Of a stretch of DNA of 64,000 bases, positions 1 through 64,000 are shown in pieces. This DNA is from Sulfurimonas sp. HSL-1716 (GTDB taxonomy: Bacteria > Campylobacterota > Campylobacteria > Campylobacterales > Sulfurimonadaceae). The notes below the pieces were generated by a model. The model did not search any database, had not been told where the DNA came from, and saw only the letters and a program-made list of their open reading frames with translations. Positions within the stretch are counted from its first letter, which is position 1. Every line of letters begins with the position of its first letter. The stretch is from positions 310,001 to 374,000 of the forward strand of contig NZ_CP147918.1 of NCBI RefSeq assembly GCF_039645975.1, given 5' to 3'. Position numbers and translations under genes: made by a program.

Positions 1-2
1 TG

Positions 3-305
3 GATGTAAAGTATAAAAAGATGCAAGCAGGTATATCCGCGGAGTATCAGTACGGTTTTCACACCAGAATGCACTCCTCGAATCCTTCGCTCGGTTTTAT
101 TCTCGGCGGTGCCGATATATTTGAAGTGGCCGTTCCTGTAACTTATAACTATAGGGATAATATGGCTTTCTTTATAAAGACCGTTTTTTCAAAACAGACA
201 ATCGGAAAATCCGATTATGTCAGCAGCGGCGGCAATACATACTATGAACCAAGCAGTACGAGCAATGACGTTTATGTCAAATTGGGAGCCGTGTTCAAGT
301 TCTAG
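3..305 (+). CDS. C-terminal part of an outer-membrane beta-barrel protein (5' end outside window)
   Basis: The reading frame is open from the window edge, so this is the 3' end of a longer gene; the internal ATG at 21 is unlikely to be the true start. The visible 100 residues alternate polar and aromatic/hydrophobic residues in strand-like blocks and end in KLGAVFKF, a terminal Phe typical of outer-membrane beta-barrel proteins recognised by BamA. No family can be named from this fragment. The TAG stop (303-305) overlaps the stop of the convergent gene (302-304 on the minus strand) by 3 bases. The barrel assignment is inferred from the strand pattern and terminal Phe only. Confidence 0.55.
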   Translation, partial: DVKYKKMQAGISAEYQYGFHTRMHSSNPSLGFILGGADIFEVAVPVTYNYRDNMAFFIKTVFSKQTIGKSDYVSSGGNTYYEPSSTSNDVYVKLGAVFKF

Positions 306-1300
306 GCTTTCTTTTTATCGGCTGCTAAAAGCGATTCGAGAGGTTTTGTCTGTTTTTGCTGCGCATCGAGTATCATTTGTACCAACGCGTTGCCGTTTAC
401 GGGAAGCGTTTTTTTGTCGCTGTCCAGACCGTTTTGCATCTCTTCGAGCAGTTTCTTCTTAAAATCCGCTACCAGTTTTTCGATCTTTTTCATCACTTCG
501 GGAGAGTCTCCGAGCTCTTTTATCAGTTTTTCTTTATACTCTTCGGCCTGCTTTTCGATCTTTTCCATATTGAGATCGGCTAAAAACTGTGCGGCACCTT
601 TTGTATGCAGGTCTTTTAGAAACTTAGAGACGTCATCGGATTGTTTTTCAGTGTCGGCGGTTTGTGTCTTGTCGCCTTTATATGCGGCGTTAAAAGCGTT
701 CCAAAAAGCCGTAATGCTTGCTTTTGCTTCTTCTGAGGTATATGCTCCGTCTTTTGGATTTAAATGGTTTTGAACCTGAGTATCGAGATAGGCATAATCC
801 ATTTTTGTCGGTGTATAGGGCTTGCCGTTTAGCATAGAATCAAGACGCGCGGGATCGAAGGTGAGCATCATCGCCGTCATCCTGTCTTTATCGCTTAGTG
901 AATTCATCGCGCTAATGTAGGCATCTTTTACCTCTTGAGGCATGTTGCTTGGAACTATGGACATCTTTTTTGCGGCCCCGACTTCTGTTGATCCGTCGTT
1001 ATTGAAATCGAACTGTTCTTTGTCGTGCATCAAAAGGTTATATGCACCTTCATTGCTTAGCGAGTTGATGTCGATTCCATCCGCCAGACCGGAATATTTC
1101 TGCAGGGTCGTAAGTTCGCTAGATGAGAGGCTTTGCAAAAAATCTTTGGCGTTGGAGAGCTTTACATCCGCCTCTTGCGCTTTGTTGAAGATCGCTTCGA
1201 ACTTCTGGGCATATGGGGCTTGATACTCTTTTCTCCCTTGGGACGGCCGGTAGTTTTGCATCGTTGTTAAGTAGTTTTGGTAAGCAGCACCTGTTTCCAT
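302..1300 (-). CDS. Unknown 332-residue protein behind a sigma-54-like promoter
   Basis: I do not recognise the family. There is no signal peptide or membrane segment. The protein is Lys/Ala/Asp/Gln-rich, has an EF-hand-like Asp/Asn loop (DFNNDGSTEV, about residues 97-106) and a helical, probably coiled-coil stretch around residues 240-290 (EKIEKQAEEYKEKL, KKIEKLVADFKKKL). The ATG at 1300 has a strong ribosome binding site (AAGGAGC, 5-6 bases upstream). A GG-N10-GC sigma-54-type element lies 29-42 bp upstream. In Campylobacterota RpoN mainly drives middle and late flagellar genes, so a flagellum-associated role is a reasonable inference, but nothing in the protein proves it. It is convergent with the outer-membrane gene and divergent from glyQ. 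Confidence 0.75.
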   Translation of the reverse strand: METGAAYQNYLTTMQNYRPSQGRKEYQAPYAQKFEAIFNKAQEADVKLSNAKDFLQSLSSSELTTLQKYSGLADGIDINSLSNEGAYNLLMHDKEQFDFNNDGSTEVGAAKKMSIVPSNMPQEVKDAYISAMNSLSDKDRMTAMMLTFDPARLDSMLNGKPYTPTKMDYAYLDTQVQNHLNPKDGAYTSEEAKASITAFWNAFNAAYKGDKTQTADTEKQSDDVSKFLKDLHTKGAAQFLADLNMEKIEKQAEEYKEKLIKELGDSPEVMKKIEKLVADFKKKLLEEMQNGLDSDKKTLPVNGNALVQMILDAQQKQTKPLESLLAADKKKA

Positions 1301-1328
1301 GACAGCTCCTTTTCATAGCAAAAAACAA

Positions 1329-1342
1329 GCAAAAAATATTCC
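1329..1342 (-). promoter_or_regulatory. Sigma-54 (RpoN) type promoter, GG-N10-GC
   Basis: On the minus strand the sequence is TGGAATATTTTTTGCTTG, with GG at 1342-1341, exactly ten bases, then GC at 1330-1329. This fits the campylobacterotal RpoN pattern GGAA-N8-GC including the T-rich spacer. A start about 12 bases downstream (near 1318) leaves a leader of roughly 18 bases containing AAGGAGC before the ATG at 1300. Confidence 0.6.
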
Positions 1343-1394
1343 ATAAAAGTTGTTTTTGCACAAAGAGATTTTCTAAAACATAAGCCTTTTTGGC

Positions 1395-1400
1395 TATAAT
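1395..1400 (+). promoter_or_regulatory. Sigma-70 -10 box for glyQ
   Basis: TTTTTGGCTATAAT holds a perfect TATAAT 25 bases before the glyQ ATG, with an upstream T-rich tract and no clear -35, the usual sigma-70 layout in Campylobacterota. A GCGAGG ribosome binding site lies at 1415-1420. Confidence 0.6.
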
Positions 1401-1425
1401 TTCGTAATTTATTTGCGAGGCAGTT

Positions 1426-2307
1426 ATGATTACTTTTAGCGAGATGTTACTAAAACTACAAGAGTTCTGGATGAAAGAGGGGTGCAATATCGTTCAGCCT
1501 TACGATATCCCTGCGGGTGCGGGGACGTTCCACCCTGCAACCTTTTTGCGTTCACTTGATTCAACTCCATGGTCTGTCGCATATGTGGCGCCTTCGCGCC
1601 GTCCGACTGACGGTCGTTACGGAGAGAATCCGAACCGTCTTGGAAGCTACTATCAGTTTCAAGTTCTCATAAAACCGAGTCCGAAAAACATTCAAGAGCT
1701 TTACTTAAAGAGTCTTGAATATCTGGGTCTAAACGTAGCCGACCATGACATCCGTTTTGTCGAAGACAACTGGGAATCTCCGACGCTGGGCGCGTGGGGC
1801 CTTGGCTGGGAAGTATGGCTAAACGGGATGGAAGTCACTCAGTTCACCTATTTTCAGCAGGTAGGCGGTGTGGCGTGCGATCCCGTAGCGGTGGAGATAA
1901 CATACGGAACCGAACGTCTTGCTATGTACCTTCAAGGTGTTGATACAGTATTTGACATCGTCTGGAACGAGAACGAATACGGCAAGACGCTTTACCGCGA
2001 TATCCATAAAGAGGGCGAGATAGAGTTTAGCAAATACAACTTCGAAGTAGCGGACACGGCGATGCTTTTTGCAGAGTTCGAAGCTAAATCGGCGGAGTGT
2101 AAAAAAGCGCTCGATGCGGGTCTTCCTCTACCTGCGTACGATCTTTGTATGTCGGCTTCGCACACTTTTAACACACTCGATGCAAGAAAAGCGATATCTC
2201 AGGCAGAGCGCCAAAACTATATCCTAAAGATCCGCGAACTTTCGCGCGGATGCGCACAGCTTTATAAAGATCAGGAACAAGAGCGCATAGCCAGAGTCAA
2301 AGCGTAA
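1426..2307 (+). CDS. glyQ: Glycine--tRNA ligase alpha subunit
   Basis: Catalytic alpha subunit of the bacterial alpha2-beta2 glycyl-tRNA synthetase, which charges tRNA-Gly in the cytoplasm. It aligns end to end with the family (293 residues, usual size), including the opening [20 protein letters not shown] region, the [22 protein letters not shown] block, and the [23 protein letters not shown] and TYFQQVGG class II core motifs. The beta subunit gene (glyS) is not next to it, which is common in this phylum. The ATG at 1426 has GAGG upstream and its own -10 box. It leads a cluster with mutY 15 bases downstream. Confidence 0.97.
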
Positions 2308-2322
2308 GCTCTCCTACAGGTT

Positions 2323-3264
2323 ATGATACAGCAGGTTCGGGACGCTCTTTTAAGCTGGTACGAAAAACACGGACGCCATGAGCTTCCGTGGAGAAATACC
2401 GAGGATGTGTATCATATCTATCTCAGCGAGGTGATGCTTCAGCAGACTCAGGTCAAACGGGTTATGGAGGAGTATTATCCCCGATTCTTAGAGAAGTTTC
2501 CCACGCTTGGCGCGCTTTCTCTTGCAAAAGAGGAGGAGGTGCTCGCGCTTTGGAGCGGGCTTGGCTACTATTCAAGGGCGAGAAACCTCCACGCCACTGC
2601 AAAACTCTGTCCAAATACGCTTCCAAAGACACAAAAAGAGCTCGTAAAACTTCCCGGCATCGGGCGTTATACCGCAAGTGCTATCTGCAGTTTTGCTTAC
2701 CATCAAAGAGTCGGGGTCGTAGATACGAACATCGAGCGCGTCATCAAGCGTTTTTTCGCTCACCATGAACAAAGTGATGCTCTCATCTGGCAAAGTGCCG
2801 AAGAGTTCGTGAACCCCGTTTATCCGACTCTGCATAATCAGGCTTTGATGGATCTGGGCTCGCTTGTCTGTACGGCGACCAACCCAAAGTGCGGCGAGTG
2901 TCCGCTTGAGCCTGCATGCAGAGGTAAAGAGGAAGCGGAATTTTACACGCGCAGGCAGAAAAAAGTGTATGAAGCACTTGAACTCTTTTACGGAATAGCC
3001 GTGCAGGAGGGTAAAATAGCTTTGAAGATCTCGAAGGGTCCGATGTATAAAGGGATGTTGGAACTTCCCGCCGTCGAACCCATAGAAGAAGACTTCATAG
3101 CCGAGTTTAAACACTCCTATACGAAATACAGACTCACCGTCAAACTGTACAAACTTGCAGAGGTGCAGGATGATGTCCTATGGTTTGAAAAAGATGCGCT
3201 TAAAGACGCACATATCTCTTCGCTAACAAGAAAGGTACTTAAATATTTAGAGGATATCGGATGA
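2323..3264 (+). CDS. mutY: A/G-specific adenine DNA glycosylase
   Basis: Base-excision repair enzyme that removes adenine opposite 8-oxoguanine. The helix-hairpin-helix is LVKLPGIGRYTASA, followed by the catalytic Asp in VVDTNIERV; the catalytic Glu lies in SEVMLQQTQ. The [4Fe-4S] ligands appear as C-x6-C-x2-C-x5-C (CTATNPKC-GEC-PLEPAC, about residues 184-200). The C-terminal third is the NUDIX-like 8-oxoG recognition domain, shorter than in enterics. The start at ATG 2323 follows ACAGG. The end overlaps the recD-like gene by 4 bases (ATGA), suggesting translational coupling of two DNA-repair genes. Confidence 0.95.
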   Translation: MIQQVRDALLSWYEKHGRHELPWRNTEDVYHIYLSEVMLQQTQVKRVMEEYYPRFLEKFPTLGALSLAKEEEVLALWSGLGYYSRARNLHATAKLCPNTLPKTQKELVKLPGIGRYTASAICSFAYHQRVGVVDTNIERVIKRFFAHHEQSDALIWQSAEEFVNPVYPTLHNQALMDLGSLVCTATNPKCGECPLEPACRGKEEAEFYTRRQKKVYEALELFYGIAVQEGKIALKISKGPMYKGMLELPAVEPIEEDFIAEFKHSYTKYRLTVKLYKLAEVQDDVLWFEKDALKDAHISSLTRKVLKYLEDIG

Positions 3265-5486
3265 CGCTCATAGGACAGATCGAGACTATCCTTTTTGAAG
3301 ACGAGGGTTTTTTCATTGCACGTTTAAAAAACGGCGATAAAGTAAGCGGGACCTATTTTGAAAGCGAAGTCTCGCACTTAAAAGGTGCGGCTATCACCTT
3401 AAAAGGGGAGTGGGAAGAGCATAAGAAGTACGGCAGAACGTTCAAGTTTGAATCTTTGCGGGTCAATCAGAACGAACTTTTTTTCTTTTTAAACCGTATC
3501 GTAAAAGGGTTTACGAAAAAACTTTCCGCCGAACTCATCGAGAAGTTCGGAGATGAGGGGTTAGTCGATATCCTTGATAACGATATCGAGCGGCTGCTTG
3601 AGTTTAGCGGCATCAAAGAGAAGCGTCTTAAAAAGATCCAAGACTCTTGGAAGAAATTCCGATCTATGAGGGAACTCGGAGAATTTTTAAGTCCATACGA
3701 TGTAAGCCCCGTGCTTCTGACCACCATTGCTACAGCCATGAAAGATGTTGCAGAGCCTTCAAAGCGTATCAAAGAAAATCCGTACGTACTGACGAGTATC
3801 AGCGGCATCGGGTTTAAACGTGCCGATGAACTGGCCTTGAAGATGGGAGTGGAGAAGGAATCGGATAACCGCATAAGTGCTGCGATGGACCATGCTCTTT
3901 TAAACTACTGCGAACAGCAGGGTAACAGCTGTGTTCAAAAGAGGGTGCTTTTTTCACTGCTTGACGAACTTCTTGAGTTTCATGACAGAGACGCTCTTTA
4001 TGAGGCTGCGCTTATCGAGCGTGTCGGCGAGCAGAGTATAGTGCTGATGAAAAACGACAGGGTCTCGCCAGCGAGACTTTACGACGCCGAGAAATTTCTG
4101 TATGATGATTTCACTTCCCGTGCAAAAGCCGATCTCGGCGTCTTAAAAACCGATCTGGACGAGTTTTTGGCAAAGAGCGATTTGCAGCTTGGCGAAGAGC
4201 AGAAAGAAGCGGTGAAAATCGTCAATCAGGGTGCCGGTATACTCTTTTTGGTAGGGTATGCAGGAACAGGTAAAAGTACGACTTCAAGGACGATACTCAA
4301 TCTTTTGAATACGCGTTACGCAGAGATCATGACCTGTGCGCTCAGCGGCATAGCTTCGCAGCGCATCGCCGATACCACCGGCTATGAGAGCGCCACGATA
4401 CAGTCTCTTTTGGTAAGGTTCGAAGATAAAGACGAGTTTCCCTACTCCGTACTGCTTATAGACGAAGCTTCGATGATAAACTCCTCTTTGTTCGCCAGAC
4501 TTGTCTCAAAAGTGAAAAAAGAGTGCGTACTTATCATCGTCGGCGACGATGCACAGCTTCCTCCCATAGGTGCAGGCAATGTACTAAGCGATGCGCTGAC
4601 TCTGGAAATCGCGCCCATAGTAAAACTCACCAAGATATACCGCCAAAGCGAAGAACAGGCGATCACTCTCATAGCAAACGATATCCGTCAGGCGATTGTA
4701 CCGCCGTACCGCCAAAAGTACGATGATTTTGAGTTCATCGATGTTTCCATACCCAACTATTATGCGCAGAAAAACTCTCTTTCGCAATCGGAGTTTTCAG
4801 CTTTGAGAGAGGAAAATTCTGCCGATATCCTAGCGACAATCATGCATGAAGTCGTAAAGGTGATACAAAAGGCAAGACTCAGACTCACTAACAAAGAGAT
4901 AAGTTCCTATCTGAACTATTTTCAGGTAATAACACCGATGAAAGGCGGAACGCTCGGGGTAGACAATCTCAACAAAGTGCTGCAGGAGTATTTCAATCCA
5001 AATCCCAAAAAGTATGTAAAACGAGGCGGTGCGGAGTTTCGTCTGATGGACAAAGTCGTGCATACAAAAAACGAAAACATGACCTCATGGAGCGCCGAAG
5101 ATTTCAAAGACGGCGAAGAATCAAAAGAAAGAAGGGTCTTTAACGGGATGAGCGGTCTACTTTTCCGTATAGACGAGGACGAGGAGCAGATTTATGTGTA
5201 CTACCCCAACGAGGATATGGTGGTTCAGTACGAATATGAACAGTTAAAGACCCTTCTGATGCTTTCATATGCCCTGACGATCCATAAGGTCCAAGGGATG
5301 GAGTATGACATCGTCGTGATGCCCATTACTTTTTCTCACTATATCATGCACAATACAAAGCTCATCTATACGGCGATCACGCGGGCAAAGCACAGATGTA
5401 TCCTCATCGGAGAGAGCGGCGCGTTCGAATCTGCATGCAAAAGAGTGGACGTAACGAAGCGCGATACCGTACTCTTAGAGCTATAA
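3261..5486 (+). CDS. RecD-like (RecD2-type) superfamily 1B DNA helicase
   Basis: Probable 5'-3' DNA helicase. The N-terminal region carries helix-hairpin-helix-like motifs (SGIGFKRADELALKMG, about residues 180-195). The Walker A motif is GYAGTGKST near residue 333, Walker B is LLIDEASM, and the C-terminal motifs are SYALTIHKVQGMEYD and YTAITRAKH, as in RecD2. At 741 residues it is near the RecD2 size. No recB or recC gene is adjacent, which supports a RecBCD-independent RecD2. It is coupled to mutY by a 4-base overlap. The last codons (KRDTVLLEL-stop, 5457-5486) recur in diverged form at 8543-8572, a sign that something was inserted after this gene. Confidence 0.88.
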   Translation: MTLIGQIETILFEDEGFFIARLKNGDKVSGTYFESEVSHLKGAAITLKGEWEEHKKYGRTFKFESLRVNQNELFFFLNRIVKGFTKKLSAELIEKFGDEGLVDILDNDIERLLEFSGIKEKRLKKIQDSWKKFRSMRELGEFLSPYDVSPVLLTTIATAMKDVAEPSKRIKENPYVLTSISGIGFKRADELALKMGVEKESDNRISAAMDHALLNYCEQQGNSCVQKRVLFSLLDELLEFHDRDALYEAALIERVGEQSIVLMKNDRVSPARLYDAEKFLYDDFTSRAKADLGVLKTDLDEFLAKSDLQLGEEQKEAVKIVNQGAGILFLVGYAGTGKSTTSRTILNLLNTRYAEIMTCALSGIASQRIADTTGYESATIQSLLVRFEDKDEFPYSVLLIDEASMINSSLFARLVSKVKKECVLIIVGDDAQLPPIGAGNVLSDALTLEIAPIVKLTKIYRQSEEQAITLIANDIRQAIVPPYRQKYDDFEFIDVSIPNYYAQKNSLSQSEFSALREENSADILATIMHEVVKVIQKARLRLTNKEISSYLNYFQVITPMKGGTLGVDNLNKVLQEYFNPNPKKYVKRGGAEFRLMDKVVHTKNENMTSWSAEDFKDGEESKERRVFNGMSGLLFRIDEDEEQIYVYYPNEDMVVQYEYEQLKTLLMLSYALTIHKVQGMEYDIVVMPITFSHYIMHNTKLIYTAITRAKHRCILIGESGAFESACKRVDVTKRDTVLLEL

Positions 5487-5490
5487 AATC
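5457..5490 (+). repeat. Repeat copy 1: 3' end of the recD-like gene
   Basis: AAG CGC GAT ACC GTA CTC TTA... encodes KRDTVLLEL and the stop, followed by AATC. It matches 8543-8572 at 25 of 30 bases. Four of the five differences are synonymous third-position changes, so the two copies look like diverged coding ends rather than a recent duplication. Confidence 0.75.
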
Positions 5491-5584
5491 CTGTTTTTGT
5501 GAGAGTTTAAAGATATATTCAAGATTTTCAAAGCGGGGTATGGCTACCATCAACACTGAACGTTTCTTATAAAGAGGTCGGAAT

Positions 5585-8533
5585 ATGTCTAAAAAAAGAC
5601 GTGTATGGGAACAAAACGATTTAGACGCGGCAAATATTGCTATGTCGGTCATAGATCCTAACGGCTCGATATTATTGTTCAATAAACAATTCGAGGCCTT
5701 CTTTGACGGTAAATTCAAAGAGTTAAGTAAGAAAAATTGGTTCGATCTCTCATTGTCGACCGAAAAAAAGAGTATTGCAGATCTATTTAAGCGCGCCATG
5801 TCGGATGAGCCTGCTGCTGTTGCAATGCTGCATGAATTGGAAATAGTCGAAAAATACGCGGCAGAACTAATCACTTGGAGAATTTTTGTACTTCGCGATA
5901 AAGAGACCTCCATCGAAGGTGCATTATGTCTCGGTACAAACACTACAAAACAGGCGAAGATTGCCGAAAGTCTGCATCTTGAATCCGAAGAGCAGCGTGC
6001 GCTCAATTCGATTTTAAGTATTAGCCTGCAGAGTATCCCTTTAAAAGAACAATTACAACAGGTACTGGAAATACTTCTGTCTCTGTCATGGCTAACGATA
6101 AGCAAGACAGGCGGAATTTTCTTAGTCGATAACAATAGCGACACTCTTGTGCTTACGGTAGAGCACGGACTTCATCCCGCACTGCTGAGCGCGTGTGCGC
6201 GCGTGCCTTTTGGTCACTGTTTATGCGGCCGTGCCGCTGCCAGCAAAGAGATCCAGTATGCCGCGTGTCTGGACAAAAGACATGAGATCACATATGAGGG
6301 TATTGAGCCTCATGGTCATTATAATGTGCCTATTTTATCAGCTAACGGCGTCCTTGGGGTGATCGTCTTATATTTAACGCATGGACATAAAAAAGATGAA
6401 AGGGAGATAAAGTTTCTCGGTAGTGTCGCAAATACGCTGGCCGGTTTGATCGAGCGCTGTCATACGCAAGATGCTTTGTCTCTCAGTCTGTCAAAATTGG
6501 CGCAGGCGCAGCAGATCGCGCATCTTGGAGGATGGGAATGGGATATTACCGAAAATAAAATCTATTTTTCAGATGAAGCCGCAGATGTTATGGGTAATGC
6601 CAGATATAAAAAAGTTATGGGTCTGGAAGATTTTTTGGAGATCGTTTATCCCGACGACAGACCGATGGTACAAAGAGCTTCTGAGGAGGGGCTTAAGGGA
6701 AATGATCTAAATCTCGACTATCGGATACAGCAGTTGGACGGATCTGTGAGGAACTTGCAAACGCAGGCAAAACCTACATATGATTCCAGCGGCAAGATCA
6801 TCGGTTTGAGCGGAACAATGCTTGATATCACAAAACGCAAACAGATGGAAGAGCGTCTCCGTCAGTCTGCTGCGGTCTTTGAAAACACGACAGAAGGTGT
6901 CATCATTACCGATGCCGACGAAAAGGTTATCTCTATAAACAAAGCGTTTGTTGATATCACGGGGTATAAAAATGAAGATATCATAGAAAAAGCCTCCTCT
7001 TTTTTTAAATCAAGTAGACATGATGAAAAATTTTATAGTGATATCTGGGAAACAGTTTCTAAAACAGGCAGCTGGCAGGGAGAGATATGGAGTAAACGTA
7101 AAAACGGCGATATCTTTCCTTTATGGCTCAATATAAGTGTCGTTAAAGATTCTAAAGGGGGCATAGTGAATTATGTCTGGGTCTTTTCCGACATAAGTGC
7201 CATGAAAGAATCCGAACAAAAACTTGATCATCTGGCCCATCATGATCCGCTTACCGGACTGCCGAACCGATTGTTGTTAAATGCACGAATGAGCCAATCC
7301 CTCTCAAGGGCCCGCCGCAACAAGAACAAGATAGCCGTTATGTTCCTTGATCTTGACCACTTTAAAAATGTCAATGATACATTGGGACATCCGGTAGGAG
7401 ATATGCTGCTCCAAGAGGTGGCGGGTCGTCTGCTTGATTGTGTAAGAGAGGAGGATACGGTATCCCGTTTAGGTGGAGACGAATTTACCATTGTTCTTGA
7501 AGAGCTTCATGATTCGCATTTTGCCAGTGATGTCGCCCAAAAAATAATTATGAAACTGGCTGAAAAATACACTCTTCAAGAACATGAAGTATTCGTCACC
7601 TGCAGTATCGGAATAAGTCTTTTTCCCGATGACAGCGAAGACAGTATCACTTTATTTAAAAATGCGGACAGTGCCCTTTACCGTGCTAAGGAACAGGGAC
7701 GAAACATGTACCAGTATTATACGCAAGAGCTTACTCTTTATGCAATGCAGAGAATGCAGATGGAAAATGATCTGCGGCACGCTCTGGAGCGCAAGGAACT
7801 GCTTGTATATTATCAGCCGCAGATCGATCTTAACAGCGGGCAGATCATAGGTATGGAAGCGTTACTGCGCTGGCAGCATCCAGAAAAAGGGTTGATATTG
7901 CCCGATAATTTTATTCCGCTTGCAGAAGAAACCGGATTGATCATCCCTATCGAGCAGTGGGTGCTGCATACGGTTTGCAAGCGTTTAAAATCATGGTTTG
8001 ACGAAGGTCTGCCAAAAATGAGAGTAGCGGTAAATTTGTCTTCTGCCCAGTTTAATCAGCAAAATCTTCCCGAGATTATTACCAAAGCGCTTCATGAGAG
8101 CGGATTGGAAGCAAAATATCTGGAACTTGAATTGACCGAGCGGATAGTTATGAAAGATGCAAAAAGATCCGTTGAAATGTTGAACAAACTCAAAAAGATC
8201 GGAATAACATTTTCAATAGACGATTTCGGAACGGGCTATTCTTCGCTTAGCTATCTTAAGAAGTTCCCGATAGACCGGATTAAGATCGATCAGTCCTTTG
8301 TTCAAAATATAACTTCGGATCCCGAAGATGCCACTATCTCGCAAGCCATTATATCAATGTCTCACGGCATGCATCTAAAAACGGTAGCCGAAGGGGTAGA
8401 AACTTTAGAGCAGCAGGAGTTCTTACGATCGCGGAATTGTGATGAAGTGCAGGGGTTTTATTTTAGTCATCCTCTGCCTGAACAGGAGATGCAGCACCTT
8501 TTGCAAAGCGGAAATAAGATAGATACGAATTGA
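5585..8533 (+). CDS. PAS/GAF/PAS/PAS-GGDEF-EAL cyclic di-GMP signalling protein
   Basis: Cytoplasmic sensor with both c-di-GMP synthesis and breakdown modules; no membrane segments are visible. Apparent domain order: degenerate PAS (about 10-120), GAF (about 140-295, with Cys-rich FGHCLCGRAAA), PAS (about 305-420), PAS (about 425-540, AVFENTTEGVIITD), GGDEF (about 545-710) and EAL (about 720-975). The cyclase signature is intact (SRLGGDEF), with an RxxD product-inhibition site five residues before it (REED). The EAL domain keeps EALLRW and DDFGTGYSSLSYL, so both activities look possible. The ATG at 5585 follows GAGGTCGG. The gene lies between two copies of the recD-like 3' end, so it may be an insertion. 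Confidence 0.93.
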   Translation: MSKKRRVWEQNDLDAANIAMSVIDPNGSILLFNKQFEAFFDGKFKELSKKNWFDLSLSTEKKSIADLFKRAMSDEPAAVAMLHELEIVEKYAAELITWRIFVLRDKETSIEGALCLGTNTTKQAKIAESLHLESEEQRALNSILSISLQSIPLKEQLQQVLEILLSLSWLTISKTGGIFLVDNNSDTLVLTVEHGLHPALLSACARVPFGHCLCGRAAASKEIQYAACLDKRHEITYEGIEPHGHYNVPILSANGVLGVIVLYLTHGHKKDEREIKFLGSVANTLAGLIERCHTQDALSLSLSKLAQAQQIAHLGGWEWDITENKIYFSDEAADVMGNARYKKVMGLEDFLEIVYPDDRPMVQRASEEGLKGNDLNLDYRIQQLDGSVRNLQTQAKPTYDSSGKIIGLSGTMLDITKRKQMEERLRQSAAVFENTTEGVIITDADEKVISINKAFVDITGYKNEDIIEKASSFFKSSRHDEKFYSDIWETVSKTGSWQGEIWSKRKNGDIFPLWLNISVVKDSKGGIVNYVWVFSDISAMKESEQKLDHLAHHDPLTGLPNRLLLNARMSQSLSRARRNKNKIAVMFLDLDHFKNVNDTLGHPVGDMLLQEVAGRLLDCVREEDTVSRLGGDEFTIVLEELHDSHFASDVAQKIIMKLAEKYTLQEHEVFVTCSIGISLFPDDSEDSITLFKNADSALYRAKEQGRNMYQYYTQELTLYAMQRMQMENDLRHALERKELLVYYQPQIDLNSGQIIGMEALLRWQHPEKGLILPDNFIPLAEETGLIIPIEQWVLHTVCKRLKSWFDEGLPKMRVAVNLSSAQFNQQNLPEIITKALHESGLEAKYLELELTERIVMKDAKRSVEMLNKLKKIGITFSIDDFGTGYSSLSYLKKFPIDRIKIDQSFVQNITSDPEDATISQAIISMSHGMHLKTVAEGVETLEQQEFLRSRNCDEVQGFYFSHPLPEQEMQHLLQSGNKIDTN

Positions 8534-8542
8534 TGATGAGAA

Positions 8543-8572
8543 AAGCGCGGTACTGTACTTTTAGAACTTTAA
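8543..8572 (+). repeat. Repeat copy 2: displaced remnant of the recD-like 3' end
   Basis: Starting 10 bases after the GGDEF/EAL stop, AAG CGC GGT ACT GTA CTT TTA... encodes KRGTVLLEL and a TAA stop, matching the recD-like C-terminus in eight of nine residues. It has no start codon or upstream coding context in that frame (a TGA lies two codons before). It reads as the fossil 3' end of a helicase gene that formerly adjoined tRNA-Arg. Confidence 0.7.
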
Positions 8573-8576
8573 ATGG

Positions 8577-8582
8577 TAAAAT
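8577..8582 (+). promoter_or_regulatory. Candidate -10 box for tRNA-Arg
   Basis: TAAAAT lies 18 bases before the mature tRNA 5' end, a spacing that fits a short 5' leader. It falls just after the recD-like remnant. Confidence 0.35.
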
Positions 8583-8599
8583 CTCACTTTCTTTTTATA

Positions 8600-8675
8600 C
8601 TCTTCATCGCTTAACAGGATAAAGCAGTCCCCTCCTAAGGGATAGCTCCAGGTTCGAGTCCTGGTGGGGAGACCA
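8600..8675 (+). tRNA. tRNA-Arg, anticodon CCT
   Basis: A complete 76-base cloverleaf can be drawn. Acceptor CTCTTCA (8600-8606) pairs with TGGGGAG (8665-8671) through two G-U pairs. D stem GCTT/AAGC encloses the AGG loop. Anticodon stem GTCCC/GGGAT encloses CTCCTAA, with CCT at 8634-8636. The variable loop is AGCT. The T arm is CCAGG-TTCGAGT-CCTGG. Discriminator A (8672) is followed by an encoded CCA (8673-8675). Anticodon CCU reads AGG. tRNA-Arg(CCU) genes are frequent integration sites, which matters because both neighbours look accessory. No second copy of its 3' end was seen nearby. Confidence 0.95.
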
Positions 8676-8792
8676 CCTATTTTAGGCTGTCACAACTTTT
8701 TTCGATTCTTGTACTTTTGTAATTGTGTCCATTCAAGGAATAAAGTTTGCTTTGTGAGTTTATATCAATTTATATACAAGAAGGTCTAAATA

Positions 8793-10730
8793 ATGTCAGA
8801 ATTGGGAAAAATGTTAATACAGGCCAATTCTTTATTAAAGGCCGGCAATCACCTTCAAGCAGCACAAGTATATCAAACTATTTTGCATTACCAGCCGACA
8901 AACAAACTGGCAAAAAAAGGACTCAAGAACGCCGCAAAAAAAATCCGTCCTTCTGATACTCCGACACAAAAAGAAATTGATATCGCACACGGTTTATACA
9001 ATAACAAACAGTTTCAAGAAGCACTCATTTACCTTGCCGATTTAATTGAAAAGTATCCCCATGAACCTCAATTTTATATGCTTGCCGGTGCTATCTATGC
9101 AGATTTGGGAAAATTCGAGCAGGCTGTTGCATTACAAAAGCAGGCTCTTAGTATTGATCCCCTTTTCACGAGAGCTCATAACTGCATGGGAATCGCCTTA
9201 TACGAACTCGGATATACGAATGAGGCGATTACATGTTATCAAGAAGCACTCAAAACCGATTCTCACTTTTTTCCTGCATTAAACAATCTTGCACAATCAT
9301 TAAAAAGTGCCGGAAAGATCAGTGAAGCCGTCACATGCTATGAAGAAGCGATCAAATTAGAACCAAATCATGCAATGCTTTACAGCAATCTCGCTACAAC
9401 ATTAGAACTCTCGGGCAAGCTTGAAGAGGCTATACAGCATTACAAAAAAGCTTTACTTCATGAGCCTGAGAACCAGATCATTTACAGTAAAATGCTATTT
9501 GCTCTCTCATACTCCCAAGAACAATCTTCTAAAAGTTATCTTGAAGAAGCGCGTCGTTTTGGCCAAATTATTAATCGGCAGATCAAAACATCCTTTAACC
9601 GATGGTCCTGCAATGAAGCAGCGCAAAAACTCCGTATCGGTTTTGTTTCAGGTGGTTTACGCCGCCATCCTATCGGTTTTTTTATCGAAAGTATTATGAA
9701 ACAGATGAAACCACTGAACATAGAACTCATTGCATACGACAGCAGTTTAAAAACAGATGACCTTACCGAACGGATAAAGCCGTATTTTGAAAAATGGCAT
9801 TCGATCTCCGGTATTAATGACAAAGATGTCGCTTCGATGATTCATAACGACAAAGTTCATATTCTTGTTGATCTTGACGGACATACGGAGCATCACAGGC
9901 TGGCAATATTTGCATACAAAAGTGCTCCGGTGCAAATTTCATGGCTTGGGTATCATGCAAGTACGGGAATTGAGCAAATCGATTACCTTCTCGCAGATCC
10001 GGTATCGATCCGCTCGGAAGATCAGCCCAATTATCTTGAAAAAATCCACTACATTCCGGATACACGTTTTTGCATGACTCCTCCGCTTGGCGCCATCGAA
10101 GTAGCGCCGCTGCCGGCGCTCTCTAATGGCTATATAACATTTGGCTGCTACCAAAAGCTATCTAAAATAAACGACTCTACACTAGATCTCTGGGGAGCAA
10201 TTTTGAATGCATTGCCTAATGCAAGATTGAGACTGCAAAACAGTGCATTGAGTGACATGACAATTCAAGAGGAGATAAAAAACAGGCTGCATGATTCCGG
10301 AGTCGACCTTGCACGGGTAACTCTCCAGCCGTCGCTTAACTATGAAGATTACTTGGCATCTTATGACAAAGTAGACATCTTGCTCGATACTTCTCCCTTT
10401 ACCGGTGCTACAACGACCAGTGAAGCGCTTTGGATGGGTGTGCCGACGTTAACATTAGAAGGTGATCTTCTCGTTTCGCGCCAAGGCGTGTCTATTATGC
10501 AAGCAGCAGGCCTAAACGAATGGGTTGCAGGTGACCAGACGGATTATCTTAACAAGGCGGTTGAATTCGCTTCGAATATTGATGCACTTTGCACTCTTCG
10601 CCATGGTTTAAGGGATCAGGTCAAAGCCTCTCCTCTCTATGATTCTGAGCGTTTTGCAAAAAATCTTGAAAAAGCGTTTTGGGAAATGTGGAGAGAAAAA
10701 GGCATACCCGCCTTGGCAGCTCAACAATAA
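8793..10730 (+). CDS. TPR-repeat protein with GT41 (O-GlcNAc-transferase-like) domain
   Basis: Predicted soluble glycosyltransferase. Residues 1 to about 230 are tandem TPR repeats (for example AHNCMGIALYELGYTNEAITCYQEAL and the following FFPALNNLAQSLKSAG unit). From about residue 270 the OGT-like catalytic region follows: LRIGFVSGGLRRHPIG holds the conserved HP of the family, followed by HILVDLDGHT, ISWLGYHASTG, KLSKINDSTLDLWGAIL, and DTSPFTGATTTSEALWMGVPTL, which forms the nucleotide-sugar site. The family transfers sugars to Ser/Thr of proteins; in bacteria known targets include flagellins and adhesins. The ATG at 8793 follows AAGAAGGTC. It stands alone after tRNA-Arg, with A/T-richer codon choice than its neighbours, so it may have been acquired. 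Confidence 0.9.
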   Translation: MSELGKMLIQANSLLKAGNHLQAAQVYQTILHYQPTNKLAKKGLKNAAKKIRPSDTPTQKEIDIAHGLYNNKQFQEALIYLADLIEKYPHEPQFYMLAGAIYADLGKFEQAVALQKQALSIDPLFTRAHNCMGIALYELGYTNEAITCYQEALKTDSHFFPALNNLAQSLKSAGKISEAVTCYEEAIKLEPNHAMLYSNLATTLELSGKLEEAIQHYKKALLHEPENQIIYSKMLFALSYSQEQSSKSYLEEARRFGQIINRQIKTSFNRWSCNEAAQKLRIGFVSGGLRRHPIGFFIESIMKQMKPLNIELIAYDSSLKTDDLTERIKPYFEKWHSISGINDKDVASMIHNDKVHILVDLDGHTEHHRLAIFAYKSAPVQISWLGYHASTGIEQIDYLLADPVSIRSEDQPNYLEKIHYIPDTRFCMTPPLGAIEVAPLPALSNGYITFGCYQKLSKINDSTLDLWGAILNALPNARLRLQNSALSDMTIQEEIKNRLHDSGVDLARVTLQPSLNYEDYLASYDKVDILLDTSPFTGATTTSEALWMGVPTLTLEGDLLVSRQGVSIMQAAGLNEWVAGDQTDYLNKAVEFASNIDALCTLRHGLRDQVKASPLYDSERFAKNLEKAFWEMWREKGIPALAAQQ

Positions 10731-10820
10731 TTGCGGCAGCCCATAAGTCTTTATTTTTTTTGTTTTTTAGGGTAATATCTTAAAAAGAGATGATGTAATG
10801 AATATATAAAAAGTGGATGC

Positions 10821-11024
10821 ATGAAAGATTTAATTAAACTATTAGAAGAGAACAAGTTGGCACATTTTCAATTTGACGAAGAAAATAGCAGGTTGCTCTA
10901 CACTCATGAAATAGGAACCCCCATACATAAAGATGATTTTCAAAGATTGATACAGCTCTTAAAAAAGAACGAGATCAAACATGATGATATAGGTATGGAC
11001 GTGATCCTGATACAAAGAGATTAG
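10821..11024 (+). CDS. Small unknown protein, 67 residues
   Basis: Unrecognised, charged, soluble-looking protein with two amphipathic helices (KDLIKLLEENK and DDFQRLIQLLKKNEIK) flanking a short strand-like segment. It has an ordinary codon pattern and a weak ribosome binding site (GTGG) before the ATG. A TATA-rich stretch upstream could be its promoter. It converges on the diguanylate cyclase gene with only 3 bases between stops. No function can be suggested. Confidence 0.55.
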   Translation: MKDLIKLLEENKLAHFQFDEENSRLLYTHEIGTPIHKDDFQRLIQLLKKNEIKHDDIGMDVILIQRD

Positions 11025-11027
11025 GCC

Positions 11028-12569
11028 CTATACAGCAGGACTTGAAAGGGTATTATATATGACGGCTCTGTTTCGTCCGTCGGCTTTGGCTTTGTAAAGA
11101 GCTTCATCGGCACATCTGTAAATGTTTCTTATGTTGTCCGCAAACTCCTCTTCGATTATAATTATTCCCATAGATACGGTCAGATATCTGCTTGCGTTAT
11201 TTTTACTATGTTCTATTTTTTCACTTTCTATTTTTTTTCTTATAGTATCGGCAAAAGAGAAGGCTTTGGATCGATTCTCCTCCGTATATAAGATACCAAA
11301 CTCCTCGCCGCCGAGTCTAAAAGCCATATCGCCTGCCCTTTTCAAAGATCTTTTTAAATGTCTGGCAACTGTTTTTATGGCCATGTCGCCTGCCTGATGT
11401 CCATAGGTGTCATTGTATTGTTTGAAGTAATCTATATCCAAAATAATAAAAACGGGCGTCTGTTTTGCTCTCAATTGAATTTTCAAAAAATTATTAAAGA
11501 TATCGTCAAAATGTCTTCTGTTGTATAAAGAGGTTAGGGCGTCCGTTATGGTCAGCTCTTCTATTATGTCGATATATTCTCTGTTCTTATTGTAAAAAAC
11601 CCTATTGATATAGATTATGAACAAAATAGATAACAGACCGACACATAAAATAATGACAGAGAGTTTTCTGTTCTTTTTTAATTTTTTCTCTAAATTACTA
11701 TGTAAGAGTTGTAAATTTGAATCATACAGAGTTCTTATGGAATCGAGATCGTTTGTCATTAAAGTGAAAATATTATCTGTTTCAAGTGCAGTTTTGTCCT
11801 CTTTGGACAGAGTAGCGCTTACAAGTGCAGCAACTTTGTTTTGCGTCTGCATAATATTTTTGCGAACTCGTTCAAGGAGGGCGATATCCTCTTTTTTCTG
11901 CATAAAAAGCTTGTTATAATCCAGCTTGTTCAATCTGTCTTTGATCTTGATCTGCAGGGTAGACAGCTGTTCTTTTTGCTCCGGTGTTAAAGTTTTACAG
12001 TGCATGCCTAGCGTTATTGCTTTTATCTGCCGGTTGTATTCCATAAGCTCAGGAAGGAGATAAACTACATTGTCCATCAAAACATAAGAGCTTAGATAGG
12101 GATCCAAAATAAGCTTGTAACGAAAAGCGATATTATTTGAAAAGAGCATAAAATCGTTTATCATATGAGTAAAGTATTCATCTCCTTTATCAGTGAGCGG
12201 GGTGTTTTTTGTTTTTTTCACATATTGCAGCAATTCGCTTTTTAAGGAAATATCTTTTTGAAGGATCAGTAAAATATTTTCCAGTGAAGTCAGATCTTTG
12301 GAAATATTTTCTTTTAAAGTTTCTATTGATTTTTCATTTGGATCTTTTATGCAGCTCAGATCTCTTAATGCTTGGATATCAAAAACGGTTTTTTCTATTC
12401 GTGATATGACCTTTAATCCTCTTATCTCGTAAGAGACGAAGTCCACATCATCTTGTACATGCAAAAATGCATAAGAAGAGATGATCAGGATACCTAAAAC
12501 AGGCACTAACGTTATGAAAATAAAAAAGTACAGAGTTCTTCTCTTTTTCTCTTTGTTCAAGTTCTTCAT
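11028..12569 (-). CDS. Membrane-anchored diguanylate cyclase
   Basis: Makes c-di-GMP from two GTP. The N-terminus has a positive stretch followed by TM1 (about 12-35). Next comes a roughly 270-residue helical periplasmic region of unknown ligand, TM2 (about 303-325, SVIILCVGLLSILFIIY) and a C-terminal GGDEF domain. The active-site loop is LGGEEF with an RxxD inhibition site (RAGD) five residues before it; FIILDIDYFKQYNDTYGHQAGD is the metal/GTP-binding stretch. All catalytic features are present. It is the second c-di-GMP gene within 7 kb. The start ATG at 12569 opens a 166-base intergenic region shared with the divergent PAS gene. Confidence 0.93.
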   Translation of the reverse strand: MKNLNKEKKRRTLYFFIFITLVPVLGILIISSYAFLHVQDDVDFVSYEIRGLKVISRIEKTVFDIQALRDLSCIKDPNEKSIETLKENISKDLTSLENILLILQKDISLKSELLQYVKKTKNTPLTDKGDEYFTHMINDFMLFSNNIAFRYKLILDPYLSSYVLMDNVVYLLPELMEYNRQIKAITLGMHCKTLTPEQKEQLSTLQIKIKDRLNKLDYNKLFMQKKEDIALLERVRKNIMQTQNKVAALVSATLSKEDKTALETDNIFTLMTNDLDSIRTLYDSNLQLLHSNLEKKLKKNRKLSVIILCVGLLSILFIIYINRVFYNKNREYIDIIEELTITDALTSLYNRRHFDDIFNNFLKIQLRAKQTPVFIILDIDYFKQYNDTYGHQAGDMAIKTVARHLKRSLKRAGDMAFRLGGEEFGILYTEENRSKAFSFADTIRKKIESEKIEHSKNNASRYLTVSMGIIIIEEEFADNIRNIYRCADEALYKAKADGRNRAVIYNTLSSPAV

Positions 12570-12696
12570 AACTATCGCTTCTCTTTATCAGGTGTAGTAA
12601 AACTGAGTTATTCTTAATAAATCTTATCACAAAATACTTAATTAATATTTTGTTGATTTAAAATAATGCAACAAGTTCACTTATATTGTTGTTTTT

Positions 12697-12708
12697 TATG
12701 ATATCATA
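12697..12708. promoter_or_regulatory. 12-bp perfect palindrome upstream of PAS gene
   Basis: TATGATATCATA is its own reverse complement, lies 28 bases before the PAS-protein ATG and could double as a -10 region or an operator. The surrounding DNA is A/T-rich, so chance is possible. Confidence 0.3.
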
Positions 12709-12735
12709 GTGCCGATTTCATTGAAGGATGTTGTT

Positions 12736-13119
12736 ATGCAAGAGTATATTCTCAAAAGTGATGATTTTTTAGTCTCACAAACGGATGAAAAAGGTATTAT
12801 CCTTTTTGCAAACGATGATTTTTGCAAAATAGCAGGATACGGTATAGATGAGCTAGTCGGCAAGAATCATAACATAGTAAGACATCCTGATATGCCAAAA
12901 GCGGCATTCAAAGGTCTTTGGGACACGGTAAAGACCGGAAGAGTCTGGCATGGCTATGTGAAAAACAAGACTAAAACCGGCGGGCATTATTGGGTTTATG
13001 CGACGGTGTACCCGATGTATGACGAGATAAGAAAAGCCAAGACCTATCTCTCTTGCAGAAGAAAGCCGTCTGAAAAAGAGATACAAGACGCACAAAATCT
13101 ATATAAAACTTTACAATAG
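12736..13119 (+). CDS. Aer-type PAS protein (CetB-like energy-taxis sensor)
   Basis: A single PAS domain of 127 residues with the signature of FAD-binding Aer sensors: FLVSQTDEKGIILFAND, NHNIVRHPDMPKAAF, and GGHYWVYATVYP. No transmitter is present; the signal must pass to a partner, and the chemoreceptor gene begins 12 bases downstream. In Campylobacter jejuni the PAS protein CetB and the receptor CetA form such a split system that responds to redox or energy state. I place the start at ATG 12736, with GAAGGA upstream, rather than the in-frame GTG at 12709, which lies inside a palindrome. Confidence 0.88.
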   Translation: MQEYILKSDDFLVSQTDEKGIILFANDDFCKIAGYGIDELVGKNHNIVRHPDMPKAAFKGLWDTVKTGRVWHGYVKNKTKTGGHYWVYATVYPMYDEIRKAKTYLSCRRKPSEKEIQDAQNLYKTLQ

Positions 13120-13130
13120 GATAGATATAT

Positions 13131-14246
13131 ATGAACAAATTGCAAAAAAATGCGGTAACGGGTGCGGCGTTTGGTCTCTTGATACTCTCTTTGATATTTA
13201 TCGATTCATTATGGGTTCATGTTCTTTTGACGGTCGCGGTACTGGGTGTAATAGTGGTTATGCAAAATTCATCGGCTTCAAGCGCCAGATCGGGCACAAT
13301 GGAAAAACTTGAAGAGATCGACGAACTTTTGGATTTTGAAAGGAATAAGGTAGAGATAGCAAAAGATACGCAAGACGAACTTGAAAAAAGTCTGAACAAG
13401 CTGCTTTTAAAATATGAAAAGATCGTTTTGGACGATACCAAAGTGGCGGGAGAAATGGTGCTGCTTACCGACAAGGTCTCTAAAGGACACTATTCATGCA
13501 GGATCGGTGCGGATACAAAGACTCCGTATGTTCATGTATTGAGAAACAGCATGAACAACATGCTCGATTCCGCGGAAAAAAACTTGGACAATGCGATAAC
13601 AACGCTTAAAAATTTTGCCGGCGGAGATTTTAAAGCGCGCAGCAACGTAAACGTGGAAGCTAAAATGGCGGAGCTTTTGGAAAATATAAACAGTCTGGGA
13701 CAGTCGCTTGAGGATATGCAAAAACAAAATGAGGATTCAAATCAGCAGATCATCGAATCCGCAAATACCTTGAACAGTACCATCGAAAATATCACAAATA
13801 CGACGATCGTAGATTTTAAAGATATGATAAACTCGATCGTCGAGCGCATACACGACGTATCTCAAAAAGAGAATGAGATGGTCGGTCATCTTCAAGCACT
13901 TGTACAAAATGCCAATGATACGAAGGTTATACTACAGACTATCGGCGATATAGCCGAACAGACAAATCTTTTGGCTCTCAATGCCGCTATCGAAGCCGCA
14001 CGTGCAGGCGAACATGGACGCGGTTTTGCCGTTGTCGCCGATGAGGTCAGAAAGCTTGCCGAGCGTACGCAAAAAAGTCTGGCGGAAACCTCTGCCACTA
14101 CGAATGTGCTTATTCAGTCTATCTCCGATAGTTCCGATGCGTTAAACAAAAATGCCGATGAGGTAAATGAGATCTCCGATGACGTGAGTGCGGTCAGCAC
14201 TAAAATGGATGAGATCATAGATATGTTGAAGAGCTTAAGCAAATAG
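13131..14246 (+). CDS. Methyl-accepting chemotaxis protein, CetA-like, without periplasmic sensor
   Basis: Two adjacent N-terminal membrane segments (about residues 9-48) with almost no loop, so there is no periplasmic ligand domain. A HAMP-like/coiled-coil section (about 60-230) follows, then the cytoplasmic signalling tip (about 270-310) with [19 protein letters not shown] and [14 protein letters not shown], which binds CheA/CheW. The distal helix bundle is short (371 residues overall). With the PAS protein upstream it fits a bipartite Aer/CetAB receptor that reads metabolic state from inside the cell. Confidence 0.9.
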
Positions 14247-14263
14247 AGTATTTAACTGCTCTT
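14229..14263. terminator. Possible bidirectional terminator hairpin
   Basis: AAGAGC (14229-14234) pairs with GCTCTT (14258-14263), and inside it AAATA pairs with TATTT around a GAG loop. It spans the stop codons of the convergent chemoreceptor and ribA genes. No long T tract follows, so strength is uncertain. Confidence 0.35.
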
Positions 14264-14825
14264 AAAGAAGATGCCCCATCTCGTCGCGCTTGACATGCAG
14301 ATAGTTCTCATTGTGTTTGTTGGGTTTGATGACGATCGGGATGCGTTCGACTATCTCTACATTTTCGATTGAGTTTATTTTTGTCGGATTGTTCGTCAGA
14401 AGTCTTATCTTTTTAATTCCGAAATGGTTGAGTATGAACGTTACCATCTCATATGTTCTTTCGTCTGCGGCAAAACCCAGCTGATGGTTCGCTTCTATCG
14501 TATTGAGTCCTTTGTCCTGCAGGGCGTAGGCGTTTATCTTGTTAAGAAGACCGATATTGCGTCCTTCCTGGCGAAGATAGATAACCATACCGCCCAGATC
14601 CTCTGCCATTTTCAGCGCGACTTCGAGCTGGTCTCTGCAGTCACATTTTAAACTTCCTATCGCATCGCCTGTCAAACACTCTGAGTGAACACGGACGACA
14701 GGCGTATCTTCTAAAGGTTCTTTATAGATGACGAGATGTTCTTTGTTTCCCTCTTTGAAGGCTTTTACTTTAAAATTTCCAAAGCGGGACGGTAGATTTG
14801 CTACCTCAGATATGGTTATTTTCAT
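14262..14825 (-). CDS. ribA: GTP cyclohydrolase II
   Basis: First step of riboflavin synthesis: opens GTP to 2,5-diamino-6-ribosylamino-pyrimidinone phosphate, releasing formate and pyrophosphate. Zinc ligands are seen in SECLTGDAIGSLKCDC (Cys-x10-Cys-x-Cys). Further family motifs are the YLRQEGRNIGLLNKINAYALQ stretch, with the catalytic Arg, and LTNNPTKI near the end. At 187 residues it is the stand-alone form without a RibB domain. It is far from ribH (30158), so riboflavin genes are scattered here. A minus-strand TATAAT lies at 14869-14874. Confidence 0.95.
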   Translation of the reverse strand: MKITISEVANLPSRFGNFKVKAFKEGNKEHLVIYKEPLEDTPVVRVHSECLTGDAIGSLKCDCRDQLEVALKMAEDLGGMVIYLRQEGRNIGLLNKINAYALQDKGLNTIEANHQLGFAADERTYEMVTFILNHFGIKKIRLLTNNPTKINSIENVEIVERIPIVIKPNKHNENYLHVKRDEMGHLL

Positions 14826-14868
14826 TTATTTTAACTTTAAATAGATAGAATTAGATAATATTTTCAAA

Positions 14869-14874
14869 ATTATA
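14869..14874 (-). promoter_or_regulatory. -10 box for ribA
   Basis: On the minus strand GGATATAATTTTG contains a perfect TATAAT, 44 bases before the ribA ATG, inside the region shared with divergent hemB. Confidence 0.5.
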
Positions 14875-14898
14875 TCCAATAATGATAAAGGTACTATT

Positions 14899-15873
14899 AT
14901 GTTTCAGCGTTTTCGTAGAACAAGACTAAATCCGCATCTCCGCAAATTGGTAAGGGAGACAGATGTAAGCGTCGATGATTTCATATATCCGCTTTTTGCG
15001 CGTTCAGGAGAAGGTATAAAGACGGAAGTTGCTTCCATGCCGGGCGTTTATCAGATGAGTATAGACGAGATAGTAAAAGAGTGCGCGGGGTTAAAATCAC
15101 TCGGTATCTACTCGATCATACTTTTCGGTATTCCCGATGTGAAAGATTCGATAGGTTCGGATGCCTTAAGCGAAAACGGCATCATAGCCCAGGCGGTTCG
15201 TGCCGTGAAGAGCGCGCATCCGGACATGTTCGTCGTGACGGACCTGTGTTTTTGCGAGTATACCGATCATGGACACTGCGGCATCATCGACCATATCCAT
15301 GAGACCGTCGACAACGATTCGACTTTGGAGATCTCCGCGACGCAGGTGCTTGTGCATGCAAAAGCGGGAGCGGACATGATAGCGCCTTCGGGGATGATGG
15401 ACGGTATCATAGAGACTCTTAGAAATACCCTTGACAGCAACGGTTTTGAAAACCTGCCTATCATGAGCTACTCTACGAAATTCGCGAGCGGATACTACGG
15501 ACCGTTCCGTGACGTGGCCGAATCCGTTCCCTCTTTCGGGGACCGTTCTACCTATCAGATGGATCCGGCCAACAGACGTGAGGCGATCGCCGAGAGTATT
15601 GCCGATGAGATGCAGGGAGCCGATATCTTGATGGTAAAACCTGCACTTGCGTATCTCGATATCGTCAGAGACATCAAAGAGAACACGTCGCTGCCTCTGG
15701 CGGTTTACAACGTAAGCGGAGAGTATGCGATGCTAAAGTATGCGGGAGCGAACAATCTTATAGACTATGAACGCGTCGTAATGGAGACAATGGTGGCTTT
15801 TAAACGTGCAGGTGCAGATATAATAATCTCTTATCATGCCAAAGAGGTGGCAAAGATACTTGCAAACGGATAG
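14899..15873 (+). CDS. hemB: Delta-aminolevulinic acid dehydratase (porphobilinogen synthase)
   Basis: Condenses two 5-aminolevulinate molecules to porphobilinogen in heme synthesis. Metal-binding Cys residues are in [13 protein letters not shown] (about residues 115-127), indicating a zinc-type catalytic site. The two Schiff-base lysines sit in [15 protein letters not shown] and [11 protein letters not shown]. The 324-residue length is normal. The ATG at 14899 follows AAAGG. Another heme gene of the window, hemJ, lies 5.3 kb downstream. Confidence 0.97.
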
Positions 15874-15942
15874 ACTTATCTCTATCAAAGTTACTTATGA
15901 ATAAAATAATCGTATTGTTCGATAATTAAAGGAAGTATTTAA

Positions 15943-16875
15943 ATGAAGCATTTTTTAACGCTCAAAGATTTTACGAAAGAGGAGATTTTAGAGATCATTA
16001 ATCTTGGGCTGGAAATAAAAAAAGATCTGAAAAACGGGATACATAAAGACTATATGTCCAAAAAAACGTTGGCGATGATCTTTGAAAAAAGCTCTACAAG
16101 AACACGCGTGAGCTTTGAGACGGGAATATACCAGCTCGGCGGACATGGTCTGTTTTTGTCAAACCGTGATATCCATCTCGGACGCGGCGAACCCGTAAAG
16201 GATACTGCGCGCGTTATCTCGAGTATGTGCGACATGGTTATGATCAGAACTTTTGAACACTCCAAGATAGAGGAGTTCTCCTCATATTCAAAAGTACCCG
16301 TGATAAACGGGTTGACCGATTCATATCACCCCGTACAGCTTTTAGCGGACTATATGACCATGATCGAGTACGGTGTAGCAGAAAATACTGTCGTAGCATA
16401 TATCGGAGACGGAAACAATATGACCCATTCATGGCTTATGCTTGCGAGCAAACTTGGTTTTGAACTGCGCATCGCGACGCCGAAAGGGTATGAAGTGGAT
16501 TCGAAGGTACTAGAAGACGCCTATGCGTTCGCAAAAAAAAGCGGGGCAAAGATATTTGTGTCAAACGATCCTAAAGAGGCGATAAGAGGTGCGAACGTCG
16601 TTACGACGGATACATGGGCGTCGATGGGACAGGAGAGTGAAAAAGAGCAGAGAATCAAAGACTTCAAAGGGTTTATGGTAGACGATCTGATGATGTGTAT
16701 AGCCGATAAAAACGCTAAGTTCCTGCATTGTCTTCCCGCTTATAGAGGTCAGGAAGTGAGCGAATCGGTTTTAGAAGGACACAGCGATATCGTGTTTGAT
16801 GAAGCAGAAAATCGTTTACATGCGCAAAAAGGTCTGATGGTCTGGCTGGATCGTCAAAGAGGCGGTTCTAAATAG
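15943..16875 (+). CDS. argF: Ornithine carbamoyltransferase
   Basis: Makes citrulline from ornithine and carbamoyl phosphate in arginine synthesis. The carbamoyl-phosphate loop is [11 protein letters not shown] (near residue 50), the [11 protein letters not shown] segment is present, and the catalytic [11 protein letters not shown] is at about 262. At 310 residues it has normal length. It sits alone downstream of hemB (69 bases apart). Its stop lies inside a long hairpin shared with the convergent gene. Confidence 0.95.
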
Positions 16876-16888
16876 TTTAGAGCCAGCC
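16861..16888. terminator. Bidirectional terminator-like hairpin over two stop codons
   Basis: GGCGGTTCTAAA (16861-16872) pairs with TTTAGAGCCAGCC (16876-16888) around the loop TAG: twelve pairs with one G-U and one bulged A. It covers the argF stop and the stop of the convergent NIT-like gene. A modest T-rich stretch (16889-16900) follows on the plus strand. Confidence 0.55.
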
Positions 16889-17728
16889 TTTAGAGTCTTT
16901 TAAAATAGCCTCATTGCTTGTATTGTATGCTTGTATGATGAGCGAGATCAGCTTTGTCCCTCTATCGAAATAATTATTTGAATCTACGCTGATTGCATCT
17001 TTAGAAAATTTATCTTCGGTAAGTTCGGTATAGTCTTTAGCCGCTTGATAGACGGCTTCTATCTCCTCGGGCATATCTACAGAGCTCTCTTTTGGAAAAT
17101 CGTGAATAAGTTTATTTATCTGTATCTTTAGTTTTTCATTGAATTTTTGAATCTCATGTATAAGCAGGGAGATATGTTCAAACTCCTCTTTTTTTATGTT
17201 TCCTTTTGCAGCGATCCCGGAACCGTACCCTCTTAACTGGCCTACATATTCGGTCATTGGGAGCATGATCTCCATCATGATAGAGGAGCTCTCTTTGGCA
17301 AAAGCATTCAGGTCCTTCGTATTTCTTTTGTTGACACTTTGCGCGAGCATCAAAATCTGCCCGATCTGTTCGCTGTAGTCGGCAAAAACGTCATTGGCAT
17401 GCAGTTTGAGAGCTTTATTGTTAAGTTTGATAAGAGCTTGAGAGATAGAGGTCGCTCTACTGTTTATGACAGGGTCTGCGGCAATTGGAAGCGACTCCAT
17501 AGTACCGATGGCTCTTTTCATCTCGTCTCTGCCGTTGTATATTAAAAGCAGAACCGTATCGTTGCCGTTGAGATAAGAGTTTGTCAGGCCTCTGGTTCTC
17601 TGAGTCGAGATCAATAAGTCTTTTAAAGCCCCGATATAAACGCTGTTTTCTGCTTGTTGTTTATTAGTAAATAAAGATTTCGCGTCCAAATTAAGTAATA
17701 AAAGAAATATTATGATCAAAATACGCAT
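16877..17728 (-). CDS. Exported NIT-like (nitrate/nitrite sensing domain) protein
   Basis: A signal peptide (MRILIIIFLLLLNLDAKS) is followed by an all-helical domain. The segment ISTQRTRGLTNSYLNGND (about residues 40-57) fits the hallmark of NIT domains, which usually read Q-x-ERG-L-S-x-x-Y-L, and the helical pattern of the rest agrees. NIT domains normally sit outside the membrane in receptors and sense nitrate or nitrite; this one has no transmembrane anchor or output domain, so it would act as a free periplasmic binder. It is divergent from a pentaheme cytochrome. The ribosome binding site GAGGA lies before the ATG at 17728. Ligand and function are inference. Confidence 0.6.
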   Translation of the reverse strand: MRILIIIFLLLLNLDAKSLFTNKQQAENSVYIGALKDLLISTQRTRGLTNSYLNGNDTVLLLIYNGRDEMKRAIGTMESLPIAADPVINSRATSISQALIKLNNKALKLHANDVFADYSEQIGQILMLAQSVNKRNTKDLNAFAKESSSIMMEIMLPMTEYVGQLRGYGSGIAAKGNIKKEEFEHISLLIHEIQKFNEKLKIQINKLIHDFPKESSVDMPEEIEAVYQAAKDYTELTEDKFSKDAISVDSNNYFDRGTKLISLIIQAYNTSNEAILKDSKGWL

Positions 17729-17736
17729 ATTCGTAT

Positions 17737-17767
17737 CCTCGGTCTATGGTGTCTAGTACGCGAGGGA
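17737..17767 (-). promoter_or_regulatory. Inverted repeat overlapping the ribosome binding site of the NIT-like gene
   Basis: On the minus strand CCTCG upstream pairs with CGAGG, the ribosome binding site of the gene starting at 17728, across about 20 bases. The stem is only 5-6 pairs, so a role in translation control is speculative. Confidence 0.25.
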
Positions 17768-17903
17768 GTCTATCATTATTTAAAATTGTATTTATTGACA
17801 AATATCAAGAAATACGGCAAAAATAGATACAATTTAGTTTGGCTGTGTTATTATTACTCTATATATTATAACTGTTTATTATTTAAGTACTAAGAGGACA
17901 AAG

Positions 17904-19091
17904 ATGAAATATCTCTTATCAATGCTTTTAATTTTCTCTTTTGCAGATGCCGCAAAAGTCGTCGCTGTAGGTGAAAAATATAAGAGTTCATCCGATTGTC
18001 AAGCCTGTCACAACCATATTGTAAAAGAATGGAAAAACTCTTGGCATTTTAATTCCCACTACAAAAAAGATGAATATTTCAGAGCTTCCGTTGATTATGT
18101 CAGCAGAAAAACGCATAAAAGCCTCAACGCGATAAAGGTCGAATGTGCAACCTGTCACAATCCTCGTATCTCAGTAACAAGCACCGATACAGACTATGAA
18201 ATAGCCGCCGTTTTGGGACTGGACAAGAATTCTAAAGTAAATAAAGCTGTTCATGACGATACCTTGAACGAAGGGATAAACTGCGTCGTCTGCCACAATA
18301 TAGATAAGATATACAGCGAACTGGACGAATCGCACAGAGGAATGAACAGGGTTTCCTGGTCAAAAACAGGCCTGATGAGCGGACCTTTTAGCGATGCAAA
18401 CTCTCCGTATCATAAAACGGAGTACAGAGAGTTCATGGATAAGGACCCAAATCAGCTCTGTTTTGTCTGTCATGCGAACGACCATACCGCTACGGGCAAG
18501 ATCTTTATAAATATGCAAGAGGAATACAAAGGCGCTAAGGAAAAATGCGTCACCTGTCATATGGGTGAAAAGAGAGAACTTTACGCTTCAACGCTGAGAG
18601 TAGACAACGGTAAACCAAAAGCACGCCGGATCAGAGCACATGGATTTGAGGGGGCACATACGGGTTCTATGTGGAAAGATGCTTTAAAAGTAAGTGCGGA
18701 TATCTCTGGAGACGATCTTGTCATTACTTTGAAAAACGATCTGCCTCATAACATACCAAGCGGGTTTGGTTCCCGTGAAGTCCTTATTGAGATAGAGTAT
18801 AAAAATTTTAACGGGAAGGTCGGCAAGGATTTTGTATCGCTAACCAAACACTATTTGAGCAAATACAAAAAACCGACCATTCCCCATATGGCAGAGAGAT
18901 CTTCTGCGGATGATTCGGTGCCTGCAAAAGGTGAAAAGGTCATAAAGATAAAATATAATAAAAAAGCGACGACAGCCGTGATTACGGTCTCATACAGACT
19001 GGTAAACGACGAAGTGAGAAAGATACTTAAGCTCAAAGATCCTGTCTGGTCGCAAAAAATGCCTATCGCAAAAGTATCCGTAAAATATTAG
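17904..19091 (+). CDS. Pentaheme c-type cytochrome (cytochrome c554-like family)
   Basis: A signal peptide (about residues 1-17) is followed by five CxxCH heme sites: CQACH (~32), CATCH (~80), CVVCH (~127), CFVCH (~186) and CVTCH (~215). The C-terminal 150 residues have no heme motif and look beta-rich. The heme spacing and early CQACHNHIVKEW motif recall the cytochrome c554 family of multiheme electron-transfer proteins found with hydroxylamine oxidoreductase and other respiratory enzymes. It should be periplasmic. No catalytic partner gene is adjacent; the divergent NIT-like gene is the only hint to a nitrogen link. The stop overlaps trpS by 4 bases, convergently. Confidence 0.85.
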   Translation: MKYLLSMLLIFSFADAAKVVAVGEKYKSSSDCQACHNHIVKEWKNSWHFNSHYKKDEYFRASVDYVSRKTHKSLNAIKVECATCHNPRISVTSTDTDYEIAAVLGLDKNSKVNKAVHDDTLNEGINCVVCHNIDKIYSELDESHRGMNRVSWSKTGLMSGPFSDANSPYHKTEYREFMDKDPNQLCFVCHANDHTATGKIFINMQEEYKGAKEKCVTCHMGEKRELYASTLRVDNGKPKARRIRAHGFEGAHTGSMWKDALKVSADISGDDLVITLKNDLPHNIPSGFGSREVLIEIEYKNFNGKVGKDFVSLTKHYLSKYKKPTIPHMAERSSADDSVPAKGEKVIKIKYNKKATTAVITVSYRLVNDEVRKILKLKDPVWSQKMPIAKVSVKY

Positions 19092-20053
19092 TATAAGATA
19101 CCCGTAAGCGATCTCACTTTTTCTATAATATCGCCTGCCGCTTCTCTTGCTTTGACCGCGCCGGCATGCAGTATATCCCTTACTTCATCTTGATGGCGTG
19201 CATAATATTCGCGTTTTTGTCTGTAGGGCGCGTAGTATTCCCAGATCACCTCCGAGAGATAAAGCTTGAAGTGCCCGTGGCCTTCTCCTCCCTGTTTGTA
19301 TCTCTGTTCCAACGCGATGCGCTCTTTGTCGGCTAAGAACAGTTTTGCGATGTTGTATACGTTACACCCTTCGTACTCCTTAGGTTCTTCCATAGGAACG
19401 TTTTGCGTTACGATCTTTTTGATAGTCTTTTGCTGCTGCTTTTCTTCACCAAAAATATTTATGGTGTTACCGTAGCTTTTTGACATCTTCTGCCCGTCGG
19501 TTCCAGGAACTGTCGCTACATTTTCATCGACTCTGTATTGCGGGATCTTTAAAACATCGCCGTAGGCATTGTTGAACTTTATCGCTATGTCGCGGGCTAT
19601 TTCGACATGCTGGATCTGATCTTTGCCGACGGGGACGATGTCCGGCGAAAACAGCAAGATATCCGCAGCCATCAAGACCGGGTATGAGAAGAGAGAATGG
19701 TTTGTCGTAAATCCGCGTGCCGTTTTGTCTTTGTAGCTGTGGGCACGCTCCAAAAGACCCGTAGGCGTGAACGAAGAAAGTACCCAGTAGAGTTCCAAGA
19801 CCTCTTTGACGTCGGACTGCACCCAAAACGTCGATCTTTGAGGATCTATGCCGAGCGCCAAAAAGTCTGTCGCCGCCTGCATGGTTAAGTGCTTTAATTT
19901 TTCACCGTCGTTTACCGTCGTCATCGCATGGTAGTTCGCAATGAAGGCAAATACTTCATTTTTGTCCTGTTCCTCTATCATGGGCTTTATCGAGCCGAAA
20001 AAGTTTCCGATGTGAAGATCCCCTGAAGGCTGGATTCCTGTAAAAACTCTCAT
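19088..20053 (-). CDS. trpS: Tryptophan--tRNA ligase
   Basis: Class I synthetase that charges tRNA-Trp. The signature motifs are GDLHIGN (HIGH, residues 11-17) and GQKMSKSYGN (KMSKS). Length is 321 residues with the start at ATG 20053, whose GGA lies about 7 bases upstream; the longer frame would begin with TTG at 20071 and add six residues with no better support. The promoter TATAAT is at 20085-20090 on the minus strand, divergent from hpf. Its 3' end overlaps the cytochrome stop. Confidence 0.96.
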   Translation of the reverse strand: MRVFTGIQPSGDLHIGNFFGSIKPMIEEQDKNEVFAFIANYHAMTTVNDGEKLKHLTMQAATDFLALGIDPQRSTFWVQSDVKEVLELYWVLSSFTPTGLLERAHSYKDKTARGFTTNHSLFSYPVLMAADILLFSPDIVPVGKDQIQHVEIARDIAIKFNNAYGDVLKIPQYRVDENVATVPGTDGQKMSKSYGNTINIFGEEKQQQKTIKKIVTQNVPMEEPKEYEGCNVYNIAKLFLADKERIALEQRYKQGGEGHGHFKLYLSEVIWEYYAPYRQKREYYARHQDEVRDILHAGAVKAREAAGDIIEKVRSLTGILY

Positions 20054-20084
20054 TTCATTTCCATTTTTCAATTATTTTTTTGAA

Positions 20085-20090
20085 ATTATA
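20085..20090 (-). promoter_or_regulatory. -10 box for trpS
   Basis: Minus strand GGATATAATTTC contains a perfect TATAAT 31 bases before the trpS ATG. Confidence 0.5.
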
Positions 20091-20161
20091 TCCAATTCAG
20101 TTTCGGTGTGCTATTCTTTAGATAAATAAAGGCATTTTATCGCCTATATAAAGGATACATT

Positions 20162-20491
20162 ATGAGTATACAAATCAGAGCAAAAGATTTAACATTGACA
20201 GATTCTGCAAAAGCGCATATAAACAGTGCCATCGATACGTTTCGTAAATATGGTCTTGATACGACAAGTTATAATGTAAATATTGCAAAAGAAAAAAAAG
20301 GTGTCAGCGTCGAATTTGATATACATATCGCACATGCACAACCGGTGGTCATCTCACAAAGCGACGAAGATCTTAACGTAGCGATCGATCTTGCGATAGA
20401 GCGAACGACAAAAGCGCTCCGCCGTCTTCACGATAAAGTGGTTTCGCACAAAGGGACCTCTTTACGTGATGTGGAAGTTGCCGAAGTTTAA
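20162..20491 (+). CDS. hpf: Short-form ribosome hibernation promoting factor / RaiA-like
   Basis: A 109-residue protein of the HPF/YfiA fold, which binds the decoding region of the 30S subunit in resting cells. Family features are the opening QIRAKDLTLTDSAKAHI, the VEFDIHIAHAQPVVISQSDEDL strand region and basic helix AIERTTKALRRLHDK. The C-terminal dimerisation domain of long HPF is absent. The ATG at 20162 follows AAAGGATAC. A second, long-form gene is at 35779-36327, so the genome has both types. A hairpin after the stop may terminate it. Confidence 0.9.
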   Translation: MSIQIRAKDLTLTDSAKAHINSAIDTFRKYGLDTTSYNVNIAKEKKGVSVEFDIHIAHAQPVVISQSDEDLNVAIDLAIERTTKALRRLHDKVVSHKGTSLRDVEVAEV

Positions 20492-20505
20492 TAACTTATA
20501 CTATA

Positions 20506-20531
20506 ATACCGCCAAAACTTCTAGGCGGTAT
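20506..20531 (+). terminator. Hairpin ending hpf and covering the next ribosome binding site
   Basis: ATACCGCC (20506-20513) pairs perfectly with GGCGGTAT (20524-20531) over a 10-base loop and is followed by TTTTG. It fits a short intrinsic terminator after hpf. The 3' arm also contains GGCGG, the only ribosome binding site for the TTG start at 20533, and its 5' arm overlaps a TATAAT (20502-20507). Confidence 0.55.
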
Positions 20532-20532
20532 T

Positions 20533-21135
20533 TTGAAAAAACTCTTTCTCCTCTTTCTGTGTTTAATAAATCTTTATGCTCAAAACGATTATGATGTAAG
20601 GGTAGCTTACGGCCGTGCAGATGCAAATGATTTCGGCCAAATAATCAGCTCTCAGATAGCTCCCCATCATGCAAGTACGCATGTGATGATGGTGGATGCA
20701 GGGTATAAGATAGCCGAGAACGTATTTGATCTCCCGTTTGATATCTATATAAAAGGCGGATTTGCCAAGTTTCTAGAGAACGGTTACCAAAAAGACGTGT
20801 ATGAGAACACGCTTTATTTTAAAGGATATTATAATTTTGATTTTTCACAAAACCGTGTCCGCTTCGGCGCGGCAGAGGGTGCGTCGTACACATACGGGAT
20901 CATATATATCGAAAAAGAGGAAGCAACCAGAAATCGGGACAATAACTCGAATTACCTGAACTATCTGGAGCTCAGTCTGGATTTCGATATAGGCAGACTC
21001 CTGAAATACAAGCCTTTGAAAGATACGTATTTCGGAGTCGTTTTAAAACACCGTTCGGGCGTATTCGGGCTTGTCAATAACGTCAGGCACGGCGGCTCGA
21101 ATTATGAAGCTCTTTATATAGAGAAAAACTTTTAA
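20533..21135 (+). CDS. Exported barrel protein, possibly PagL-like lipid A deacylase
   Basis: The TTG start is needed to give the signal peptide KKLFLLFLCLINLYAQ. The mature part is strand-rich with alternating aromatics and ends in IEKNF, a terminal Phe typical of outer-membrane barrels. Near the C-terminus KHRSGVFG recalls the His-x-Ser of PagL lipid A 3-O-deacylases, and a Glu follows within 20 residues in GGSNYEALY; in PagL the triad is His-Ser-Glu with a shorter gap. The PagL link is therefore tentative; a generic outer-membrane protein is the alternative. Translation may be limited by the hairpin over its ribosome binding site. Confidence 0.55.
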   Translation: MKKLFLLFLCLINLYAQNDYDVRVAYGRADANDFGQIISSQIAPHHASTHVMMVDAGYKIAENVFDLPFDIYIKGGFAKFLENGYQKDVYENTLYFKGYYNFDFSQNRVRFGAAEGASYTYGIIYIEKEEATRNRDNNSNYLNYLELSLDFDIGRLLKYKPLKDTYFGVVLKHRSGVFGLVNNVRHGGSNYEALYIEKNF

Positions 21136-21156
21136 ATCAAAACAGGGAGAAGCGTT

Positions 21157-21600
21157 ATGTATAATTGGATAATCTGGTTTCATGTCATATCTTTTGTATC
21201 TTGGTTCGCGGCTATATTTTATCTGCCTCGTCTTTTTGTCTACCATAAAGAGCATGAAGACAATGCAGGATTTTTGGAAGTCGTGAAAATAATGGAGTAC
21301 AAACTCTATAAATATATCGGAGTTCCGGCAATGTGGGCGACGATATTAAGCGGTGGTTTGATGATATACCTGTCAACCGGCGAGTACGGCGTCAATCTGT
21401 TTAAAACGGGAGGATGGCTGCACGCGAAACTGTTTTTCGTAGCACTTCTGATAGCTTATTTCATCTCGCTTGATGTTATACGTAAAAAACTGCAAAGCGG
21501 TACTTGCACCAAAACAGGGAAGTTTTTCCGGTTTTATAACGAAGTGCCGACCATACTGCTTCTTCTTATAGTTGCGATGGTCGTGGTAAGACCGTTTTGA
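21157..21600 (+). CDS. hemJ: Protoporphyrinogen IX oxidase HemJ
   Basis: Membrane enzyme that oxidises protoporphyrinogen IX to protoporphyrin IX in heme synthesis; HemJ is the usual type in bacteria lacking HemG/HemY. It has 147 residues with four hydrophobic segments. The first holds WFHVISFVSWFAAIFYLPRLFVYH with the conserved His; Lys/Arg and His residues follow in KYIGVPAMWAT and GWLHAKLFFV; the tail is YNEVPTILLLLIVAMVVVRPF. The ribosome binding site GGGAGAAG precedes the ATG. It ends at a clear intrinsic terminator. Confidence 0.93.
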   Translation: MYNWIIWFHVISFVSWFAAIFYLPRLFVYHKEHEDNAGFLEVVKIMEYKLYKYIGVPAMWATILSGGLMIYLSTGEYGVNLFKTGGWLHAKLFFVALLIAYFISLDVIRKKLQSGTCTKTGKFFRFYNEVPTILLLLIVAMVVVRPF

Positions 21601-21611
21601 TCTTAACGAAG

Positions 21612-21635
21612 AGGGCTTTTTAAGCCCTTATTTTC
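21612..21635 (+). terminator. Intrinsic terminator of hemJ
   Basis: AGGGCTT (21612-21618), loop TTT, AAGCCCT (21622-21628), then TATTTT. The perfect 7-bp stem with a U-rich tail terminates rightward transcription; the convergent der stop lies at its foot. Confidence 0.75.
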
Positions 21636-23094
21636 CACCGCCCCGTTTTTTGGCTTTAAAAAGTACCGGGACGCCGCTAAAGTCAAATGCTTCGCGGAGC
21701 TTGTTCGTCAGATATCTTCTATATGTAAAGTGAAGTCCTTTTGGTTTGTTCATGATAAGTGCAATCCTCGGCGGTCTGGTCTCGTACTGCGTCGCATAAT
21801 AGATACGGATGATCTGTCCGTGCATACTTGGCAGCTGATGGCGGCGCATTGCACGGTTAAGAACTTCGTTTAGTTCCGACGTCGATATGCGTTGAGAGAA
21901 GTTCTCGTTTATCTCTACGATCATATCAAGCAGTTTGTTTACGCGAAGATGGCTTTTTGCCGAGATCGTTATGATCGGAGCGTAGTGCAGAAACTTGAAC
22001 CTGTCGCGTACCTCTTGGATGATTTTGTCGTAGTTTTCTCTGTCTGCGATATCCCATTTGTTTAAAACGATGATACAGGCGAGAAAATTTTTATCGACAA
22101 GACCTGCAATTTTTTCATCCAGGTCTATAAACGGATTTGAAGCATCCAAGACGACAAGAGCCATATTTGCGCTCTCGAGCATCTGCTCCGTTCGCATCAA
22201 TGCGAACCTTTCTATTCCCTCTATCTTTCCGCGGCGGCGGATACCCGCGGTATCGACAAAGGTCAAGGTTTTGCCCTGATAGTCCACGCTTTCATCGATC
22301 GGGTCTATCGTAGTTCCCGCAACGTCGCTGACAACAGATCTGTCCTCTTTTAACAGAGCGTTGAGAAGAGAACTTTTTCCGACGTTCACACGGCCGATAA
22401 TCGCTATTTTGATGTGATTGAGATCCTCTGGATCGAACTCTTTTATCATGTCGTTCATACCGAATATAGAGTCGTCATCCACCTCCTCTTCGTCAAAATC
22501 AACATATCCCTCTTCACTCTCTTCATCTTCTGGGACATAGTCGTAGACGGAGGGTTCGAACTCATCTTCCTCTTCGTCCGTTTCATCCGCTTCGATTATT
22601 TTGTCCTCATCGGGAAGAAGATCATATATCCACTCTATGAGCGGGTTTATGCTGCGGTTATGTGCAACGGAGATGCCGAAGATAAGATCGGTGCCGAACT
22701 CGTAGTAATCCCAGAGTTTCTCTTTTTGGCTGTCGTTGTCTATCTTGTTAACGACAAGGGCTACATCTTTGTTAAGTGATTCGAGCTGATAAAAAAGTTT
22801 TTTGTCGTTTTCATCGGGCAGGGTCTTACCGTCTACCATGTAAAGAATGATATCCGCTTTGTTTGCAGCTTCAAGCGATTTCTCTTTTATTTTGTCAAAA
22901 AGCTCACACCCTTTGTCCAGTCCGCCGGTATCAAGAAGTTCTACCTGTTTATCAAGTATCTGGGCTATGCGGCGTTTTACATCGCGTGTTGTCCCCGCTT
23001 GTTCGGATGTGATTGCATCCCGTTTTTTTAGCAAACGGTTAAATAGTGAGCTTTTTCCGACATTTGGCTGGCCGATAATGGCGATTTTTTTCAT
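21628..23094 (-). CDS. der: Ribosome-assembly GTPase Der (EngA)
   Basis: Tandem GTPase needed for 50S assembly. The first G domain has GQPNVGKSS, DTGGL and NKID; the second has GRVNVGKSS, DTAG and NKWD; the C-terminal KH-like domain ends with LFKAKKRGGGK. Between the G domains (about residues 170-220) lies an unusually long, very acidic linker (runs of Asp/Glu such as DETDEEEDEFE). I set the start at ATG 23094, which begins directly with MKKIAIIG and has AAGAGA upstream; the longer frame to 23148 adds an unconserved leader. Confidence 0.95.
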   Translation of the reverse strand: MKKIAIIGQPNVGKSSLFNRLLKKRDAITSEQAGTTRDVKRRIAQILDKQVELLDTGGLDKGCELFDKIKEKSLEAANKADIILYMVDGKTLPDENDKKLFYQLESLNKDVALVVNKIDNDSQKEKLWDYYEFGTDLIFGISVAHNRSINPLIEWIYDLLPDEDKIIEADETDEEEDEFEPSVYDYVPEDEESEEGYVDFDEEEVDDDSIFGMNDMIKEFDPEDLNHIKIAIIGRVNVGKSSLLNALLKEDRSVVSDVAGTTIDPIDESVDYQGKTLTFVDTAGIRRRGKIEGIERFALMRTEQMLESANMALVVLDASNPFIDLDEKIAGLVDKNFLACIIVLNKWDIADRENYDKIIQEVRDRFKFLHYAPIITISAKSHLRVNKLLDMIVEINENFSQRISTSELNEVLNRAMRRHQLPSMHGQIIRIYYATQYETRPPRIALIMNKPKGLHFTYRRYLTNKLREAFDFSGVPVLFKAKKRGGGK

Positions 23095-23188
23095 AGTGTC
23101 TCTTTGTATGTGATTAAAAACATTTTTATAAACAGTAAAAGATCCCAACGATTTGTAAAAATGTTTTTGAAGTTAAATATTTTGCGTA

Positions 23189-23194
23189 ATTATA
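23189..23194 (-). promoter_or_regulatory. -10 box for der
   Basis: Minus strand CGCTATAATTACG contains TATAAT about 95 bases before the der ATG, in the gap behind the lipoprotein cluster. Confidence 0.4.
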
Positions 23195-23232
23195 GCGAAA
23201 AAGAGGCGTCCGCCGTTAAGGTGGACAAAAGT

Positions 23233-23637
23233 TTAATCCAAAACCATCCAGACAAAGAGTTCTTTCGTCTGGGGGTCCGTATATGTTGCTTCGATATGCG
23301 CCGTGACTTTTGAGTTTGTGACCCTCTGTTCACTTTGAATATCGCTTGTTGAGCGTACATTGTCGTTTTTGGAAGTCTGTTCCCGTTTTGCGACGAGGTC
23401 TATTTCTACGCCTTTTTGAAGAGCCAGTTCATCCAGAGCCCTGCTGATAGCAAGTTTACGCTGGTAAGCGGGACCTTTAAAGTGAGGCAGGCTGCTTCCG
23501 ACAGAGCCGGTAACACCGCCGAGACACGGGTTGTTGATCCAAGCCGGATATGTTGAGAGCTGTTTTTTTGCAGGTGCAGCTTCATAGCTGCATCCCGGAA
23601 ACAGTAGGAGTAGTAACGAGAGGAGTACTACTCTCAT
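23233..23637 (-). CDS. Lipoprotein of the LPP20-type cluster (134 residues)
   Basis: The lipoprotein signal peptide is MRVVLLSLLLLLFPGCS with the lipidated Cys at 16. The mature protein has a small domain with a regular helix (QRKLAISRALDELALQKGVEI) and a closing strand (KELFVWMVLD). This pattern, ALA-x-A-LDELA followed by a terminal VWMVLD strand, recurs in LPP20-family lipoproteins. Its start overlaps the stop of the upstream gene by 4 bases. The three genes resemble in order and size part of the Helicobacter pylori LPP20 operon as I recall it (HP1455/HP1456/HP1457). Function unknown. Confidence 0.75.
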   Translation of the reverse strand: MRVVLLSLLLLLFPGCSYEAAPAKKQLSTYPAWINNPCLGGVTGSVGSSLPHFKGPAYQRKLAISRALDELALQKGVEIDLVAKREQTSKNDNVRSTSDIQSEQRVTNSKVTAHIEATYTDPQTKELFVWMVLD

Positions 23638-24221
23638 TTATCGGTAGGAAACTCTTTCTCTAGTGAATCTAACGCTTGTTTTGATTGAAATTGCTGCCAT
23701 AGTGCGTCTTCGTTGTTATGAGAACTCTTAACGATCTCTTTTTTTGCTTCTTTATTGACAACGTCGTTTGGAACACCGACTAATACATACACCGTTTTGC
23801 TTTCTGGATTCTGCCAGAACTCTAATTGTTTAGAGCCGTTTAGCGTAGTTTTTGTCAGTTGTTTCGATACTTGTGTCGAGACGCTGTCTACGACCTCTTT
23901 GTCACCCACACCCGTACCGCGTACGAAATTTTCGACTTTTGCTTTGACTTGTGTTTCGATCTGTAAAGCAAGATCGTTACGAGCCGCAGCCATGGCATTG
24001 TTTCTTGTAAAATTCATTCCAGCTTTACTGTTTTGGGCGCTGCCGAGACCGACTATGGCACCTTCGTAACTTTGCGGATTACATGTCCATTTCGGAGCAA
24101 GTACGCCGTCTTGTTTACAACGGAAATCACCTTCGTCTTGTGCCGGTTTCGGTTGACCGCAGCCTACTAAAGTAGCCGCTACAACTACTCCCATTGCGAT
24201 TGTTTTAAAGTTTTTGATCAT
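23634..24221 (-). CDS. LPP20-family lipoprotein (195 residues)
   Basis: The signal peptide carries a lipobox (VVAATLVGCG, Cys at about 21). The mature domain matches the LPP20 layout: KWTCNPQ, a glycine-rich IVGLGSAQ strand, the helix NAMAAARNDLALQIETQVKAKVENF, and the strand KTVYVLVGVPNDVV. LPP20-type proteins are outer-membrane lipoproteins; relatives such as FlgP act around the flagellar outer-membrane rings. The ATG at 24221 has AGGAGT upstream and a TATAAT at 24254-24259. It shares a 4-base overlap with the next gene, so these two are co-translated. Confidence 0.85.
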   Translation of the reverse strand: MIKNFKTIAMGVVVAATLVGCGQPKPAQDEGDFRCKQDGVLAPKWTCNPQSYEGAIVGLGSAQNSKAGMNFTRNNAMAAARNDLALQIETQVKAKVENFVRGTGVGDKEVVDSVSTQVSKQLTKTTLNGSKQLEFWQNPESKTVYVLVGVPNDVVNKEAKKEIVKSSHNNEDALWQQFQSKQALDSLEKEFPTDK

Positions 24222-24253
24222 GACATGACTCCTGTTCTGGATTAGTATAAATA

Positions 24254-24259
24254 ATTATA
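24254..24259 (-). promoter_or_regulatory. -10 box for the two-gene lipoprotein unit
   Basis: Minus-strand TATAAT lies 32 bases before the ATG at 24221, between the 348-residue lipoprotein gene and the LPP20-like gene, suggesting the two downstream genes can be transcribed separately. Confidence 0.45.
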
Positions 24260-24270
24260 CATAGATATTC

Positions 24271-25254
24271 TTACTTTTTGATTAATCCCAAGAAGTCAAA
24301 TATTCTTAAAGATCTGAGTCTGGCATTCATATTCGATTCCGCCTGCAGCTTTGCATCTTCGTAACTTTTATTCGATTTTCCCGTAAAGGTATGAGTCTTT
24401 ACCGATATGATCTTCTTGTCTTTGGTCGCCGTAATGATCTTTACCGTCAATACTATGTTAAAAAATCGGGAATCTGTCTTTTGTGCTGCATCCGTTAGCA
24501 TAAATATATCGTAACCGTTTTCTCTGTTTAGGGTTTTGTCTATAAAAATATCCTCTTTGCTGAGGCCCTGCTTTAACTGGTTTACCAATTTCAGGGAGTT
24601 AAAGTCTCCGAGGACTCTGACGGACATGGAGTTTTTGATGGCGGCAGTTCTTTCTTTGGTATCGTTGACGAAGGTAAAATATTCATGTGTATCGAATCCG
24701 GCCGAGAGCGTTTGAAGTAAAGCGGCAAGCACTGCGATCTTGTTTAGTTTTTGTGCTGCAGGTTTTAATCTGGCATACTGTTCGAGTGTACTCAGTCCGT
24801 CGATCGATTCGAGCTCTTTTTTTAAAGGCTCATAGAGTGCATCAAGCTTCTTCTTCTCTTTTTGAAATATCATATTTTTCGGCACGGCGAGGAGAATAAA
24901 CTGATTCGAATGAAACTGGATGGTATGAAGAATCTTTATACTTTGAAAAACAATATCGTTCACCGCCTTTGAAGATGCCTGCATCAACTCTTTATATTCC
25001 AGCTCGTTTTTTATATGCAAAGGGCTGTTGGAAGCTTTAAATGTTTTCATGATTTGTGAATAGAGATTTCGGTTTATCAAAAGCAAAGCGTTGTTGCGGG
25101 CACCCAGAAGAGTTGTGGCAGATGCCGTTTCATAGATAAATTCGCTGTCTTTTGGAGGGTTCATATACCATGGCGGAGGCTTCTCTTCTGCTTTTTTTAT
25201 ACTGCATCCGCTAATAATAAGAGTCGCGATAAGGCAGAACAGAGCTTTATACAT
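24271..25254 (-). CDS. Lipoprotein with LPP20-like and assembly-factor-like regions (327 residues)
   Basis: The start at ATG 25254 gives a clean lipoprotein signal, MYKALFCLIATLIISGCS (Cys 17); the frame extends further upstream but without a signal. Residues 30-140 follow the LPP20 pattern (PPPWYMNPPKDSEFIYETASA, GARNNALLLINRNLYSQI, FILLAVPKNMIFQ). The second half (KNSMSVRVLGDFNSLKLVNQLKQGLSKEDI and ADAAQ-like strands) resembles domains that handle envelope protein assembly, but I cannot name it. It overlaps mscS by 8 bases and precedes the smaller lipoproteins, so the four genes may form one unit. Confidence 0.8.
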   Translation of the reverse strand: MYKALFCLIATLIISGCSIKKAEEKPPPWYMNPPKDSEFIYETASATTLLGARNNALLLINRNLYSQIMKTFKASNSPLHIKNELEYKELMQASSKAVNDIVFQSIKILHTIQFHSNQFILLAVPKNMIFQKEKKKLDALYEPLKKELESIDGLSTLEQYARLKPAAQKLNKIAVLAALLQTLSAGFDTHEYFTFVNDTKERTAAIKNSMSVRVLGDFNSLKLVNQLKQGLSKEDIFIDKTLNRENGYDIFMLTDAAQKTDSRFFNIVLTVKIITATKDKKIISVKTHTFTGKSNKSYEDAKLQAESNMNARLRSLRIFDFLGLIKK

Positions 25255-26443
25255 CGATATCTCTCGTGCCGTTCTTTTCGATATAAAGAGATTGAGAAGG
25301 GAAGGCGAAGGAGGCATGATTATTGTGAACGATCTGCATGAACTCCAGGTTTATTCTCTCTCTTATGTTCAGGTACTCTCCCCAAACGGTGGATCTTGTG
25401 AAGAAGTAGCAAAATATATCCAGAGAACTGCTGTTGTAATCCGTAAAGTTCACGAAAACGGTTTTTTGATCGATATCCGGGTCGTTTTGAAGAAGTTCTC
25501 TCATCTCTTTTAAGATGTTTTTCATCTGCTCGGGCGTCGTTGAATATGTCAGCCCGAGATACATCTTGATACGTCTTTTCGTCATTGCCGACCAGTTTAT
25601 GATGGAAGCGTTGGCCATGACCCCGTTTGGAACGCTTACGAGTGCATCTTCAAAGGTTCTGACCTTGGTCGAGCGCATGCCTATCTCCTCTATAAAACCT
25701 TCCGTCTGGGGTGTTTGTATCCAGTCACCCACTTTAAACGGAGTATCCGCAAATATCATGAGCGCGCCGAAGATGTTTTTCGTAGTGTCCTGCGCGGCAA
25801 GTGCGACGGCCATACCGACGAGTCCAAGTGAAGCGATAAGCCCGTTTACATTGTATCCCCACAGATCGAGGAAGAATATCGCCGATACCACCCCGATGAT
25901 TATCTTTACAAATTTTCTGGTGAGATTCATAAAGTTGTAAAATGATTGATTGCGGTTTTTTTTCAGCAGGATTTTAGAGCTGGTATATAAAAAATCCACC
26001 GCCAGAAAAAGGACCCATGCAACTAAAAAGATCCTAAAGGAGTGAGAGAGGGTGATCAAAACGGTGTTAATCCCTTTCTCGAAGTTCAGACTTGATATGG
26101 AGATATTGAATCCCACTAGCAAGATCGCCCAGCGCAGCGGCTTATGAATGATGTTAAAGAGCGGTTTGGAGACGTTTGACTGGATATTGTCCGATGACTG
26201 GATAGTGCTTGAGATCCTGTTGAGAATATTTTGTACAAGTCTTGTTATCTGTTTTCTCAAAAGGAAAAATATAGCGAACATAAAGATGGAAAAGGCCCAT
26301 CTTGAAAGAGAGTTTCCGAGAACTTCGTTTGAAAAAAAACGGACTACTCCATCAGGAAGGGTTATCCATTTTGATAAAACATGTTCAAAAGAGTTATAGA
26401 GTTCTTTTCCCAGTCTCATCGTATACGTTGCATTGTTGTCCAA
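25247..26443 (-). CDS. Small-conductance mechanosensitive channel (MscS family)
   Basis: Inner-membrane channel that opens on membrane stretch. Several hydrophobic segments fill residues 45-210. The pore helix and beta domain form the hallmark block: NVNGLIASLGLVGMAVALAAQD, then NIFGALMIFADTPFKVGDWI and EEIGMRSTKVRTFEDALVSVPNG. Residues after about 300 form the cytoplasmic cage. At 398 residues it has one or two extra membrane helices relative to E. coli MscS. The function is well supported; the exact subfamily is not determined. It is divergent from the DoxX gene. Confidence 0.93.
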   Translation of the reverse strand: MDNNATYTMRLGKELYNSFEHVLSKWITLPDGVVRFFSNEVLGNSLSRWAFSIFMFAIFFLLRKQITRLVQNILNRISSTIQSSDNIQSNVSKPLFNIIHKPLRWAILLVGFNISISSLNFEKGINTVLITLSHSFRIFLVAWVLFLAVDFLYTSSKILLKKNRNQSFYNFMNLTRKFVKIIIGVVSAIFFLDLWGYNVNGLIASLGLVGMAVALAAQDTTKNIFGALMIFADTPFKVGDWIQTPQTEGFIEEIGMRSTKVRTFEDALVSVPNGVMANASIINWSAMTKRRIKMYLGLTYSTTPEQMKNILKEMRELLQNDPDIDQKTVFVNFTDYNSSSLDIFCYFFTRSTVWGEYLNIRERINLEFMQIVHNNHASFAFPSQSLYIEKNGTRDIDV

Positions 26444-26524
26444 ACCGTTTCCTTTGCTGCTTTTTTAAAATTCTATCTATAAAATATTGAAAAGAAGCAA
26501 AATATTTTTTTATTTACATTTTTT

Positions 26525-26554
26525 ATATCATATAAACTTATATTTATATGATAT
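26525..26554. promoter_or_regulatory. Perfect 12-bp inverted repeat, candidate operator of doxX
   Basis: ATATCATATAAA (26525-26536), spacer CTTATA, TTTATATGATAT (26543-26554): both arms match perfectly. It lies 26 bases before the DoxX ATG, over the likely promoter, and 82 bases from the divergent mscS start. The geometry fits a dimeric repressor or activator; no regulator gene is adjacent. Confidence 0.55.
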
Positions 26555-26579
26555 GATATTCCCTTACAAGGAGTTTATT

Positions 26580-27020
26580 ATGAACTTAAAAGAGTACTAC
26601 ATCAAATTTTCGGATTTTGGCGGGAAATTAAAGTCATTGTCACTGCTTCTTGCCAGATTGGTCTTGGCATACGGTTTTTACGGTCCGGCTATGAGAAAAT
26701 GGAGCGATATAGGTGCCATAGGGGACTGGTTCGCATCTTTGGGAATACCGTTTGCGCATCTCAATGCCTATATGGCCGCAACGACAGAGATAACGGGCGT
26801 TGTATTACTTACTTTAGGACTTTTTACCCGTTTGATCTCGATACCGTTGATAGTTGTGATGCTTGTCGCTATCTTTACCGTGCATATCCACAACGGGTTT
26901 GAGTGCGGCAACAACGGTTTTGAGATCCCCGTTTATTACATCTTGTTCCTGCTCGTGTTCATATCGCATGGAGCGGGGCGTTTTAGTCTTGATAATTTCA
27001 TATTTGAAAAAAAAGCTTGA
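26580..27020 (+). CDS. DoxX-family membrane protein
   Basis: 146 residues with four hydrophobic segments: LLLARLVLAYGFYGPAMRKW, the AATTEITGVVLLTLGLFTRL block, IPLIVVMLVAIFTVHI and VYYILFLLVFISHGAGRFSLD. The YGFYGPAMRKW and GxGRFSLDN elements are typical of DoxX/DoxD-like proteins, a family tied to thiosulfate or thiol redox chemistry in some species but mostly uncharacterised. The start at ATG 26580 is fixed by AAGGAG (26568-26573) and the operator-like repeat; a longer frame begins at 26487 with no site. The stop abuts the -10 box of the next gene. Confidence 0.88.
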   Translation: MNLKEYYIKFSDFGGKLKSLSLLLARLVLAYGFYGPAMRKWSDIGAIGDWFASLGIPFAHLNAYMAATTEITGVVLLTLGLFTRLISIPLIVVMLVAIFTVHIHNGFECGNNGFEIPVYYILFLLVFISHGAGRFSLDNFIFEKKA

Positions 27021-27026
27021 TATAAT
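27021..27026 (+). promoter_or_regulatory. -10 box giving a likely leaderless phosphoribosyltransferase mRNA
   Basis: TTGATATAATACC: the TATAAT ends six bases before the ATG at 27033 and begins right after the DoxX stop. There is no Shine-Dalgarno, so transcription would start at or next to the ATG. Confidence 0.5.
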
Positions 27027-27032
27027 ACCGCT

Positions 27033-27473
27033 ATGATTTATTATAGCTATGAAAATTTTAGAGACGATACACGTAAACTTATCGGTGAGGTAAGTGGTTT
27101 TGAGCCGGAGGTCATAGTCGCCGTCGCGCGCGGCGGCCTGACGCTCGCTCACGCAATGGCCGAGGGGTTGGGCATAAGAGCGGTCGAATCGATCCGCACC
27201 GAGCTGTATGATAACGATGTCAAAAGAGAGGGTATCTGCATCTTCGGCGAATGTGATCTTTTAAATAAAAAACGCGTTTTGGTAGTTGACGACATAGCCG
27301 ACAGCGGCGATACGCTCGAGGCGATAATGCAAAAACTGCAAAACGACAACCCTCAAGCAGAGTTTAAAACGGCAACGCTCTTTTATAAAAAGACATCGAT
27401 CCATCAGCCGGACTTTACCGTTAACGAGGCGCCGGACTGGATAGACTTTTTCTGGGAGAGAGATTTTAAGTAA
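27033..27473 (+). CDS. Phosphoribosyltransferase (xanthine/hypoxanthine type)
   Basis: Type I phosphoribosyltransferase of 146 residues. The PRPP loop is RVLVVDDIADSGDTLEA (about residues 87-103) and the N-terminal strand is VIVAVARGGLTLAHAMAEGLGI. The size and the C-terminal DWIDFFWE motif fit the Gpt-like xanthine/guanine salvage group. It salvages a purine base onto PRPP; which base is not clear. It seems to be expressed from a leaderless start. It converges on the TerB-J gene. Confidence 0.85.
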   Translation: MIYYSYENFRDDTRKLIGEVSGFEPEVIVAVARGGLTLAHAMAEGLGIRAVESIRTELYDNDVKREGICIFGECDLLNKKRVLVVDDIADSGDTLEAIMQKLQNDNPQAEFKTATLFYKKTSIHQPDFTVNEAPDWIDFFWERDFK

Positions 27474-27479
27474 AACGTT

Positions 27480-28232
27480 CTATGAGCGGGCTTTTTTTAT
27501 CATCTCGTACGCACTGTTTATCTCCTGCGTCTTGATCGTGGCTTCTTTGAGATAATCTTCGCCTTTTCCCTGTGCTTTTATGATATCGGGATGGTATTCG
27601 CGCACGAGCTTTCTGTATGCTTTTTTGATGGTTTCAAGCGAGTCTTGCGGGTGCACTCCCAATATTTTATATGCGTCATCAAGTGTTGCCTGAGGTCTGG
27701 CATTTTTTATCATGGACTCGAATTGATCGAAGATGCCGTGATAGATCTTCGGATCGATCTGCAGGGCTTCTGCGATACTTATCAGCACCTGTTCTTCGGA
27801 TTTGCTTACCTCTCCGTCCACAAAGGCCAGCTGGATCAAAAAGCCCATCATCTGGATCTGTTTGTTCTTATCTCTGTAGATGAGTCTTTGAAGCGTTTGA
27901 GCTAAAGCTTCCGTATTCCCTGTTATATCTTTTTGTTCGTTAAATATCTGTTTTAAAATATCTCTTGTCTTCTCGGGTTCTGGAAACACGCGCGAAACAT
28001 CGGTGAACATATTGCCGACAAGTTCGGCTTCAAGTGCATCTACTCTACCGTCGGCTTTTGCCACTTTTGCGACGAGAGAAACGAAAACACCGAGTTCACT
28101 GCGTTCGATCGCCTCTTTTGAGACGGAAAAGTTTTTAAACTGCTCTTCGTAGTTTGTATTGTATCTCCTATATCCTTTTGACAGATATAAAAAAACACCC
28201 AGCACCAAGATCATCAGTATGATCGTATTCAA
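27480..28232 (-). CDS. Membrane-anchored TerB/J-domain co-chaperone (DjlA-like)
   Basis: N-terminal membrane anchor (residues 1-18), then a helical TerB-like domain with DGRVDALEAE and DGEVSKSEE acidic loops (about 60-165), and a C-terminal J domain (about 190-250) with the HPD motif in VREYHPDI, which stimulates DnaK. This order is that of DjlA. The start is TTG at 28232, chosen because AAGGAGAG stands 5-6 bases before it and it keeps the whole membrane anchor; the first in-frame ATG is six codons later. Confidence 0.88.
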   Translation of the reverse strand: MNTIILMILVLGVFLYLSKGYRRYNTNYEEQFKNFSVSKEAIERSELGVFVSLVAKVAKADGRVDALEAELVGNMFTDVSRVFPEPEKTRDILKQIFNEQKDITGNTEALAQTLQRLIYRDKNKQIQMMGFLIQLAFVDGEVSKSEEQVLISIAEALQIDPKIYHGIFDQFESMIKNARPQATLDDAYKILGVHPQDSLETIKKAYRKLVREYHPDIIKAQGKGEDYLKEATIKTQEINSAYEMIKKARS

Positions 28233-28294
28233 TTAAACTCTCCTTATCTGTTCTTATATATAAAGCAATTATACGTAAATCAAGCTAACGCCGA

Positions 28295-28300
28295 TATAAT
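28295..28300 (+). promoter_or_regulatory. -10 box giving a likely leaderless transporter mRNA
   Basis: CCGATATAATTTTGCCTATG: the TATAAT ends seven bases before the ATG at 28308 with no Shine-Dalgarno between, the same layout as at 27021. Confidence 0.45.
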
Positions 28301-28307
28301 TTTGCCT

Positions 28308-29195
28308 ATGAAATTCAAAATTACAATCGATAACGGTGTAAAGTATATGCTTTTTTCGTCGTTGATCTTTGCCGTTATGGGTGCGTTTGCTAAACTCTCA
28401 AGCCAGCATATGAGTTCGCTTGAAGTAGTATTTTTTAGAAACGTGTTCGGTGTGCTTATCGTCGGATTTGCCGTATTAAAGAGTCCCATGAAACATGTCG
28501 GCGGAAAACCTTTTCTGCTTTTTTTCAGGGGTCTGATGGGGTTTACGGCGCTCTTGGCGTTTTTTTACAATATCGCGCACATCCCTCTTGGCGATGCGAT
28601 GACGTTTTCAAAGACATCTCCCATCTTCACCGCACTTTTTGCCTGGCTTTTTTTAAACGAGAAACTTTCATTTAAAGGATGGAGTGCGGTCTTTTTGGGA
28701 TTTGTCGGTATACTTTTCATAACACAGCCAAACGGACTGAGTTTCAGCAAATACGATATCTTGGGGATATTCAGCGGTGTGGGTGCCGCCCTTGCCTATA
28801 CTTCAGTAAGAGAACTCAAACGGTATTACGATACGAGGGCAATAGTCTTGTCGTTTATGGGTGTGGGCACTATAGGTCCGGCGATTCTGCTTTTTATCTC
28901 CCCGTATGTACAGATTCCCGGCTTTGATTTTATGTTCGCAAAATTTGTTATGCCAAGCGGCATAGTATGGCTGTATGTCTTTGCAATGGGGCTTTTGGCG
29001 ACTCTTGCACAGGTATACATGACAAGAGCGTACGGTGTGAGCAAAGCGGGTATCGTCGGTGCCGTAAGTTATACGAACATTCCGTTTTCAATCGTAGTGG
29101 GAGTATTTTTGGGTGATTCTCTGCCCGGTGCCCTCACAACAGCAGGAATAGTCCTGATCGTAACGGCGGGAATTTTAGTAGCAAAAGCGAAGTGA
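28308..29195 (+). CDS. EamA/DMT-family membrane transporter
   Basis: About ten hydrophobic segments in two EamA repeats (about residues 10-140 and 150-290). Family features are FAVMGAFAKLSSQHMSSLEVVFFRN in the first repeat and ATLAQVYMTRAYGVSKAGIVGAVSYTNIPFS in the second. The group exports metabolites or amino acids; the substrate cannot be read from sequence. The ATG at 28308 is preferred over a TTG at 28302. No ribosome binding site is seen and a -10 box is adjacent. Confidence 0.88.
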   Translation: MKFKITIDNGVKYMLFSSLIFAVMGAFAKLSSQHMSSLEVVFFRNVFGVLIVGFAVLKSPMKHVGGKPFLLFFRGLMGFTALLAFFYNIAHIPLGDAMTFSKTSPIFTALFAWLFLNEKLSFKGWSAVFLGFVGILFITQPNGLSFSKYDILGIFSGVGAALAYTSVRELKRYYDTRAIVLSFMGVGTIGPAILLFISPYVQIPGFDFMFAKFVMPSGIVWLYVFAMGLLATLAQVYMTRAYGVSKAGIVGAVSYTNIPFSIVVGVFLGDSLPGALTTAGIVLIVTAGILVAKAK

Positions 29196-29221
29196 TTTAT
29201 CTTACATATAGCTCATTATGC

Positions 29222-29227
29222 TATAAT
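29222..29227 (+). promoter_or_regulatory. -10 box for kdsA
   Basis: TATGCTATAATCG contains TATAAT 29 bases before the kdsA ATG, followed by a GTAAGG ribosome binding site. Confidence 0.55.
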
Positions 29228-29256
29228 CGTATCCTATTTTTATGTAAGGCACATAT

Positions 29257-30048
29257 ATGAAACTCTTGGCCGGACCTTGTGTTATTGAAAGCGAAGAAAA
29301 TATTTTTAAAATAGCCAAAGCGTTAGAGGTCTATCAAAACGATCCGACGATCGATTTTTATTTTAAATCCAGTTTTGACAAAGCCAACCGTACCTCTTTG
29401 GAAAGTTTCCGCGGACCGGGTATGGACGAAGGGCTTCGTATTTTGGAAAAAGTCAAAAACGATTTCGGTTACAAGGTCGTGACCGACGTTCATGAATCGG
29501 TGCAGGTTCCCGCCGTGGCAGAGATTGCGGATATGCTTCAGATACCCGCTTTTCTCTGTCGTCAGACGGATCTGCTCGTAGCGTGTGCGAAAACCGACAA
29601 AGAGGTCAATATCAAAAAAGGACAGTTCATCAATCCGCCCGATATGAAATACTCGGTGCTCAAAGTCCTCAAGACCCGCGGATGCGACGAAGTAAGCTAT
29701 GAGAACTCCGTCAAACACGGCGTGTACCTGTGCGAAAGAGGAAGTTCGTTCGGCTACGGCAACATCGTGGTGGATATGAGAAGTCTGGTCGTTATGAGGG
29801 AATTCGCGCCGACGATCTTTGACGCGACGCACTCTGTTCAATCGCCGGGTGCGCTCGGCGGAAAGACCGGCGGAGACAGTTCGATGGTGCCCTACCTCGC
29901 AAGCGCAGCGGCAGCCGTGGGCGTAGACGGGTTTTTTTTCGAGACGCATTTTGATCCGAGCATCGCTTTAAGCGACGGCCCCAACATGATAAAACTAGAT
30001 GAGCTTGAAGGGCTTGTCAGCAAGATAAAGAAGATCAGAGAGATATGA
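29257..30048 (+). CDS. kdsA: 3-deoxy-8-phosphooctulonate (KDO-8-P) synthase
   Basis: Joins arabinose-5-phosphate and phosphoenolpyruvate for the KDO sugar of lipopolysaccharide inner core. Key blocks are GPCVIESEE at the start, [12 protein letters not shown], the [12 protein letters not shown] strand, [20 protein letters not shown] and [11 protein letters not shown]. At 263 residues it is typical. No other lipopolysaccharide gene is adjacent; the next operon is ribH-nusB, 109 bases on, beyond an intergenic hairpin region. Confidence 0.96.
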
Positions 30049-30049
30049 T

Positions 30050-30123
30050 TCTCTCTTTTGAAAAAAGAGAAGCTTTCGTGACTACGGCGGTCTTGGCGAA
30101 GTAAAAAAACTTGTTTTTTTTAC
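30050..30123. repeat. Hairpin-rich intergenic segment after kdsA
   Basis: Two structures: TTCTCTCTTTT/AAAAAAGAGAA just after the kdsA stop, and GTAAAAAAAC-TTG-TTTTTTTTAC (30101-30123). The second shares the 17-base core AAAAAACTTGTTTTTTT with 35687-35703 after recG. It could be a terminator, but the T tract is in the stem. Confidence 0.45.
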
Positions 30124-30157
30124 GGATAAATTTAAATAATAAGGGAGATTGATTACA

Positions 30158-30625
30158 ATGAATTTGATCGAAGGTAAATTAAAAGTCATTAACGGCAAAA
30201 AGATTGCCATAGTAAGTACGAGATGGAACCATTTCATAGTCGACAGACTTGTCGAAGGCGCAAAAGACGCATTTGCCCGCCACGGAGGCAACGAGGGTGA
30301 TCTGACTCATGTACTTATTCCGGGTGCGTTCGAGCTTCCTATGGTGGTCGACAGACTTTTGGCAAGCGGTAAATATGACGCTATCTGTGCGCTTGGCGCC
30401 GTTATCCGCGGTTCGACGCCGCATTTTGACTATGTGGCTGCCGAAGCGACGAAAGGGATCGCCTCTATGAGTTTGAAATACCAAAAACCGGTCTCTTTCG
30501 GGCTTTTGACCACCGACGATATCGAGCAGGCTATAGAGCGTGCGGGAACAAAAGCCGGAAATAAAGGCTTTGAAGCGATGACGACGGTGATAGAGATGCT
30601 AGATCTTTATGAGGGTATCAAATAA
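30158..30625 (+). CDS. ribH: 6,7-dimethyl-8-ribityllumazine synthase
   Basis: Penultimate step of riboflavin synthesis. The 155-residue enzyme has [16 protein letters not shown], the [11 protein letters not shown] substrate loop, [14 protein letters not shown] with the catalytic His, and [13 protein letters not shown]. The ATG at 30158 has AAGGGAG upstream; the in-frame TTG at 30149 is less likely. It overlaps nusB by one base (TAATG), the common ribH-nusB arrangement. Confidence 0.96.
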
Positions 30626-31029
30626 TGGCGACGCGCCATCAAGCCAGAATGGCGGTCGTGAGCCTGCTTTATGCTTATGACCTTGGAAACGGAGCCATTG
30701 CGGATTTTTCGGATGAGATACTAGAAGAAAAAAAGATCCGCAACAAGCAGCGTGATTTTGCTTTGACGCTTTTTGACGGCGTCATGCAAAATCTCGAGCG
30801 TGTTGACAAAGCGATCATAAAACATCTCAAAGACTGGGATTTTGAGCGCTTAGGTTCTGTCGAACGTGCGACGCTGCGTCTTGGAGCTTATGAGATACTT
30901 TTCAGCGAGCTTGATTCGGCCGTCGTTATCAATGAAGCTATCGAGGTGGCCAAAGCATTTGCTACGGAACAGTCTCCCAAGTTCATAAACGGTGTGCTCG
31001 ATTCGATCTCAAAGGATAAAGAAGCGTAA
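30625..31029 (+). CDS. nusB: Transcription antitermination factor NusB
   Basis: 134 residues, all helical. Opening ATRHQARMAVVSLLYAYDLGN and C-terminal GAYEILFSELDSAVVINEAIEVAKAF and SPKFINGVLDSI are the NusB hallmarks; it binds boxA with NusE to support rRNA transcription. It starts on the ribH stop (TAATG), and a DUF302 gene follows after 21 bases. Confidence 0.95.
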   Translation: MATRHQARMAVVSLLYAYDLGNGAIADFSDEILEEKKIRNKQRDFALTLFDGVMQNLERVDKAIIKHLKDWDFERLGSVERATLRLGAYEILFSELDSAVVINEAIEVAKAFATEQSPKFINGVLDSISKDKEA

Positions 31030-31050
31030 TCGCCGAGAGGATTATACCCG

Positions 31051-31494
31051 ATGAAAAAGCTCATTCTTTTAACGGTTTTTACTTTATCGCTCTTTGCCGG
31101 CGATATGATCGTAAAAAACAGTATTTGCAGTGTCGATGACACGGTGAGTGTTATAAAAAGTATGGCCAAAAACGAAGGTATGAAAATATTCGCCGTTATA
31201 GACCACAGCGCAGATGCAGAGAAAATCGGTATGAGACTGAACGAATCGAAGATGGTAATCTTAGGAGATTCAAAAATGGGCTCGACCCTGATGAAACAAG
31301 ATATTACCGCAGGACTTGATCTGCCGATACGTATCCTTGTCTATAAGAACAGCAGCGGGGTCGTTAAAATAGCATATAGAGACGGGAACTGGCTTGTATC
31401 AGAACATGCCTTTCATGCCTCAAAAACGGTACGAAAAATGAATGACGTACTTGAAAACATTACAAATAAAGCCGGACAATGCAAAAAAGACTGA
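31051..31494 (+). CDS. Exported DUF302 protein
   Basis: A signal peptide (MKKLILLTVFTLSLFAG) precedes a DUF302 domain: the pattern TVSVIKSMAKNEGMKIFAVIDHSADAEKIG, then VILGDSKMGSTLMKQDITAGLDLPIRILVY, is characteristic. The family is a small alpha/beta fold of unknown role, often periplasmic and near sulfur or metal genes. The stop overlaps the mqnC start by 16 bases, so the two are translated in series. Confidence 0.85.
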   Translation: MKKLILLTVFTLSLFAGDMIVKNSICSVDDTVSVIKSMAKNEGMKIFAVIDHSADAEKIGMRLNESKMVILGDSKMGSTLMKQDITAGLDLPIRILVYKNSSGVVKIAYRDGNWLVSEHAFHASKTVRKMNDVLENITNKAGQCKKD

Positions 31495-32534
31495 CAAAAG
31501 AGGAAGCACTAAAACTTATACGCGAGGCCGATCTTAAAGAGCTCGGACGTATGGCAAGCGCAAAAAAGAAAGAGCTGCATCCCGACGGAGTAACGACCTT
31601 TGTGGTCGATAGGAACATCAATTATACGAATATCTGCTGGGTGGACTGCAAGTTTTGTGCATTTTACCGCCATGAAAAGGACGAGGACGCTTACGTACTT
31701 ACTTTTGAAGAGATAGACGCGAAGATAGAAGAACTTCTGGAAATAGGCGGAACACAGATACTTTTTCAAGGCGGAGTGCATCCCAAACTCAAGATCGAGT
31801 GGTACGAAGATCTGGTCGAACATATCCATACGAAATACCCGACAATCACTATCCATGGATTTTCGTCTATCGAGATAGACTTTATAGCCAAAGTCTCGCG
31901 TATAAGCGTCGAAGAGGTACTGATACGTCTGCATGCAAAAGGACTGGCATCCATTCCCGGCGCGGGTGCTGAGATACTCAGCGACAGGGTACGCGATATC
32001 ATTGCGCCGAGAAAAATAGATTCGGAAGTTTGGGTCGATATCCACAGAAAAGCGCATAAGCTCGGCATAAAGTCAACCGCTACCATGATGTACGGAACGA
32101 TAGAGAGCGACGAAGAGATACTGGACCACCTACAGATGATACGCGATCTTCAGGATGAAACGGGCGGTTTTAGGGCGTTTATCATGTGGAGCTTTCAGGG
32201 GCAGAACACTGAACTGCTCCGCTTGATCCCTGACATGGAAAAACAGACTCCAAACAGATATCTTCGTCTTTTGGCGGTGGCCAGACTCTTTTTGGACAAT
32301 GTTCAAAACATTCAAAGTTCATGGGTGACTCAAGGTCCTTACATCGGTCAGATGGCGCTTAATTTCGGTGCAAACGATCTGGGTTCTACGATGATGGAAG
32401 AAAATGTCGTTAAAAGTGCGGGTGCGGGGTTTAGAATGGCGAAGGACGAGATGGTGGAGTTGATCCGTGACATAGGAGAGATTCCGGCGATACGCAATAC
32501 GGCGTATGAAACGTTAGAGATTTTTGCACAATGA
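31479..32534 (+). CDS. mqnC: Cyclic dehypoxanthinyl futalosine synthase (menaquinone, radical SAM)
   Basis: Radical SAM enzyme of the futalosine route to menaquinone. The cluster motif is ICWVDCKFCAFYRH (CxxxCxxC, about residues 52-60), FQGGVHPKLKIEWYEDL and the SIPGAGAEILSDRVRDIIAP loop support MqnC rather than MqnE. At 351 residues it is normal. Menaquinone is the quinone of Campylobacterota respiration and the likely electron acceptor of the complex I encoded further on. It overlaps the M16-like gene by 4 bases. Confidence 0.93.
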   Translation: MQKRLTKEEALKLIREADLKELGRMASAKKKELHPDGVTTFVVDRNINYTNICWVDCKFCAFYRHEKDEDAYVLTFEEIDAKIEELLEIGGTQILFQGGVHPKLKIEWYEDLVEHIHTKYPTITIHGFSSIEIDFIAKVSRISVEEVLIRLHAKGLASIPGAGAEILSDRVRDIIAPRKIDSEVWVDIHRKAHKLGIKSTATMMYGTIESDEEILDHLQMIRDLQDETGGFRAFIMWSFQGQNTELLRLIPDMEKQTPNRYLRLLAVARLFLDNVQNIQSSWVTQGPYIGQMALNFGANDLGSTMMEENVVKSAGAGFRMAKDEMVELIRDIGEIPAIRNTAYETLEIFAQ

Positions 32535-33805
32535 GATTCTTTTTAACTTTATTTTTATTGGGACAGGTGATAATGGCAGCAACTATAAACTACATAGAGG
32601 TCAAGGGAGTAAAGATCCCTTTGATATTTGAAGAGGAGAATCGTCTACCGATAGTGTCTATGCAGCTTGTCTTTAAGGATGCGGGCAGCGTCAGCGATAA
32701 AGAGGGGCTTGCGAAGCTGAGTTCGAAGATGATGAACGAGGGAACGCTTTCTCTTGGTAGCAACGGTTTTGCGACCGCACTTGATGAAAAAGCGATCCAG
32801 ATCGGTTCGTCGATCGGAACGGAGACTTTCGTCATAGAATACAGTTCGCTCAAAGAGCAGTTTAAAGAGGGAATGAATCTGTTCTCATCTCTTTTAAAAG
32901 AGCCCAATATCACGCAAAAGAGTCTGGAAAAGGTAAAAGCCGATATGGTAGGTTTGCTCAGTGCAAAAGAGAACGATTATGATTATGTCGCGTCAAACGC
33001 TTTAAAAAAAGTGCTTTTCGAAGGAACTCCTCTTGCAAATCCCGCTTCGGGTACCATACAAAGCGTTAAAGACACGAACCTAGAAGAGGTAGAAAATTTT
33101 CTGGACAAACATATCGTTTTATCAAATCTCATCATCGTCGTTGGCGGAGACCTTACGCTTGAAGAAGCCAAACAAAAAGCAATCGAACTTGCTTCGAACC
33201 TGCAAGTGGGCGAAGCAGGCGAAGTCAAACACTATAATGTGAGTTCGCAGGAAAAAGATGTCGTACTCAAACGCGAGACCAAACAGGCGTATCTCTATTT
33301 CGGTTCGCCCTACGATATGAAAGTCGGAGACAACGAGTACTATAAAGCACATGTGGCTACTTACATCCTGGGAACAGGCGGTTTTGGAAGCAGGCTGATG
33401 GAAGAGATACGCGTTAAAAAAGGGCTTGCGTATTCGGCATATGCGCGTGTACATGTAGGCAAATCCGGTTCTTACCTCACGGGTTATCTGCAGACAAAAC
33501 TCGAATCTCTAGACGATGCCAAAGCGACCGTAAAAAGCGTATTTGAAAACTTCGTCAACGGCGGTGTCACAGAAGAGGAGCTTGAGCAGACGAAAAAGTT
33601 TTTGCTTGGAAGCGAGCCGCTGAGAGTCGAGACGCTTTCACAACGTCTTTCCCGTACTTTTATGGAGTTTTATAAAGGTCAGGAACTCGGATATTCGGCT
33701 AAAGAGCTGGAGCTTATCAAGAATCTGAAACTCCAAGATCTCAACGATTTTATCAAAAAACATAAAGAGATACTTTCTCTCTCTTATGCGGTCGTAACAA
33801 AATAG
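32531..33805 (+). CDS. M16-family peptidase-like protein lacking the zinc motif
   Basis: 424 residues with a signal peptide (MRFFLTLFLLGQVIMA) and the two-lobed M16 fold: PIVSMQLVFKDAGSVSDKEG in the first lobe and LGTGGFGSRLMEEIRVKKGLAYSAYA in the second. The inverted zinc motif HxxEH, expected near GLAHFLEH, is replaced (GLAKLSSKMMNEGT), so catalysis is unlikely. Non-catalytic M16 members usually pair with an active subunit. It is coupled to mqnC, an order I recall from Helicobacter pylori (HP0656-HP0657). Confidence 0.85.
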   Translation: MRFFLTLFLLGQVIMAATINYIEVKGVKIPLIFEEENRLPIVSMQLVFKDAGSVSDKEGLAKLSSKMMNEGTLSLGSNGFATALDEKAIQIGSSIGTETFVIEYSSLKEQFKEGMNLFSSLLKEPNITQKSLEKVKADMVGLLSAKENDYDYVASNALKKVLFEGTPLANPASGTIQSVKDTNLEEVENFLDKHIVLSNLIIVVGGDLTLEEAKQKAIELASNLQVGEAGEVKHYNVSSQEKDVVLKRETKQAYLYFGSPYDMKVGDNEYYKAHVATYILGTGGFGSRLMEEIRVKKGLAYSAYARVHVGKSGSYLTGYLQTKLESLDDAKATVKSVFENFVNGGVTEEELEQTKKFLLGSEPLRVETLSQRLSRTFMEFYKGQELGYSAKELELIKNLKLQDLNDFIKKHKEILSLSYAVVTK

Positions 33806-33873
33806 TATTGCAATTTGCAATATAAATTTTAACTCTTGAGAACCGATGGTAAACTATCGGTAAAGGAGCTGAT

Positions 33874-35673
33874 ATGAGACTTGATAAAGAGGATGAGGCA
33901 AGACTTAAAAAGCTTGGTGCGTCTTCTTGTATCGACTTGGCTCTTATCGTACCTCATACTTATGAGGATCTGCGTTTACACGCTAATCTGCAAGCGGGAG
34001 CCGCACAGCTTATAGATGCGACTGTGAACTCTATCGTCAAAACTCCGCATTCTATCAAAATCAATCTCTATGTCCACAACTTTTCACACTCTTTAGAAGC
34101 CGTTATATTCAAGCCAAAACCCTACATGAGCAAGCAGTTTGTACAGGGTGAGAGATATTTTCTTTACGGCGTCATCAACTGCAGCGGCGGACACTGCATA
34201 ATAACGCATCCGAAAAAAATCACAAACGCAGGCATAGTGACGCCGAGGTATAAAACAGCGCTTAGAAACGACACGATGATGCGTTTTATGCAAAAGCATC
34301 TGACATGGGAAAATTTAAGAGACGAGGGGATAAAAGAGGAGTATATAGAAAAGATACTGGATGTCCATTTCCCAAAAGCCGTGATTCCCTATAGATCAAA
34401 AACAGGCCTTTTAAAAGAGTACATCGACAGTTTCAAATATCTGGAACTCTATGACAACCTGAAGCGTCTGACAAAGAAAAAAAGACATTTTCCATGCAAG
34501 CACAAGTTTCTTTCAGATTATGACAAATGGCAGGAGTCTTTACCCTTTGTTTTAACGGATGAGCAGTTGTCGGCCATAGAGGATATTAAAGAGGATTTTT
34601 CAAAAGATGTGGCTGCAAAGAGGATGATAGTAGGAGACGTGGGAAGCGGAAAAACGATGGTCATGTTTGCTTCTGTGATGATGGCAAGACCGTATAAGGC
34701 CGTTTTGATGGCACCTACGACGCTTTTGGCGAACCAGCTTTATGAAGAAGCTTTAAAGTTTCTGCCGGATTTAAAAACGGTTTTAGTAACGAATAAAACC
34801 TCCAAGGTCGATCTTGGCGAATATGATTTTATCGTCGGAACACATGCGCTGCTGTACAGAGAACTGCCCGATATCTCGCTTGTCATGATCGATGAGCAGC
34901 ATCGTTTCGGAACCGCGCAGAGAAGCCTGCTCGATAAGCTTGCAAGCGAAGGAGAAAGCAGAGCGCATGTATTGCAGTTTAGTGCAACACCGATTCCTAG
35001 AACTCAGGCCATGATCCAATCGGCACATATTGACGTGAGTCTTATCATAAAGACCCCTTTTAAAAAAGATATAACGACCCATGTCATAGGAAAAAATGAT
35101 TTCTCAAAACTTTTAGAACATATAAAAGAGGAAACAACGCAAGGCCGGCAGGTTCTTTTGGTTTACCCGTTAGTCGAGGAAAGCGAAGCATTCAATTACC
35201 AGAGCATCAATGAGGCGAGAAGTTACTGGGAAGATAAATTCGATAATGTCTATGTCACTCACGGCAAAGACAAAGAGAAAGAAAAAGTTCTTTTGGATTT
35301 TAGGGACAACGGCGACATCCTCATAGCTACGACGGTCGTTGAAGTCGGAATCTCTCTGCCGCGGCTTTCGACCGTGGTAATAGTCGGTGCCGAAAGGCTC
35401 GGGCTCTCGACCCTTCATCAGCTGCGCGGGCGTGTAAGCCGTACGGGGCTCAAAGGCTACTGCTACCTTTTTACATATCAAAGCAAATCTGAGAGGCTTA
35501 AACAGTTCTGCACTACGCAAAACGGTTTTGATATCGCAGAGCTCGATTTGAAGTTCCGAAAAAGCGGAGACCTGCTAAAAGGGGTAAATCAAAGCGGTTC
35601 GGAGTTTAAATGGATCGATTTTAGTGAAGATGAAGAGATCGTCAAAGAGGTAAAAAAAGACTTAAATATTTGA
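33874..35673 (+). CDS. recG: ATP-dependent DNA helicase RecG
   Basis: Branch-migration helicase that rescues stalled forks. An N-terminal OB wedge (about 40-150) precedes helicase motifs: Walker A VGDVGSGKTMV (about 253-263), DEQH box MIDEQHRFG, FSATPIPRT, IATTVVEVGI and QLRGRVSRTG. At 599 residues it is shorter than the usual 690 because the N-terminal extension is reduced, a feature of this phylum. The ATG at 33874 has AAAGGAG upstream. It converges on the long hpf gene across a 105-base hairpin region. Confidence 0.95.
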   Translation: MRLDKEDEARLKKLGASSCIDLALIVPHTYEDLRLHANLQAGAAQLIDATVNSIVKTPHSIKINLYVHNFSHSLEAVIFKPKPYMSKQFVQGERYFLYGVINCSGGHCIITHPKKITNAGIVTPRYKTALRNDTMMRFMQKHLTWENLRDEGIKEEYIEKILDVHFPKAVIPYRSKTGLLKEYIDSFKYLELYDNLKRLTKKKRHFPCKHKFLSDYDKWQESLPFVLTDEQLSAIEDIKEDFSKDVAAKRMIVGDVGSGKTMVMFASVMMARPYKAVLMAPTTLLANQLYEEALKFLPDLKTVLVTNKTSKVDLGEYDFIVGTHALLYRELPDISLVMIDEQHRFGTAQRSLLDKLASEGESRAHVLQFSATPIPRTQAMIQSAHIDVSLIIKTPFKKDITTHVIGKNDFSKLLEHIKEETTQGRQVLLVYPLVEESEAFNYQSINEARSYWEDKFDNVYVTHGKDKEKEKVLLDFRDNGDILIATTVVEVGISLPRLSTVVIVGAERLGLSTLHQLRGRVSRTGLKGYCYLFTYQSKSERLKQFCTTQNGFDIAELDLKFRKSGDLLKGVNQSGSEFKWIDFSEDEEIVKEVKKDLNI

Positions 35674-35686
35674 ATAAAAATATCTC

Positions 35687-35767
35687 AAAAAACTTGTTTT
35701 TTTGTAGCTTTTGGGGGTTGTAGGGACATTGTGCCCCTGCCATCATAATGGGCTTTTGCTCATTATG
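35687..35767. repeat. Hairpin cluster between recG and hpf
   Basis: Contains CAAAAAACTTGTTTTTTTG (35686-35704, sharing a 17-base core with 30104-30120), an imperfect GGG-CA/TG-CCC hairpin around 35723-35737, and CATAATGGGC-TTTT-GCTCATTATG (35744-35767), a 10-bp stem with one G-T pair. None has a T tail, so these look like repeat-type structures more than terminators. Confidence 0.5.
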
Positions 35768-35778
35768 GCGCGTAAAGG

Positions 35779-36327
35779 CTAGTAAAGTCCGAAACGGCCG
35801 TCGTTTCTTTTGTAGAGTACGCGGGTCTTGTCTTCATGGTCTAAAAATATTTCGAACATCTTGCCGCTTTCTTTGAGTTCTTCTAAAACGTCTCCGATTT
35901 CACGGGGTTTATAGAGTTCGAGTTCGACGGGGACTATTTCGTCTTCAAGATTTTCGCTCTCCCGGCTAAGATCGATGCCGCCGTTTGCCTGTGATTGCGC
36001 TTTCGCTTCGTTGATGCCGACTTTATGATGATCCGTTCCCCTGTCATGCATACGGCGCAGCGCTTTTTGTGCACGGTCGATCGCTATATCGATAGCAGCG
36101 TAGAGATCGGTTTCGTTTTGTTTTATGACAACGGAATTTTTTCCTGCAAGATTTATAGTGAACTCTACGCTTACTCCGATCTTTCCTTTTCTTTCGTTAG
36201 CCGAAGCGACGGCCATTACCGATATGATGTCAAGATGAAATTTTTTAAGTGTCTCTATCGAAGCGTTTAGATGTTGTTTTATCGCGTCTGTAAGCTCTAC
36301 ATGACGCCCTACCAATGATATATTCAT
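35779..36327 (-). CDS. hpf: Long-form ribosome hibernation promoting factor
   Basis: 182 residues: the N-terminal HPF domain (NISLVGRHVELTDAIKQHL, then AIDRAQKALRRMHDR) is followed by a linker and a C-terminal dimerisation domain (EIVPVELELYKPREIGDVLEEL, then FEIFLDHEDKTRVLYKRNDGRFGLY). Long HPF alone forms 100S ribosome dimers. The start at ATG 36327 is set by AAAGGATAA upstream and by alignment with the short paralog; a TATAAT lies at 36357-36362. The short form is at 20162. It converges on recG. Confidence 0.95.
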   Translation of the reverse strand: MNISLVGRHVELTDAIKQHLNASIETLKKFHLDIISVMAVASANERKGKIGVSVEFTINLAGKNSVVIKQNETDLYAAIDIAIDRAQKALRRMHDRGTDHHKVGINEAKAQSQANGGIDLSRESENLEDEIVPVELELYKPREIGDVLEELKESGKMFEIFLDHEDKTRVLYKRNDGRFGLY

Positions 36328-36383
36328 AGTATTATCCTTTTGTTGCAAGTAATAATATTATATCATTAAAACTCCTTACAAAA

Positions 36384-36851
36384 TTATAATTTCTGCAATG
36401 TACGTCTAAAATATCTTATGGGTTCTGTTGAAACACCGGGGTCGCTCGTCACGGTAACATCCATCAAGACGGTGCCGTTTGATTCGGGCGTGACTATTGC
36501 AGGGATGTAGTCTGCACTGCCCCCGCAGCCTAAACCGATATACTTCATGGTAACGTTTATATCGAATATCTTATTTGTAGTGGAGGGGTAAACCGCATTG
36601 ACGGAAGTAAGGCAGCCGCTTGTGGCTCTGTTCCATCCGGAGACCTTCAGGAGCGCAAGTTCGGCTGCACTCTTTGCCAGCAATACGGCCTGCTCTCTAA
36701 GGTACAGATCGCTCGTTTGTTTGGTCGTTTGAGAGGTAAGGCTTAAGGTGAGTGCCATAATCGTGGTGAGGACAACTATGAGGATGATCGCCATAATCAT
36801 AGCAAAACCGCCTCTTTTAGAGGATCTTAAAATACTGTTTTTTCTTTGCAT
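36384..36851 (-). CDS. MshP/PilX-like minor pseudopilin
   Basis: 155 residues. The N-terminus is a short basic leader, then GGFAMIMAIILIVVLTTIMALTL, a hydrophobic helix starting after Gly-Phe like a prepilin but with Met where the +5 Glu is usually found, as in PilX/MshP-type proteins. The C-terminal part has Cys pairs and beta content. I place the start at ATG 36851, overlapping the preceding pseudopilin by 25 bases; an earlier in-frame start is possible. It closes the pseudopilin operon, as mshP does near mshO in MSHA loci. Confidence 0.75.
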   Translation of the reverse strand: MQRKNSILRSSKRGGFAMIMAIILIVVLTTIMALTLSLTSQTTKQTSDLYLREQAVLLAKSAAELALLKVSGWNRATSGCLTSVNAVYPSTTNKIFDINVTMKYIGLGCGGSADYIPAIVTPESNGTVLMDVTVTSDPGVSTEPIRYFRRTLQKL

Positions 36852-37252
36852 ATCGAGTATCCTCCGTCTCTTGAGATATTTGAGTCTTTCACACACAGCT
36901 GAACTTTTATGAGGTCTCCTACCGTACGGAATCTAAAAGTGTCGACATCCTGCATGATCACTGCACTTTTACCGTTGGTATAGTTTTCTCCTTTCCATGG
37001 CTGATAGTCATAATAAAGGGTCAGTGTTCCGTTTCCGCTGTTTTCCATTCCGCCCACAGACTGCAGATGTGCCTGTCTTTCATTCTCTATGGATGTGCGT
37101 ATGGCTGTTATCTGCTTTTTGACCCTCGCTTCGATGGCATCATCTCTGGTGGCAGTGAATTTTGGGATGGCGACAGCTGCCAATATGCCAAGAACTACTA
37201 TGACAAAGGTCATTTCCAGCATCGTAAATGCTTTTTTATTATTTGCTATCAA
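36827..37252 (-). CDS. Type IV prepilin-like protein (141 residues)
   Basis: Class III signal: NNKKAFTMLEMTFVIVVLGILAAVAIPKF, cleaved after Ala before Phe, with Glu at +5, then the long helix RDDAIEARVKKQITAIRTSIENER. The globular tail has two Cys near the C-terminus (LCVKDSN and SICKEK). The likely start is TTG 37252, which overlaps the upstream stop as TTGA and has AAGGTTGAG before it; the only longer in-frame start lies 51 bases inside the preceding gene. It is the most pilin-like member and could be the main or an MshC-like subunit. Confidence 0.85.
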   Translation of the reverse strand: MIANNKKAFTMLEMTFVIVVLGILAAVAIPKFTATRDDAIEARVKKQITAIRTSIENERQAHLQSVGGMENSGNGTLTLYYDYQPWKGENYTNGKSAVIMQDVDTFRFRTVGDLIKVQLCVKDSNISRDGGYSICKEKTVF

Positions 37253-38214
37253 TTTCTCAACCTTCTGCAGATTTCTCCGGCGGCGGTCGCGTTCACGACA
37301 CAATCAAACGAGCCGCTGTCTTGATCATAAGTAAAAGTGACATCCGTATTATGCACCTTTACGACATAGGTGTTTGCTGCGGTTTTCGTCCAATCGCCGT
37401 TTTTCGTAGCTCCCGTCACGTTCGTTATCGCCGTAGACATTAAGGGAACGCTGCCGTTTGTATCAAAGAGCGTTGCGGGATTTGCCGTTCCGTCATCGAG
37501 CCTGTTTATGTATTTTACCGCATTGGAGATAGTGTTACCGGTGTAAACCAGAGCGTACGCGCTCCATGCCATCTGGTAAAACTCATATATATCCTGTCCT
37601 GAAAAGTTACCTCCGGCCGTATTGGATGCCAGCAGATAGCTTGCCGTAGAGGATTGTATAGGATGCATCGTCTGGTTTTGATCCGTTATTCCGCCTCCGC
37701 CCCATAACCATCCATAACCGTTGATATCACTGTTTGCGCCTATAAAAAATATTGCACTGTCATTTATACCGCTTGTTCCGTTTGAGAGAGTGCCGATAAG
37801 AGTGTTTTCCGCGCTCGTGTTTGTTTCGGGCGAGTTCAGTATGGCGGTAGTATGGTTTGCATCAAGGTCTATAAACCCGCTCCACAGCGGAAGAGAAGAG
37901 GCTCGTAGCCCGTCGATATCGTAACCGATCCATTCCAATATCCTCTCTTGGGGTATATCTTGTGCATCGGCAAGCGGTTTGAAGGCATTGTTGTCGTTGC
38001 GTCTTACTATGACTGAGGATTTGATGCGGTACTGAAGACGGTTGGCTATCTGTTCCAATGCAACTTCGGTCTGTGTTTGAAGTCTGTTTTGAACGGTCGA
38101 GAATATGTAGCCGTCATACGCTTTTATAAGGAATTCCACCCCGAACTTTGCTATGATACCTATGACGACAATGACGAACACGAGTTCGATCATAGTAAAC
38201 GCTTTACGTCTCAT
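37249..38214 (-). CDS. MshO-like prepilin (321 residues)
   Basis: The prepilin leader RRKAFTMIELVFVIVVIGIIAKFG has Ala at -1 and Glu at +5. The long C-terminal part (about 280 residues) is Asn/Thr/Gly-rich with LASNTAGGNFSGQDIYEFYQMAWSAYALV, features seen in MshO-type minor pilins, which are larger than ordinary pilins. It ends in LRRLRN-like basic residues with a Cys pair. Start ATG 38214 abuts the upstream gene's stop region. Confidence 0.85.
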   Translation of the reverse strand: MRRKAFTMIELVFVIVVIGIIAKFGVEFLIKAYDGYIFSTVQNRLQTQTEVALEQIANRLQYRIKSSVIVRRNDNNAFKPLADAQDIPQERILEWIGYDIDGLRASSLPLWSGFIDLDANHTTAILNSPETNTSAENTLIGTLSNGTSGINDSAIFFIGANSDINGYGWLWGGGGITDQNQTMHPIQSSTASYLLASNTAGGNFSGQDIYEFYQMAWSAYALVYTGNTISNAVKYINRLDDGTANPATLFDTNGSVPLMSTAITNVTGATKNGDWTKTAANTYVVKVHNTDVTFTYDQDSGSFDCVVNATAAGEICRRLRN

Positions 38215-38891
38215 TAGTATCTCCTCTTAGCAAAATCGATCTCGCCGATATTTGCACTGTAAGCTCTTAAAAGTGTCAATGTTCCGTTTGTATCGCCTAT
38301 ATCTACCGTTATGAGTTTCATATTTGAAGGGGTATTGTTCCCTGTTGTTGGAAATACAAAAGGTGTACCCGTGTCGGGAATATAACTGATGGTGACGTTC
38401 ATTTTGTAATCTTTTTTATATCCTGTCGCGGTAGCGGCGGCGTTCTCAAAGCTGATGTTTGTCGCGCCCCTGTCATCGATGGCATCTATACTGCTGTTAT
38501 CGTCTACGTTTATGGTGGAGACGACTGCATCTGCCGAGTTGAAATTATGGAATCTTCTATGTCCGTCTTCGATGATATGTCCGACTCTGAAGCTTCCGTT
38601 TACGTCGGCATTGCCGTACATATCGTATGCTCGGCCGTAGCTGGCGGTTCCTCCCGGAATATCGACGACCTTTGTGTATGAAGCAAGGTTCTGGCTGTTT
38701 ACGGAATGTTCGTCCCAAGGGTAGCTGAGAACCTGCATCATTTTAGCAGAAGACGCGAATAGTGCTTCTTGTACGACATTGCCCTCTATCGCATTTTGGT
38801 TCACCCGCATCATCACGGGCAGCGAGATCACCGTTATAGCGATAACGACAATGGCAAAAATAAGTTCTATCATCGTAAAAGCGCGGCGCAT
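38214..38891 (-). CDS. MshD-like prepilin (225 residues)
   Basis: The prepilin leader MRRAFTMIELIFAIVVIAITVISLP has Ala at -1 and Glu at +5. The globular part has ASSAKMMQVLSYPWDEHSVN after the first helix, a stretch seen in MshD-type pilins. The ATG at 38891 overlaps the stop of the 1356-residue gene in a TGATG junction, which favours it over the TTG at 38897. It is translationally coupled to both neighbours. Confidence 0.85.
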   Translation of the reverse strand: MRRAFTMIELIFAIVVIAITVISLPVMMRVNQNAIEGNVVQEALFASSAKMMQVLSYPWDEHSVNSQNLASYTKVVDIPGGTASYGRAYDMYGNADVNGSFRVGHIIEDGHRRFHNFNSADAVVSTINVDDNSSIDAIDDRGATNISFENAAATATGYKKDYKMNVTISYIPDTGTPFVFPTTGNNTPSNMKLITVDIGDTNGTLTLLRAYSANIGEIDFAKRRY

Positions 38892-41800
38892 CACCAAAAT
38901 ATCCTTTTACTCGTAGTATCGCTGGCATTTGAATCTGTGGTCGTGTTCGTATTTTTCACACCTGTCCAATTGCCTCCCGGTCTATAAAATTCTACCTCGA
39001 ACTCGTTTGTAGTCGCGGTATTGTCGTACTTGTTATATATCAGCCATCCCGCTGCACTGTTTTGCATCGTGGTTTTGTACGGATACCCGGCGGATTGGTT
39101 ATAGATTATATTTGCATCTTCGGGATTGGTTCCGGCCAAACTGTTTAATGTGACGTTCGGCGATGACTTTCGCTCCGTGACCGAACCGACAGAGCCGTCT
39201 CTTACCGGGAGGTGATTGGTGTTGTTATACCAGTCCAGCTCGTCGATGCTTTCCGTAGTGGCCGTTCCGTTTGGCAGAAGCGCTTTGTTTCCGCTGCTGC
39301 CGCAATAAACTTCATAGTAGATAAAAGCGTCGCCGACATTTGTAGGGAATCTGTATCTCGGTGCATGTGTCCTTCCGTAGTAATGTTTTACGGTTTTGCT
39401 GACATTGAGATCGCCCTGCGTCGTTTTTGTCGTAAGATCCGCAAGGAAACTACAGTCTGTTCCCGGGCTTTGGCAATTTACGATATAGTCGTTAAACGTG
39501 ATAGTCTGAGGATCTATCGGTTTGCTTATGTTCCTGTCGAAGTTCAGGTTCAGTATAGAATTTATGGAACCGAGCATATCTTTTAAAAAGTGCGTGGTGT
39601 TAAGCGCGATAGGACCGGAGGTATTGTTTATATCGGCAAACAATGTCGAGTTCAGGTCACCCGTACTGTTATAGTCATGGTAACGGTAACCGTAACCTGC
39701 TGCAGTGGTGGTATAGTTCGTTTTGCTGATACTGATATCGATCGGCTTGGCAAAACAGTTGTTTACGAAGTTGCTCAAGAGCGCTCCGTCGCGTCCTATC
39801 GGACGAATATTGCCGTTCATATGCACCGACATGTTCTCATCTGCAGGCACGGACATATCCGACATATATATAAACGTATTCGCGTTAAAAGTAGTATCGT
39901 TAGTGAGTCCGACGGAAGCAACGATACTTGATAAGTCGAACTTGTATGGATGAAAAGTTATATCGTAATCGTTGTATTGAAGCGAGGCATCGCTGTTGGT
40001 GTGCGAGCTGCTTATATTACAGCCGTTGAGTGTCGTACTTCCCACTGTCTGCGTAGCCGAGGTGTTTAAAGTACAATCAGGCACGTTGCTTGAGAGAAAA
40101 TAGCTTCCCGTATGGTGTGTCATAAGAGTCGGATCATGATCGACTTTCGTCCAGCTCGTATCTATAGCATGAAGTCTGTAATCTCCGACCTGATCGACCG
40201 AAGAGTTCAGATCGACATAGCCGTTTAAGAATCTCAAAGAGATGGATTTATTGCCGATGTCGTTACATCCCGTGGTCACGACTCCGCCTCTTGGTTCCCA
40301 GATGTAAGAGACATTGTCATCCGAGGTATAACCGAAGGATTTTGTATATCCCGGTGCGGCGGTATTGTCTAAATGGTTAGTGGCCGTTATCTCGAGGTCA
40401 TAGTTGTAGCCCGAAGAGATATCCACTACGGAGTTTACCGGAGTCGTCACACCCGATACACTGTCTGCAATTCTTGTTTTTGTAGTTCCCGATGTCTGGT
40501 TTTGATCGTTTATTTTGATCATCAGCGCTTCTGGACGTATGGCAAAGTTGTCTCTGGAACAGGTATAAGGGACATAGTGACCGTATATACACTCCATACA
40601 GACGTTGAGTTCATTTTGAGTCATCGACGAAGCGGATGATGTACCGGCATTGGCACAGGCTTCGGGTACTTGAGTATACGTTTTGGTATGTGTTGCCGCA
40701 CCGGTATATATGGTGGCGGTGACGGGACTCACACAGGTACTTCCCGCATATCCCGGAAAGTTGACGAGGTGGAATTTGCCGGGAGCCGTTTCTTCGACGA
40801 TAAGCGATCCGTTGTCATCCGAAGGAGGGTAGCTTACCCTAAATGCAACGTTTTCTCTGGCGGTCTGGTAAAACTTGCTTGCCGCCTGCGGATCGGCAAG
40901 CAGGATATTGTCTATGATGTCCTGCCCCGTGAAACTTGCGGTGCTAGAACTTTTGAAGGTGATCCAGATCCTGTCGCTTATCGCACTGGTCGGTTCGTCG
41001 CATGATGTCGTCGTATCATGAAATGCTGATGCGTCTATAAGTTCCACGGCTACCGTGGTATTGACGTCTTTTGGCGTATCGAGGCTACTTGGATCGTATG
41101 CGACGATCTTGTAGTTATCCGCTCTTGAGGCTATTTCCGTCGGCAGGTTGTTATAGTAATTGCCGTTGCTGTAAGGGTAAAATATGTCGTTAACGACATT
41201 GAATTTTCCTTTTACCGGTGTGTAGGTGAAGTTTGAACTCGAACACATCTGAATCTTATGACTGGCACCGATATTGTGCGAGTAGGCTATCGGATTGGTA
41301 GGGTCGACGGCGACATTATAGCTGACATTTACATTAAGAGGCATATTTAAACTCGTCTGCAGCGGATCCACTTGATAGTACAGATAAAAGGATTGATTTG
41401 AAGGCAGAGTGCCTATGGGAACACCGATGATGTTCGCATCATCAACGCTGCCTAGGGATGAATCGGCTATCGGTTGTGCCGTCAGCGAGCCTGTCGGTGT
41501 CAGGCTGGTCGTATTTCTTATATAGGTCGCCTGAGAGGTATTCATATCAAGGATGCTGACGTTCATGTCGCTCACCGTTACCTGCGTATCGACAAGGCTT
41601 CTCAGGTATATCGTTACTTCTATAGGTTCGCCCGTCACGACGCCGGCAGGAAGTTTTGCGGTGGAAAGGTAGGGATCTGTCGTTCCGTTGTTGTCTTCGG
41701 TAAAATAGACACCGTTTTGTCTGTATGCATAATCGTAACAGAACTGAGGTTCAAAAATATCGGTTGAAAACGCTATCATTCCCGGAAAGATCTGATCACC

Positions 41801-42961
41801 CGTTCCTCCGACGTTATATGCCGATAACGACAGGCTTGTCGATGATTGCCCCACATCCATCTGAGAAGATACGTCAAATTCGTCGCTGTCGAGTCCAGGA
41901 TAATAGGTTATCGAGCTGTCGATAGGAACACCGAAGCTTGAAACGGAACCGTTAAAAGCATCGTCTACAGGGTTTGTTGCGTTATACAGATCGGTATAGG
42001 TAGCGGTTTTTCCCTGTTGCATTTGAAAAGTATCGTATTGAAGTTTTTTCTCTCCGCCGGCACCGTAAAAGAGAAGTTTCGCAGAGAGCGATTCTCCCGC
42101 CGGGATGGAGAGCGGAGTCAAAAAACCGCTTAAAGAGAGGTTGACGCTCTTTGTCGTACCGCTTCCAAGCGGAATAAGTGCGTCAAAACCCTGAAAGATA
42201 GTGACGTTTTTGGCTGTCGGCTGTGGTGATATTCCTATGATGGAACTATATTTATAGACGACCACAAGGTTCCAGTTCCCCCAAAATCCTATTCTGACTC
42301 CGTCGTAAGCATGTGTGTCGTCGCCCCAGAAATATGTGGCATAATCCGTGCCTATAGTGGATTTTATGTTTCCGACCGTAAAGTTGTTTACCGCGCGTGC
42401 GCTGCTGTATGAGGCTTTGACGATATCCGTTACGTCCTTATAGCCTTGATAAAAGGATCTATAACCGCCGTCAGAGCCGGTACCGTCGCCCCAAAAATCA
42501 TGGTACCAAACCTTATCCGCGGTCAAAGTGTGCACGGTTCCGTTAAAATCCTCTATCGTTACACTGTCGCGTCCTACGATCCCGGTCGCATAATTTGCCG
42601 CATCCGCACCTGTTATGTTTCCCTGCCAATAAAGCCCCGCATATACTATGTTCGAACCGTCTATCTGGCTTGGAAGCTGCAGAGTTTCGGTCGAAGAGTT
42701 TAAAGGTATTACCGCAGTACTGACGGAATTGACATATCTTGTCGTGGCATCGAAGAGATATCCCGTATAGTTGTTATTACACCCTCCGCCTCCGTTATCC
42801 ACACACTGTACGGAAGAAGCGATCGATTTATAATCACCGTATATATTGCTGGAGGAACCGCCGTAAACTACGGAAAAAGGATTTTCATAGCTTGTCGCGT
42901 GTCCGGCTCCGAATAAAAAAATAGGGAAAAAAACTGTTATTATTATAAAAAAATATCTCAT
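38891..42961 (-). CDS. Large exported MshQ-like surface protein (1356 residues)
   Basis: Signal peptide (about residues 1-22, MRYFFIIITVFFPIFLFGAG). The mature protein is beta-rich and very high in Asn, Ser, Thr, Asp and Gly, with scattered Cys pairs (CVDNGGGGCNN, CMECIYGHYVPYTC). The N-terminal third contains IVYAGLYWQG and FWGNWNLVVVYKY motifs of cell-surface repeat domains. After about residue 830 DNFAIRPEALMIKIND and the C-terminal YRPGG and SKRIFW recall MshQ (DUF6701), the tip-like protein of MSHA pili. No transmembrane anchor, so it probably rides on pseudopilins encoded downstream. AAGGAGG precedes the ATG. The MshQ link is inferred. Confidence 0.75.
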   Translation of the reverse strand: MRYFFIIITVFFPIFLFGAGHATSYENPFSVVYGGSSSNIYGDYKSIASSVQCVDNGGGGCNNNYTGYLFDATTRYVNSVSTAVIPLNSSTETLQLPSQIDGSNIVYAGLYWQGNITGADAANYATGIVGRDSVTIEDFNGTVHTLTADKVWYHDFWGDGTGSDGGYRSFYQGYKDVTDIVKASYSSARAVNNFTVGNIKSTIGTDYATYFWGDDTHAYDGVRIGFWGNWNLVVVYKYSSIIGISPQPTAKNVTIFQGFDALIPLGSGTTKSVNLSLSGFLTPLSIPAGESLSAKLLFYGAGGEKKLQYDTFQMQQGKTATYTDLYNATNPVDDAFNGSVSSFGVPIDSSITYYPGLDSDEFDVSSQMDVGQSSTSLSLSAYNVGGTGDQIFPGMIAFSTDIFEPQFCYDYAYRQNGVYFTEDNNGTTDPYLSTAKLPAGVVTGEPIEVTIYLRSLVDTQVTVSDMNVSILDMNTSQATYIRNTTSLTPTGSLTAQPIADSSLGSVDDANIIGVPIGTLPSNQSFYLYYQVDPLQTSLNMPLNVNVSYNVAVDPTNPIAYSHNIGASHKIQMCSSSNFTYTPVKGKFNVVNDIFYPYSNGNYYNNLPTEIASRADNYKIVAYDPSSLDTPKDVNTTVAVELIDASAFHDTTTSCDEPTSAISDRIWITFKSSSTASFTGQDIIDNILLADPQAASKFYQTARENVAFRVSYPPSDDNGSLIVEETAPGKFHLVNFPGYAGSTCVSPVTATIYTGAATHTKTYTQVPEACANAGTSSASSMTQNELNVCMECIYGHYVPYTCSRDNFAIRPEALMIKINDQNQTSGTTKTRIADSVSGVTTPVNSVVDISSGYNYDLEITATNHLDNTAAPGYTKSFGYTSDDNVSYIWEPRGGVVTTGCNDIGNKSISLRFLNGYVDLNSSVDQVGDYRLHAIDTSWTKVDHDPTLMTHHTGSYFLSSNVPDCTLNTSATQTVGSTTLNGCNISSSHTNSDASLQYNDYDITFHPYKFDLSSIVASVGLTNDTTFNANTFIYMSDMSVPADENMSVHMNGNIRPIGRDGALLSNFVNNCFAKPIDISISKTNYTTTAAGYGYRYHDYNSTGDLNSTLFADINNTSGPIALNTTHFLKDMLGSINSILNLNFDRNISKPIDPQTITFNDYIVNCQSPGTDCSFLADLTTKTTQGDLNVSKTVKHYYGRTHAPRYRFPTNVGDAFIYYEVYCGSSGNKALLPNGTATTESIDELDWYNNTNHLPVRDGSVGSVTERKSSPNVTLNSLAGTNPEDANIIYNQSAGYPYKTTMQNSAAGWLIYNKYDNTATTNEFEVEFYRPGGNWTGVKNTNTTTDSNASDTTSKRIFW

Positions 42962-42991
42962 GATTCATACCTCCTTACGTAGGTAAAACAA

Positions 42992-43012
42992 GAGCACTAA
43001 AAATCAGGGCTC
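42992..43012 (-). promoter_or_regulatory. Leader hairpin before the pseudopilin operon
   Basis: On the minus strand GAGCCCT pairs with AGTGCTC (one mismatch) around GATTTTT and is followed by TTGTTTT, resembling an attenuator in the leader of the gene starting at 42961. No minus-strand gene lies directly upstream for it to terminate. Confidence 0.35.
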
Positions 43013-43110
43013 AGTTTGCTTTTTATCTTCATTATATCTAATTATACTCACAAACAAGCTTTACAAAAGGTTAACTTTGGTAATTACTTATCAAGAAAAT
43101 GTGTCAATAT

Positions 43111-43120
43111 TTGTTATAAT
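43111..43120 (+). promoter_or_regulatory. Extended -10 promoter of the aldo/keto reductase gene
   Basis: TTGTTATAAT has a TG extension and a perfect TATAAT, 28 bases before the ATG at 43148. Confidence 0.55.
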
Positions 43121-43147
43121 GACGGACAGATCAATCACAAAGAAGCT

Positions 43148-44167
43148 ATGATGAACTTTAGATACATTGGAAAAACAGGTCTCCGCGTCAGCCCTGTCTG
43201 CATGGGGACTATGACTTTCGGTTCGCAGTGCGATGAAAAAGAAGCCTTCAAGATAATGGATAAAGCCTACGATGCGGGCGTAAATTTTTTTGACACGGCC
43301 GAACTCTACTCTATTCCTCCCAAAAAAGAAACAGTCGGACTCACAGAACAGATCGTCGCAAAGTGGCTGAAAACAAAGCCTCGTGACAGTATTATTTTGG
43401 CTACAAAAATCGCAGGAGCTGCCAACGGATGGTTCGTTCCGCCTGTGCGACACGGGCTTACGGCAATAGACAGATTTCATATAGAACGGGCCATAGAGGG
43501 TTCGCTAAAGCGATTGGGAACGGATTATATTGATCTGTATCAGATGCACTGGCCCGATACGATAGTACCGATAGAGGAGTCTTTGCGTGCATTCGATTCG
43601 CTTGTGAAAAGCGGAAAAGTCCGATATATCGGCACCTCCAACGATACGGCATACGGTACCTCAAAAGCTTTGATGACCTCAAAATATGAGAAGCTTTCCC
43701 GTTTTGAATCGATACAAAACAACTTCTCGCTTTTAAACAGAAGATTTTTAGATGAACTCGCCCTGCTTGCAAAAAACGAAAATATTTCGCTTCTTCCGTA
43801 TTCTCCTCTTGCCGGGGGTGTTTTAAGCGGTAAATACAATCAGGCAAAAGAGGGTGAAGGAAGATTTTTCGATTATATGAACTCTAAAAACAACCGTCAA
43901 AGAGTGATGGCGCAGAGATTCCTAAATGACAAAACGCTGGCCTCCACGCAAAGATATCTGAAGATCGCGCATGAAGCGGGATTGAACCCGGTGACGATGG
44001 CTATTGCGTGGTCGAAACAGTTCGATTTCGTTGCATCGACCATTATCGGTGCAACGTCTGCAGGGCAGCTCGACGCTTCGCTGGCGGCGATGGATTTAGA
44101 GCTTGGTGCCGACGTATTAAAAGCCTGCGACGAGGTACATAATGATATCCTTTATCCTATGGGATGA
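43148..44167 (+). CDS. Aldo/keto reductase, Tas-like
   Basis: NADPH-dependent aldehyde/ketone reductase of the TIM-barrel family. MNFRYIGKTGLRVSPVCMGTM starts the fold. FFDTAELYSIPPKKETVGLTE closely follows Tas-type members of E. coli, with catalytic Asp and Tyr. The later motifs YIDLYQMHWPD and the NADPH-binding AIAWSKQFDFVASTIIGATS are present. The start at ATG 43148, with AGAAG upstream, removes a 44-residue unconserved extension. The substrate is unknown. A lipoprotein gene follows after 3 bases. Confidence 0.9.
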   Translation: MMNFRYIGKTGLRVSPVCMGTMTFGSQCDEKEAFKIMDKAYDAGVNFFDTAELYSIPPKKETVGLTEQIVAKWLKTKPRDSIILATKIAGAANGWFVPPVRHGLTAIDRFHIERAIEGSLKRLGTDYIDLYQMHWPDTIVPIEESLRAFDSLVKSGKVRYIGTSNDTAYGTSKALMTSKYEKLSRFESIQNNFSLLNRRFLDELALLAKNENISLLPYSPLAGGVLSGKYNQAKEGEGRFFDYMNSKNNRQRVMAQRFLNDKTLASTQRYLKIAHEAGLNPVTMAIAWSKQFDFVASTIIGATSAGQLDASLAAMDLELGADVLKACDEVHNDILYPMG

Positions 44168-44170
44168 TAT

Positions 44171-44638
44171 ATGAAGGGATTTTGGCTTCTTGCGGTTTTT
44201 CTCTTTTTCGGATGCAGCGTAAAAGAGTATGAGATAAATCAATCCAAGATCATCGTCATAAAGTCTTCACAGCTTAGATATGCGGATCTTGGATATATAC
44301 GAAGTACCAAGAATGCATTGAAAATAGAGCTTTACGATATGGGTACGCTTGTAAAGAGCATAGAGATAAACAACCTTATATGCGTTGACGACGGATGTAT
44401 GTTAAAAAGTTCGTTTAACCAAAAATATCTAAATGAACATTACCCGACGGATATCTTGCAAAACGTGATCCTCGGAAAACAGATATACGGGGGAGAGAAC
44501 ATCAAAATGACTGATAACGGTTTTGTTCAAAATATAAAAGATGATTACGTGGATATTCGTTACGAAGTAAAAAACGGGGGGATAAGATTTAAGGATAGAA
44601 GAAACGGTATCTTGATGAAGATATCTCCATCAAGATAA
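44171..44638 (+). CDS. Small lipoprotein of unknown function
   Basis: MKGFWLLAVFLFFGCSVKEY has a lipobox with Cys at 15. The mature 140 residues are mostly strand and contain ICVDDGCMLKSSFNQKYLNEHYP, a Cys pair that could form a disulfide. The pattern recurs as putative lipoprotein in this phylum as far as I recall, but I cannot assign a role. It is separated from the aldo/keto reductase by 3 bases and so is probably co-transcribed. A 7-bp inverted repeat (CTTGATG/CATCAAG) lies at 44611-44634 across its end. Confidence 0.75.
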   Translation: MKGFWLLAVFLFFGCSVKEYEINQSKIIVIKSSQLRYADLGYIRSTKNALKIELYDMGTLVKSIEINNLICVDDGCMLKSSFNQKYLNEHYPTDILQNVILGKQIYGGENIKMTDNGFVQNIKDDYVDIRYEVKNGGIRFKDRRNGILMKISPSR

Positions 44639-44645
44639 CAATCTG

Positions 44646-46085
44646 TTACGAAGCGGATTGATTGTTGTATTCAACCAGCATCTTATCAAGCAGCTCGAAG
44701 AGCTTGGTGCTGGCATTTTCCATTACCGTGAACTCCTCTATGAGTTTTGTATTGTTTTTCTCGTTGTAACCGTTTTTGGAGAGTTCGGATGAAGTGATAG
44801 AACAGTTGTGAACCAGAGTATGGTGTTTTTCTATCTCTTTATACGATTGTGTGGAACCGAACCGCTCTTTTGCCTCGTTTATGTACCAGCGTCCCAGTCT
44901 GCACGCGGTGTGCGTGGAGATCCCTTCTGCTCCTTTATGGCCTATAACCCTTCCGAAGGTATCGGATTTAAAGAGGATGTGGTCGATCTTCACAAGCGTG
45001 ACCATGATCTCGCTTTTCAGCTCTTCGGCATCTACTTTCATGCTGTTGGCATTAAGGTTAAAGTTGTCAAGAACCTCTTTGAAGTTCTCTATGATCTGTG
45101 TCGATTCATCTGCAACACTGCTCATGATATCGGCAGAGCTGGAGATGGAGTCCGTCTCCTGCTGGAGTGTCTGGATGGAGATATTTATTTCGCTGGTTGC
45201 TTTTTGCGTACGCTCTGCAAGTTTTCTGACCTCATCGGCCACAACTGCGAATCCGCGCCCGTGCTCACCTGCACGTGCCGCTTCGATAGCAGCGTTGAGA
45301 GACAGCAGGTTCGTCTGCTCGGCTATATCTTTTATGAGGTTTACGACTTCGCCGATCTCGTTCGCTCTGCTTTGCAGAGATTCTACGGCGCCTGAGTTGT
45401 TGTTAATATGTTCGGTCAGGTTGTTGAGCTTGGAGATAACCTCTTGCGCCTGATCTATACTTTGGTTTGACGCAACTGCCGTTTCATCGGCTATATCGAC
45501 GGTCTTGTTCAGTTTCTCGACGCCGTCGGTGAGCTGGTCTTGAATGATCTTAAAGCTGACAGAAAGAGGTTTTCCGGTTTTTCCAAGCTCCGTCGAGAAG
45601 TTTTTCTCTTTTTGTGTTTTATATTCCAGCTCCATTGCATCTATGGCCTTGTTTATCTTGTCTGCCGTCTTTTTAAAAGAGTGGTTCAGGCCGTTTGCGT
45701 TGACCCTTCTGAAATATTTGTTTTTGGAGGCATAGTCTATGGCAGTGTTTACCTCTCTCATAAATACTTCGAACTGATCCATGAAGTTATCGATATCCCA
45801 TGACAGCTGACCGAGAACACCATGTTCTATGATATTTGTCTCGCGATATTCAAAGTTTCCTCCCACGGCGTTAGTGACGACGTTTTGGGACTCTTCGATG
45901 CTTCTTTCGGCTTTTTTAAGGTACTGGTAAATAAACAGCGCCAAAATGATGTTAAGCGCATTGAAAGTCGCCGTCAGAAAGTGAAAATCGTATAATAAAG
46001 ATGTGATCGCCGTTGTACAAAATACCGTGACGAGAATGGCGATATTGGCGTAATGAACTTTAGAAAGAGAGGATAAATTCTTCAT
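44646..46085 (-). CDS. Chemoreceptor with C-terminal zinc-binding (CZB) domain, CetA-like
   Basis: Two membrane segments near the N-terminus (about 13-32 and 35-55) with almost no periplasmic loop. A HAMP-like region follows, then the signalling tip ([20 protein letters not shown] and [14 protein letters not shown], about 255-310). Residues about 365-470 form a CZB domain: [24 protein letters not shown] and HHTLVHN supply one Cys and His residues. CZB domains bind zinc and can respond to oxidants such as hypochlorous acid. A PAS gene overlaps its start by 26 bases, so this is a split receptor like the one at 12736-14246. Confidence 0.92.
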
Positions 46086-46575
46086 AAGAGAGCTCCTTTT
46101 CGTTTAAAATATTTTGAAGCTGTTTCATTGAAGCTTCCATCCCTTGATTCTTTTCCGTCGCTAAAAGCTGCTTGTATAGATTTTTTATGAACTCGAGCTT
46201 GGAAGCATCGGCTTTTCTTCTGACTGAAAAGTAGCCGATGATCTTGTTGTCTTTGTCAAAAGAGGGAGTGACGTTGGCAAAGACCCAGTAATACGAACCG
46301 TCTTTTGTGAGGTTCTTTATATAAGCGTTCATCTCGTTACCGCTTTGGATATTTTCCCAGAGAAGTTTGAATACGATACGGGGCATGTCGGGATGTCTTA
46401 AAATATTATGCGGCTGGCCTAACAGTTTTTCCTCCTCATATCCGCTCATCTGTATAAATAGTTCGTTGCAATAAGTTATTTTTCCTTTTGTATCCGTTTT
46501 GGATACAATAATATTATTTTCAGGAAAAACAATCTCATTGTTATTGGGTGTAGGTTTAGACATTTTATTCTCCAT
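46060..46575 (-). CDS. Aer-type PAS protein (CetB-like), partner of the CZB receptor
   Basis: A PAS domain at about residues 20-120 has [28 protein letters not shown], and [13 protein letters not shown], all matching the FAD-type Aer/CetB signature. A short C-terminal helix (about 140-171, [18 protein letters not shown]) may contact the receptor. Its 3' end overlaps the start of the chemoreceptor by 26 bases, indicating co-translation. It pairs with the CZB receptor as the 12736 gene does with its receptor, so the cell could read two energy or redox cues. Confidence 0.88.
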
Positions 46576-46651
46576 TGATATAAGAGTGCTATTTTACCAA
46601 TAAAAACCTTTCTTGGGTATAACAATATTTTAAAAAACAAGGCAAAGCAAT

Positions 46652-47494
46652 ATGAAATACGTAGGCGCGCACACATCGGCAAGCGGAGGGGTTTTCAACG
46701 CCATATCGCATGCACAGAGCATAGGAGCCAAAGCATTCGCGCTTTTTACGAAGAATCAGCGCAGATGGGACGCCAAACCGCTTGATACGCAGACGATAGA
46801 CAAATTTAAAAAGTTGCTGGAGCAAAGCAAAATATTTCCGCGTCATGTGTTACCGCATGACTCATATCTGATCAATCTCGGACACCCCGAAGATGAAAAG
46901 CGCGAAAAGTCGATGGAAGCGTTCTTAGATGAGGTTAAAAGATGTGAAATACTGGGACTTGAAAAGCTTAATTTTCATCCCGGGAGTCATCTAAAACAGA
47001 TTGATGAAGAGATCTGTCTAAACAGGATCGCAGACGCCATGAACATGACACTGAACAAGACATCGGGCGTATCGCTCGTACTTGAAAATACAGCGGGGCA
47101 GGGCAGCAATCTGGGCTGGAAGTTCGAACATCTCGCATATATCATAGATAAAGTAGAAGACAAAGGCAGAGTAGGTGTGTGTCTGGATACCTGTCATATG
47201 TTCACCGCAGGGTACGACATACGCACACGCGAAGCTTATGATATAACGATGGCGCAGTTTGAGAACATTGTCGGGTTCAAATACCTTAAAGGGATGCATC
47301 TAAACGATTCAAAACCCGCTCTGGGTTCGCATGTCGACCGCCATGACAGTATAGGCAAAGGCAAGATAGGACTCGATGCTTTTAAGTTCATCATGAACGA
47401 TGAGAGGATGGATGACATACCTCTTATTTTAGAAACGATCGATGAAAGCATCTGGGCACAGGAGATAAAACTTCTTTACTCTTTGGTAGATTAA
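46652..47494 (+). CDS. nfo: Endonuclease IV (AP endonuclease)
   Basis: Zinc enzyme that cuts DNA at abasic sites. Motifs are [53 protein letters not shown] and [11 protein letters not shown], which supply the three-zinc site. At 280 residues it matches the family. Upstream a TATAAC at 46617-46622 may be its -10. The intergenic region with the divergent PAS gene is short (76 bases). Confidence 0.96.
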
Positions 47495-47571
47495 GTTTTT
47501 TTTGTGTAATATATTTTGTTAAACATTGTTTATATTCTATAGAAATTATGAATTGAAGAGGAAACCAAAAA

Positions 47572-48735
47572 ATGAAAAAGATCGTTTTATCGTCATTTGC
47601 CGCCGTTAGTGTTTTGATGGCAGGAGGATATAAGATACCCGAGAGCTCGCTCAATGCCGTTGCGCTTTCAAGTGCGTACGTGGCAAACGCTCATGGGGCC
47701 GACGCAGCTTACTATAATCCCGCAAACATGGTCTTTAGCGATAACAAAGACGGAGCCATAGAGGTAGATGCGACATATATCGGGCTTTCAAAGATCGATT
47801 TTAAAAACAGTGCCGGTACCGTGGACATCTCATCTAAACCCGAAAGCTTTGCGGTACCGACGTTTCATTATGTCTCGCCGGCGTTTGATGAAGCAAGATT
47901 CGGATTTTCTATAGTGAGTCCGGTGGGTCTTTCAAAAAGATGGAGCGATACTCCCGCATCATTGACCGCCAACGAGTTCACCCTAAAAACAGTAGAGTTC
48001 AATCCGAGCCTTGCGTACAAGCTCAATGACAAGCTTGCAGTGGCTTTTGGTCTTAGAGCGATCTACTCAAGCGGAGTCGTAAAAAATGCCGGGTATAAGA
48101 TGGACGGCGAAGGATTTGATTACGGGTACAATTTCGCTCTCACGCTTAGACCGGACAAGGATACCAATATCGCACTAACGTACAGATCACAAATAGATCT
48201 GCATATAAGCGGAGACACGTTTATGGTAGCAGCGGGCAATAACGGCGGCGTAAAAGTCTCGGTGCCTGTTCCTGCCGTCATCAGTATCGCGGCGTCTCAC
48301 ACCTACGACAATGATACGACGGTCGAAGCGGTTTTTGAACATAACGTATGGTCGGCTTACGAGAAGCTGGATTTTGACTTTTCGGATCCGACGGCAGACG
48401 CTCTTTTTGGATCGGCGAGAGCAAAAAACTGGCAGGATACGGATACTTTTCGTCTTGGTTTGACGCATAAATATAAAAAGACGACCGCTATGGTCGGTTT
48501 TGCATATGATCCCTCACCGGTTCCAAACTCTACATTGGGATACGAACTTCCCGATTCCACGGGCAAGATCTTTTCACTCGGAGGGCGTTACGATATCAGC
48601 GATACGCTCAATGTCGGAATCGCGGGTCTGATCGATGTGAAAGACGACAGAAAGGTACATAATACTTCGATAGACGGTAAATTTACCTCTTCCCGTGCAT
48701 ATCTGGTAACAGCCGGAGTGGAGTATAGATTTTAA
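47572..48735 (+). CDS. FadL/TodX-family outer-membrane transport protein
   Basis: A signal peptide (MKKIVLSSFAAVSVLMAGG) is followed by the FadL start YKIPESSLNAVALSSAYVANAHGADAAYYNPANMVF, containing the NPA hatch motif. A 14-strand-like pattern runs to a C-terminal EYRF. The family imports hydrophobic substrates such as fatty acids or aromatics. GAAGAGGAAACC precedes the ATG. Its stop overlaps the acyl-ligase start (TAATG), tying uptake to activation of the substrate. Confidence 0.92.
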   Translation: MKKIVLSSFAAVSVLMAGGYKIPESSLNAVALSSAYVANAHGADAAYYNPANMVFSDNKDGAIEVDATYIGLSKIDFKNSAGTVDISSKPESFAVPTFHYVSPAFDEARFGFSIVSPVGLSKRWSDTPASLTANEFTLKTVEFNPSLAYKLNDKLAVAFGLRAIYSSGVVKNAGYKMDGEGFDYGYNFALTLRPDKDTNIALTYRSQIDLHISGDTFMVAAGNNGGVKVSVPVPAVISIAASHTYDNDTTVEAVFEHNVWSAYEKLDFDFSDPTADALFGSARAKNWQDTDTFRLGLTHKYKKTTAMVGFAYDPSPVPNSTLGYELPDSTGKIFSLGGRYDISDTLNVGIAGLIDVKDDRKVHNTSIDGKFTSSRAYLVTAGVEYRF

Positions 48736-50294
48736 TGACATTGGAGTATCCATATAAAAATTTTTATGAGATGATCGCAAAAAATACCGCGGTCATGCCA
48801 AACAAGAGAGTCGTGTTCATCGACGATGAAAAGCTTACCAACAGAGAGCTGCTGCAAAAGATAGACTCTTTTGCGGAATTTCTGAGTATGAATGGTTTTA
48901 AAGCAGATGAGAGGGCTGCTCTCATCCTCCCCAATTCATTGGAATTCTTAATATCCGTGTTTGCGGTATGCAAGCTCGGCGGTGTGGTAGTACCGATAAA
49001 CAATATGCTCAAGCGCGACGAGTACGAATATATCTTAAACGACTGCGAAGCCAAGATCCTCATAACCTCCACGAACTTTGAAAAAGATACAAAAGAGCTT
49101 GCTGCAACAACGCCGCTTCAAAAAACGATATGGATAGACGAAGCTCCGTCCATAGATGAAAAAAACGTACTGTATAAAGAGGTGAGAACCGATATAAAAG
49201 TAACGGCAGCAGACAAAGAACTTGACGATACTGCCGTCATCTTTTACACGTCGGGAACTACCGGCAACCCAAAAGGCGCTATGCTCAGCTATAAAAATAT
49301 CTTTTCCAATCTTATCGGGGGGAGCATGCTTTTTGACATCCGCCAAAAAGACAGGTTCATCATATATCTGCCGATGTTTCATGCTTTTACGTTCTCGATC
49401 ATGATGCTTCTTCCCATATATTCAAGATCCTCCGTCGTGATCGTGAGAAAACTGTTGCCATTTAGCAATATCATCAAACAGACGCTTTTAAAACGTGTGA
49501 GTATTTTTTTAGGGGTACCCGATATCTATAATGCTCTTATCCGCGCAAAACTGCCATGGTATTTTTTATGGTTCAACTCTATCCGTATATTTATCTCGGG
49601 TGCTTCGGCGCTGAGCGAAAATACTTTGAACAGATACACGAAGGTCTTTAAACGCGCAAAAATGCTAGAAGGCTACGGCCTGAGCGAATGTTCTCCCGCT
49701 GTTTGTGTAAATACGCTAAACTTTCAAAAAGCATATTCCGTCGGCAGACCTCTGCCCGGTTATGAAGTAAAGATCGTAGATCATGAGATGCTCGAAGTAC
49801 CTTTTGGCGAGGTCGGCGAGATAATCGTGCATGGAGACTGCGTTATGCAGGGGTATTTAAACAATCCCGAAGCCACCTATGACACTATTATCAACGGTTG
49901 GCTTCGTACGGGTGATCTTGGAAAAATGGATGAAGACGGATTCATCTATATCGTCGACCGCATAAAAGACCTTATCATATCAAAGGGGATAAACATATAT
50001 CCCCGTCAGATCGAAGAGGAGCTTATGCATCTGCCTTATGTCAACCTTTGTGCGGTGATAGCAAAACCCGATGTGCACAGCGGAGAGATCCCTATCGCCT
50101 TCATAGTGCTTGAGGACGGGATAGATAAAACGCAGATAACGCAGACGAAGGTCAAACATGATCTAAAAGACAGACTGGCCAACTTCAAGATACCAAGGTT
50201 ATTTTATTTTGTGGACGATCTGCCAAAAACAGCAACAGGAAAGGTTCTCAAACGCGTACTCAAAGAGCGTTTGAGAGAACAGGGAAAAATTTGA
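48735..50294 (+). CDS. AMP-dependent acyl-CoA ligase-like protein
   Basis: ANL-superfamily adenylating enzyme (519 residues). Core motifs are VIFYTSGTTGNPKGAM (about 167-182), EGYGLSECSPA, GWLRTGDLGKMDEDGF, VDRIKDLIISKGINIYP and C-terminal KTATGKVLKR with the catalytic Lys. A long-chain acyl-CoA synthetase is the likeliest class given the upstream FadL; an acyl-ACP ligase cannot be excluded. It starts on the FadL stop codon and its last codons overlap the AAA gene by 4 bases. Confidence 0.9.
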   Translation: MTLEYPYKNFYEMIAKNTAVMPNKRVVFIDDEKLTNRELLQKIDSFAEFLSMNGFKADERAALILPNSLEFLISVFAVCKLGGVVVPINNMLKRDEYEYILNDCEAKILITSTNFEKDTKELAATTPLQKTIWIDEAPSIDEKNVLYKEVRTDIKVTAADKELDDTAVIFYTSGTTGNPKGAMLSYKNIFSNLIGGSMLFDIRQKDRFIIYLPMFHAFTFSIMMLLPIYSRSSVVIVRKLLPFSNIIKQTLLKRVSIFLGVPDIYNALIRAKLPWYFLWFNSIRIFISGASALSENTLNRYTKVFKRAKMLEGYGLSECSPAVCVNTLNFQKAYSVGRPLPGYEVKIVDHEMLEVPFGEVGEIIVHGDCVMQGYLNNPEATYDTIINGWLRTGDLGKMDEDGFIYIVDRIKDLIISKGINIYPRQIEEELMHLPYVNLCAVIAKPDVHSGEIPIAFIVLEDGIDKTQITQTKVKHDLKDRLANFKIPRLFYFVDDLPKTATGKVLKRVLKERLREQGKI

Positions 50295-52024
50295 AAAACG
50301 TAATTAATTTTATAGAAAACGACGATGTAGCAAAAAGCGAACTGTTTGCGCAGTTAAAATGCAGCGAATCGGAAGTGAAGATACTGCAGCAGCTTGTCAA
50401 AAAATATCTTCAAGGCAACGAGGATATGCTCGTACTGGATATATTGCAGGATCTTTACGGATCTGAAAACTATGAGTATCTCGATCATCTGGCAGACATA
50501 AAAGTACTGCTCGAGCTCGGATGGATAAACCAGAGAAGTTTTACTCCGGTAAAGATCAGCGAAGTCACGAGTCTTGAGCTTTTAACGGGAGTAGTGGGGC
50601 TGACATCGTCGTTTTTAAAGCTTTTAGAAGAGGGAAGTCTTGAGATGTCCCTGCCCGACGTCAAACCCTATGCAGACCACTTGGAATATCTTCAAGACCA
50701 GTTCTTTAGAATAGAGATGTATCAAAAGATGAGCTCTATCCGTCATAATGTTCATGAGCACTCTCTTGGCATCGACCGTATCCAAAACAAGCTCAAACTG
50801 TTGGAGACGAGAATAGTGGAGAGGATCGCTCAAACGGCAGAAGATATAGTTCTGGATAAATTCTTCAAACAAAAAAAGCTGGAGAAAAAAGAGGAGATCA
50901 TATTCTTGGCGCTGCTGCGCGAAGAGTACAATGCGACCGATGCCTCATTGCGGGAGATGACGGCGCTCATCGATCTTATCTCCTTTGACGATTACGACCG
51001 TATAAAAAACCGTTCGCTTCTTGAAGACGGCTCCAAGCTTATCAGCGAGGATATCATAGACTACGAAGAGATGCTCAATCCTTTTGGCGGGATATCAAGA
51101 TCGTTTTATATCAGCGATGAGATACTTCAGTCGATCATCCACCCTCAAAAGAAGAAAAAAGTCACGAAGCTCAAACTCGATATGCTGATAAAAGATCAGG
51201 ATATTTTTGAGTTGATCGATCCCGAGACGAATCTCGACGATGTCGTACTGAACCCGAAAACAAAGGATACTCTGCACAACCTTATGCGCCAAGTCGACAA
51301 AGAAGTAGTAGCGCGCCTCGTTACTTGGGGTATAAAAGACAAAAAAAGCGGTATCGATGCAAGGATCATCTTTTACGGTGCGCCGGGAACGGGTAAGACC
51401 ATGACGGCGCACTCTCTGGCAAAATCGCTTAAACGCCAGGTTCTCAGTTTCGATTGTTCGAAGATACTCTCCATGTACGTGGGTGAAAGCGAAAAAAACG
51501 TCCGTAAGATATTTGATACCTATTATGAACTTTCAAGCAAAACAAAAACGGAACCGGTGCTCTTGCTCAACGAAGCGGACCAGTTTTTGAGTTCGCGTTC
51601 AAGCGGTCCCGGAGGCGGAGCCGAGCAGATGCACAACCAGATGCAAAACATCTTCTTGGAGCAGATAGAAAAGTTCAAAGGGATACTGGTAGCGACGACG
51701 AATCTGCTTGAAAATATCGACGTTGCGTTCTCAAGACGTTTTAACTACAAGATAGAGTTCAAAAAACCAGACGAGAAACAGCGCCGCGAGCTTTGGAAAA
51801 AGATGCTTCCTCACGGTGCTCCGTACGAGAAAGGGTTTGATATAGACAAGCTTGTCCGCTACTCGCTGACGGGCGGGCAGATACATCTTATTGTCAAAAA
51901 CACCGCATACAGCGTTGCGGTCAAAGAGGAACCTCTTTTCACACTGGAGGACTTTATCGCTCATATCGAGAAGGAAAAAGCGGGTAATTTCGACAATGAA
52001 AAGTCTATGGGATTTTTGATATGA
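50291..52024 (+). CDS. AAA-family ATPase (577 residues)
   Basis: The N-terminal 300 residues are helical and unrecognised. The ATPase domain begins near residue 355: Walker A FYGAPGTGKTMT, Walker B EPVLLLNEADQF with Asn in place of the usual Asp, and arginine finger VAFSRRFNYKIEF. A lid domain follows (YSLTGGQIHLIVKN). The start is TTG at 50291, overlapping the ligase stop. Such proteins act as remodelling ATPases with unknown client here. The operon position suggests a link with the FadL/ligase pair, but the function is not known. Confidence 0.8.
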   Translation: MKNVINFIENDDVAKSELFAQLKCSESEVKILQQLVKKYLQGNEDMLVLDILQDLYGSENYEYLDHLADIKVLLELGWINQRSFTPVKISEVTSLELLTGVVGLTSSFLKLLEEGSLEMSLPDVKPYADHLEYLQDQFFRIEMYQKMSSIRHNVHEHSLGIDRIQNKLKLLETRIVERIAQTAEDIVLDKFFKQKKLEKKEEIIFLALLREEYNATDASLREMTALIDLISFDDYDRIKNRSLLEDGSKLISEDIIDYEEMLNPFGGISRSFYISDEILQSIIHPQKKKKVTKLKLDMLIKDQDIFELIDPETNLDDVVLNPKTKDTLHNLMRQVDKEVVARLVTWGIKDKKSGIDARIIFYGAPGTGKTMTAHSLAKSLKRQVLSFDCSKILSMYVGESEKNVRKIFDTYYELSSKTKTEPVLLLNEADQFLSSRSSGPGGGAEQMHNQMQNIFLEQIEKFKGILVATTNLLENIDVAFSRRFNYKIEFKKPDEKQRRELWKKMLPHGAPYEKGFDIDKLVRYSLTGGQIHLIVKNTAYSVAVKEEPLFTLEDFIAHIEKEKAGNFDNEKSMGFLI

Positions 52025-52273
52025 ACATGTAAATAAACTACACAAAACTTTGCTCTAATATGTTACAAAACGATACGAAATCTAAAAAAACGCGATTTTT
52101 ATGTTTCTCTTCGTGACATATTCCTATCTTCTGTAATTAACACTTCTTGCTTTAAAGCTCTTTTTGATATAGTGCCTCCAACTGTTTTTTCAACAGTGTC
52201 GGTAGTATTACAAAATTTAATGTAAACTATTTTATAATGTTTGAAAACAAATAAATAAACTAAGGTAGGGTGT
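52025..52273. other. 249-base intergenic region before the nuo operon
   Basis: A/T-rich non-coding stretch. Visible in it are a -10 box (52233-52238) and one short hairpin, ACTGTT-TTTTC-AACAGT near 52180-52196. No small gene with a ribosome binding site was found on either strand. Confidence 0.6.
52233..52238 (+). promoter_or_regulatory. -10 box for the nuo operon
   Basis: CTATTTTATAATGTTTG contains TATAAT 36 bases before the nuoA ATG, with an upstream T-rich tract and no clear -35. It probably serves the whole operon because later intergenic gaps are at most 10 bases. Confidence 0.6.
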
Positions 52274-52663
52274 ATGGAGCATATTAACACTGCAAATACA
52301 TATTTTGGGGTATTTGTACTATTTGCATTAACATTCGGTGCGTTCTTTACTACGACGATTATTGCAAGACTTGCAAGCCGTGCGATGGCAACAAAAGATA
52401 CAGAAAAGATCAAACTCTCTGTGTATGAGTGTGGACCTGAGATAACAAAACAGCCCAACAGATTGTCTCCGCAGTTTTATCTGTTTGCGCTGCTTTTCAT
52501 ACTTTTTGATGTTGAGATCGTTTTCATGTTTCCATGGGCAGTAGATTTTAAATATCTTGGTTGGTTCGGATTCGTCGAGATGATGACGTTTATCTTATTG
52601 CTTGCAATAGGTTTTGTATATGCATGGAAAAAAGGAGCCTTAGAATGGCACAACATAAAGTAA
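52274..52663 (+). CDS. nuoA: Complex I subunit NuoA
   Basis: 129 residues, three membrane helices (about 9-32, 68-88, 95-117). The conserved loop [34 protein letters not shown] carries the invariant Cys-Gly and acidic DVE residues near the quinone/proton channel. First gene of the nuo operon. The ribosome binding site AAGGTAGGG stands before ATG 52274. Confidence 0.97.
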
Positions 52664-53154
52664 ATTATACGCAGAATGCCGGTCTACCGGTAGCTCTCAC
52701 TACAATAGACAAAGTAGTAAACTGGGGACGTTCAAACTCACTTTGGGCGCTTACATACGGTCTGGCTTGTTGTGGGATAGAGATGATGGCTTCTGGTGCG
52801 TCGCGTTATGACTTCGACCGTTACGGAACCATCTTTAGGGCGTCTCCTCGTCAGGCAGACGTTATGATAGTCGCAGGAACGCTGACAAAAAAACACGCCG
52901 AGTTCATCAAGCGTCTGTACGATCAGATGACTGAACCGAGATGGGTTATCTCAATGGGTTCATGTGCGAACACGGGCGGTATGTTCAACACGTATGCGAC
53001 CGTTCAGGGGGCTGACCGTATTATTCCGGTAGATCTGTATCTTCCGGGTTGTGCACCGCGTCCTGAGACGCTGCAGTACGGCGTGATGCTTCTGCAAAAG
53101 AAGATCCGTTCCGAAAAAGCGATCAAAAATCAAAAAGCAAAAAGGTTGATGTAA
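52645..53154 (+). CDS. nuoB: Complex I subunit NuoB (N2 cluster)
   Basis: 169 residues. Binds the N2 [4Fe-4S] cluster through [18 protein letters not shown] and PGCAPRPE, the last relay before quinone. The start at ATG 52645, inside the end of nuoA, is set by AAAGGAG (52631-52637) and by the MAQHKVNY beginning; a longer in-frame extension overlaps nuoA and is not conserved. It overlaps nuoC by one base (TAATG). Confidence 0.97.
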
Positions 53155-53960
53155 TGAGAGCATATACGCCTAAAGATAATGTACAGGCAAAGCCGTACTA
53201 TACCGATAGATTTTATGTGGCTCCGCAGGTACCCAAACAAGATGTTCAAAGCGATGAGGTCTTTGCTGCCGATCTGGCAGCGATAAAAGCAAAGTTCGAA
53301 GTTCTTGACGCTTATATCCAGGTATCTCAGATGGTGGTATACATCAATGCTAAAGACAACTACGGAGTTTTAGAACTTCTAAGAGACGAACTCGAATACA
53401 CGCAGCTTTCGGAGATGAGCGCTATAGATTGGCTGGCAAAAAGCAATCAGTTCGAGATCTTTTATCAGATGCTCTCTATGGGAAAAAGAAAACGCCTCCG
53501 CATCAAATGTTTCATAGATAAGGACGAGGCAATCAACAGCGTCGAAAAACTTTTCCGCAGCGCCGACTGGTCGGAGCGTGAGATGTACGATATGTTCGGC
53601 GTAAAAGTAAACAACCATCCGTTTTTAAAACGTATCCTTATGCCTTACGACTGGGAGGGGCATCCGCTTCTAAAAACATATCCGCTTGAGGGCGACGAGT
53701 TTGCCCAATGGTATGAAGTTGATAAGATTTACGGTAAAGAAGCACGTGATATCATCGGGCCTGAGATCCGTGATACGGCACGCGTCGACCGTTACGACAG
53801 CGAGCGTTTCGCCCGCCTGGGACATGAAGTTCCTAAAGGTACGAAGATCACCGGCAAAGAGCCTAAGAATCCGCTTGCATACCAAGAAGAGGGCGGTGTG
53901 TTTATGATTGACAGATTCGATGAAAAAAAATCAGTGATTATCACAGACAGGGATAGGTAA
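53154..53960 (+). CDS. nuoC: Complex I subunit NuoC
   Basis: 268 residues, separate from NuoD. The core has [58 protein letters not shown], the family's acidic hinge. An extra N-terminal stretch of about 60 residues (lots of Lys, Asp and Gln) precedes the core, longer than in E. coli. It follows the nuoB stop directly. Confidence 0.96.
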
Positions 53961-53964
53961 GCTC

Positions 53965-55203
53965 ATGCAACAACAAAATAGATTAAGACCGTTTTTTGAA
54001 AATATTACATTTGACCGCGCGGACAACGAACTCGTCCTAAACTTCGGACCGCAGCACCCTTCTGCTCACGGGCAGCTGCGTCTCATGCTTCACCTGCAGC
54101 AGGAGATGATAGTAAAAGCCCATCCGGATGTCGGATATCTTCACCGCGGTATGGAAAAGATGGCAGAGAATATGATCTACAACGAGTTCATGCCGACAAC
54201 GGACCGTATGGACTATATCGCATCAAGTTCTAACAACTACGGATTCGCTCTGGCGGTGGAAAAACTCATAGGTCTGGAGGTTCCTCGCCGCGCTAAGGTG
54301 ATCCGTATGCTTCTTGTGGAGATGAACAGATTGATGTCTCATCTTTTCTGGCTGGCTACGACCGCTCTGGATATCGGTGCTATGACCGTTTTCCTATACG
54401 CATTCCGTGAGCGCGAATATCTTATGGACCTTATCGAAGATTACTGCGGCGCGCGTCTTACGCACGCGGCTATCCGCATAGGAGGTGTCCCTCTTGACAT
54501 TCCAAACAACTTTATTGCGGATCTAAAAGCCTTCCTTGATAAACTTCCTGCAAATATCAAAGATTACGAGGATCTTCTTGATTCCAACCGTATCTGGCGT
54601 ATGAGAATGGAAGGAGTGGGTACGATCTCTAAAGAGATGGCCCTTTCTTGGGGATGTACAGGACCGATGCTGCGCGCAAGCGGCGTTGCCTGGGATATCC
54701 GTAAAGAGGAACCGTACGAGCTTTATGACGAAGTGGATTTCAAAGTTCCTGTTTCAGATAAAGGCGATAACTTCGCGCGTTACCGTATCTATATGGAAGA
54801 GATGAGACAAACGGCTCATATTCTTTACCAAGTGATAGATATGTATCAAGAAACCGTCAAGAACAATCAGACTGAACTGATGGCTCATGCACCGAAATAT
54901 ATCTCTGCTCCTAAGCTGGATATCATGACTCAAAACTATTCTTTGATGCAGCACTTTGTTCTTGTAACTCAGGGTATGCGTCCTCCAGTAGGAGAGGTCT
55001 ACATCCCTACAGAATCGCCAAAAGGCGAACTAGGGTATTTTATAAACTCGCAAGGCGGTCCGTATCCGTACCGTTTAAAACTTCGTGCGCCTTCATTCTG
55101 GCATACGGGTATTTTAACAGACTTGCTTCCTGGTCATTATATTCCAGACGTTGTTTCAATTATCGGTACGACTAACATCGTATTTGGTGAAGTAGATAGA
55201 TAA
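53965..55203 (+). CDS. nuoD: Complex I subunit NuoD
   Basis: 49-kDa type subunit, 412 residues, related to [NiFe] hydrogenase large subunits but without nickel Cys ligands. It helps form the quinone site: [17 protein letters not shown] with the HPSAHG motif, [18 protein letters not shown]-like segments and C-terminal [37 protein letters not shown]. It follows nuoC after 4 bases. Confidence 0.97.
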
Positions 55204-55213
55204 GGATTACCCA

Positions 55214-55438
55214 ATGTTACGTTACGATTTACGTCATCTTAAAGACGATTTTGAACCAAGAATGAAAGAGATATTGAAATCTCATCCTGCGGGGCAGGTA
55301 GGGATCTTTTTATTTGAGATAGGTGATTTTACTCCGATTCAGCGTTCGGCTGATTTGGTTAAAGAATCAGGATATGAGCTACTAAACTCATTAAAGTTTA
55401 ACGAAGTCGATTGGACTATCGTAGTTAAAAAAAGTTAG
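55214..55438 (+). CDS. Small NuoE-like complex I protein (74 residues)
   Basis: In the position of nuoE but only 74 residues and with no Cys, so it cannot hold the [2Fe-2S] N1a cluster of NuoE. It has a strand-helix pattern (QVGIFLFEIGDFTPIQRSADLVKESGYELL). Campylobacterotal nuo operons carry such a small protein (Cj1575c-type in Campylobacter jejuni); it presumably contacts the electron-input side. The usual NuoE thioredoxin-like fold is not evident. Confidence 0.85.
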   Translation: MLRYDLRHLKDDFEPRMKEILKSHPAGQVGIFLFEIGDFTPIQRSADLVKESGYELLNSLKFNEVDWTIVVKKS

Positions 55439-55447
55439 GAATTTATT

Positions 55448-57481
55448 TTGAGTAAAGTCTATTTTTCCACTTGGAATGGTGAATTTATCAACAACATAAA
55501 CAAACCTGAAGATCAGTGGGAAGAATCAGCATATAACCTGCCGGTGCAATACGATGCGCATCGTGAATCCAAAGCGTTTATCGGCTGGGACGGCGTAGCG
55601 GTGTTCAATGAGGACGTCGACGTCATACGCCTGGCGGCGGAATATGCTGCACAGTATCAGGTTTATTCAGAAGCGTGCGGACGCTGCGCACCCGGAAGAT
55701 GGGGCGGAAGAATACTTTATGACATGCTTGATAAAATTGCTCGCGGCGAGGGTGAGGTTTCTGATCTGGAGCATTTAAAAGAGATAAGCAAAAGTATGCA
55801 GATCACTTCAAAATGTGAGATAGGCAAGACCGTACCAAATCCTATTTTGGACATCATGACGCATTTTGAAGACGTGTTTATGGAGTGTATCGATAAAAAG
55901 AAACCTTCGAAGCATTATAAAGAGGATATAAACTATATAGCCAAAATCACTGCGCCGTGTACAGATGCGTGTCCGGCTCATGTCGATATACCGGGCTATA
56001 TTGAAGGCGTAAGAGATCTTCGTTTTGATGATTCACTGATGGCAACGCGCCAGACTATGCCGCTTGCGCATACCTGCGGACGTGTCTGTCCCCACCCGTG
56101 TGAAGATGCATGCCGCCGTACGAATCTGGACGAGCCTGTATCTATCATGGAACTAAAACGCCTCGGTGCCGATTATGAGACCGATCACGGTTTTGGATTC
56201 TTCCATCCCGAAGAACAAAAACCGAAGATAGATAAAAAAGTCGCGGTTATCGGTGCGGGACCGGCGGGACTTACCACTGCGTATTATCTCGCACTCGAAG
56301 GTATCGATGTCGATGTTTACGAAGAGCTGCCTGTTCTTGGCGGAGAGGTCGCCGTGGGTGTTCCCGAATACCGTATGCCTATCGGAAAATACAACAAAGA
56401 TATCGAGTGTATCAAAGATATGGGCGTTAACTTCATAACCAACACGAAAGTAACAGCAGATATGATGCGTCAGTTTGAAAAAGACTATGATGCCGTCATG
56501 GTAGCCACAGGAACGCGTATATCCAAAAAAGTATACTGCGACAACGAAAGAGCTGAAGTCAAAGGATACTGGGGAGCCATCGATTTCCTCGATAAAGTGA
56601 ACCTTTTTGAGAAGTACGGATATACGATCTCAAAAGAGGATCAAGAGGAAAACCTTTTAACCACCGATTATGTCGATTTGACCGGAAAAACGGTCGTGTG
56701 TGTCGGCGGTGGATTTACATCTATGGACGTCGTGCGCTGTTCTATCCGTGCAAATGCGAAAAAAGTGTATATGATCTACCGCAGGGACGAAAAGACCATC
56801 ATCGGTAATACGACGTATGAAGAGTATCATGAAGCCGTCGAAGAGGGCGTAGAGTTTCTGTTCCATTCGGCGGTTGCGGAGATGAAGGATGAAAACGATA
56901 TCTTAAAATCTTTGATCATAGACAAGTTCGAACTGGTTCCCGATCCAAACGGAGGACGTGCGCAGCTTGTAAAGATCGAGGGTGCTTCTTATGAGATCGA
57001 GTGCGATTACCTTATCCCGGCGGTAAGCCAGAGTGCGGATCTTAAACTTCTTCCCGAAGAGTGGGAGATAGAGATGACCTCTTGGGCTACCATCAAAACA
57101 AACGGGAAAGATTATATGACATCCCGTAAAGGTATTTTTGCTTCAGGAGACTGCGAATACGGACCTATGACGATCGTTAACGCCGTCGGTCAGGCAAAAC
57201 GGGCATCTTCGGTTATCGCCAGATATGTTCAAACGGGTGAAGTGAGCCTGACGGATGATGAGATCATGGAAGACCATCTGCGCAAACTCCGCGTCTATGA
57301 CAAAAAAGAGAAGATCACGGGCTGGCTTCCGGGACTTCCTCGCGAAGTCAGTGTGAAGCTCGAAGTCGAAGACCGTAAGTACAACAACAAAGAGGTCAAT
57401 CTCGGTTTCACTCAAGAAGAAGCGTTAAGCGAAGCCGATAGATGTATGCGTTGTTACTATATAGCAATGACAGCAGTTTAA
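55448..57481 (+). CDS. GltD-like flavoprotein fused to a NuoF-type FeS segment (complex I electron input)
   Basis: Stands where nuoF is expected but lacks the NADH/FMN Rossmann part of NuoF. Residues about 70-160 match the NuoF iron-sulfur segment (EACGRCAPGRWGG, then ARGEGEVSDLEHL and SKCEIG). From about 170 it is a GltD-type protein: CTDACPAHVDIPGY and CGRVCPHPCEDACRR FeS ligands, the FAD motif AVIGAGPAGLTTAYYLA, and an NAD(P)-like VVCVGGGFTSMDVV. The segment has Gly83 in the position of the third N3 Cys. Starts at TTG 55448 with AGGAA upstream. Likely delivers electrons from a non-NADH donor or NADPH; the donor is not proven. Confidence 0.9.
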   Translation: MSKVYFSTWNGEFINNINKPEDQWEESAYNLPVQYDAHRESKAFIGWDGVAVFNEDVDVIRLAAEYAAQYQVYSEACGRCAPGRWGGRILYDMLDKIARGEGEVSDLEHLKEISKSMQITSKCEIGKTVPNPILDIMTHFEDVFMECIDKKKPSKHYKEDINYIAKITAPCTDACPAHVDIPGYIEGVRDLRFDDSLMATRQTMPLAHTCGRVCPHPCEDACRRTNLDEPVSIMELKRLGADYETDHGFGFFHPEEQKPKIDKKVAVIGAGPAGLTTAYYLALEGIDVDVYEELPVLGGEVAVGVPEYRMPIGKYNKDIECIKDMGVNFITNTKVTADMMRQFEKDYDAVMVATGTRISKKVYCDNERAEVKGYWGAIDFLDKVNLFEKYGYTISKEDQEENLLTTDYVDLTGKTVVCVGGGFTSMDVVRCSIRANAKKVYMIYRRDEKTIIGNTTYEEYHEAVEEGVEFLFHSAVAEMKDENDILKSLIIDKFELVPDPNGGRAQLVKIEGASYEIECDYLIPAVSQSADLKLLPEEWEIEMTSWATIKTNGKDYMTSRKGIFASGDCEYGPMTIVNAVGQAKRASSVIARYVQTGEVSLTDDEIMEDHLRKLRVYDKKEKITGWLPGLPREVSVKLEVEDRKYNNKEVNLGFTQEEALSEADRCMRCYYIAMTAV

Positions 57482-57490
57482 GGGGATTGG

Positions 57491-59743
57491 ATGGAAAATT
57501 TGATTAACTTTAAAATTGATGGCAGAGACGTAACAGCGAAAAAAGGCGAGACAATCTTAAGTGTGGCGCGCCGTGAGGGAATATATATTCCTACGATGTG
57601 CTACATCTCCAAGACTACGCCTTGTGCGTCTTGCCGTATGTGTGTCGTTGAAGCAAAAGGGGTCGAAGGCTTCGTGCTCTCTTGTAACACTCCTCCGACA
57701 AACGGCATAGAGATAACGACAAATACCGATGCCCTGCATCAAGAACGCACGAACATCATGAAGCTTTATGATGTAAACCATCCTTTGGAGTGCGGAGTCT
57801 GCGATAAGTCCGGCGAATGCGATCTGCAGAACAAGACTTTGGAGTTCGGTGTTGCAAAGCAGAGCTTCTCGGCAAAAGACCAGTATCGCAAACAGGAAGA
57901 CTGGGGGCTGATCAACTATGATCCTTCTCTTTGTATCCTGTGTGAAAAATGTGTGCATGTATGTAACGAAGTGATCGGTGATGACGCTATTGACATTCAA
58001 TTCGGGGGATATAAATCAAAAGTGATCCCAAAAAATGCCGACACGCTTGACTGTACGTTCTGCGGCGAGTGTATCGCCGTATGTCCTGTCGGTGCGCTTG
58101 TGAGCAGCGGGTTTAAGTACAGTGCAAACGCATGGGAGCTTTCGCGCATTCCTGCGACTTGTGCACACTGTTCAGCGGGATGCCCTCTTGAGTATGAGAC
58201 GAGACATATGAGCATATCTTCCAAAGAGAGCTCGATCTACAGAGTCAAGAACAACTTTGAGTTCAGTTCTCTGTGCGGAGCGGGAAGATTCGGTTTTGAT
58301 TTTGACAACAAAGCTTCAAAAGAGGAAGCGGCGTTTCATAAAGCGCTTGAAGCTCTCAAAGATGCAGAAGCTATCAGATTCTCTTCGATGATCACGAACG
58401 AGGAAGCTTTGATCCTGCAGAGACTAAAAGAGAAGCTCGGTATTAAACTTTTTAACGAAGATGCAAGAAAGTTCGCAGAGTTTATGAAAGCGTATGCGGG
58501 TATAAGCGGCAAAAAGCATCACAGCGCGACTCTAGAAGCCGTCAGAAAAGCCGATGCGGTGATCATCATCGGTTCAATGATAGCAACAGACAATCCTGTC
58601 GTAAGATATGCAATGACGACAGCCGCAAAACATAACGGCGCGAAGATAGTATATGCACATCCGGTAGAAGATGCACTTATGCAAAACACGATAACCCAGT
58701 TCCTAAAGTATGAAGTAGGGACAGAAGAGGGCGTTATCGCACTTTTAGCAAAATATCTTCTTCAGGGTGCCGATCTGAGCGACGAAGATAGAAAATACTT
58801 TGACGCTCTTGACGACGGATATCTGAGTGCGGAGAGCAACATCGGCGAAGATGAGCTTGAATTTATGGTGAAATCGCTGGCTCGTACAAAAAACAGAGTA
58901 CTTATCGTCGGAAACGATATCATGGCGCATAAAGAGGCCAAAAACATAGCAAGACTGGCGGCAATGATCGAAAAATACAGCGATTTTTCACTACTTGTAG
59001 TGCCGCGCGACGTCAATACGCTGGGTGTGAGTCTTATATGCGATCTTGATGCGGAGGAGAATGTCAAAGGCGTTGTTGGATATAATTCTGCCGGTGATTT
59101 TGTCATATCAAGCCTGCCGGACGCCGATCTGCCGATCGCTGCGCTTAACCAGCAGGAGGGAACGTTCGTGACTGTAGACAATCGTGTCGTTCCTACGAAT
59201 GCGGCATTGGCGTTTGAGGGTTATGAGCTTAACGATATAGCAAAAGAGTTCGGCATAGGCAAAGCCAATACGATAGAACTTACGCGGGAGCTGCCTGTAA
59301 ATGGCGGCTTTAAAGCTGTTGATTTTGATAGTCTTGAGAACTTCCTGTCATCGTCGGGGGATGATATCAGAGGGTATCTGTTAGACGAGATCGAGGCGGA
59401 TATAAACGGAGAGCTGAACGAGATAGAGGATCTGCCGGAGTTTAACGGGACGATCATCTACAACGTAAATCCTGTACTTCAGTTCAACGCTTATACAAAT
59501 ATTACTTCGCAGCTTGAACGCGATACGACTTTAAGGGGATCGGCACAATTCGCAGCTGCGGCACGCGTAAGTGACGGTGATGAAGTCGAGATCAGTTTCG
59601 GCGGCAAGACCGTTACGCGTACGTTTAAGCAGGAGGAGTCTTTAAAAGGCACGATCGCGCTAAATCCTATGTTTGATTTTGACGAAAGTGCAGGAACTTA
59701 CAGATTTCAAAAATCTAAAATTATGAGAGTGAACAATGAGTAA
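57491..59743 (+). CDS. nuoG: Complex I subunit NuoG, first copy
   Basis: 750 residues. A ferredoxin domain holds CYISKTTPCASCRMCVVE ([2Fe-2S]); the HPLECGVCDKSGEC motif follows. Two 4Fe4S motifs are CILCEKCVHVC and CTFCGECIAVC. Then a molybdopterin-like domain follows with TCAHCSAGC and SLCGAGRFGFD, giving a distal N7-type cluster. The rest is the non-catalytic oxidoreductase-like fold. It overlaps the second NuoG gene by 8 bases. Confidence 0.94.
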   Translation: MENLINFKIDGRDVTAKKGETILSVARREGIYIPTMCYISKTTPCASCRMCVVEAKGVEGFVLSCNTPPTNGIEITTNTDALHQERTNIMKLYDVNHPLECGVCDKSGECDLQNKTLEFGVAKQSFSAKDQYRKQEDWGLINYDPSLCILCEKCVHVCNEVIGDDAIDIQFGGYKSKVIPKNADTLDCTFCGECIAVCPVGALVSSGFKYSANAWELSRIPATCAHCSAGCPLEYETRHMSISSKESSIYRVKNNFEFSSLCGAGRFGFDFDNKASKEEAAFHKALEALKDAEAIRFSSMITNEEALILQRLKEKLGIKLFNEDARKFAEFMKAYAGISGKKHHSATLEAVRKADAVIIIGSMIATDNPVVRYAMTTAAKHNGAKIVYAHPVEDALMQNTITQFLKYEVGTEEGVIALLAKYLLQGADLSDEDRKYFDALDDGYLSAESNIGEDELEFMVKSLARTKNRVLIVGNDIMAHKEAKNIARLAAMIEKYSDFSLLVVPRDVNTLGVSLICDLDAEENVKGVVGYNSAGDFVISSLPDADLPIAALNQQEGTFVTVDNRVVPTNAALAFEGYELNDIAKEFGIGKANTIELTRELPVNGGFKAVDFDSLENFLSSSGDDIRGYLLDEIEADINGELNEIEDLPEFNGTIIYNVNPVLQFNAYTNITSQLERDTTLRGSAQFAAAARVSDGDEVEISFGGKTVTRTFKQEESLKGTIALNPMFDFDESAGTYRFQKSKIMRVNNE

Positions 59744-62222
59744 TATTACGATTAATATAAATGGTCGCGAAATACAGACGGCAGAAGGGGAATTCATACT
59801 AAACGCCGCCCGTGCGAACGACATATTTATTCCGGCTATATGTTACCTTACGCGTTGTAGCCCGACTTTGGCTTGTCGTCTCTGTTTGGTCGAAGCGGAC
59901 GGCAAACAGGTCTATGCCTGTAACGCCAAAGCAAAAGAGGGGATGAACATTACGACGTCGACGGAAAATATCGAAGCCGAAAGACGCGCGATCATGGAAG
60001 TCTATGATGTTAACCATCCTCTGCAATGCGGGGTGTGCGATCAGTCCGGAGAGTGCGAGCTGCAAAACTATACTCTGGAAGTCGGTGTCGATTCTCAAAG
60101 CTATGCCATAAAAGACGTAGAGAGAAAAGATAAAGACTGGGGGCATATACACTACAATCCGGGTCTTTGTATAGTATGTGAAAGATGTGTGACCGTATGT
60201 AAAGATATGATCGGCGATAATGCGCTAAAAACCGTAGCACGCGGTGCCGACGCTATTGATGCCGAGTTTAAAGAGAGCATGCCAAAAGACGCATATGCTA
60301 TGTGGAACAAGCTTAACAAATCTCTTATCGGGCTTACAAGCGGTGAAGAGATGCTTGATTGTACCTCATGCGGCGAGTGTGCGGCGGTCTGTCCCGTCGG
60401 CGCTCTTGTCGATACTCATTTCATATATAGTTCAAACGCATGGGAACTTCGTCAGATCCCTGCGACCTGCGGACATTGTAGTGCGGGCTGTCAGATAAGC
60501 TATGACGTAAAACATACTGATATCGAAAACTCCGAAGAGAAGATATACCGCGTTATGAACGAATGGAACTACGTATCTCTCTGCGGTGCGGGGCGTTACG
60601 GATTTGACTATGAAAACAGAGTCGAAGGAAAAGATGAAGCGGCGTTCACAGCTGCTGTGGAGGCGTTTCAAAAAGCCGATACCATCAGCTTTACCTCGAC
60701 CATAACGAACGAAGAGGCGTTGATACTTCAGTCTTTAAAAGAGAAATTTGGATACAGACTCGTAAACAGTGAAGCAAAACCGTTTCAAACCTTCCTTGGC
60801 AATTACAGCGAAGTAAGCGGAAAATCACTCTACGGAAGTGATCTGAACGAATCTCACGGGGCTGATTTCATAGTTTCGGTAGGAACGGCGTTAAAGAGTG
60901 ACAATCCTAATGCCAGATATGCATTTAACAACTCCATCTCTATGAACAAAGGAGCGGGGCTGTATTTCCATCCGGTAAAAGACCCTGTTATCGAAGGCAT
61001 CGGCAAGAACGTGATGAGCATTAACCATGCTCCGCTTGCCGAAGAGGCCGTATTGTATCTTTTACTTGACCTTTTTGCGGACAAATCGAAACTGCCTGCA
61101 AGCATAGTCGAGTATCTGGCATCGTTTCACTCAGAGAAGACCATCACGGTCGAAGAGACGATAAAAGAGAAAGTTGTCGAGATCGTAAAAGTCAAAAAAG
61201 TGAACGAAGAGACCGGCGAAGAGGAAGAGGTTGAGGAAGAAAAATCCACCATGGTTCCTAAAACGGTCTCAAAAGAGGTTCAAGTCGATGAAAACCGTCT
61301 TTTAGATCTTGTCGGTGCACCCGAGAACTTTACGGAAAGTTTGGAGAAGTTCCTTGCGAAAAAAGAGAAATTCTCTCTTATCGTCGGACCGGACCTTTAT
61401 ACACATCCAAATGCTAAAAATCTGGCAAGACTCGTGGCGTTGATCGAAAAATACAGTGCGTTTAAACTCATGATGATCCCTTCGCTTACAAACACACTCG
61501 GCGTATCGCTTATCTGTGATCTTGACGCAGAGAAAGGCAGTTACACGATAGGATACAACACAAAGGGAGACTTCACTCTTTCTGCTCTTGGAGGCGGCGA
61601 TCTTGATATGCCTGCGATCAATCAGCAGGAGGGAACACTGACAAGTATAGACAAGAAAGTAAACCCTACAAACGCAGCACTCCCTTACAGAGGATATGTA
61701 CTAAACGATATCGCGAACGCTTTGGGACTTGCGGCTAAGTATACTGTAGATTACACACAAAAACTGCCGGTTGACAAAGGTTTTACGGCAGAGCTTTTCG
61801 ATAACCTGCCAAACCGTTATGAAAACGACGGCACGGAAGTAAGAGGCTATGCCTTGACAAATCTCGATGTAAAAACTTCGGGTGATGAAAGCGTTGAAGC
61901 TGTAACTGAAGCAAAAATGGAAGGAACGATCATTTACTTGGCAAATCCTGTCCGTCAGTTTACCGAGTTCACGAACAAAGCTACCAATCTTGATGAAGAG
62001 GCGGGTATCTACATGAGCGAGTCCTATCTTAAAGAAAGTGACTTTAACGAGGGAGATACGGTCATGGTGAAAACACAGTTTGGTGAATTGAGTACCAAGA
62101 TAATAAGTGATAACAAAATCGAGGGAGATATCGCAACTCTTCCTACGTTTGATTCAAATTTAAATTCGCAGGCTCTCTTTAGCGGTTACCGCTTTAGTCA
62201 AGCTACAATACAAGGGGTGTAA
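59736..62222 (+). CDS. nuoG: Complex I subunit NuoG, second copy
   Basis: 828 residues. It repeats the same order of FeS motifs: CYLTRCSPTLACRLCLVE, HPLQCGVCDQSGEC, CIVCERCVTVC, CTSCGECAAVC, TCGHCSAGC and SLCGAGRYGFD. Extra sequence includes a linker (about 170-205) between the two FeS motifs and a highly charged insertion near residue 485 (KVVEIVKVKKVNEETGEEEE). Divergence from the first copy suggests an old duplication with a specialised role. It overlaps the first copy's end by 8 bases. Confidence 0.94.
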   Translation: MSNITININGREIQTAEGEFILNAARANDIFIPAICYLTRCSPTLACRLCLVEADGKQVYACNAKAKEGMNITTSTENIEAERRAIMEVYDVNHPLQCGVCDQSGECELQNYTLEVGVDSQSYAIKDVERKDKDWGHIHYNPGLCIVCERCVTVCKDMIGDNALKTVARGADAIDAEFKESMPKDAYAMWNKLNKSLIGLTSGEEMLDCTSCGECAAVCPVGALVDTHFIYSSNAWELRQIPATCGHCSAGCQISYDVKHTDIENSEEKIYRVMNEWNYVSLCGAGRYGFDYENRVEGKDEAAFTAAVEAFQKADTISFTSTITNEEALILQSLKEKFGYRLVNSEAKPFQTFLGNYSEVSGKSLYGSDLNESHGADFIVSVGTALKSDNPNARYAFNNSISMNKGAGLYFHPVKDPVIEGIGKNVMSINHAPLAEEAVLYLLLDLFADKSKLPASIVEYLASFHSEKTITVEETIKEKVVEIVKVKKVNEETGEEEEVEEEKSTMVPKTVSKEVQVDENRLLDLVGAPENFTESLEKFLAKKEKFSLIVGPDLYTHPNAKNLARLVALIEKYSAFKLMMIPSLTNTLGVSLICDLDAEKGSYTIGYNTKGDFTLSALGGGDLDMPAINQQEGTLTSIDKKVNPTNAALPYRGYVLNDIANALGLAAKYTVDYTQKLPVDKGFTAELFDNLPNRYENDGTEVRGYALTNLDVKTSGDESVEAVTEAKMEGTIIYLANPVRQFTEFTNKATNLDEEAGIYMSESYLKESDFNEGDTVMVKTQFGELSTKIISDNKIEGDIATLPTFDSNLNSQALFSGYRFSQATIQGV

Positions 62223-62224
62223 GT

Positions 62225-63214
62225 ATGGATATGGCATATTTAATCGAGACGATCGTAAAGATCGTCGTAATTATGTTGATCTTTTCTGCATTGGCAGGAT
62301 TGGGTACATATTTTGAGCGTAAGGTGCTTGCATTTATGCAACGCCGTTTAGGACCTATGAGCGTCGGTCCTTACGGACTTTTACAAGTTGCTGCTGATGG
62401 TATTAAACTATTTACCAAAGAGGATATCATTCCTTCAAACGTAGTAGCGCCGATATTCAAGTTCGCACCGGTCATCACTGCTGCTACGGCATTCATGGCT
62501 GCTGCTGCAATTCCGTTTTGGCCTCAGTTTACCGTATTTGGTTACACGGTACATCCGATCGTTGCAGATACGGAAATAGGGCTGCTTTATATTTTAGCCG
62601 TTATGGCGATCGGTTTATACGGTCTGCTTTTAGGTGGTATGGCATCGGCAAATAAGTTTTCTCTTATCTCTGCAGCGCGTACATCGGCTATATTTATCTC
62701 TTACGAGGTTGTAACAGGACTCTCTTTGCTGGCGCCGATCATGGTCGTCGGTTCATTGTCCCTTGTCGATTTCAATAATTATCAAGCAGGAGGCGTGACG
62801 CATTGGCTGGTATGGCATCAGCCTGTCGCCTTTGTACTGTTCTGGATAGCGGCATTTGCCGAAACGGGACGTACGCCGTTTCACCTTATCGCAAACGATC
62901 ATGAGATCATCGACGGTTTTGGTACCGAGTATTCGGGTATGAGATGGGGTCTTTTCTTTATCGGCGAGTATGCGAATATGTTCTTCATTTCGTTTGTCAT
63001 CTCATTGGTCTTTTTGGGCGGATTCGGAGACGGCGGTGTGATGGGTGCACTGGCACTGGTAGGCAAAGTCGCATTCTTCTTTTTCTTCTTCTTATGGACA
63101 AGAGCCGCTTGGCCGGATGTAAGACCGGATCAGTTGATGTGGCTGTGCTGGAAAGTGCTTATGCCGTTAGCTGTAGTAAACGTAGTCGTTACCGGCTTTG
63201 TGATGATGTTTTAA
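62225..63214 (+). CDS. nuoH: Complex I subunit NuoH
   Basis: 329 residues, about eight membrane helices. It forms the quinone chamber with NuoB and NuoD: FERKVLAFMQRRLGPMSVGPYGLLQVAADGIKLFTKED is the conserved start, and AETGRTPFHLIANDHEIIDGFGTEYSGMRWGLFFIGEYANMF the acidic loop. Two bases separate it from the second nuoG. Confidence 0.97.
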   Translation: MDMAYLIETIVKIVVIMLIFSALAGLGTYFERKVLAFMQRRLGPMSVGPYGLLQVAADGIKLFTKEDIIPSNVVAPIFKFAPVITAATAFMAAAAIPFWPQFTVFGYTVHPIVADTEIGLLYILAVMAIGLYGLLLGGMASANKFSLISAARTSAIFISYEVVTGLSLLAPIMVVGSLSLVDFNNYQAGGVTHWLVWHQPVAFVLFWIAAFAETGRTPFHLIANDHEIIDGFGTEYSGMRWGLFFIGEYANMFFISFVISLVFLGGFGDGGVMGALALVGKVAFFFFFFLWTRAAWPDVRPDQLMWLCWKVLMPLAVVNVVVTGFVMMF

Positions 63215-63223
63215 GGGGTAGTG

Positions 63224-63838
63224 ATGAGTATAGAACAGTTTAAAAACAGAAATATAAGCGATGACTACTTTTTAGTAGACATCGAAGATTATCCCACAGA
63301 CGGATGGGGTAAGTTCAAACGTGTCGTCAAACGTACGTTCAAAGGGGAGCTTTTTGTAGGTCTTTGGGTCGTTATCCGCGAGATGTTCAAGTTTGATATC
63401 CATACGGTCCAGTATCCAAAAGAGAAGATGCCTATAGGTCCTCGCTACCGTGCAGTCCATGAGATGAAGCGTCTTTGGGAATCGGGAACCGAGAGATGTA
63501 TCGGCTGCGGACTCTGCGAAAAGATCTGTATATCAGACTGTATCCGTATGGAGACGCGTCTGGACGAGAACTCTCGTAAAGAGGTTACCGAATACAGTAT
63601 CAACCTTGGACGCTGTATATTCTGCGGTTACTGCGCGGAGGTCTGTCCGGAACTTGCGATCACGCATGGCGGAAGATATGAAAACGCAAGTGAGCAAAGA
63701 GCGCACTTTGTAATGTATGAGGATATGTTGACTCCGATCGACATGCTCAAAGCTGGGAAACAGCGTGAGTTTGAAGGTTTCGGTGCAATTACACCGCATG
63801 AAGACGAGCGTGTCAAAAAGACACCTCTGGCATATTAA
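63224..63838 (+). CDS. nuoI: Complex I subunit NuoI
   Basis: 204 residues. It holds clusters N6a and N6b through CIGCGLCEKICISDC and CIFCGYCAEVCPELAI. The start at ATG 63224 has AAGGGG upstream; an in-frame GTG lies at 63221. The N-terminal 60 residues anchor it along the membrane arm. Confidence 0.96.
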   Translation: MSIEQFKNRNISDDYFLVDIEDYPTDGWGKFKRVVKRTFKGELFVGLWVVIREMFKFDIHTVQYPKEKMPIGPRYRAVHEMKRLWESGTERCIGCGLCEKICISDCIRMETRLDENSRKEVTEYSINLGRCIFCGYCAEVCPELAITHGGRYENASEQRAHFVMYEDMLTPIDMLKAGKQREFEGFGAITPHEDERVKKTPLAY

Positions 63839-63847
63839 GGAGTAGAA

Positions 63848-64000
63848 ATGTTTGAAGCGATCGCTTTTTATCTGTTTGCAATTTTGACAATTGTTATGTT
63901 TTACATTACGGTAACGACAAAACAGGCGCTGTTTGCATTAACTGCATTGGCAGCCGGAATGATTTTTATATCGGCATTCTTCTTTATGCTGGGTGCGGAT
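63848..64000 (+). CDS. nuoJ: Complex I subunit NuoJ, 5' part (cut by window end)
   Basis: The first 51 codons of the next nuo gene: MFEAIAFYLFAILTIVMFY is a membrane helix, followed by TTKQALFALTALAAGMIFISAFFFMLGAD, a second helix with the family's length pattern. Starts at ATG 63848, nine bases after nuoI, with GGAG upstream. The remaining part and the following nuoK-N genes lie outside the window. Confidence 0.9.
   Translation, partial: MFEAIAFYLFAILTIVMFYITVTTKQALFALTALAAGMIFISAFFFMLGAD

Follow-up and report, generated by a model that had tools for sequence, protein, structure and literature searches.

A probable tip-complex operon of an MSHA-type type IV pilus with scattered genes in Sulfurimonas sp. 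HSL-1716

In this study we analyzed a window of 64,000 nucleotides (C1:310001-374000 of a closed genome of 2,257,566 bp) and found an operon for what is very probably the tip complex of a type IV pilus of the MSHA (MSH) type, a system with genes dispersed along the chromosome. The operon comprises five overlapping minus-strand genes (42961-36384), whose products are an exported protein of 1356 residues, three prepilins and one PilX/MshP-like protein; adjoining genes overlap by 1 to about 25 bases. A preliminary description, made from the sequence alone, had listed products of 1356, 225, 321 and 141 residues and an MshP/PilX-like one, and all five were recovered as minus-strand open reading frames at the same coordinates. 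The order giant-D-O-P (Q-D-O-P) was present in 66 of 79 loci from other, named genomes, and dN was far below dS for all five genes in comparison with a congener. Therefore, the gene set stands far beyond chance. The leading position of the Q-like gene, to which the preliminary description had drawn attention, was confirmed, but it is the normal order in this phylum and no oddity of this genome. The features of the locus are as follows:

38891..42961, minus strand: giant MshQ-like exported protein P0001, 1356 aa; similarity to DUF6701 via relatives only
38214..38891, minus strand: MshD-like minor prepilin P0002, 225 aa; AF at the cleavage site, Glu5
37249-38214, minus strand: prepilin P0003, 321 aa, whole ORF
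37537..38214, minus strand: N-terminal part of P0003, matching MshO profile positions 7-232; 300.6 bits
37249..37536, minus strand: C-terminal tail of P0003, resembling the C-terminal part of an MshA-like pilin (A3 residues 69-150, 43% identity)
36827-37252, minus strand: prepilin P0004, 141 aa, TTG start, whole ORF
37067..37252, minus strand: N-terminal head of P0004, resembling an MshA-like prepilin N-terminus (A3 residues 2-59, 66% identity)
36827..37054, minus strand: C-terminal tail of P0004, matching MshO profile positions 232-299; 92.4 bits; aligns with the intact MshO of a related genus
36384..36851, minus strand: MshP/PilX-like minor pilin P0005, without Glu5; ORF 36896-36384, likely ATG at 36851
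35779..36348, minus strand: ribosome hibernation/modulation-factor-like gene after P, identified by sequence appearance

The hibernation-factor-like gene comes after P in several genera. Judged by its sequence, it is a conserved neighbour of the operon and no part of the pilus.

Prepilins and distant pilus machinery

In the three classical prepilins P0002, P0003 and P0004 a class III signal was recognized (N_methyl, TIGR02532), in which Ala occupies -1 and Glu +5; P0005 has Gly at -1 and no Glu5. Besides the prepilin signal, searches of Pfam and NCBIfam with the three classical prepilins returned little. The Ala at -1 had been singled out in the preliminary description. It is indeed present in all three, but it is not distinctive, as 9 of the 11 Glu5-bearing prepilins read from the genome share it, T2SS pseudopilins among them. 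Moreover, in the D and O families as a whole Ala is the most frequent -1 residue. The genome yielded one A24 prepilin peptidase, at C1:968 kb.

A search of the window with PF00437 found no motor ATPase (the sole match was sub-threshold at 21.7 bits), in agreement with the earlier statements that the locus holds no pilus motor gene and needs a machine encoded elsewhere. The genome has two extension-type ATPases. The first sits in a complete T2SS-like operon at C1:1739-1749 kb with its own G, H, I, J and K. The second lies about 1.25 million bases from the window operon in the pilin-free operon mshI-J-K-L-M-N-E-G at C1:1599-1609 kb, where a PilO-like protein and an AAA ATPase are encoded. The secretin of this operon passes the MshL equivalog model (TIGR02519) with 256.8 bits against a cutoff of 250.2, and its ATPase carries an MshEN domain. 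The assignment of the motor ATPase rests on HMM cutoffs and reciprocal matches: the ATPase is the reciprocal best match of Aeromonas MshE (395 bits versus 315 for the genome's own GspE), the platform protein is that of Aeromonas MshG (209 versus 129 for its own GspF), and the MshM ATPase matches Aeromonas MshM reciprocally at 5e-12.

The RLG motif of MshE, located in the c-di-GMP-binding MshEN region, is absent in this genome (L009:9005-10741, C1:1606.0-1607.7 kb) as well as in Sulfurimonadaceae and Campylobacter-type relatives (L187, L189, L184, L182). It is kept in the family f18 of the same phylum, in Aeromonas and in Legionella. The loss of the motif suggests that the control of MshE by c-di-GMP was lost or altered here and in the other RLG-less relatives.

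Further candidate components are dispersed over the chromosome. A PilT-like motor is encoded at C1:1.35 Mb and a PilU-like motor at 0.605 Mb, and three tandem MshA-like pilin genes are located at C1:506.8-508.4 kb (L053:6855-8378). Aeromonas MshA matches these pilins best (4e-11), across the N-terminal 36-63 residues only. The tandem pilin genes lie a few genes upstream of priA, ispG-like and dnaB-like genes and comEC, a possible link to competence.

The two halves of the system are contiguous in family f18. In its four genomes (L175-L178) a single operon has the order Q-D-O-P-C-I-J-K-L-M-N-E-G, and two MshA-like pilin genes adjoin G in opposite orientation. Reciprocal BLAST with the f18 operon pairs Q, D and P of the window and I, K, L, M, N, E and G of the 1.60 Mb operon with their counterparts; P0002 finds the D gene at 8e-16 and P0005 the P gene at 8e-22 as reciprocal best matches. 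The genome's own O also matches the O of f18, but pilin N-termini compete. In searches of Aeromonas with family HMMs for D, O and P the best protein was the namesake each time (MshD, MshO, MshP), with modest scores. The secretin MshL, the ATPases MshE and MshM, the platform protein MshG and the minor pilins D, O and P thus correspond to components of the MSH model of Denise et al. 2019, in which the major pilin MshA may be a loner gene. The proposed D-, O- and P-like identities thus agree with both the f18 operon and the Aeromonas namesakes. The MSHA-type affinity claimed in the preliminary description was largely right, given the contiguous f18 operon, the reciprocal matches, the MshL score above cutoff and the MshEN domain. 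A grouping of the pilins with a T2SS, which would have spoken against it, did not occur: they pair with MSH genes and not with the T2SS set.

P0003, P0004 and the mshO gene

Sequence comparison indicates that P0003 and P0004 are reciprocal chimeras, that is, one MshO interrupted in frame by one circularly permuted MshA-like pilin. On the O-family HMM, P0003 aligns at positions 7-232 and then ends, and P0004 takes up positions 232-299 behind a different pilin N-terminus. The missing pieces correspond to the genome's own MshA-like pilin A3, with residues 69-150 matching the tail of P0003 (43%) and residues 2-59 matching the head of P0004 (66%). The 141-residue P0004 had previously been regarded as C-like. 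This assignment was rejected, since its head matches an MshA-like pilin and its tail matches MshO. An MshC/FimT-like pilin gene is located at C1:759.8 kb, and its homologue stands directly after P in Sulfurovum-type loci.

The split architecture was found in all six readable genomes of the genus (the window genome, G001, G002/L077, G003, G006 and G007) and in none of the inspected outgroups L056-L059 and L190. In other loci 66 of 73 O proteins reach the end of the profile. The seven shorter ones comprise L077 of the same genus, five that contig ends seem to have truncated, and L064, a short ORF. Between G000 and G006, P0004 has a dN of 0.11 and a dS of 1.3, and P0003 has a dN of 0.16 with dS near saturation. 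As dN is far below dS in both cases, both chimeras are maintained. In one further locus, L114, an O-like ORF of 448 aa was observed and a separate D was not found there, possibly a D-O fusion.

With regard to the origin of the chimeras, a permuted unit from the tandem pilin array may have been inserted into mshO. It is quite conceivable, even if we lean slightly against it, that an ancestral mshO and an adjoining mshA-like gene instead swapped their C-terminal parts, as both events yield the identical products O(1-232)+A(69-150) and A(2-59)+O(232-299). However, no surveyed outgroup locus has an intact A-like gene after O which could have taken part in such an exchange, and tandem A genes do exist at C1:506.8-508.4 kb. 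For the protein products we tentatively propose a split minor pilin, in which the MshO fold would be completed in trans between two neighbouring, separately processed tip subunits. If this is true, the natural split-pilin system would determine which subunits are in contact at the tip of the pilus.

The giant MshQ-like protein

P0001 consists of a signal-like N-terminus, a beta-sandwich region at about residues 1-400, a conserved beta-sandwich region at about 400-1356 and an invariant C-terminal Trp. The protein had been described as MshQ-like, which held by way of its relatives: P0001 itself scores nothing against MshQ/DUF6701 (PF20419), neither at E <= 1 in hmmscan nor at E <= 10 genome-wide, and an NCBIfam search with the giant was negative. 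The similarity became apparent through homologues. An ORF of G092 matches P0001 at 3e-99 and DUF6701 at 4.6e-15 on overlapping residues. Likewise, the Q of the contiguous f18 operon (an ORF of G114) matches the giant-family HMM at 2.3e-25 and DUF6701 at 5.9e-19, and an ORF of G075 gave 5e-13 for the giant family and 2.7e-23 for DUF6701. Because such homologues match DUF6701 on residues shared with the giant, P0001 can be classed by transitive homology as a divergent MshQ-like protein, and we do not file it as DUF6701. A giant devoid of any MshQ similarity, which would have contradicted the preliminary description, is thus not what was found.

A comparison of the giant family with the C-terminus of one Aeromonas MshQ by hhalign gave a probability of 0.3%, though the expected region was aligned. 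MshQ relatives were also sought in viral contigs and plasmids, and none were found except one Aeromonas record. In this record mshQ is interrupted by insertion sequences and was compared piece by piece; the 4.9-Mb record (L135, NZ_AP026896.1, Aeromonas caviae) is filed as a plasmid and looks like a chromosome. Another contig, L115 (JAADCY010000223.1), is binned as a Thermoproteota archaeon and bears a Campylobacterota giant gene, probably as a result of binning contamination. Some genomes have two or three tandem paralogues of the giant (L125, L078, L080, L083, L127), and in L125 the Q-D-O-P set is present twice.

AlphaFold2 models of residues 1-430 (mean pLDDT 86) and 380-1356 (mean pLDDT 88) are confident and mostly beta, and the giant is accordingly modelled as a chain of beta-sandwich-like domains. 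In PDB fold searches both models drew nothing more specific than beta sandwiches of a generic kind at very low TM (complement C3, PNGase, pilus backbones), and these matches were set aside as uninformative. No solved fold pointed to a binding domain, and no PilY1 structure was among the matches listed. As the matches are generic, we propose no ligand. Several homologues share only about residues 400-1356 with P0001 and differ in their N-termini, and such a lineage-variable N-terminus in front of a conserved remainder is what one would expect if the protein were an adhesin on a conserved stalk. From the predicted beta-sandwich chain, the conserved C-terminal region and the variable N-terminus it follows that the giant probably binds surfaces (minerals, sulfur, other cells).

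Distribution, function and related systems

Of 200 genomes drawn evenly from the phylum, 87 contain the giant and 154 an MshL above the cutoff. With the limit set at E below 1e-60, MshL was present in 82 of the 87 giant-bearing genomes and in 83 of the 113 others (Fisher p = 7e-5, a value which is descriptive since related genomes are not independent). The secretin or the ATPase of the MSH machine was detected in 86 of the 87. Four of these genomes (G017, G218, G239, G240) have a full-length MshE with 56-73% identity and a secretin too weak for the 1e-60 criterion for MshL. The closed genome G211 (L180, G211:C1:570000-586000) has neither MshL nor MshE; its giant is in pieces of 125 + 1272 aa and its O in pieces of 81 + 180 aa. 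The related G208 (L183/L184), in contrast, has an intact giant of 1412 aa, an O of 340 aa and the full machine. Both halves therefore appear to have decayed together in G211, the tip operon in coordination with the machine.

We read the operon as a tip-initiation complex with a cap, by analogy to the PilHIJK-PilY1 tip (PMC10191384) and to MshQ of V. cholerae, where surface MSHA is lower after the loss of mshQ and MshQ has been termed a putative adhesin (PMC7096442). In the proposed model the single prepilin peptidase (C1:968 kb) would trim the prepilins. D, O (split over P0003/P0004) and P, together with the MshC-like pilin from C1:759.8 kb, would form an initiation/tip complex in the inner membrane. 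This complex would be capped by the exported giant, as by PilC/PilY1 in other type IV pili. The I-J-K-L-M-N-E-G machine (C1:1.60 Mb) would then extend a filament of the MshA-like major pilins (C1:506.8-508.4 kb), which PilT and PilU (C1:1.35 and 0.605 Mb) may retract. A retractile adhesion pilus is the likely role, with adhesion favoured and DNA uptake as the main rival. Indirect support for adhesion comes from Sulfurovum indicum, in which an MshL gene is upregulated on elemental sulfur (PMC10045233).

Some points count against the tip-complex model. The MshA-like pilins resemble true MshA mostly at the N-terminus. P0001 has no DUF6701 match, a weak hhalign result and no identified binding fold. 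Besides, the homologous machine of C. jejuni-type genomes, which is known for DNA uptake, does without Q-D-O-P. The machine and tip complex could accordingly serve mainly for DNA uptake, as a competence pilus of the Cts kind, with a giant that binds DNA or only primes assembly. We consider this unlikely. The machine is homologous to the Campylobacter Cts operon and the genome has comEC at C1:513.2 kb onward, about 5 kb from the MshA-like pilin array; however, comEC is widespread among bacteria, with 10 of 14 control genomes having it, and the size and variable N-terminus of the giant fit a surface binder. Moreover, a genus with a Cts-type locus lacks the giant, which is thus not needed for Cts. 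That the T2SS-like system (C1:1739-1749 kb) uses the prepilins as extra pseudopilins and exports the giant as its substrate is highly improbable in spite of that complete operon and a weak, below-cutoff GspG score of P0004 (3.6e-9), since the operon itself already encodes G, H, I, J and K, the score is limited to the N-terminal 52 residues, and the closed congener G006 keeps the window operon and the MSH machine with MshE and lacks GspE, which rules out the T2SS as a required partner.

The preferred reading, a tip complex of an MSH pilus, can be compared with several known systems. Similar to the MSHA pilus of Vibrio, Shewanella and Aeromonas, for which the class T4eP has been proposed, the genome has homologues of MshE, G, L, M, I, J, K and N, together with a large Q-like protein and minor pilins that resemble D, O, P and C, and its set shows reciprocal similarity to the Aeromonas caviae locus. 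It differs in that the pilin/adhesin operon lies apart from the machine with Q first, mshO is split, the giant is far diverged from DUF6701, MshE lacks the RLG motif, and an mshB- or mshF-like gene was not identified. The Campylobacter Cts system (CtsD, P, X, E, F) has a homologous machine with the same gene order, and the genome's own L, E and M match those of L182 at 4e-85, 4e-139 and 1e-20. Cts is known for DNA uptake and not for adhesion, and it differs in that the Cts-type genus has no giant. The L, M, N, E and G homologues of L182 have 470, 202, 195, 519 and 393 aa. The lengths of the first four match those published for C. jejuni CtsD, CtsP, CtsX and CtsE (472, 202, 195 and 519; PMC8308473), which ties the machine to Cts. 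The T4aP tip of PilHIJK and PilC/PilY1 likewise combines H-, I-, J- and K-type minor pilins, one of them without Glu5, with a large exported non-pilin encoded beside them (PMC10191384), whereas our locus is connected to an MSH-type machine and has a giant that is all beta-sandwich in models.

MSH systems in Epsilonproteobacteria were reported from a genome scan as multi-locus systems in which mshA stands alone as a loner gene (Denise et al. 2019, PMC6668835). They belong to the same system class; the tip operon, the giant, the split mshO and the Cts link are not described in the available part of that paper. MSH-like parts have been noted for the pili of Thiovulum (PMC9938260), and a 2023 review omits MSHA from its component table as too poorly characterised (PMC10191384). 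A literature search for MshQ as a tip adhesin and for circularly permuted minor pilins returned nothing relevant. As far as the searched literature shows, the phylum-wide tip-complex operon with its giant, its separation from a defined machine, the Cts link and the split chimeric mshO are new.

With these results much of the phylum gains a candidate tip complex, and its giant hypothetical proteins can be viewed as probable adhesins of the pilus tip. The results also tie the Cts transformation machine of Campylobacter to the MSHA family. The question whether one shared machine serves adhesion and DNA uptake becomes testable. Finally, the chimeric, split mshO may be regarded as a natural experiment on the contacts between minor pilins.

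Follow-up and report, generated by a model that had tools for sequence, protein, structure and literature searches.

The window analysed here, a 64,000 nt stretch of contig NZ_CP147918.1 of Sulfurimonas sp. HSL-1716, carries on its minus strand two ORFs that both start with ATG and lie in different reading frames: a 171 aa PAS protein (P0001, 46060-46575) and a 479 aa chemoreceptor (P0002, 44646-46085). The two ORFs share 26 bases, the overlap that the initial annotation had given. The features of the pair, all on the minus strand, are the following.

46060-46575, minus strand: CetB-like single-domain PAS protein, 171 aa (P0001; Pfam PAS_3, 1.7e-16)
46213-46512, minus strand: PAS core, residues 22-121, placed by alignment with Aer 8dik and the CetB2 residues
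46069-46206, minus strand: conserved C-terminal tail of P0001 (residues 124-169), helical in the model; its end doubles as the start of the receptor gene
46093-46098, minus strand: Shine-Dalgarno-like AAGGAG of the receptor gene, read from the sequence and lying within the PAS coding sequence
46060-46085, minus strand: dual-coding gene overlap of 26 bases, with the receptor ATG at 46085-46083
44646-46085, minus strand: CetA-like chemoreceptor with a C-terminal CZB domain, 479 aa (P0002; Pfam MCPsignal 3.6e-32, CZB 8.4e-10)
45927-46052, minus strand: membrane hairpin, residues ~12-53, comprising two predicted TM helices (residues 13 and 34 mark the hydropathy peaks)
45630-45917, minus strand: two HAMP-like helix-connector-helix units, residues ~57-152 (model connectors 75-89 and 121-134)
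45045-45431, minus strand: MCP signalling domain, Pfam stretch 219-347, with the kinase-control tip placed at H275 by an 11-letter tip motif
44802-44981, minus strand: CZB domain, residues 369-428, with the predicted zinc ligands H369, C395, H422 and H426

The divergent neighbour (46652-47494, plus strand) is unrelated and belongs to the AP-endonuclease/TIM-barrel family (Pfam AP_endonuc_2), and a Pfam search with the neighbouring 155 aa ORF (44171-44638, plus strand) gave no match. The host genome is a single contig of 2.26 Mb that encodes 17 MCP signalling domains, 11 CZB domains and CheW-family domains at 4 places. The initial annotation had called the pair the second of its kind, which is correct for the window: pair 1 (12709-13119 / 13131-14246) consists of an Aer-type PAS gene, whose product is 42% identical to P0001, and a subsequent MCP gene whose product has a short hydrophobic N-terminus. 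It differs from the pair described here in having an 11-base gap instead of an overlap, and its receptor is not among the 11 genome-wide CZB places. The genome as a whole, however, holds two more pairs with CZB, as a search of it with P0001 returned two closer paralogues (59 and 57% identity), each encoded directly upstream of another CZB chemoreceptor. The host thus has three PAS/CZB-receptor pairs (the window pair, L016 and L014), and the receptors of all three possess the two-helix membrane hairpin.

Two other regions of the window were noted by eye. At 36384-42961 (minus strand), a run of ORFs with prepilin-like N-termini is followed by a 1356 aa secreted-looking protein, perhaps forming a minor-pilin/adhesin cluster, and at 55448-62222 (plus strand) there is a complex I cluster that contains a tandem of NuoG-like ORFs (750 and 828 aa) as well as a 677 aa ORF resembling a flavoprotein fusion at the NuoE/F place.

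Predicted flavin and zinc sites of the two proteins

The AlphaFold2 model of P0001 (pLDDT 96.1) found its best PDB fold in the PAS domain of Aer (8dik, E 4.3e-14, TM-score 0.93 by target). Its predicted FAD contacts are H56, N57, R60, F69, W73, N88, V102 and R119, and the Aer-essential residues H61 and D63 are present as well. The FAD contacts are given as H53, R57, M69, W70, N85 and R115 for Aer (PMC9668731) and as His54, Asn55, Arg58, Phe67, Trp71, Asn86, Val100 and Arg117 for CetB2 of Magnetospirillum gryphiswaldense (PMC12442639). According to the alignment, P0001 keeps both sets of contact residues, except for a Leu in the place of Aer Met69. CetB2 has been shown to carry FAD, and its function is lost upon changing F67, W71 or N86 (PMC12442639). 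Among the 55 CZB-paired relatives drawn from the best 80 of 561 loci (see below), H56, R60, H61, F69, W73 and N88 are present in every case, followed by R119 (53/55), D63 (52/55), V102 (47/55) and N57 (30/55). The 16 paired PAS proteins of our Campylobacterota survey have Trp (11) or Tyr (5) at the W73 position and Asp (12) or His (4) at the D63 position. These conserved contacts suggest that the PAS protein binds a flavin. Behind the PAS core, the tail is modelled as helices 124-144, 146-159 and 164-169, with Y134, E141 and Y164 invariant.

Two supposed peculiarities of the PAS protein were considered and rejected. The FAD-stacking tryptophan is not lost in P0001 because Aer W70 is kept as W73, and the replaced Trp corresponds to Aer position 79; a substitution at position 82 does not qualify as a trait of the CZB pairs, as it is seen also in pairs without CZB.

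The model of the receptor (pLDDT 86) is a long helical hairpin in which helices 6-31 and 36-74 make up the membrane region. The periplasmic loop is tiny, and the protein has neither a periplasmic sensor domain nor a PAS domain of its own. Pfam HAMP gave no match in P0002 at E<=1; within the HAMP-like region, G76, R81, D103, E106 and G132 are invariant. For CetB/CetA receptors, nine conserved HAMP residues were reportedly described by Elliott et al. in 2009.

That the receptor ends in a CZB domain was confirmed by Pfam, with a score of 39.3 bits against the curated cut-off of 29.4 (PF13682). The motifs HILFK, CRLGRW and HTLVH, which had been proposed as zinc ligand motifs from the letters, indeed align with the conserved H, C, H and H of the solved CZB domain of E. 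coli DgcZ (3t9o; E 2.8e-4 in the profile match) and with the H/C/H/H ligands reported for TlpD. A Foldseek search with the whole receptor as query returned MCP coiled coils and no match to CZB. Judged by its ligand motifs, the CZB domain of P0002 probably binds zinc. Conservation of the ligands in relatives had been set beforehand as a test of this proposal, and all four are kept in 52 of the 55 CZB pairs from the best 80 of 561 loci and in all 17 Campylobacterota survey pairs that were scored. The broken sets belong to L102 (first His replaced by Leu), L081 (last His replaced by Tyr) and L082 (Cys replaced by Ser and one His by Asn).

For TlpD, a preprint (PMC12871147) gives the zinc ligands as H315, C340, H368 and H372 and the tip apex as H221, together with W345 and a D314-R341 salt bridge, the D-R pair coupling the zinc site. 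The equivalents in P0002 are the apex H275, the pair D368/R396 and W400, and the distance from the apex to the first zinc His amounts to 94 residues in both proteins (H275-H369 and H221-H315). Over 72 CZB-positive pairs, which include those from the best 80 of 561 loci, this spacing is 94 in 66 cases, 93 in 4 and 168 in one, and in one further pair the His is lost. Among the survey receptors with a tip motif that were counted as unpaired, a group containing the in fact paired L122, it is 94 in 30 of 48. Because the spacing is constant, the CZB domain sits at a fixed place behind the tip; counting residues along the hairpin, this place would lie slightly below the HAMP-like units, near the presumed docking place of a CetB-type PAS protein.

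Recurrence of the gene pair and its overlap

Genome contigs were searched with the three host PAS proteins, and the best 80 of 561 passing loci were kept. They come from Campylobacterota, Gamma- and Betaproteobacteria, Ignavibacteria and others, with uncertain phylum labels, since most of them are metagenome bins; the few records not marked as such include Pontibacterium sinense (L091) and Campylobacter concisus (L101). Nine of the 80 loci are cut by a contig end. Of the 71 readable ones, 69 have a chemoreceptor immediately downstream of the PAS gene (64 called automatically, plus L075, L091, L104, L105 and L061, the last with a broken receptor frame), and two (L040 and L046) have a PAS gene without a receptor. 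The pair is not due to chance because it recurs, mostly overlapping, in 69/71 readable relatives among these best 80 loci. This arrangement, in which both domains with intact ligand sets are encoded by recurrently adjacent, mostly overlapping genes and stand in a fixed register, is real, recurrent and well conserved.

According to a profile built here, CZB is present in 59 of the 69 paired receptors from the best 80 of 561 loci (55/64 of the automatically called and 4/5 of the others) and absent from 10; these 10, together with the broken ligand sets in 3 of 55, indicate that zinc is dispensable in some lineages. On a quick PAS tree (82 rows, 171 columns), a kind of tree that cannot tell gain from loss, CZB presence needs 7 changes, at least 3 of which are forced by well supported branches, and the pairs without CZB are scattered among the CZB pairs. 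This pattern fits an old PAS-CZB association with repeated loss, with the direction undecidable from the tree. The membrane hairpin varies as well: the best 80 loci contain soluble bipartite CZB pairs whose receptors, of about 426-446 aa, have lost it (L032, L033, L038, L043, L045, L051, L053, L063, L074, L090 and L098), and on the PAS tree pairs with soluble receptors arise more than once. In two loci of the same set (L052 and L081), two tandem PAS genes precede one CZB receptor. L081 stems from Candidatus Thiovulum stygium and is a candidate for the cetABB' locus named in the Thiovulum genome paper (PMC9938260).

Within the best 80 of 561 loci, the genes overlap in 61 of the 64 called pairs, by 26 to 53 bases in 58 of them and with one frame relation throughout, and some pairs of the Campylobacterota survey merely touch or sit up to 3 bases apart. 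The consensus of the PAS tail, EKGVSYDEFILSL, holds the ribosome-binding-like stretch and the start codon of the receptor in another frame. A Shine-Dalgarno-like motif, defined by a loose pattern, precedes the homologous start in 39 of these 64 relatives, and in about 52 of 64 the tail tyrosine coincides with a start codon in the frame of the receptor, an approximate count because the last tail tyrosine was taken as homologous, which is wrong for a few longer tails (such as L033, L035, L052, L081, L086 and L087). The codon of the tail tyrosine is TAT in 54/64 cases, compared with 320/518 for the other tyrosines of this set. Across the same 64 pairs, the distances of the paired genes correlate with r 0.73 (shuffles <=0.19), a value to which shared descent contributes.

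A second survey, of 41 Campylobacterota genomes, started from the CZB side and so avoided looking through the PAS protein alone. CZB was found in 35 of the 41 genomes, at 87 places in all; the DNA around each of them was read, and one was without a closed ORF. The remaining 86 CZB ORFs were split by sequence motif into 69 chemoreceptors and 17 others. A PAS gene of the P0001 kind lies upstream of 18 of the 69 chemoreceptors and of none of the 17 other CZB proteins, and since 51 of the 69 chemoreceptors have no such gene upstream, CZB works without this PAS. Of the 50 CZB places in 13 of these genomes, 26 have an Aer-type PAS gene no more than 2 kb away, compared with 0.92 expected from the number of PAS genes, an enrichment to be read with care because 18 of the 26 are the PAS/receptor pairs and the eight others are perhaps three independent cases.

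In four of these eight, from four genomes, the gene after a soluble CZB receptor encodes a PAS protein that also has a degenerate MCP-like part. At L185:718-3493 and L186:944-3706, for example, about 10 bases separate the soluble CZB chemoreceptor from a 481 aa protein made up of an Aer-type PAS and a degenerate MCP-like part, and a response-regulator-like gene precedes the receptor. Three more of the eight are genes for single-domain CZB proteins that adjoin a CetB-like PAS gene lacking a receptor: at L187:2093-3615 this PAS gene lies between the genes for two such CZB proteins, of 152 and 148 aa, and at L188:2260-3328 one such CZB gene is found on the divergent side. Both loci possibly represent a split CZB/PAS module. 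At L013, in the host genome, genes for a response regulator and for a PAS-histidine kinase lie downstream of a soluble CZB receptor. CetA-like hairpin CZB receptors without PAS upstream also exist (L111, L117, L126 and L131); by eye, the gene upstream of these receptors resembles an alpha-carbonic anhydrase.

A probable bipartite receptor with a candidate zinc-based input

Among known systems, the window pair comes closest to the CetB/CetA bipartite energy-taxis receptors, of which it is a CZB-bearing variant and not a new type of system. CetAB of C. jejuni and CetBA1-4 of M. gryphiswaldense likewise combine a single-domain FAD-type PAS protein with a short-hairpin receptor that lacks a periplasmic sensor, and an overlap has already been reported for the M. 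gryphiswaldense cetBA genes. Unlike M. gryphiswaldense CetA as described, the window receptor ends in an intact CZB domain; the main text of the respective paper (PMC12442639) contains 0 mentions of CZB. With H. pylori TlpD and Salmonella McpA, it shares an MCP hairpin followed by a C-terminal CZB domain with a 3His-1Cys site. However, TlpD is a soluble single chain and McpA is of similar architecture, whereas the window receptor has a membrane hairpin, whose two predicted TM helices place it outside the soluble TlpD type, as well as HAMP-like units and a separate PAS protein. E. coli Aer resembles P0001 in its PAS fold and flavin contacts but is one chain with an N-terminal PAS, in contrast to the two chains from two ORFs found here, and to our knowledge it has no CZB domain.

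In the literature, the CZB census classifies single chains (PMC8262984), and Tlp6 with its CZB domain and CetA/B/C are described as separate receptors of C. jejuni (PMC9665402). The available sections of a 2026 aerotaxis review cover bipartite receptors without CZB or zinc (PMC13401364), and in V. cholerae zinc starvation has been linked to a flavin-type PAS energy-taxis receptor via gene regulation (PMC8248653). In the literature searched, PMC9665402 was the one paper found to name both CZB and CetB, and it does not treat them as one system. The PAS/CZB-receptor combination, which recurs in many bacteria, appears to be undescribed as one system.

We consider it probable that the window pair is a bipartite CetB/CetA-type energy-taxis receptor with a second, zinc-based input on the receptor subunit. 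The PAS protein would bind FAD, with a redox state that tracks respiratory electron flow as in Aer and CetB2, and would dock on the HAMP-like or membrane-proximal part of the receptor dimer. The CZB domain would bind Zn2+ via three His and one Cys, 94 residues behind the kinase-control tip, and zinc loss, through low labile zinc or cysteine oxidation, would change the same signalling bundle, from which CheA may read two cues as a sum or a gate: the internal redox state of respiration and the zinc/redox state. For cofactors, docking, signal, response direction and behaviour, this is what we infer from the genes. The initial annotation had likewise combined a redox-sensing PAS chain with a zinc/thiol-sensing receptor; the Aer/CetB-type PAS, its kept flavin contacts and the intact CZB domain bear out that architecture, while both sensor roles stay predictions.

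The pair could also be an ordinary CetB/CetA receptor on which CZB serves as a structural or gain-tuning tail, holding its zinc permanently and providing no separate input. Some relatives that have lost CZB or its ligands keep the pair, and a fixed 94-residue register would fit a structural cap too; the strict conservation of the ligands in most pairs and the regulatory nature of the CZB zinc site in TlpD, McpA and DgcZ (PMC8262984, PMC12871147, PMC13370339), which in TlpD is called metastable by the authors (PMC12871147), make this rather doubtful. The initial annotation had suggested sulfur or chlorine oxidants as the stimulus, in which case the CZB cysteine would be a thiol switch and the PAS protein a general redox sensor. 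HOCl oxidises the CZB cysteine (PMC8262984), a reaction described for TlpD and DgcZ (PMC8262984, PMC12871147), and P0002 has C395 as well as the D368-R396 pair. We nevertheless regard this as quite improbable: the support is by analogy, the known cases in which CZB senses HOCl come from host-associated bacteria (PMC8262984), and the locus and its relatives hold no pointer to chlorine or sulfur oxidants. Moreover, hydroperoxides and O2 also elicit a response of McpA, which a 2026 preprint attributes to labile zinc, proposing as the CZB stimulus a loss of labile Zn2+ that O2 and oxidants bring about, and not one specific oxidant (PMC13370339).

It would be most improbable, in our view, that the PAS protein acts in docking or assembly and is needed to keep the receptor stable, with CZB as the only sensor. 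The N-terminal PAS of TlpD, which has no obvious pocket and lies near the CZB loops, is indeed thought to be possibly mechanical (PMC12871147), but the FAD contacts are nearly invariant in the CZB-paired relatives, and CetB2, with the same residue set, carries FAD and requires F67, W71 and N86 (PMC12442639). A wider reading holds that a dual-input receptor is old in this PAS subfamily, well beyond Campylobacterota, with the FAD-PAS reading electron flow, and with it acceptor supply, and CZB reading labile Zn2+ that sulfide would strip (as ZnS) in sulfidic water; a single complex would thereby weigh electron acceptor against electron donor and position cells in redox gradients, at the interface of oxygen and sulfide. 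FAD-PAS and CZB would then be partner modules recombined as overlapping pairs, anchorless soluble pairs and separate neighbour genes. We think this unlikely, and the removal of zinc as sulfide in sulfidic habitats would be our own extension, made for this reading alone.

A CetB/CetA-type receptor with a zinc-based second input would matter beyond this locus, as counts of CZB chemoreceptors have so far considered each chain by itself. Should one in four Campylobacterota CZB receptors (18/69) come with a partner gene for a flavin-type PAS protein, then zinc or HOCl is probably not the whole of their signal. The pair is a compact, genetically separable system for studying how a chemoreceptor adds respiratory and metal/redox input, and the constant spacing of 94 residues provides a structural rule for the position of CZB. 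It also offers an explanation for the many CZB proteins kept by environmental bacteria not exposed to neutrophil bleach, 11 of them in the host genome.
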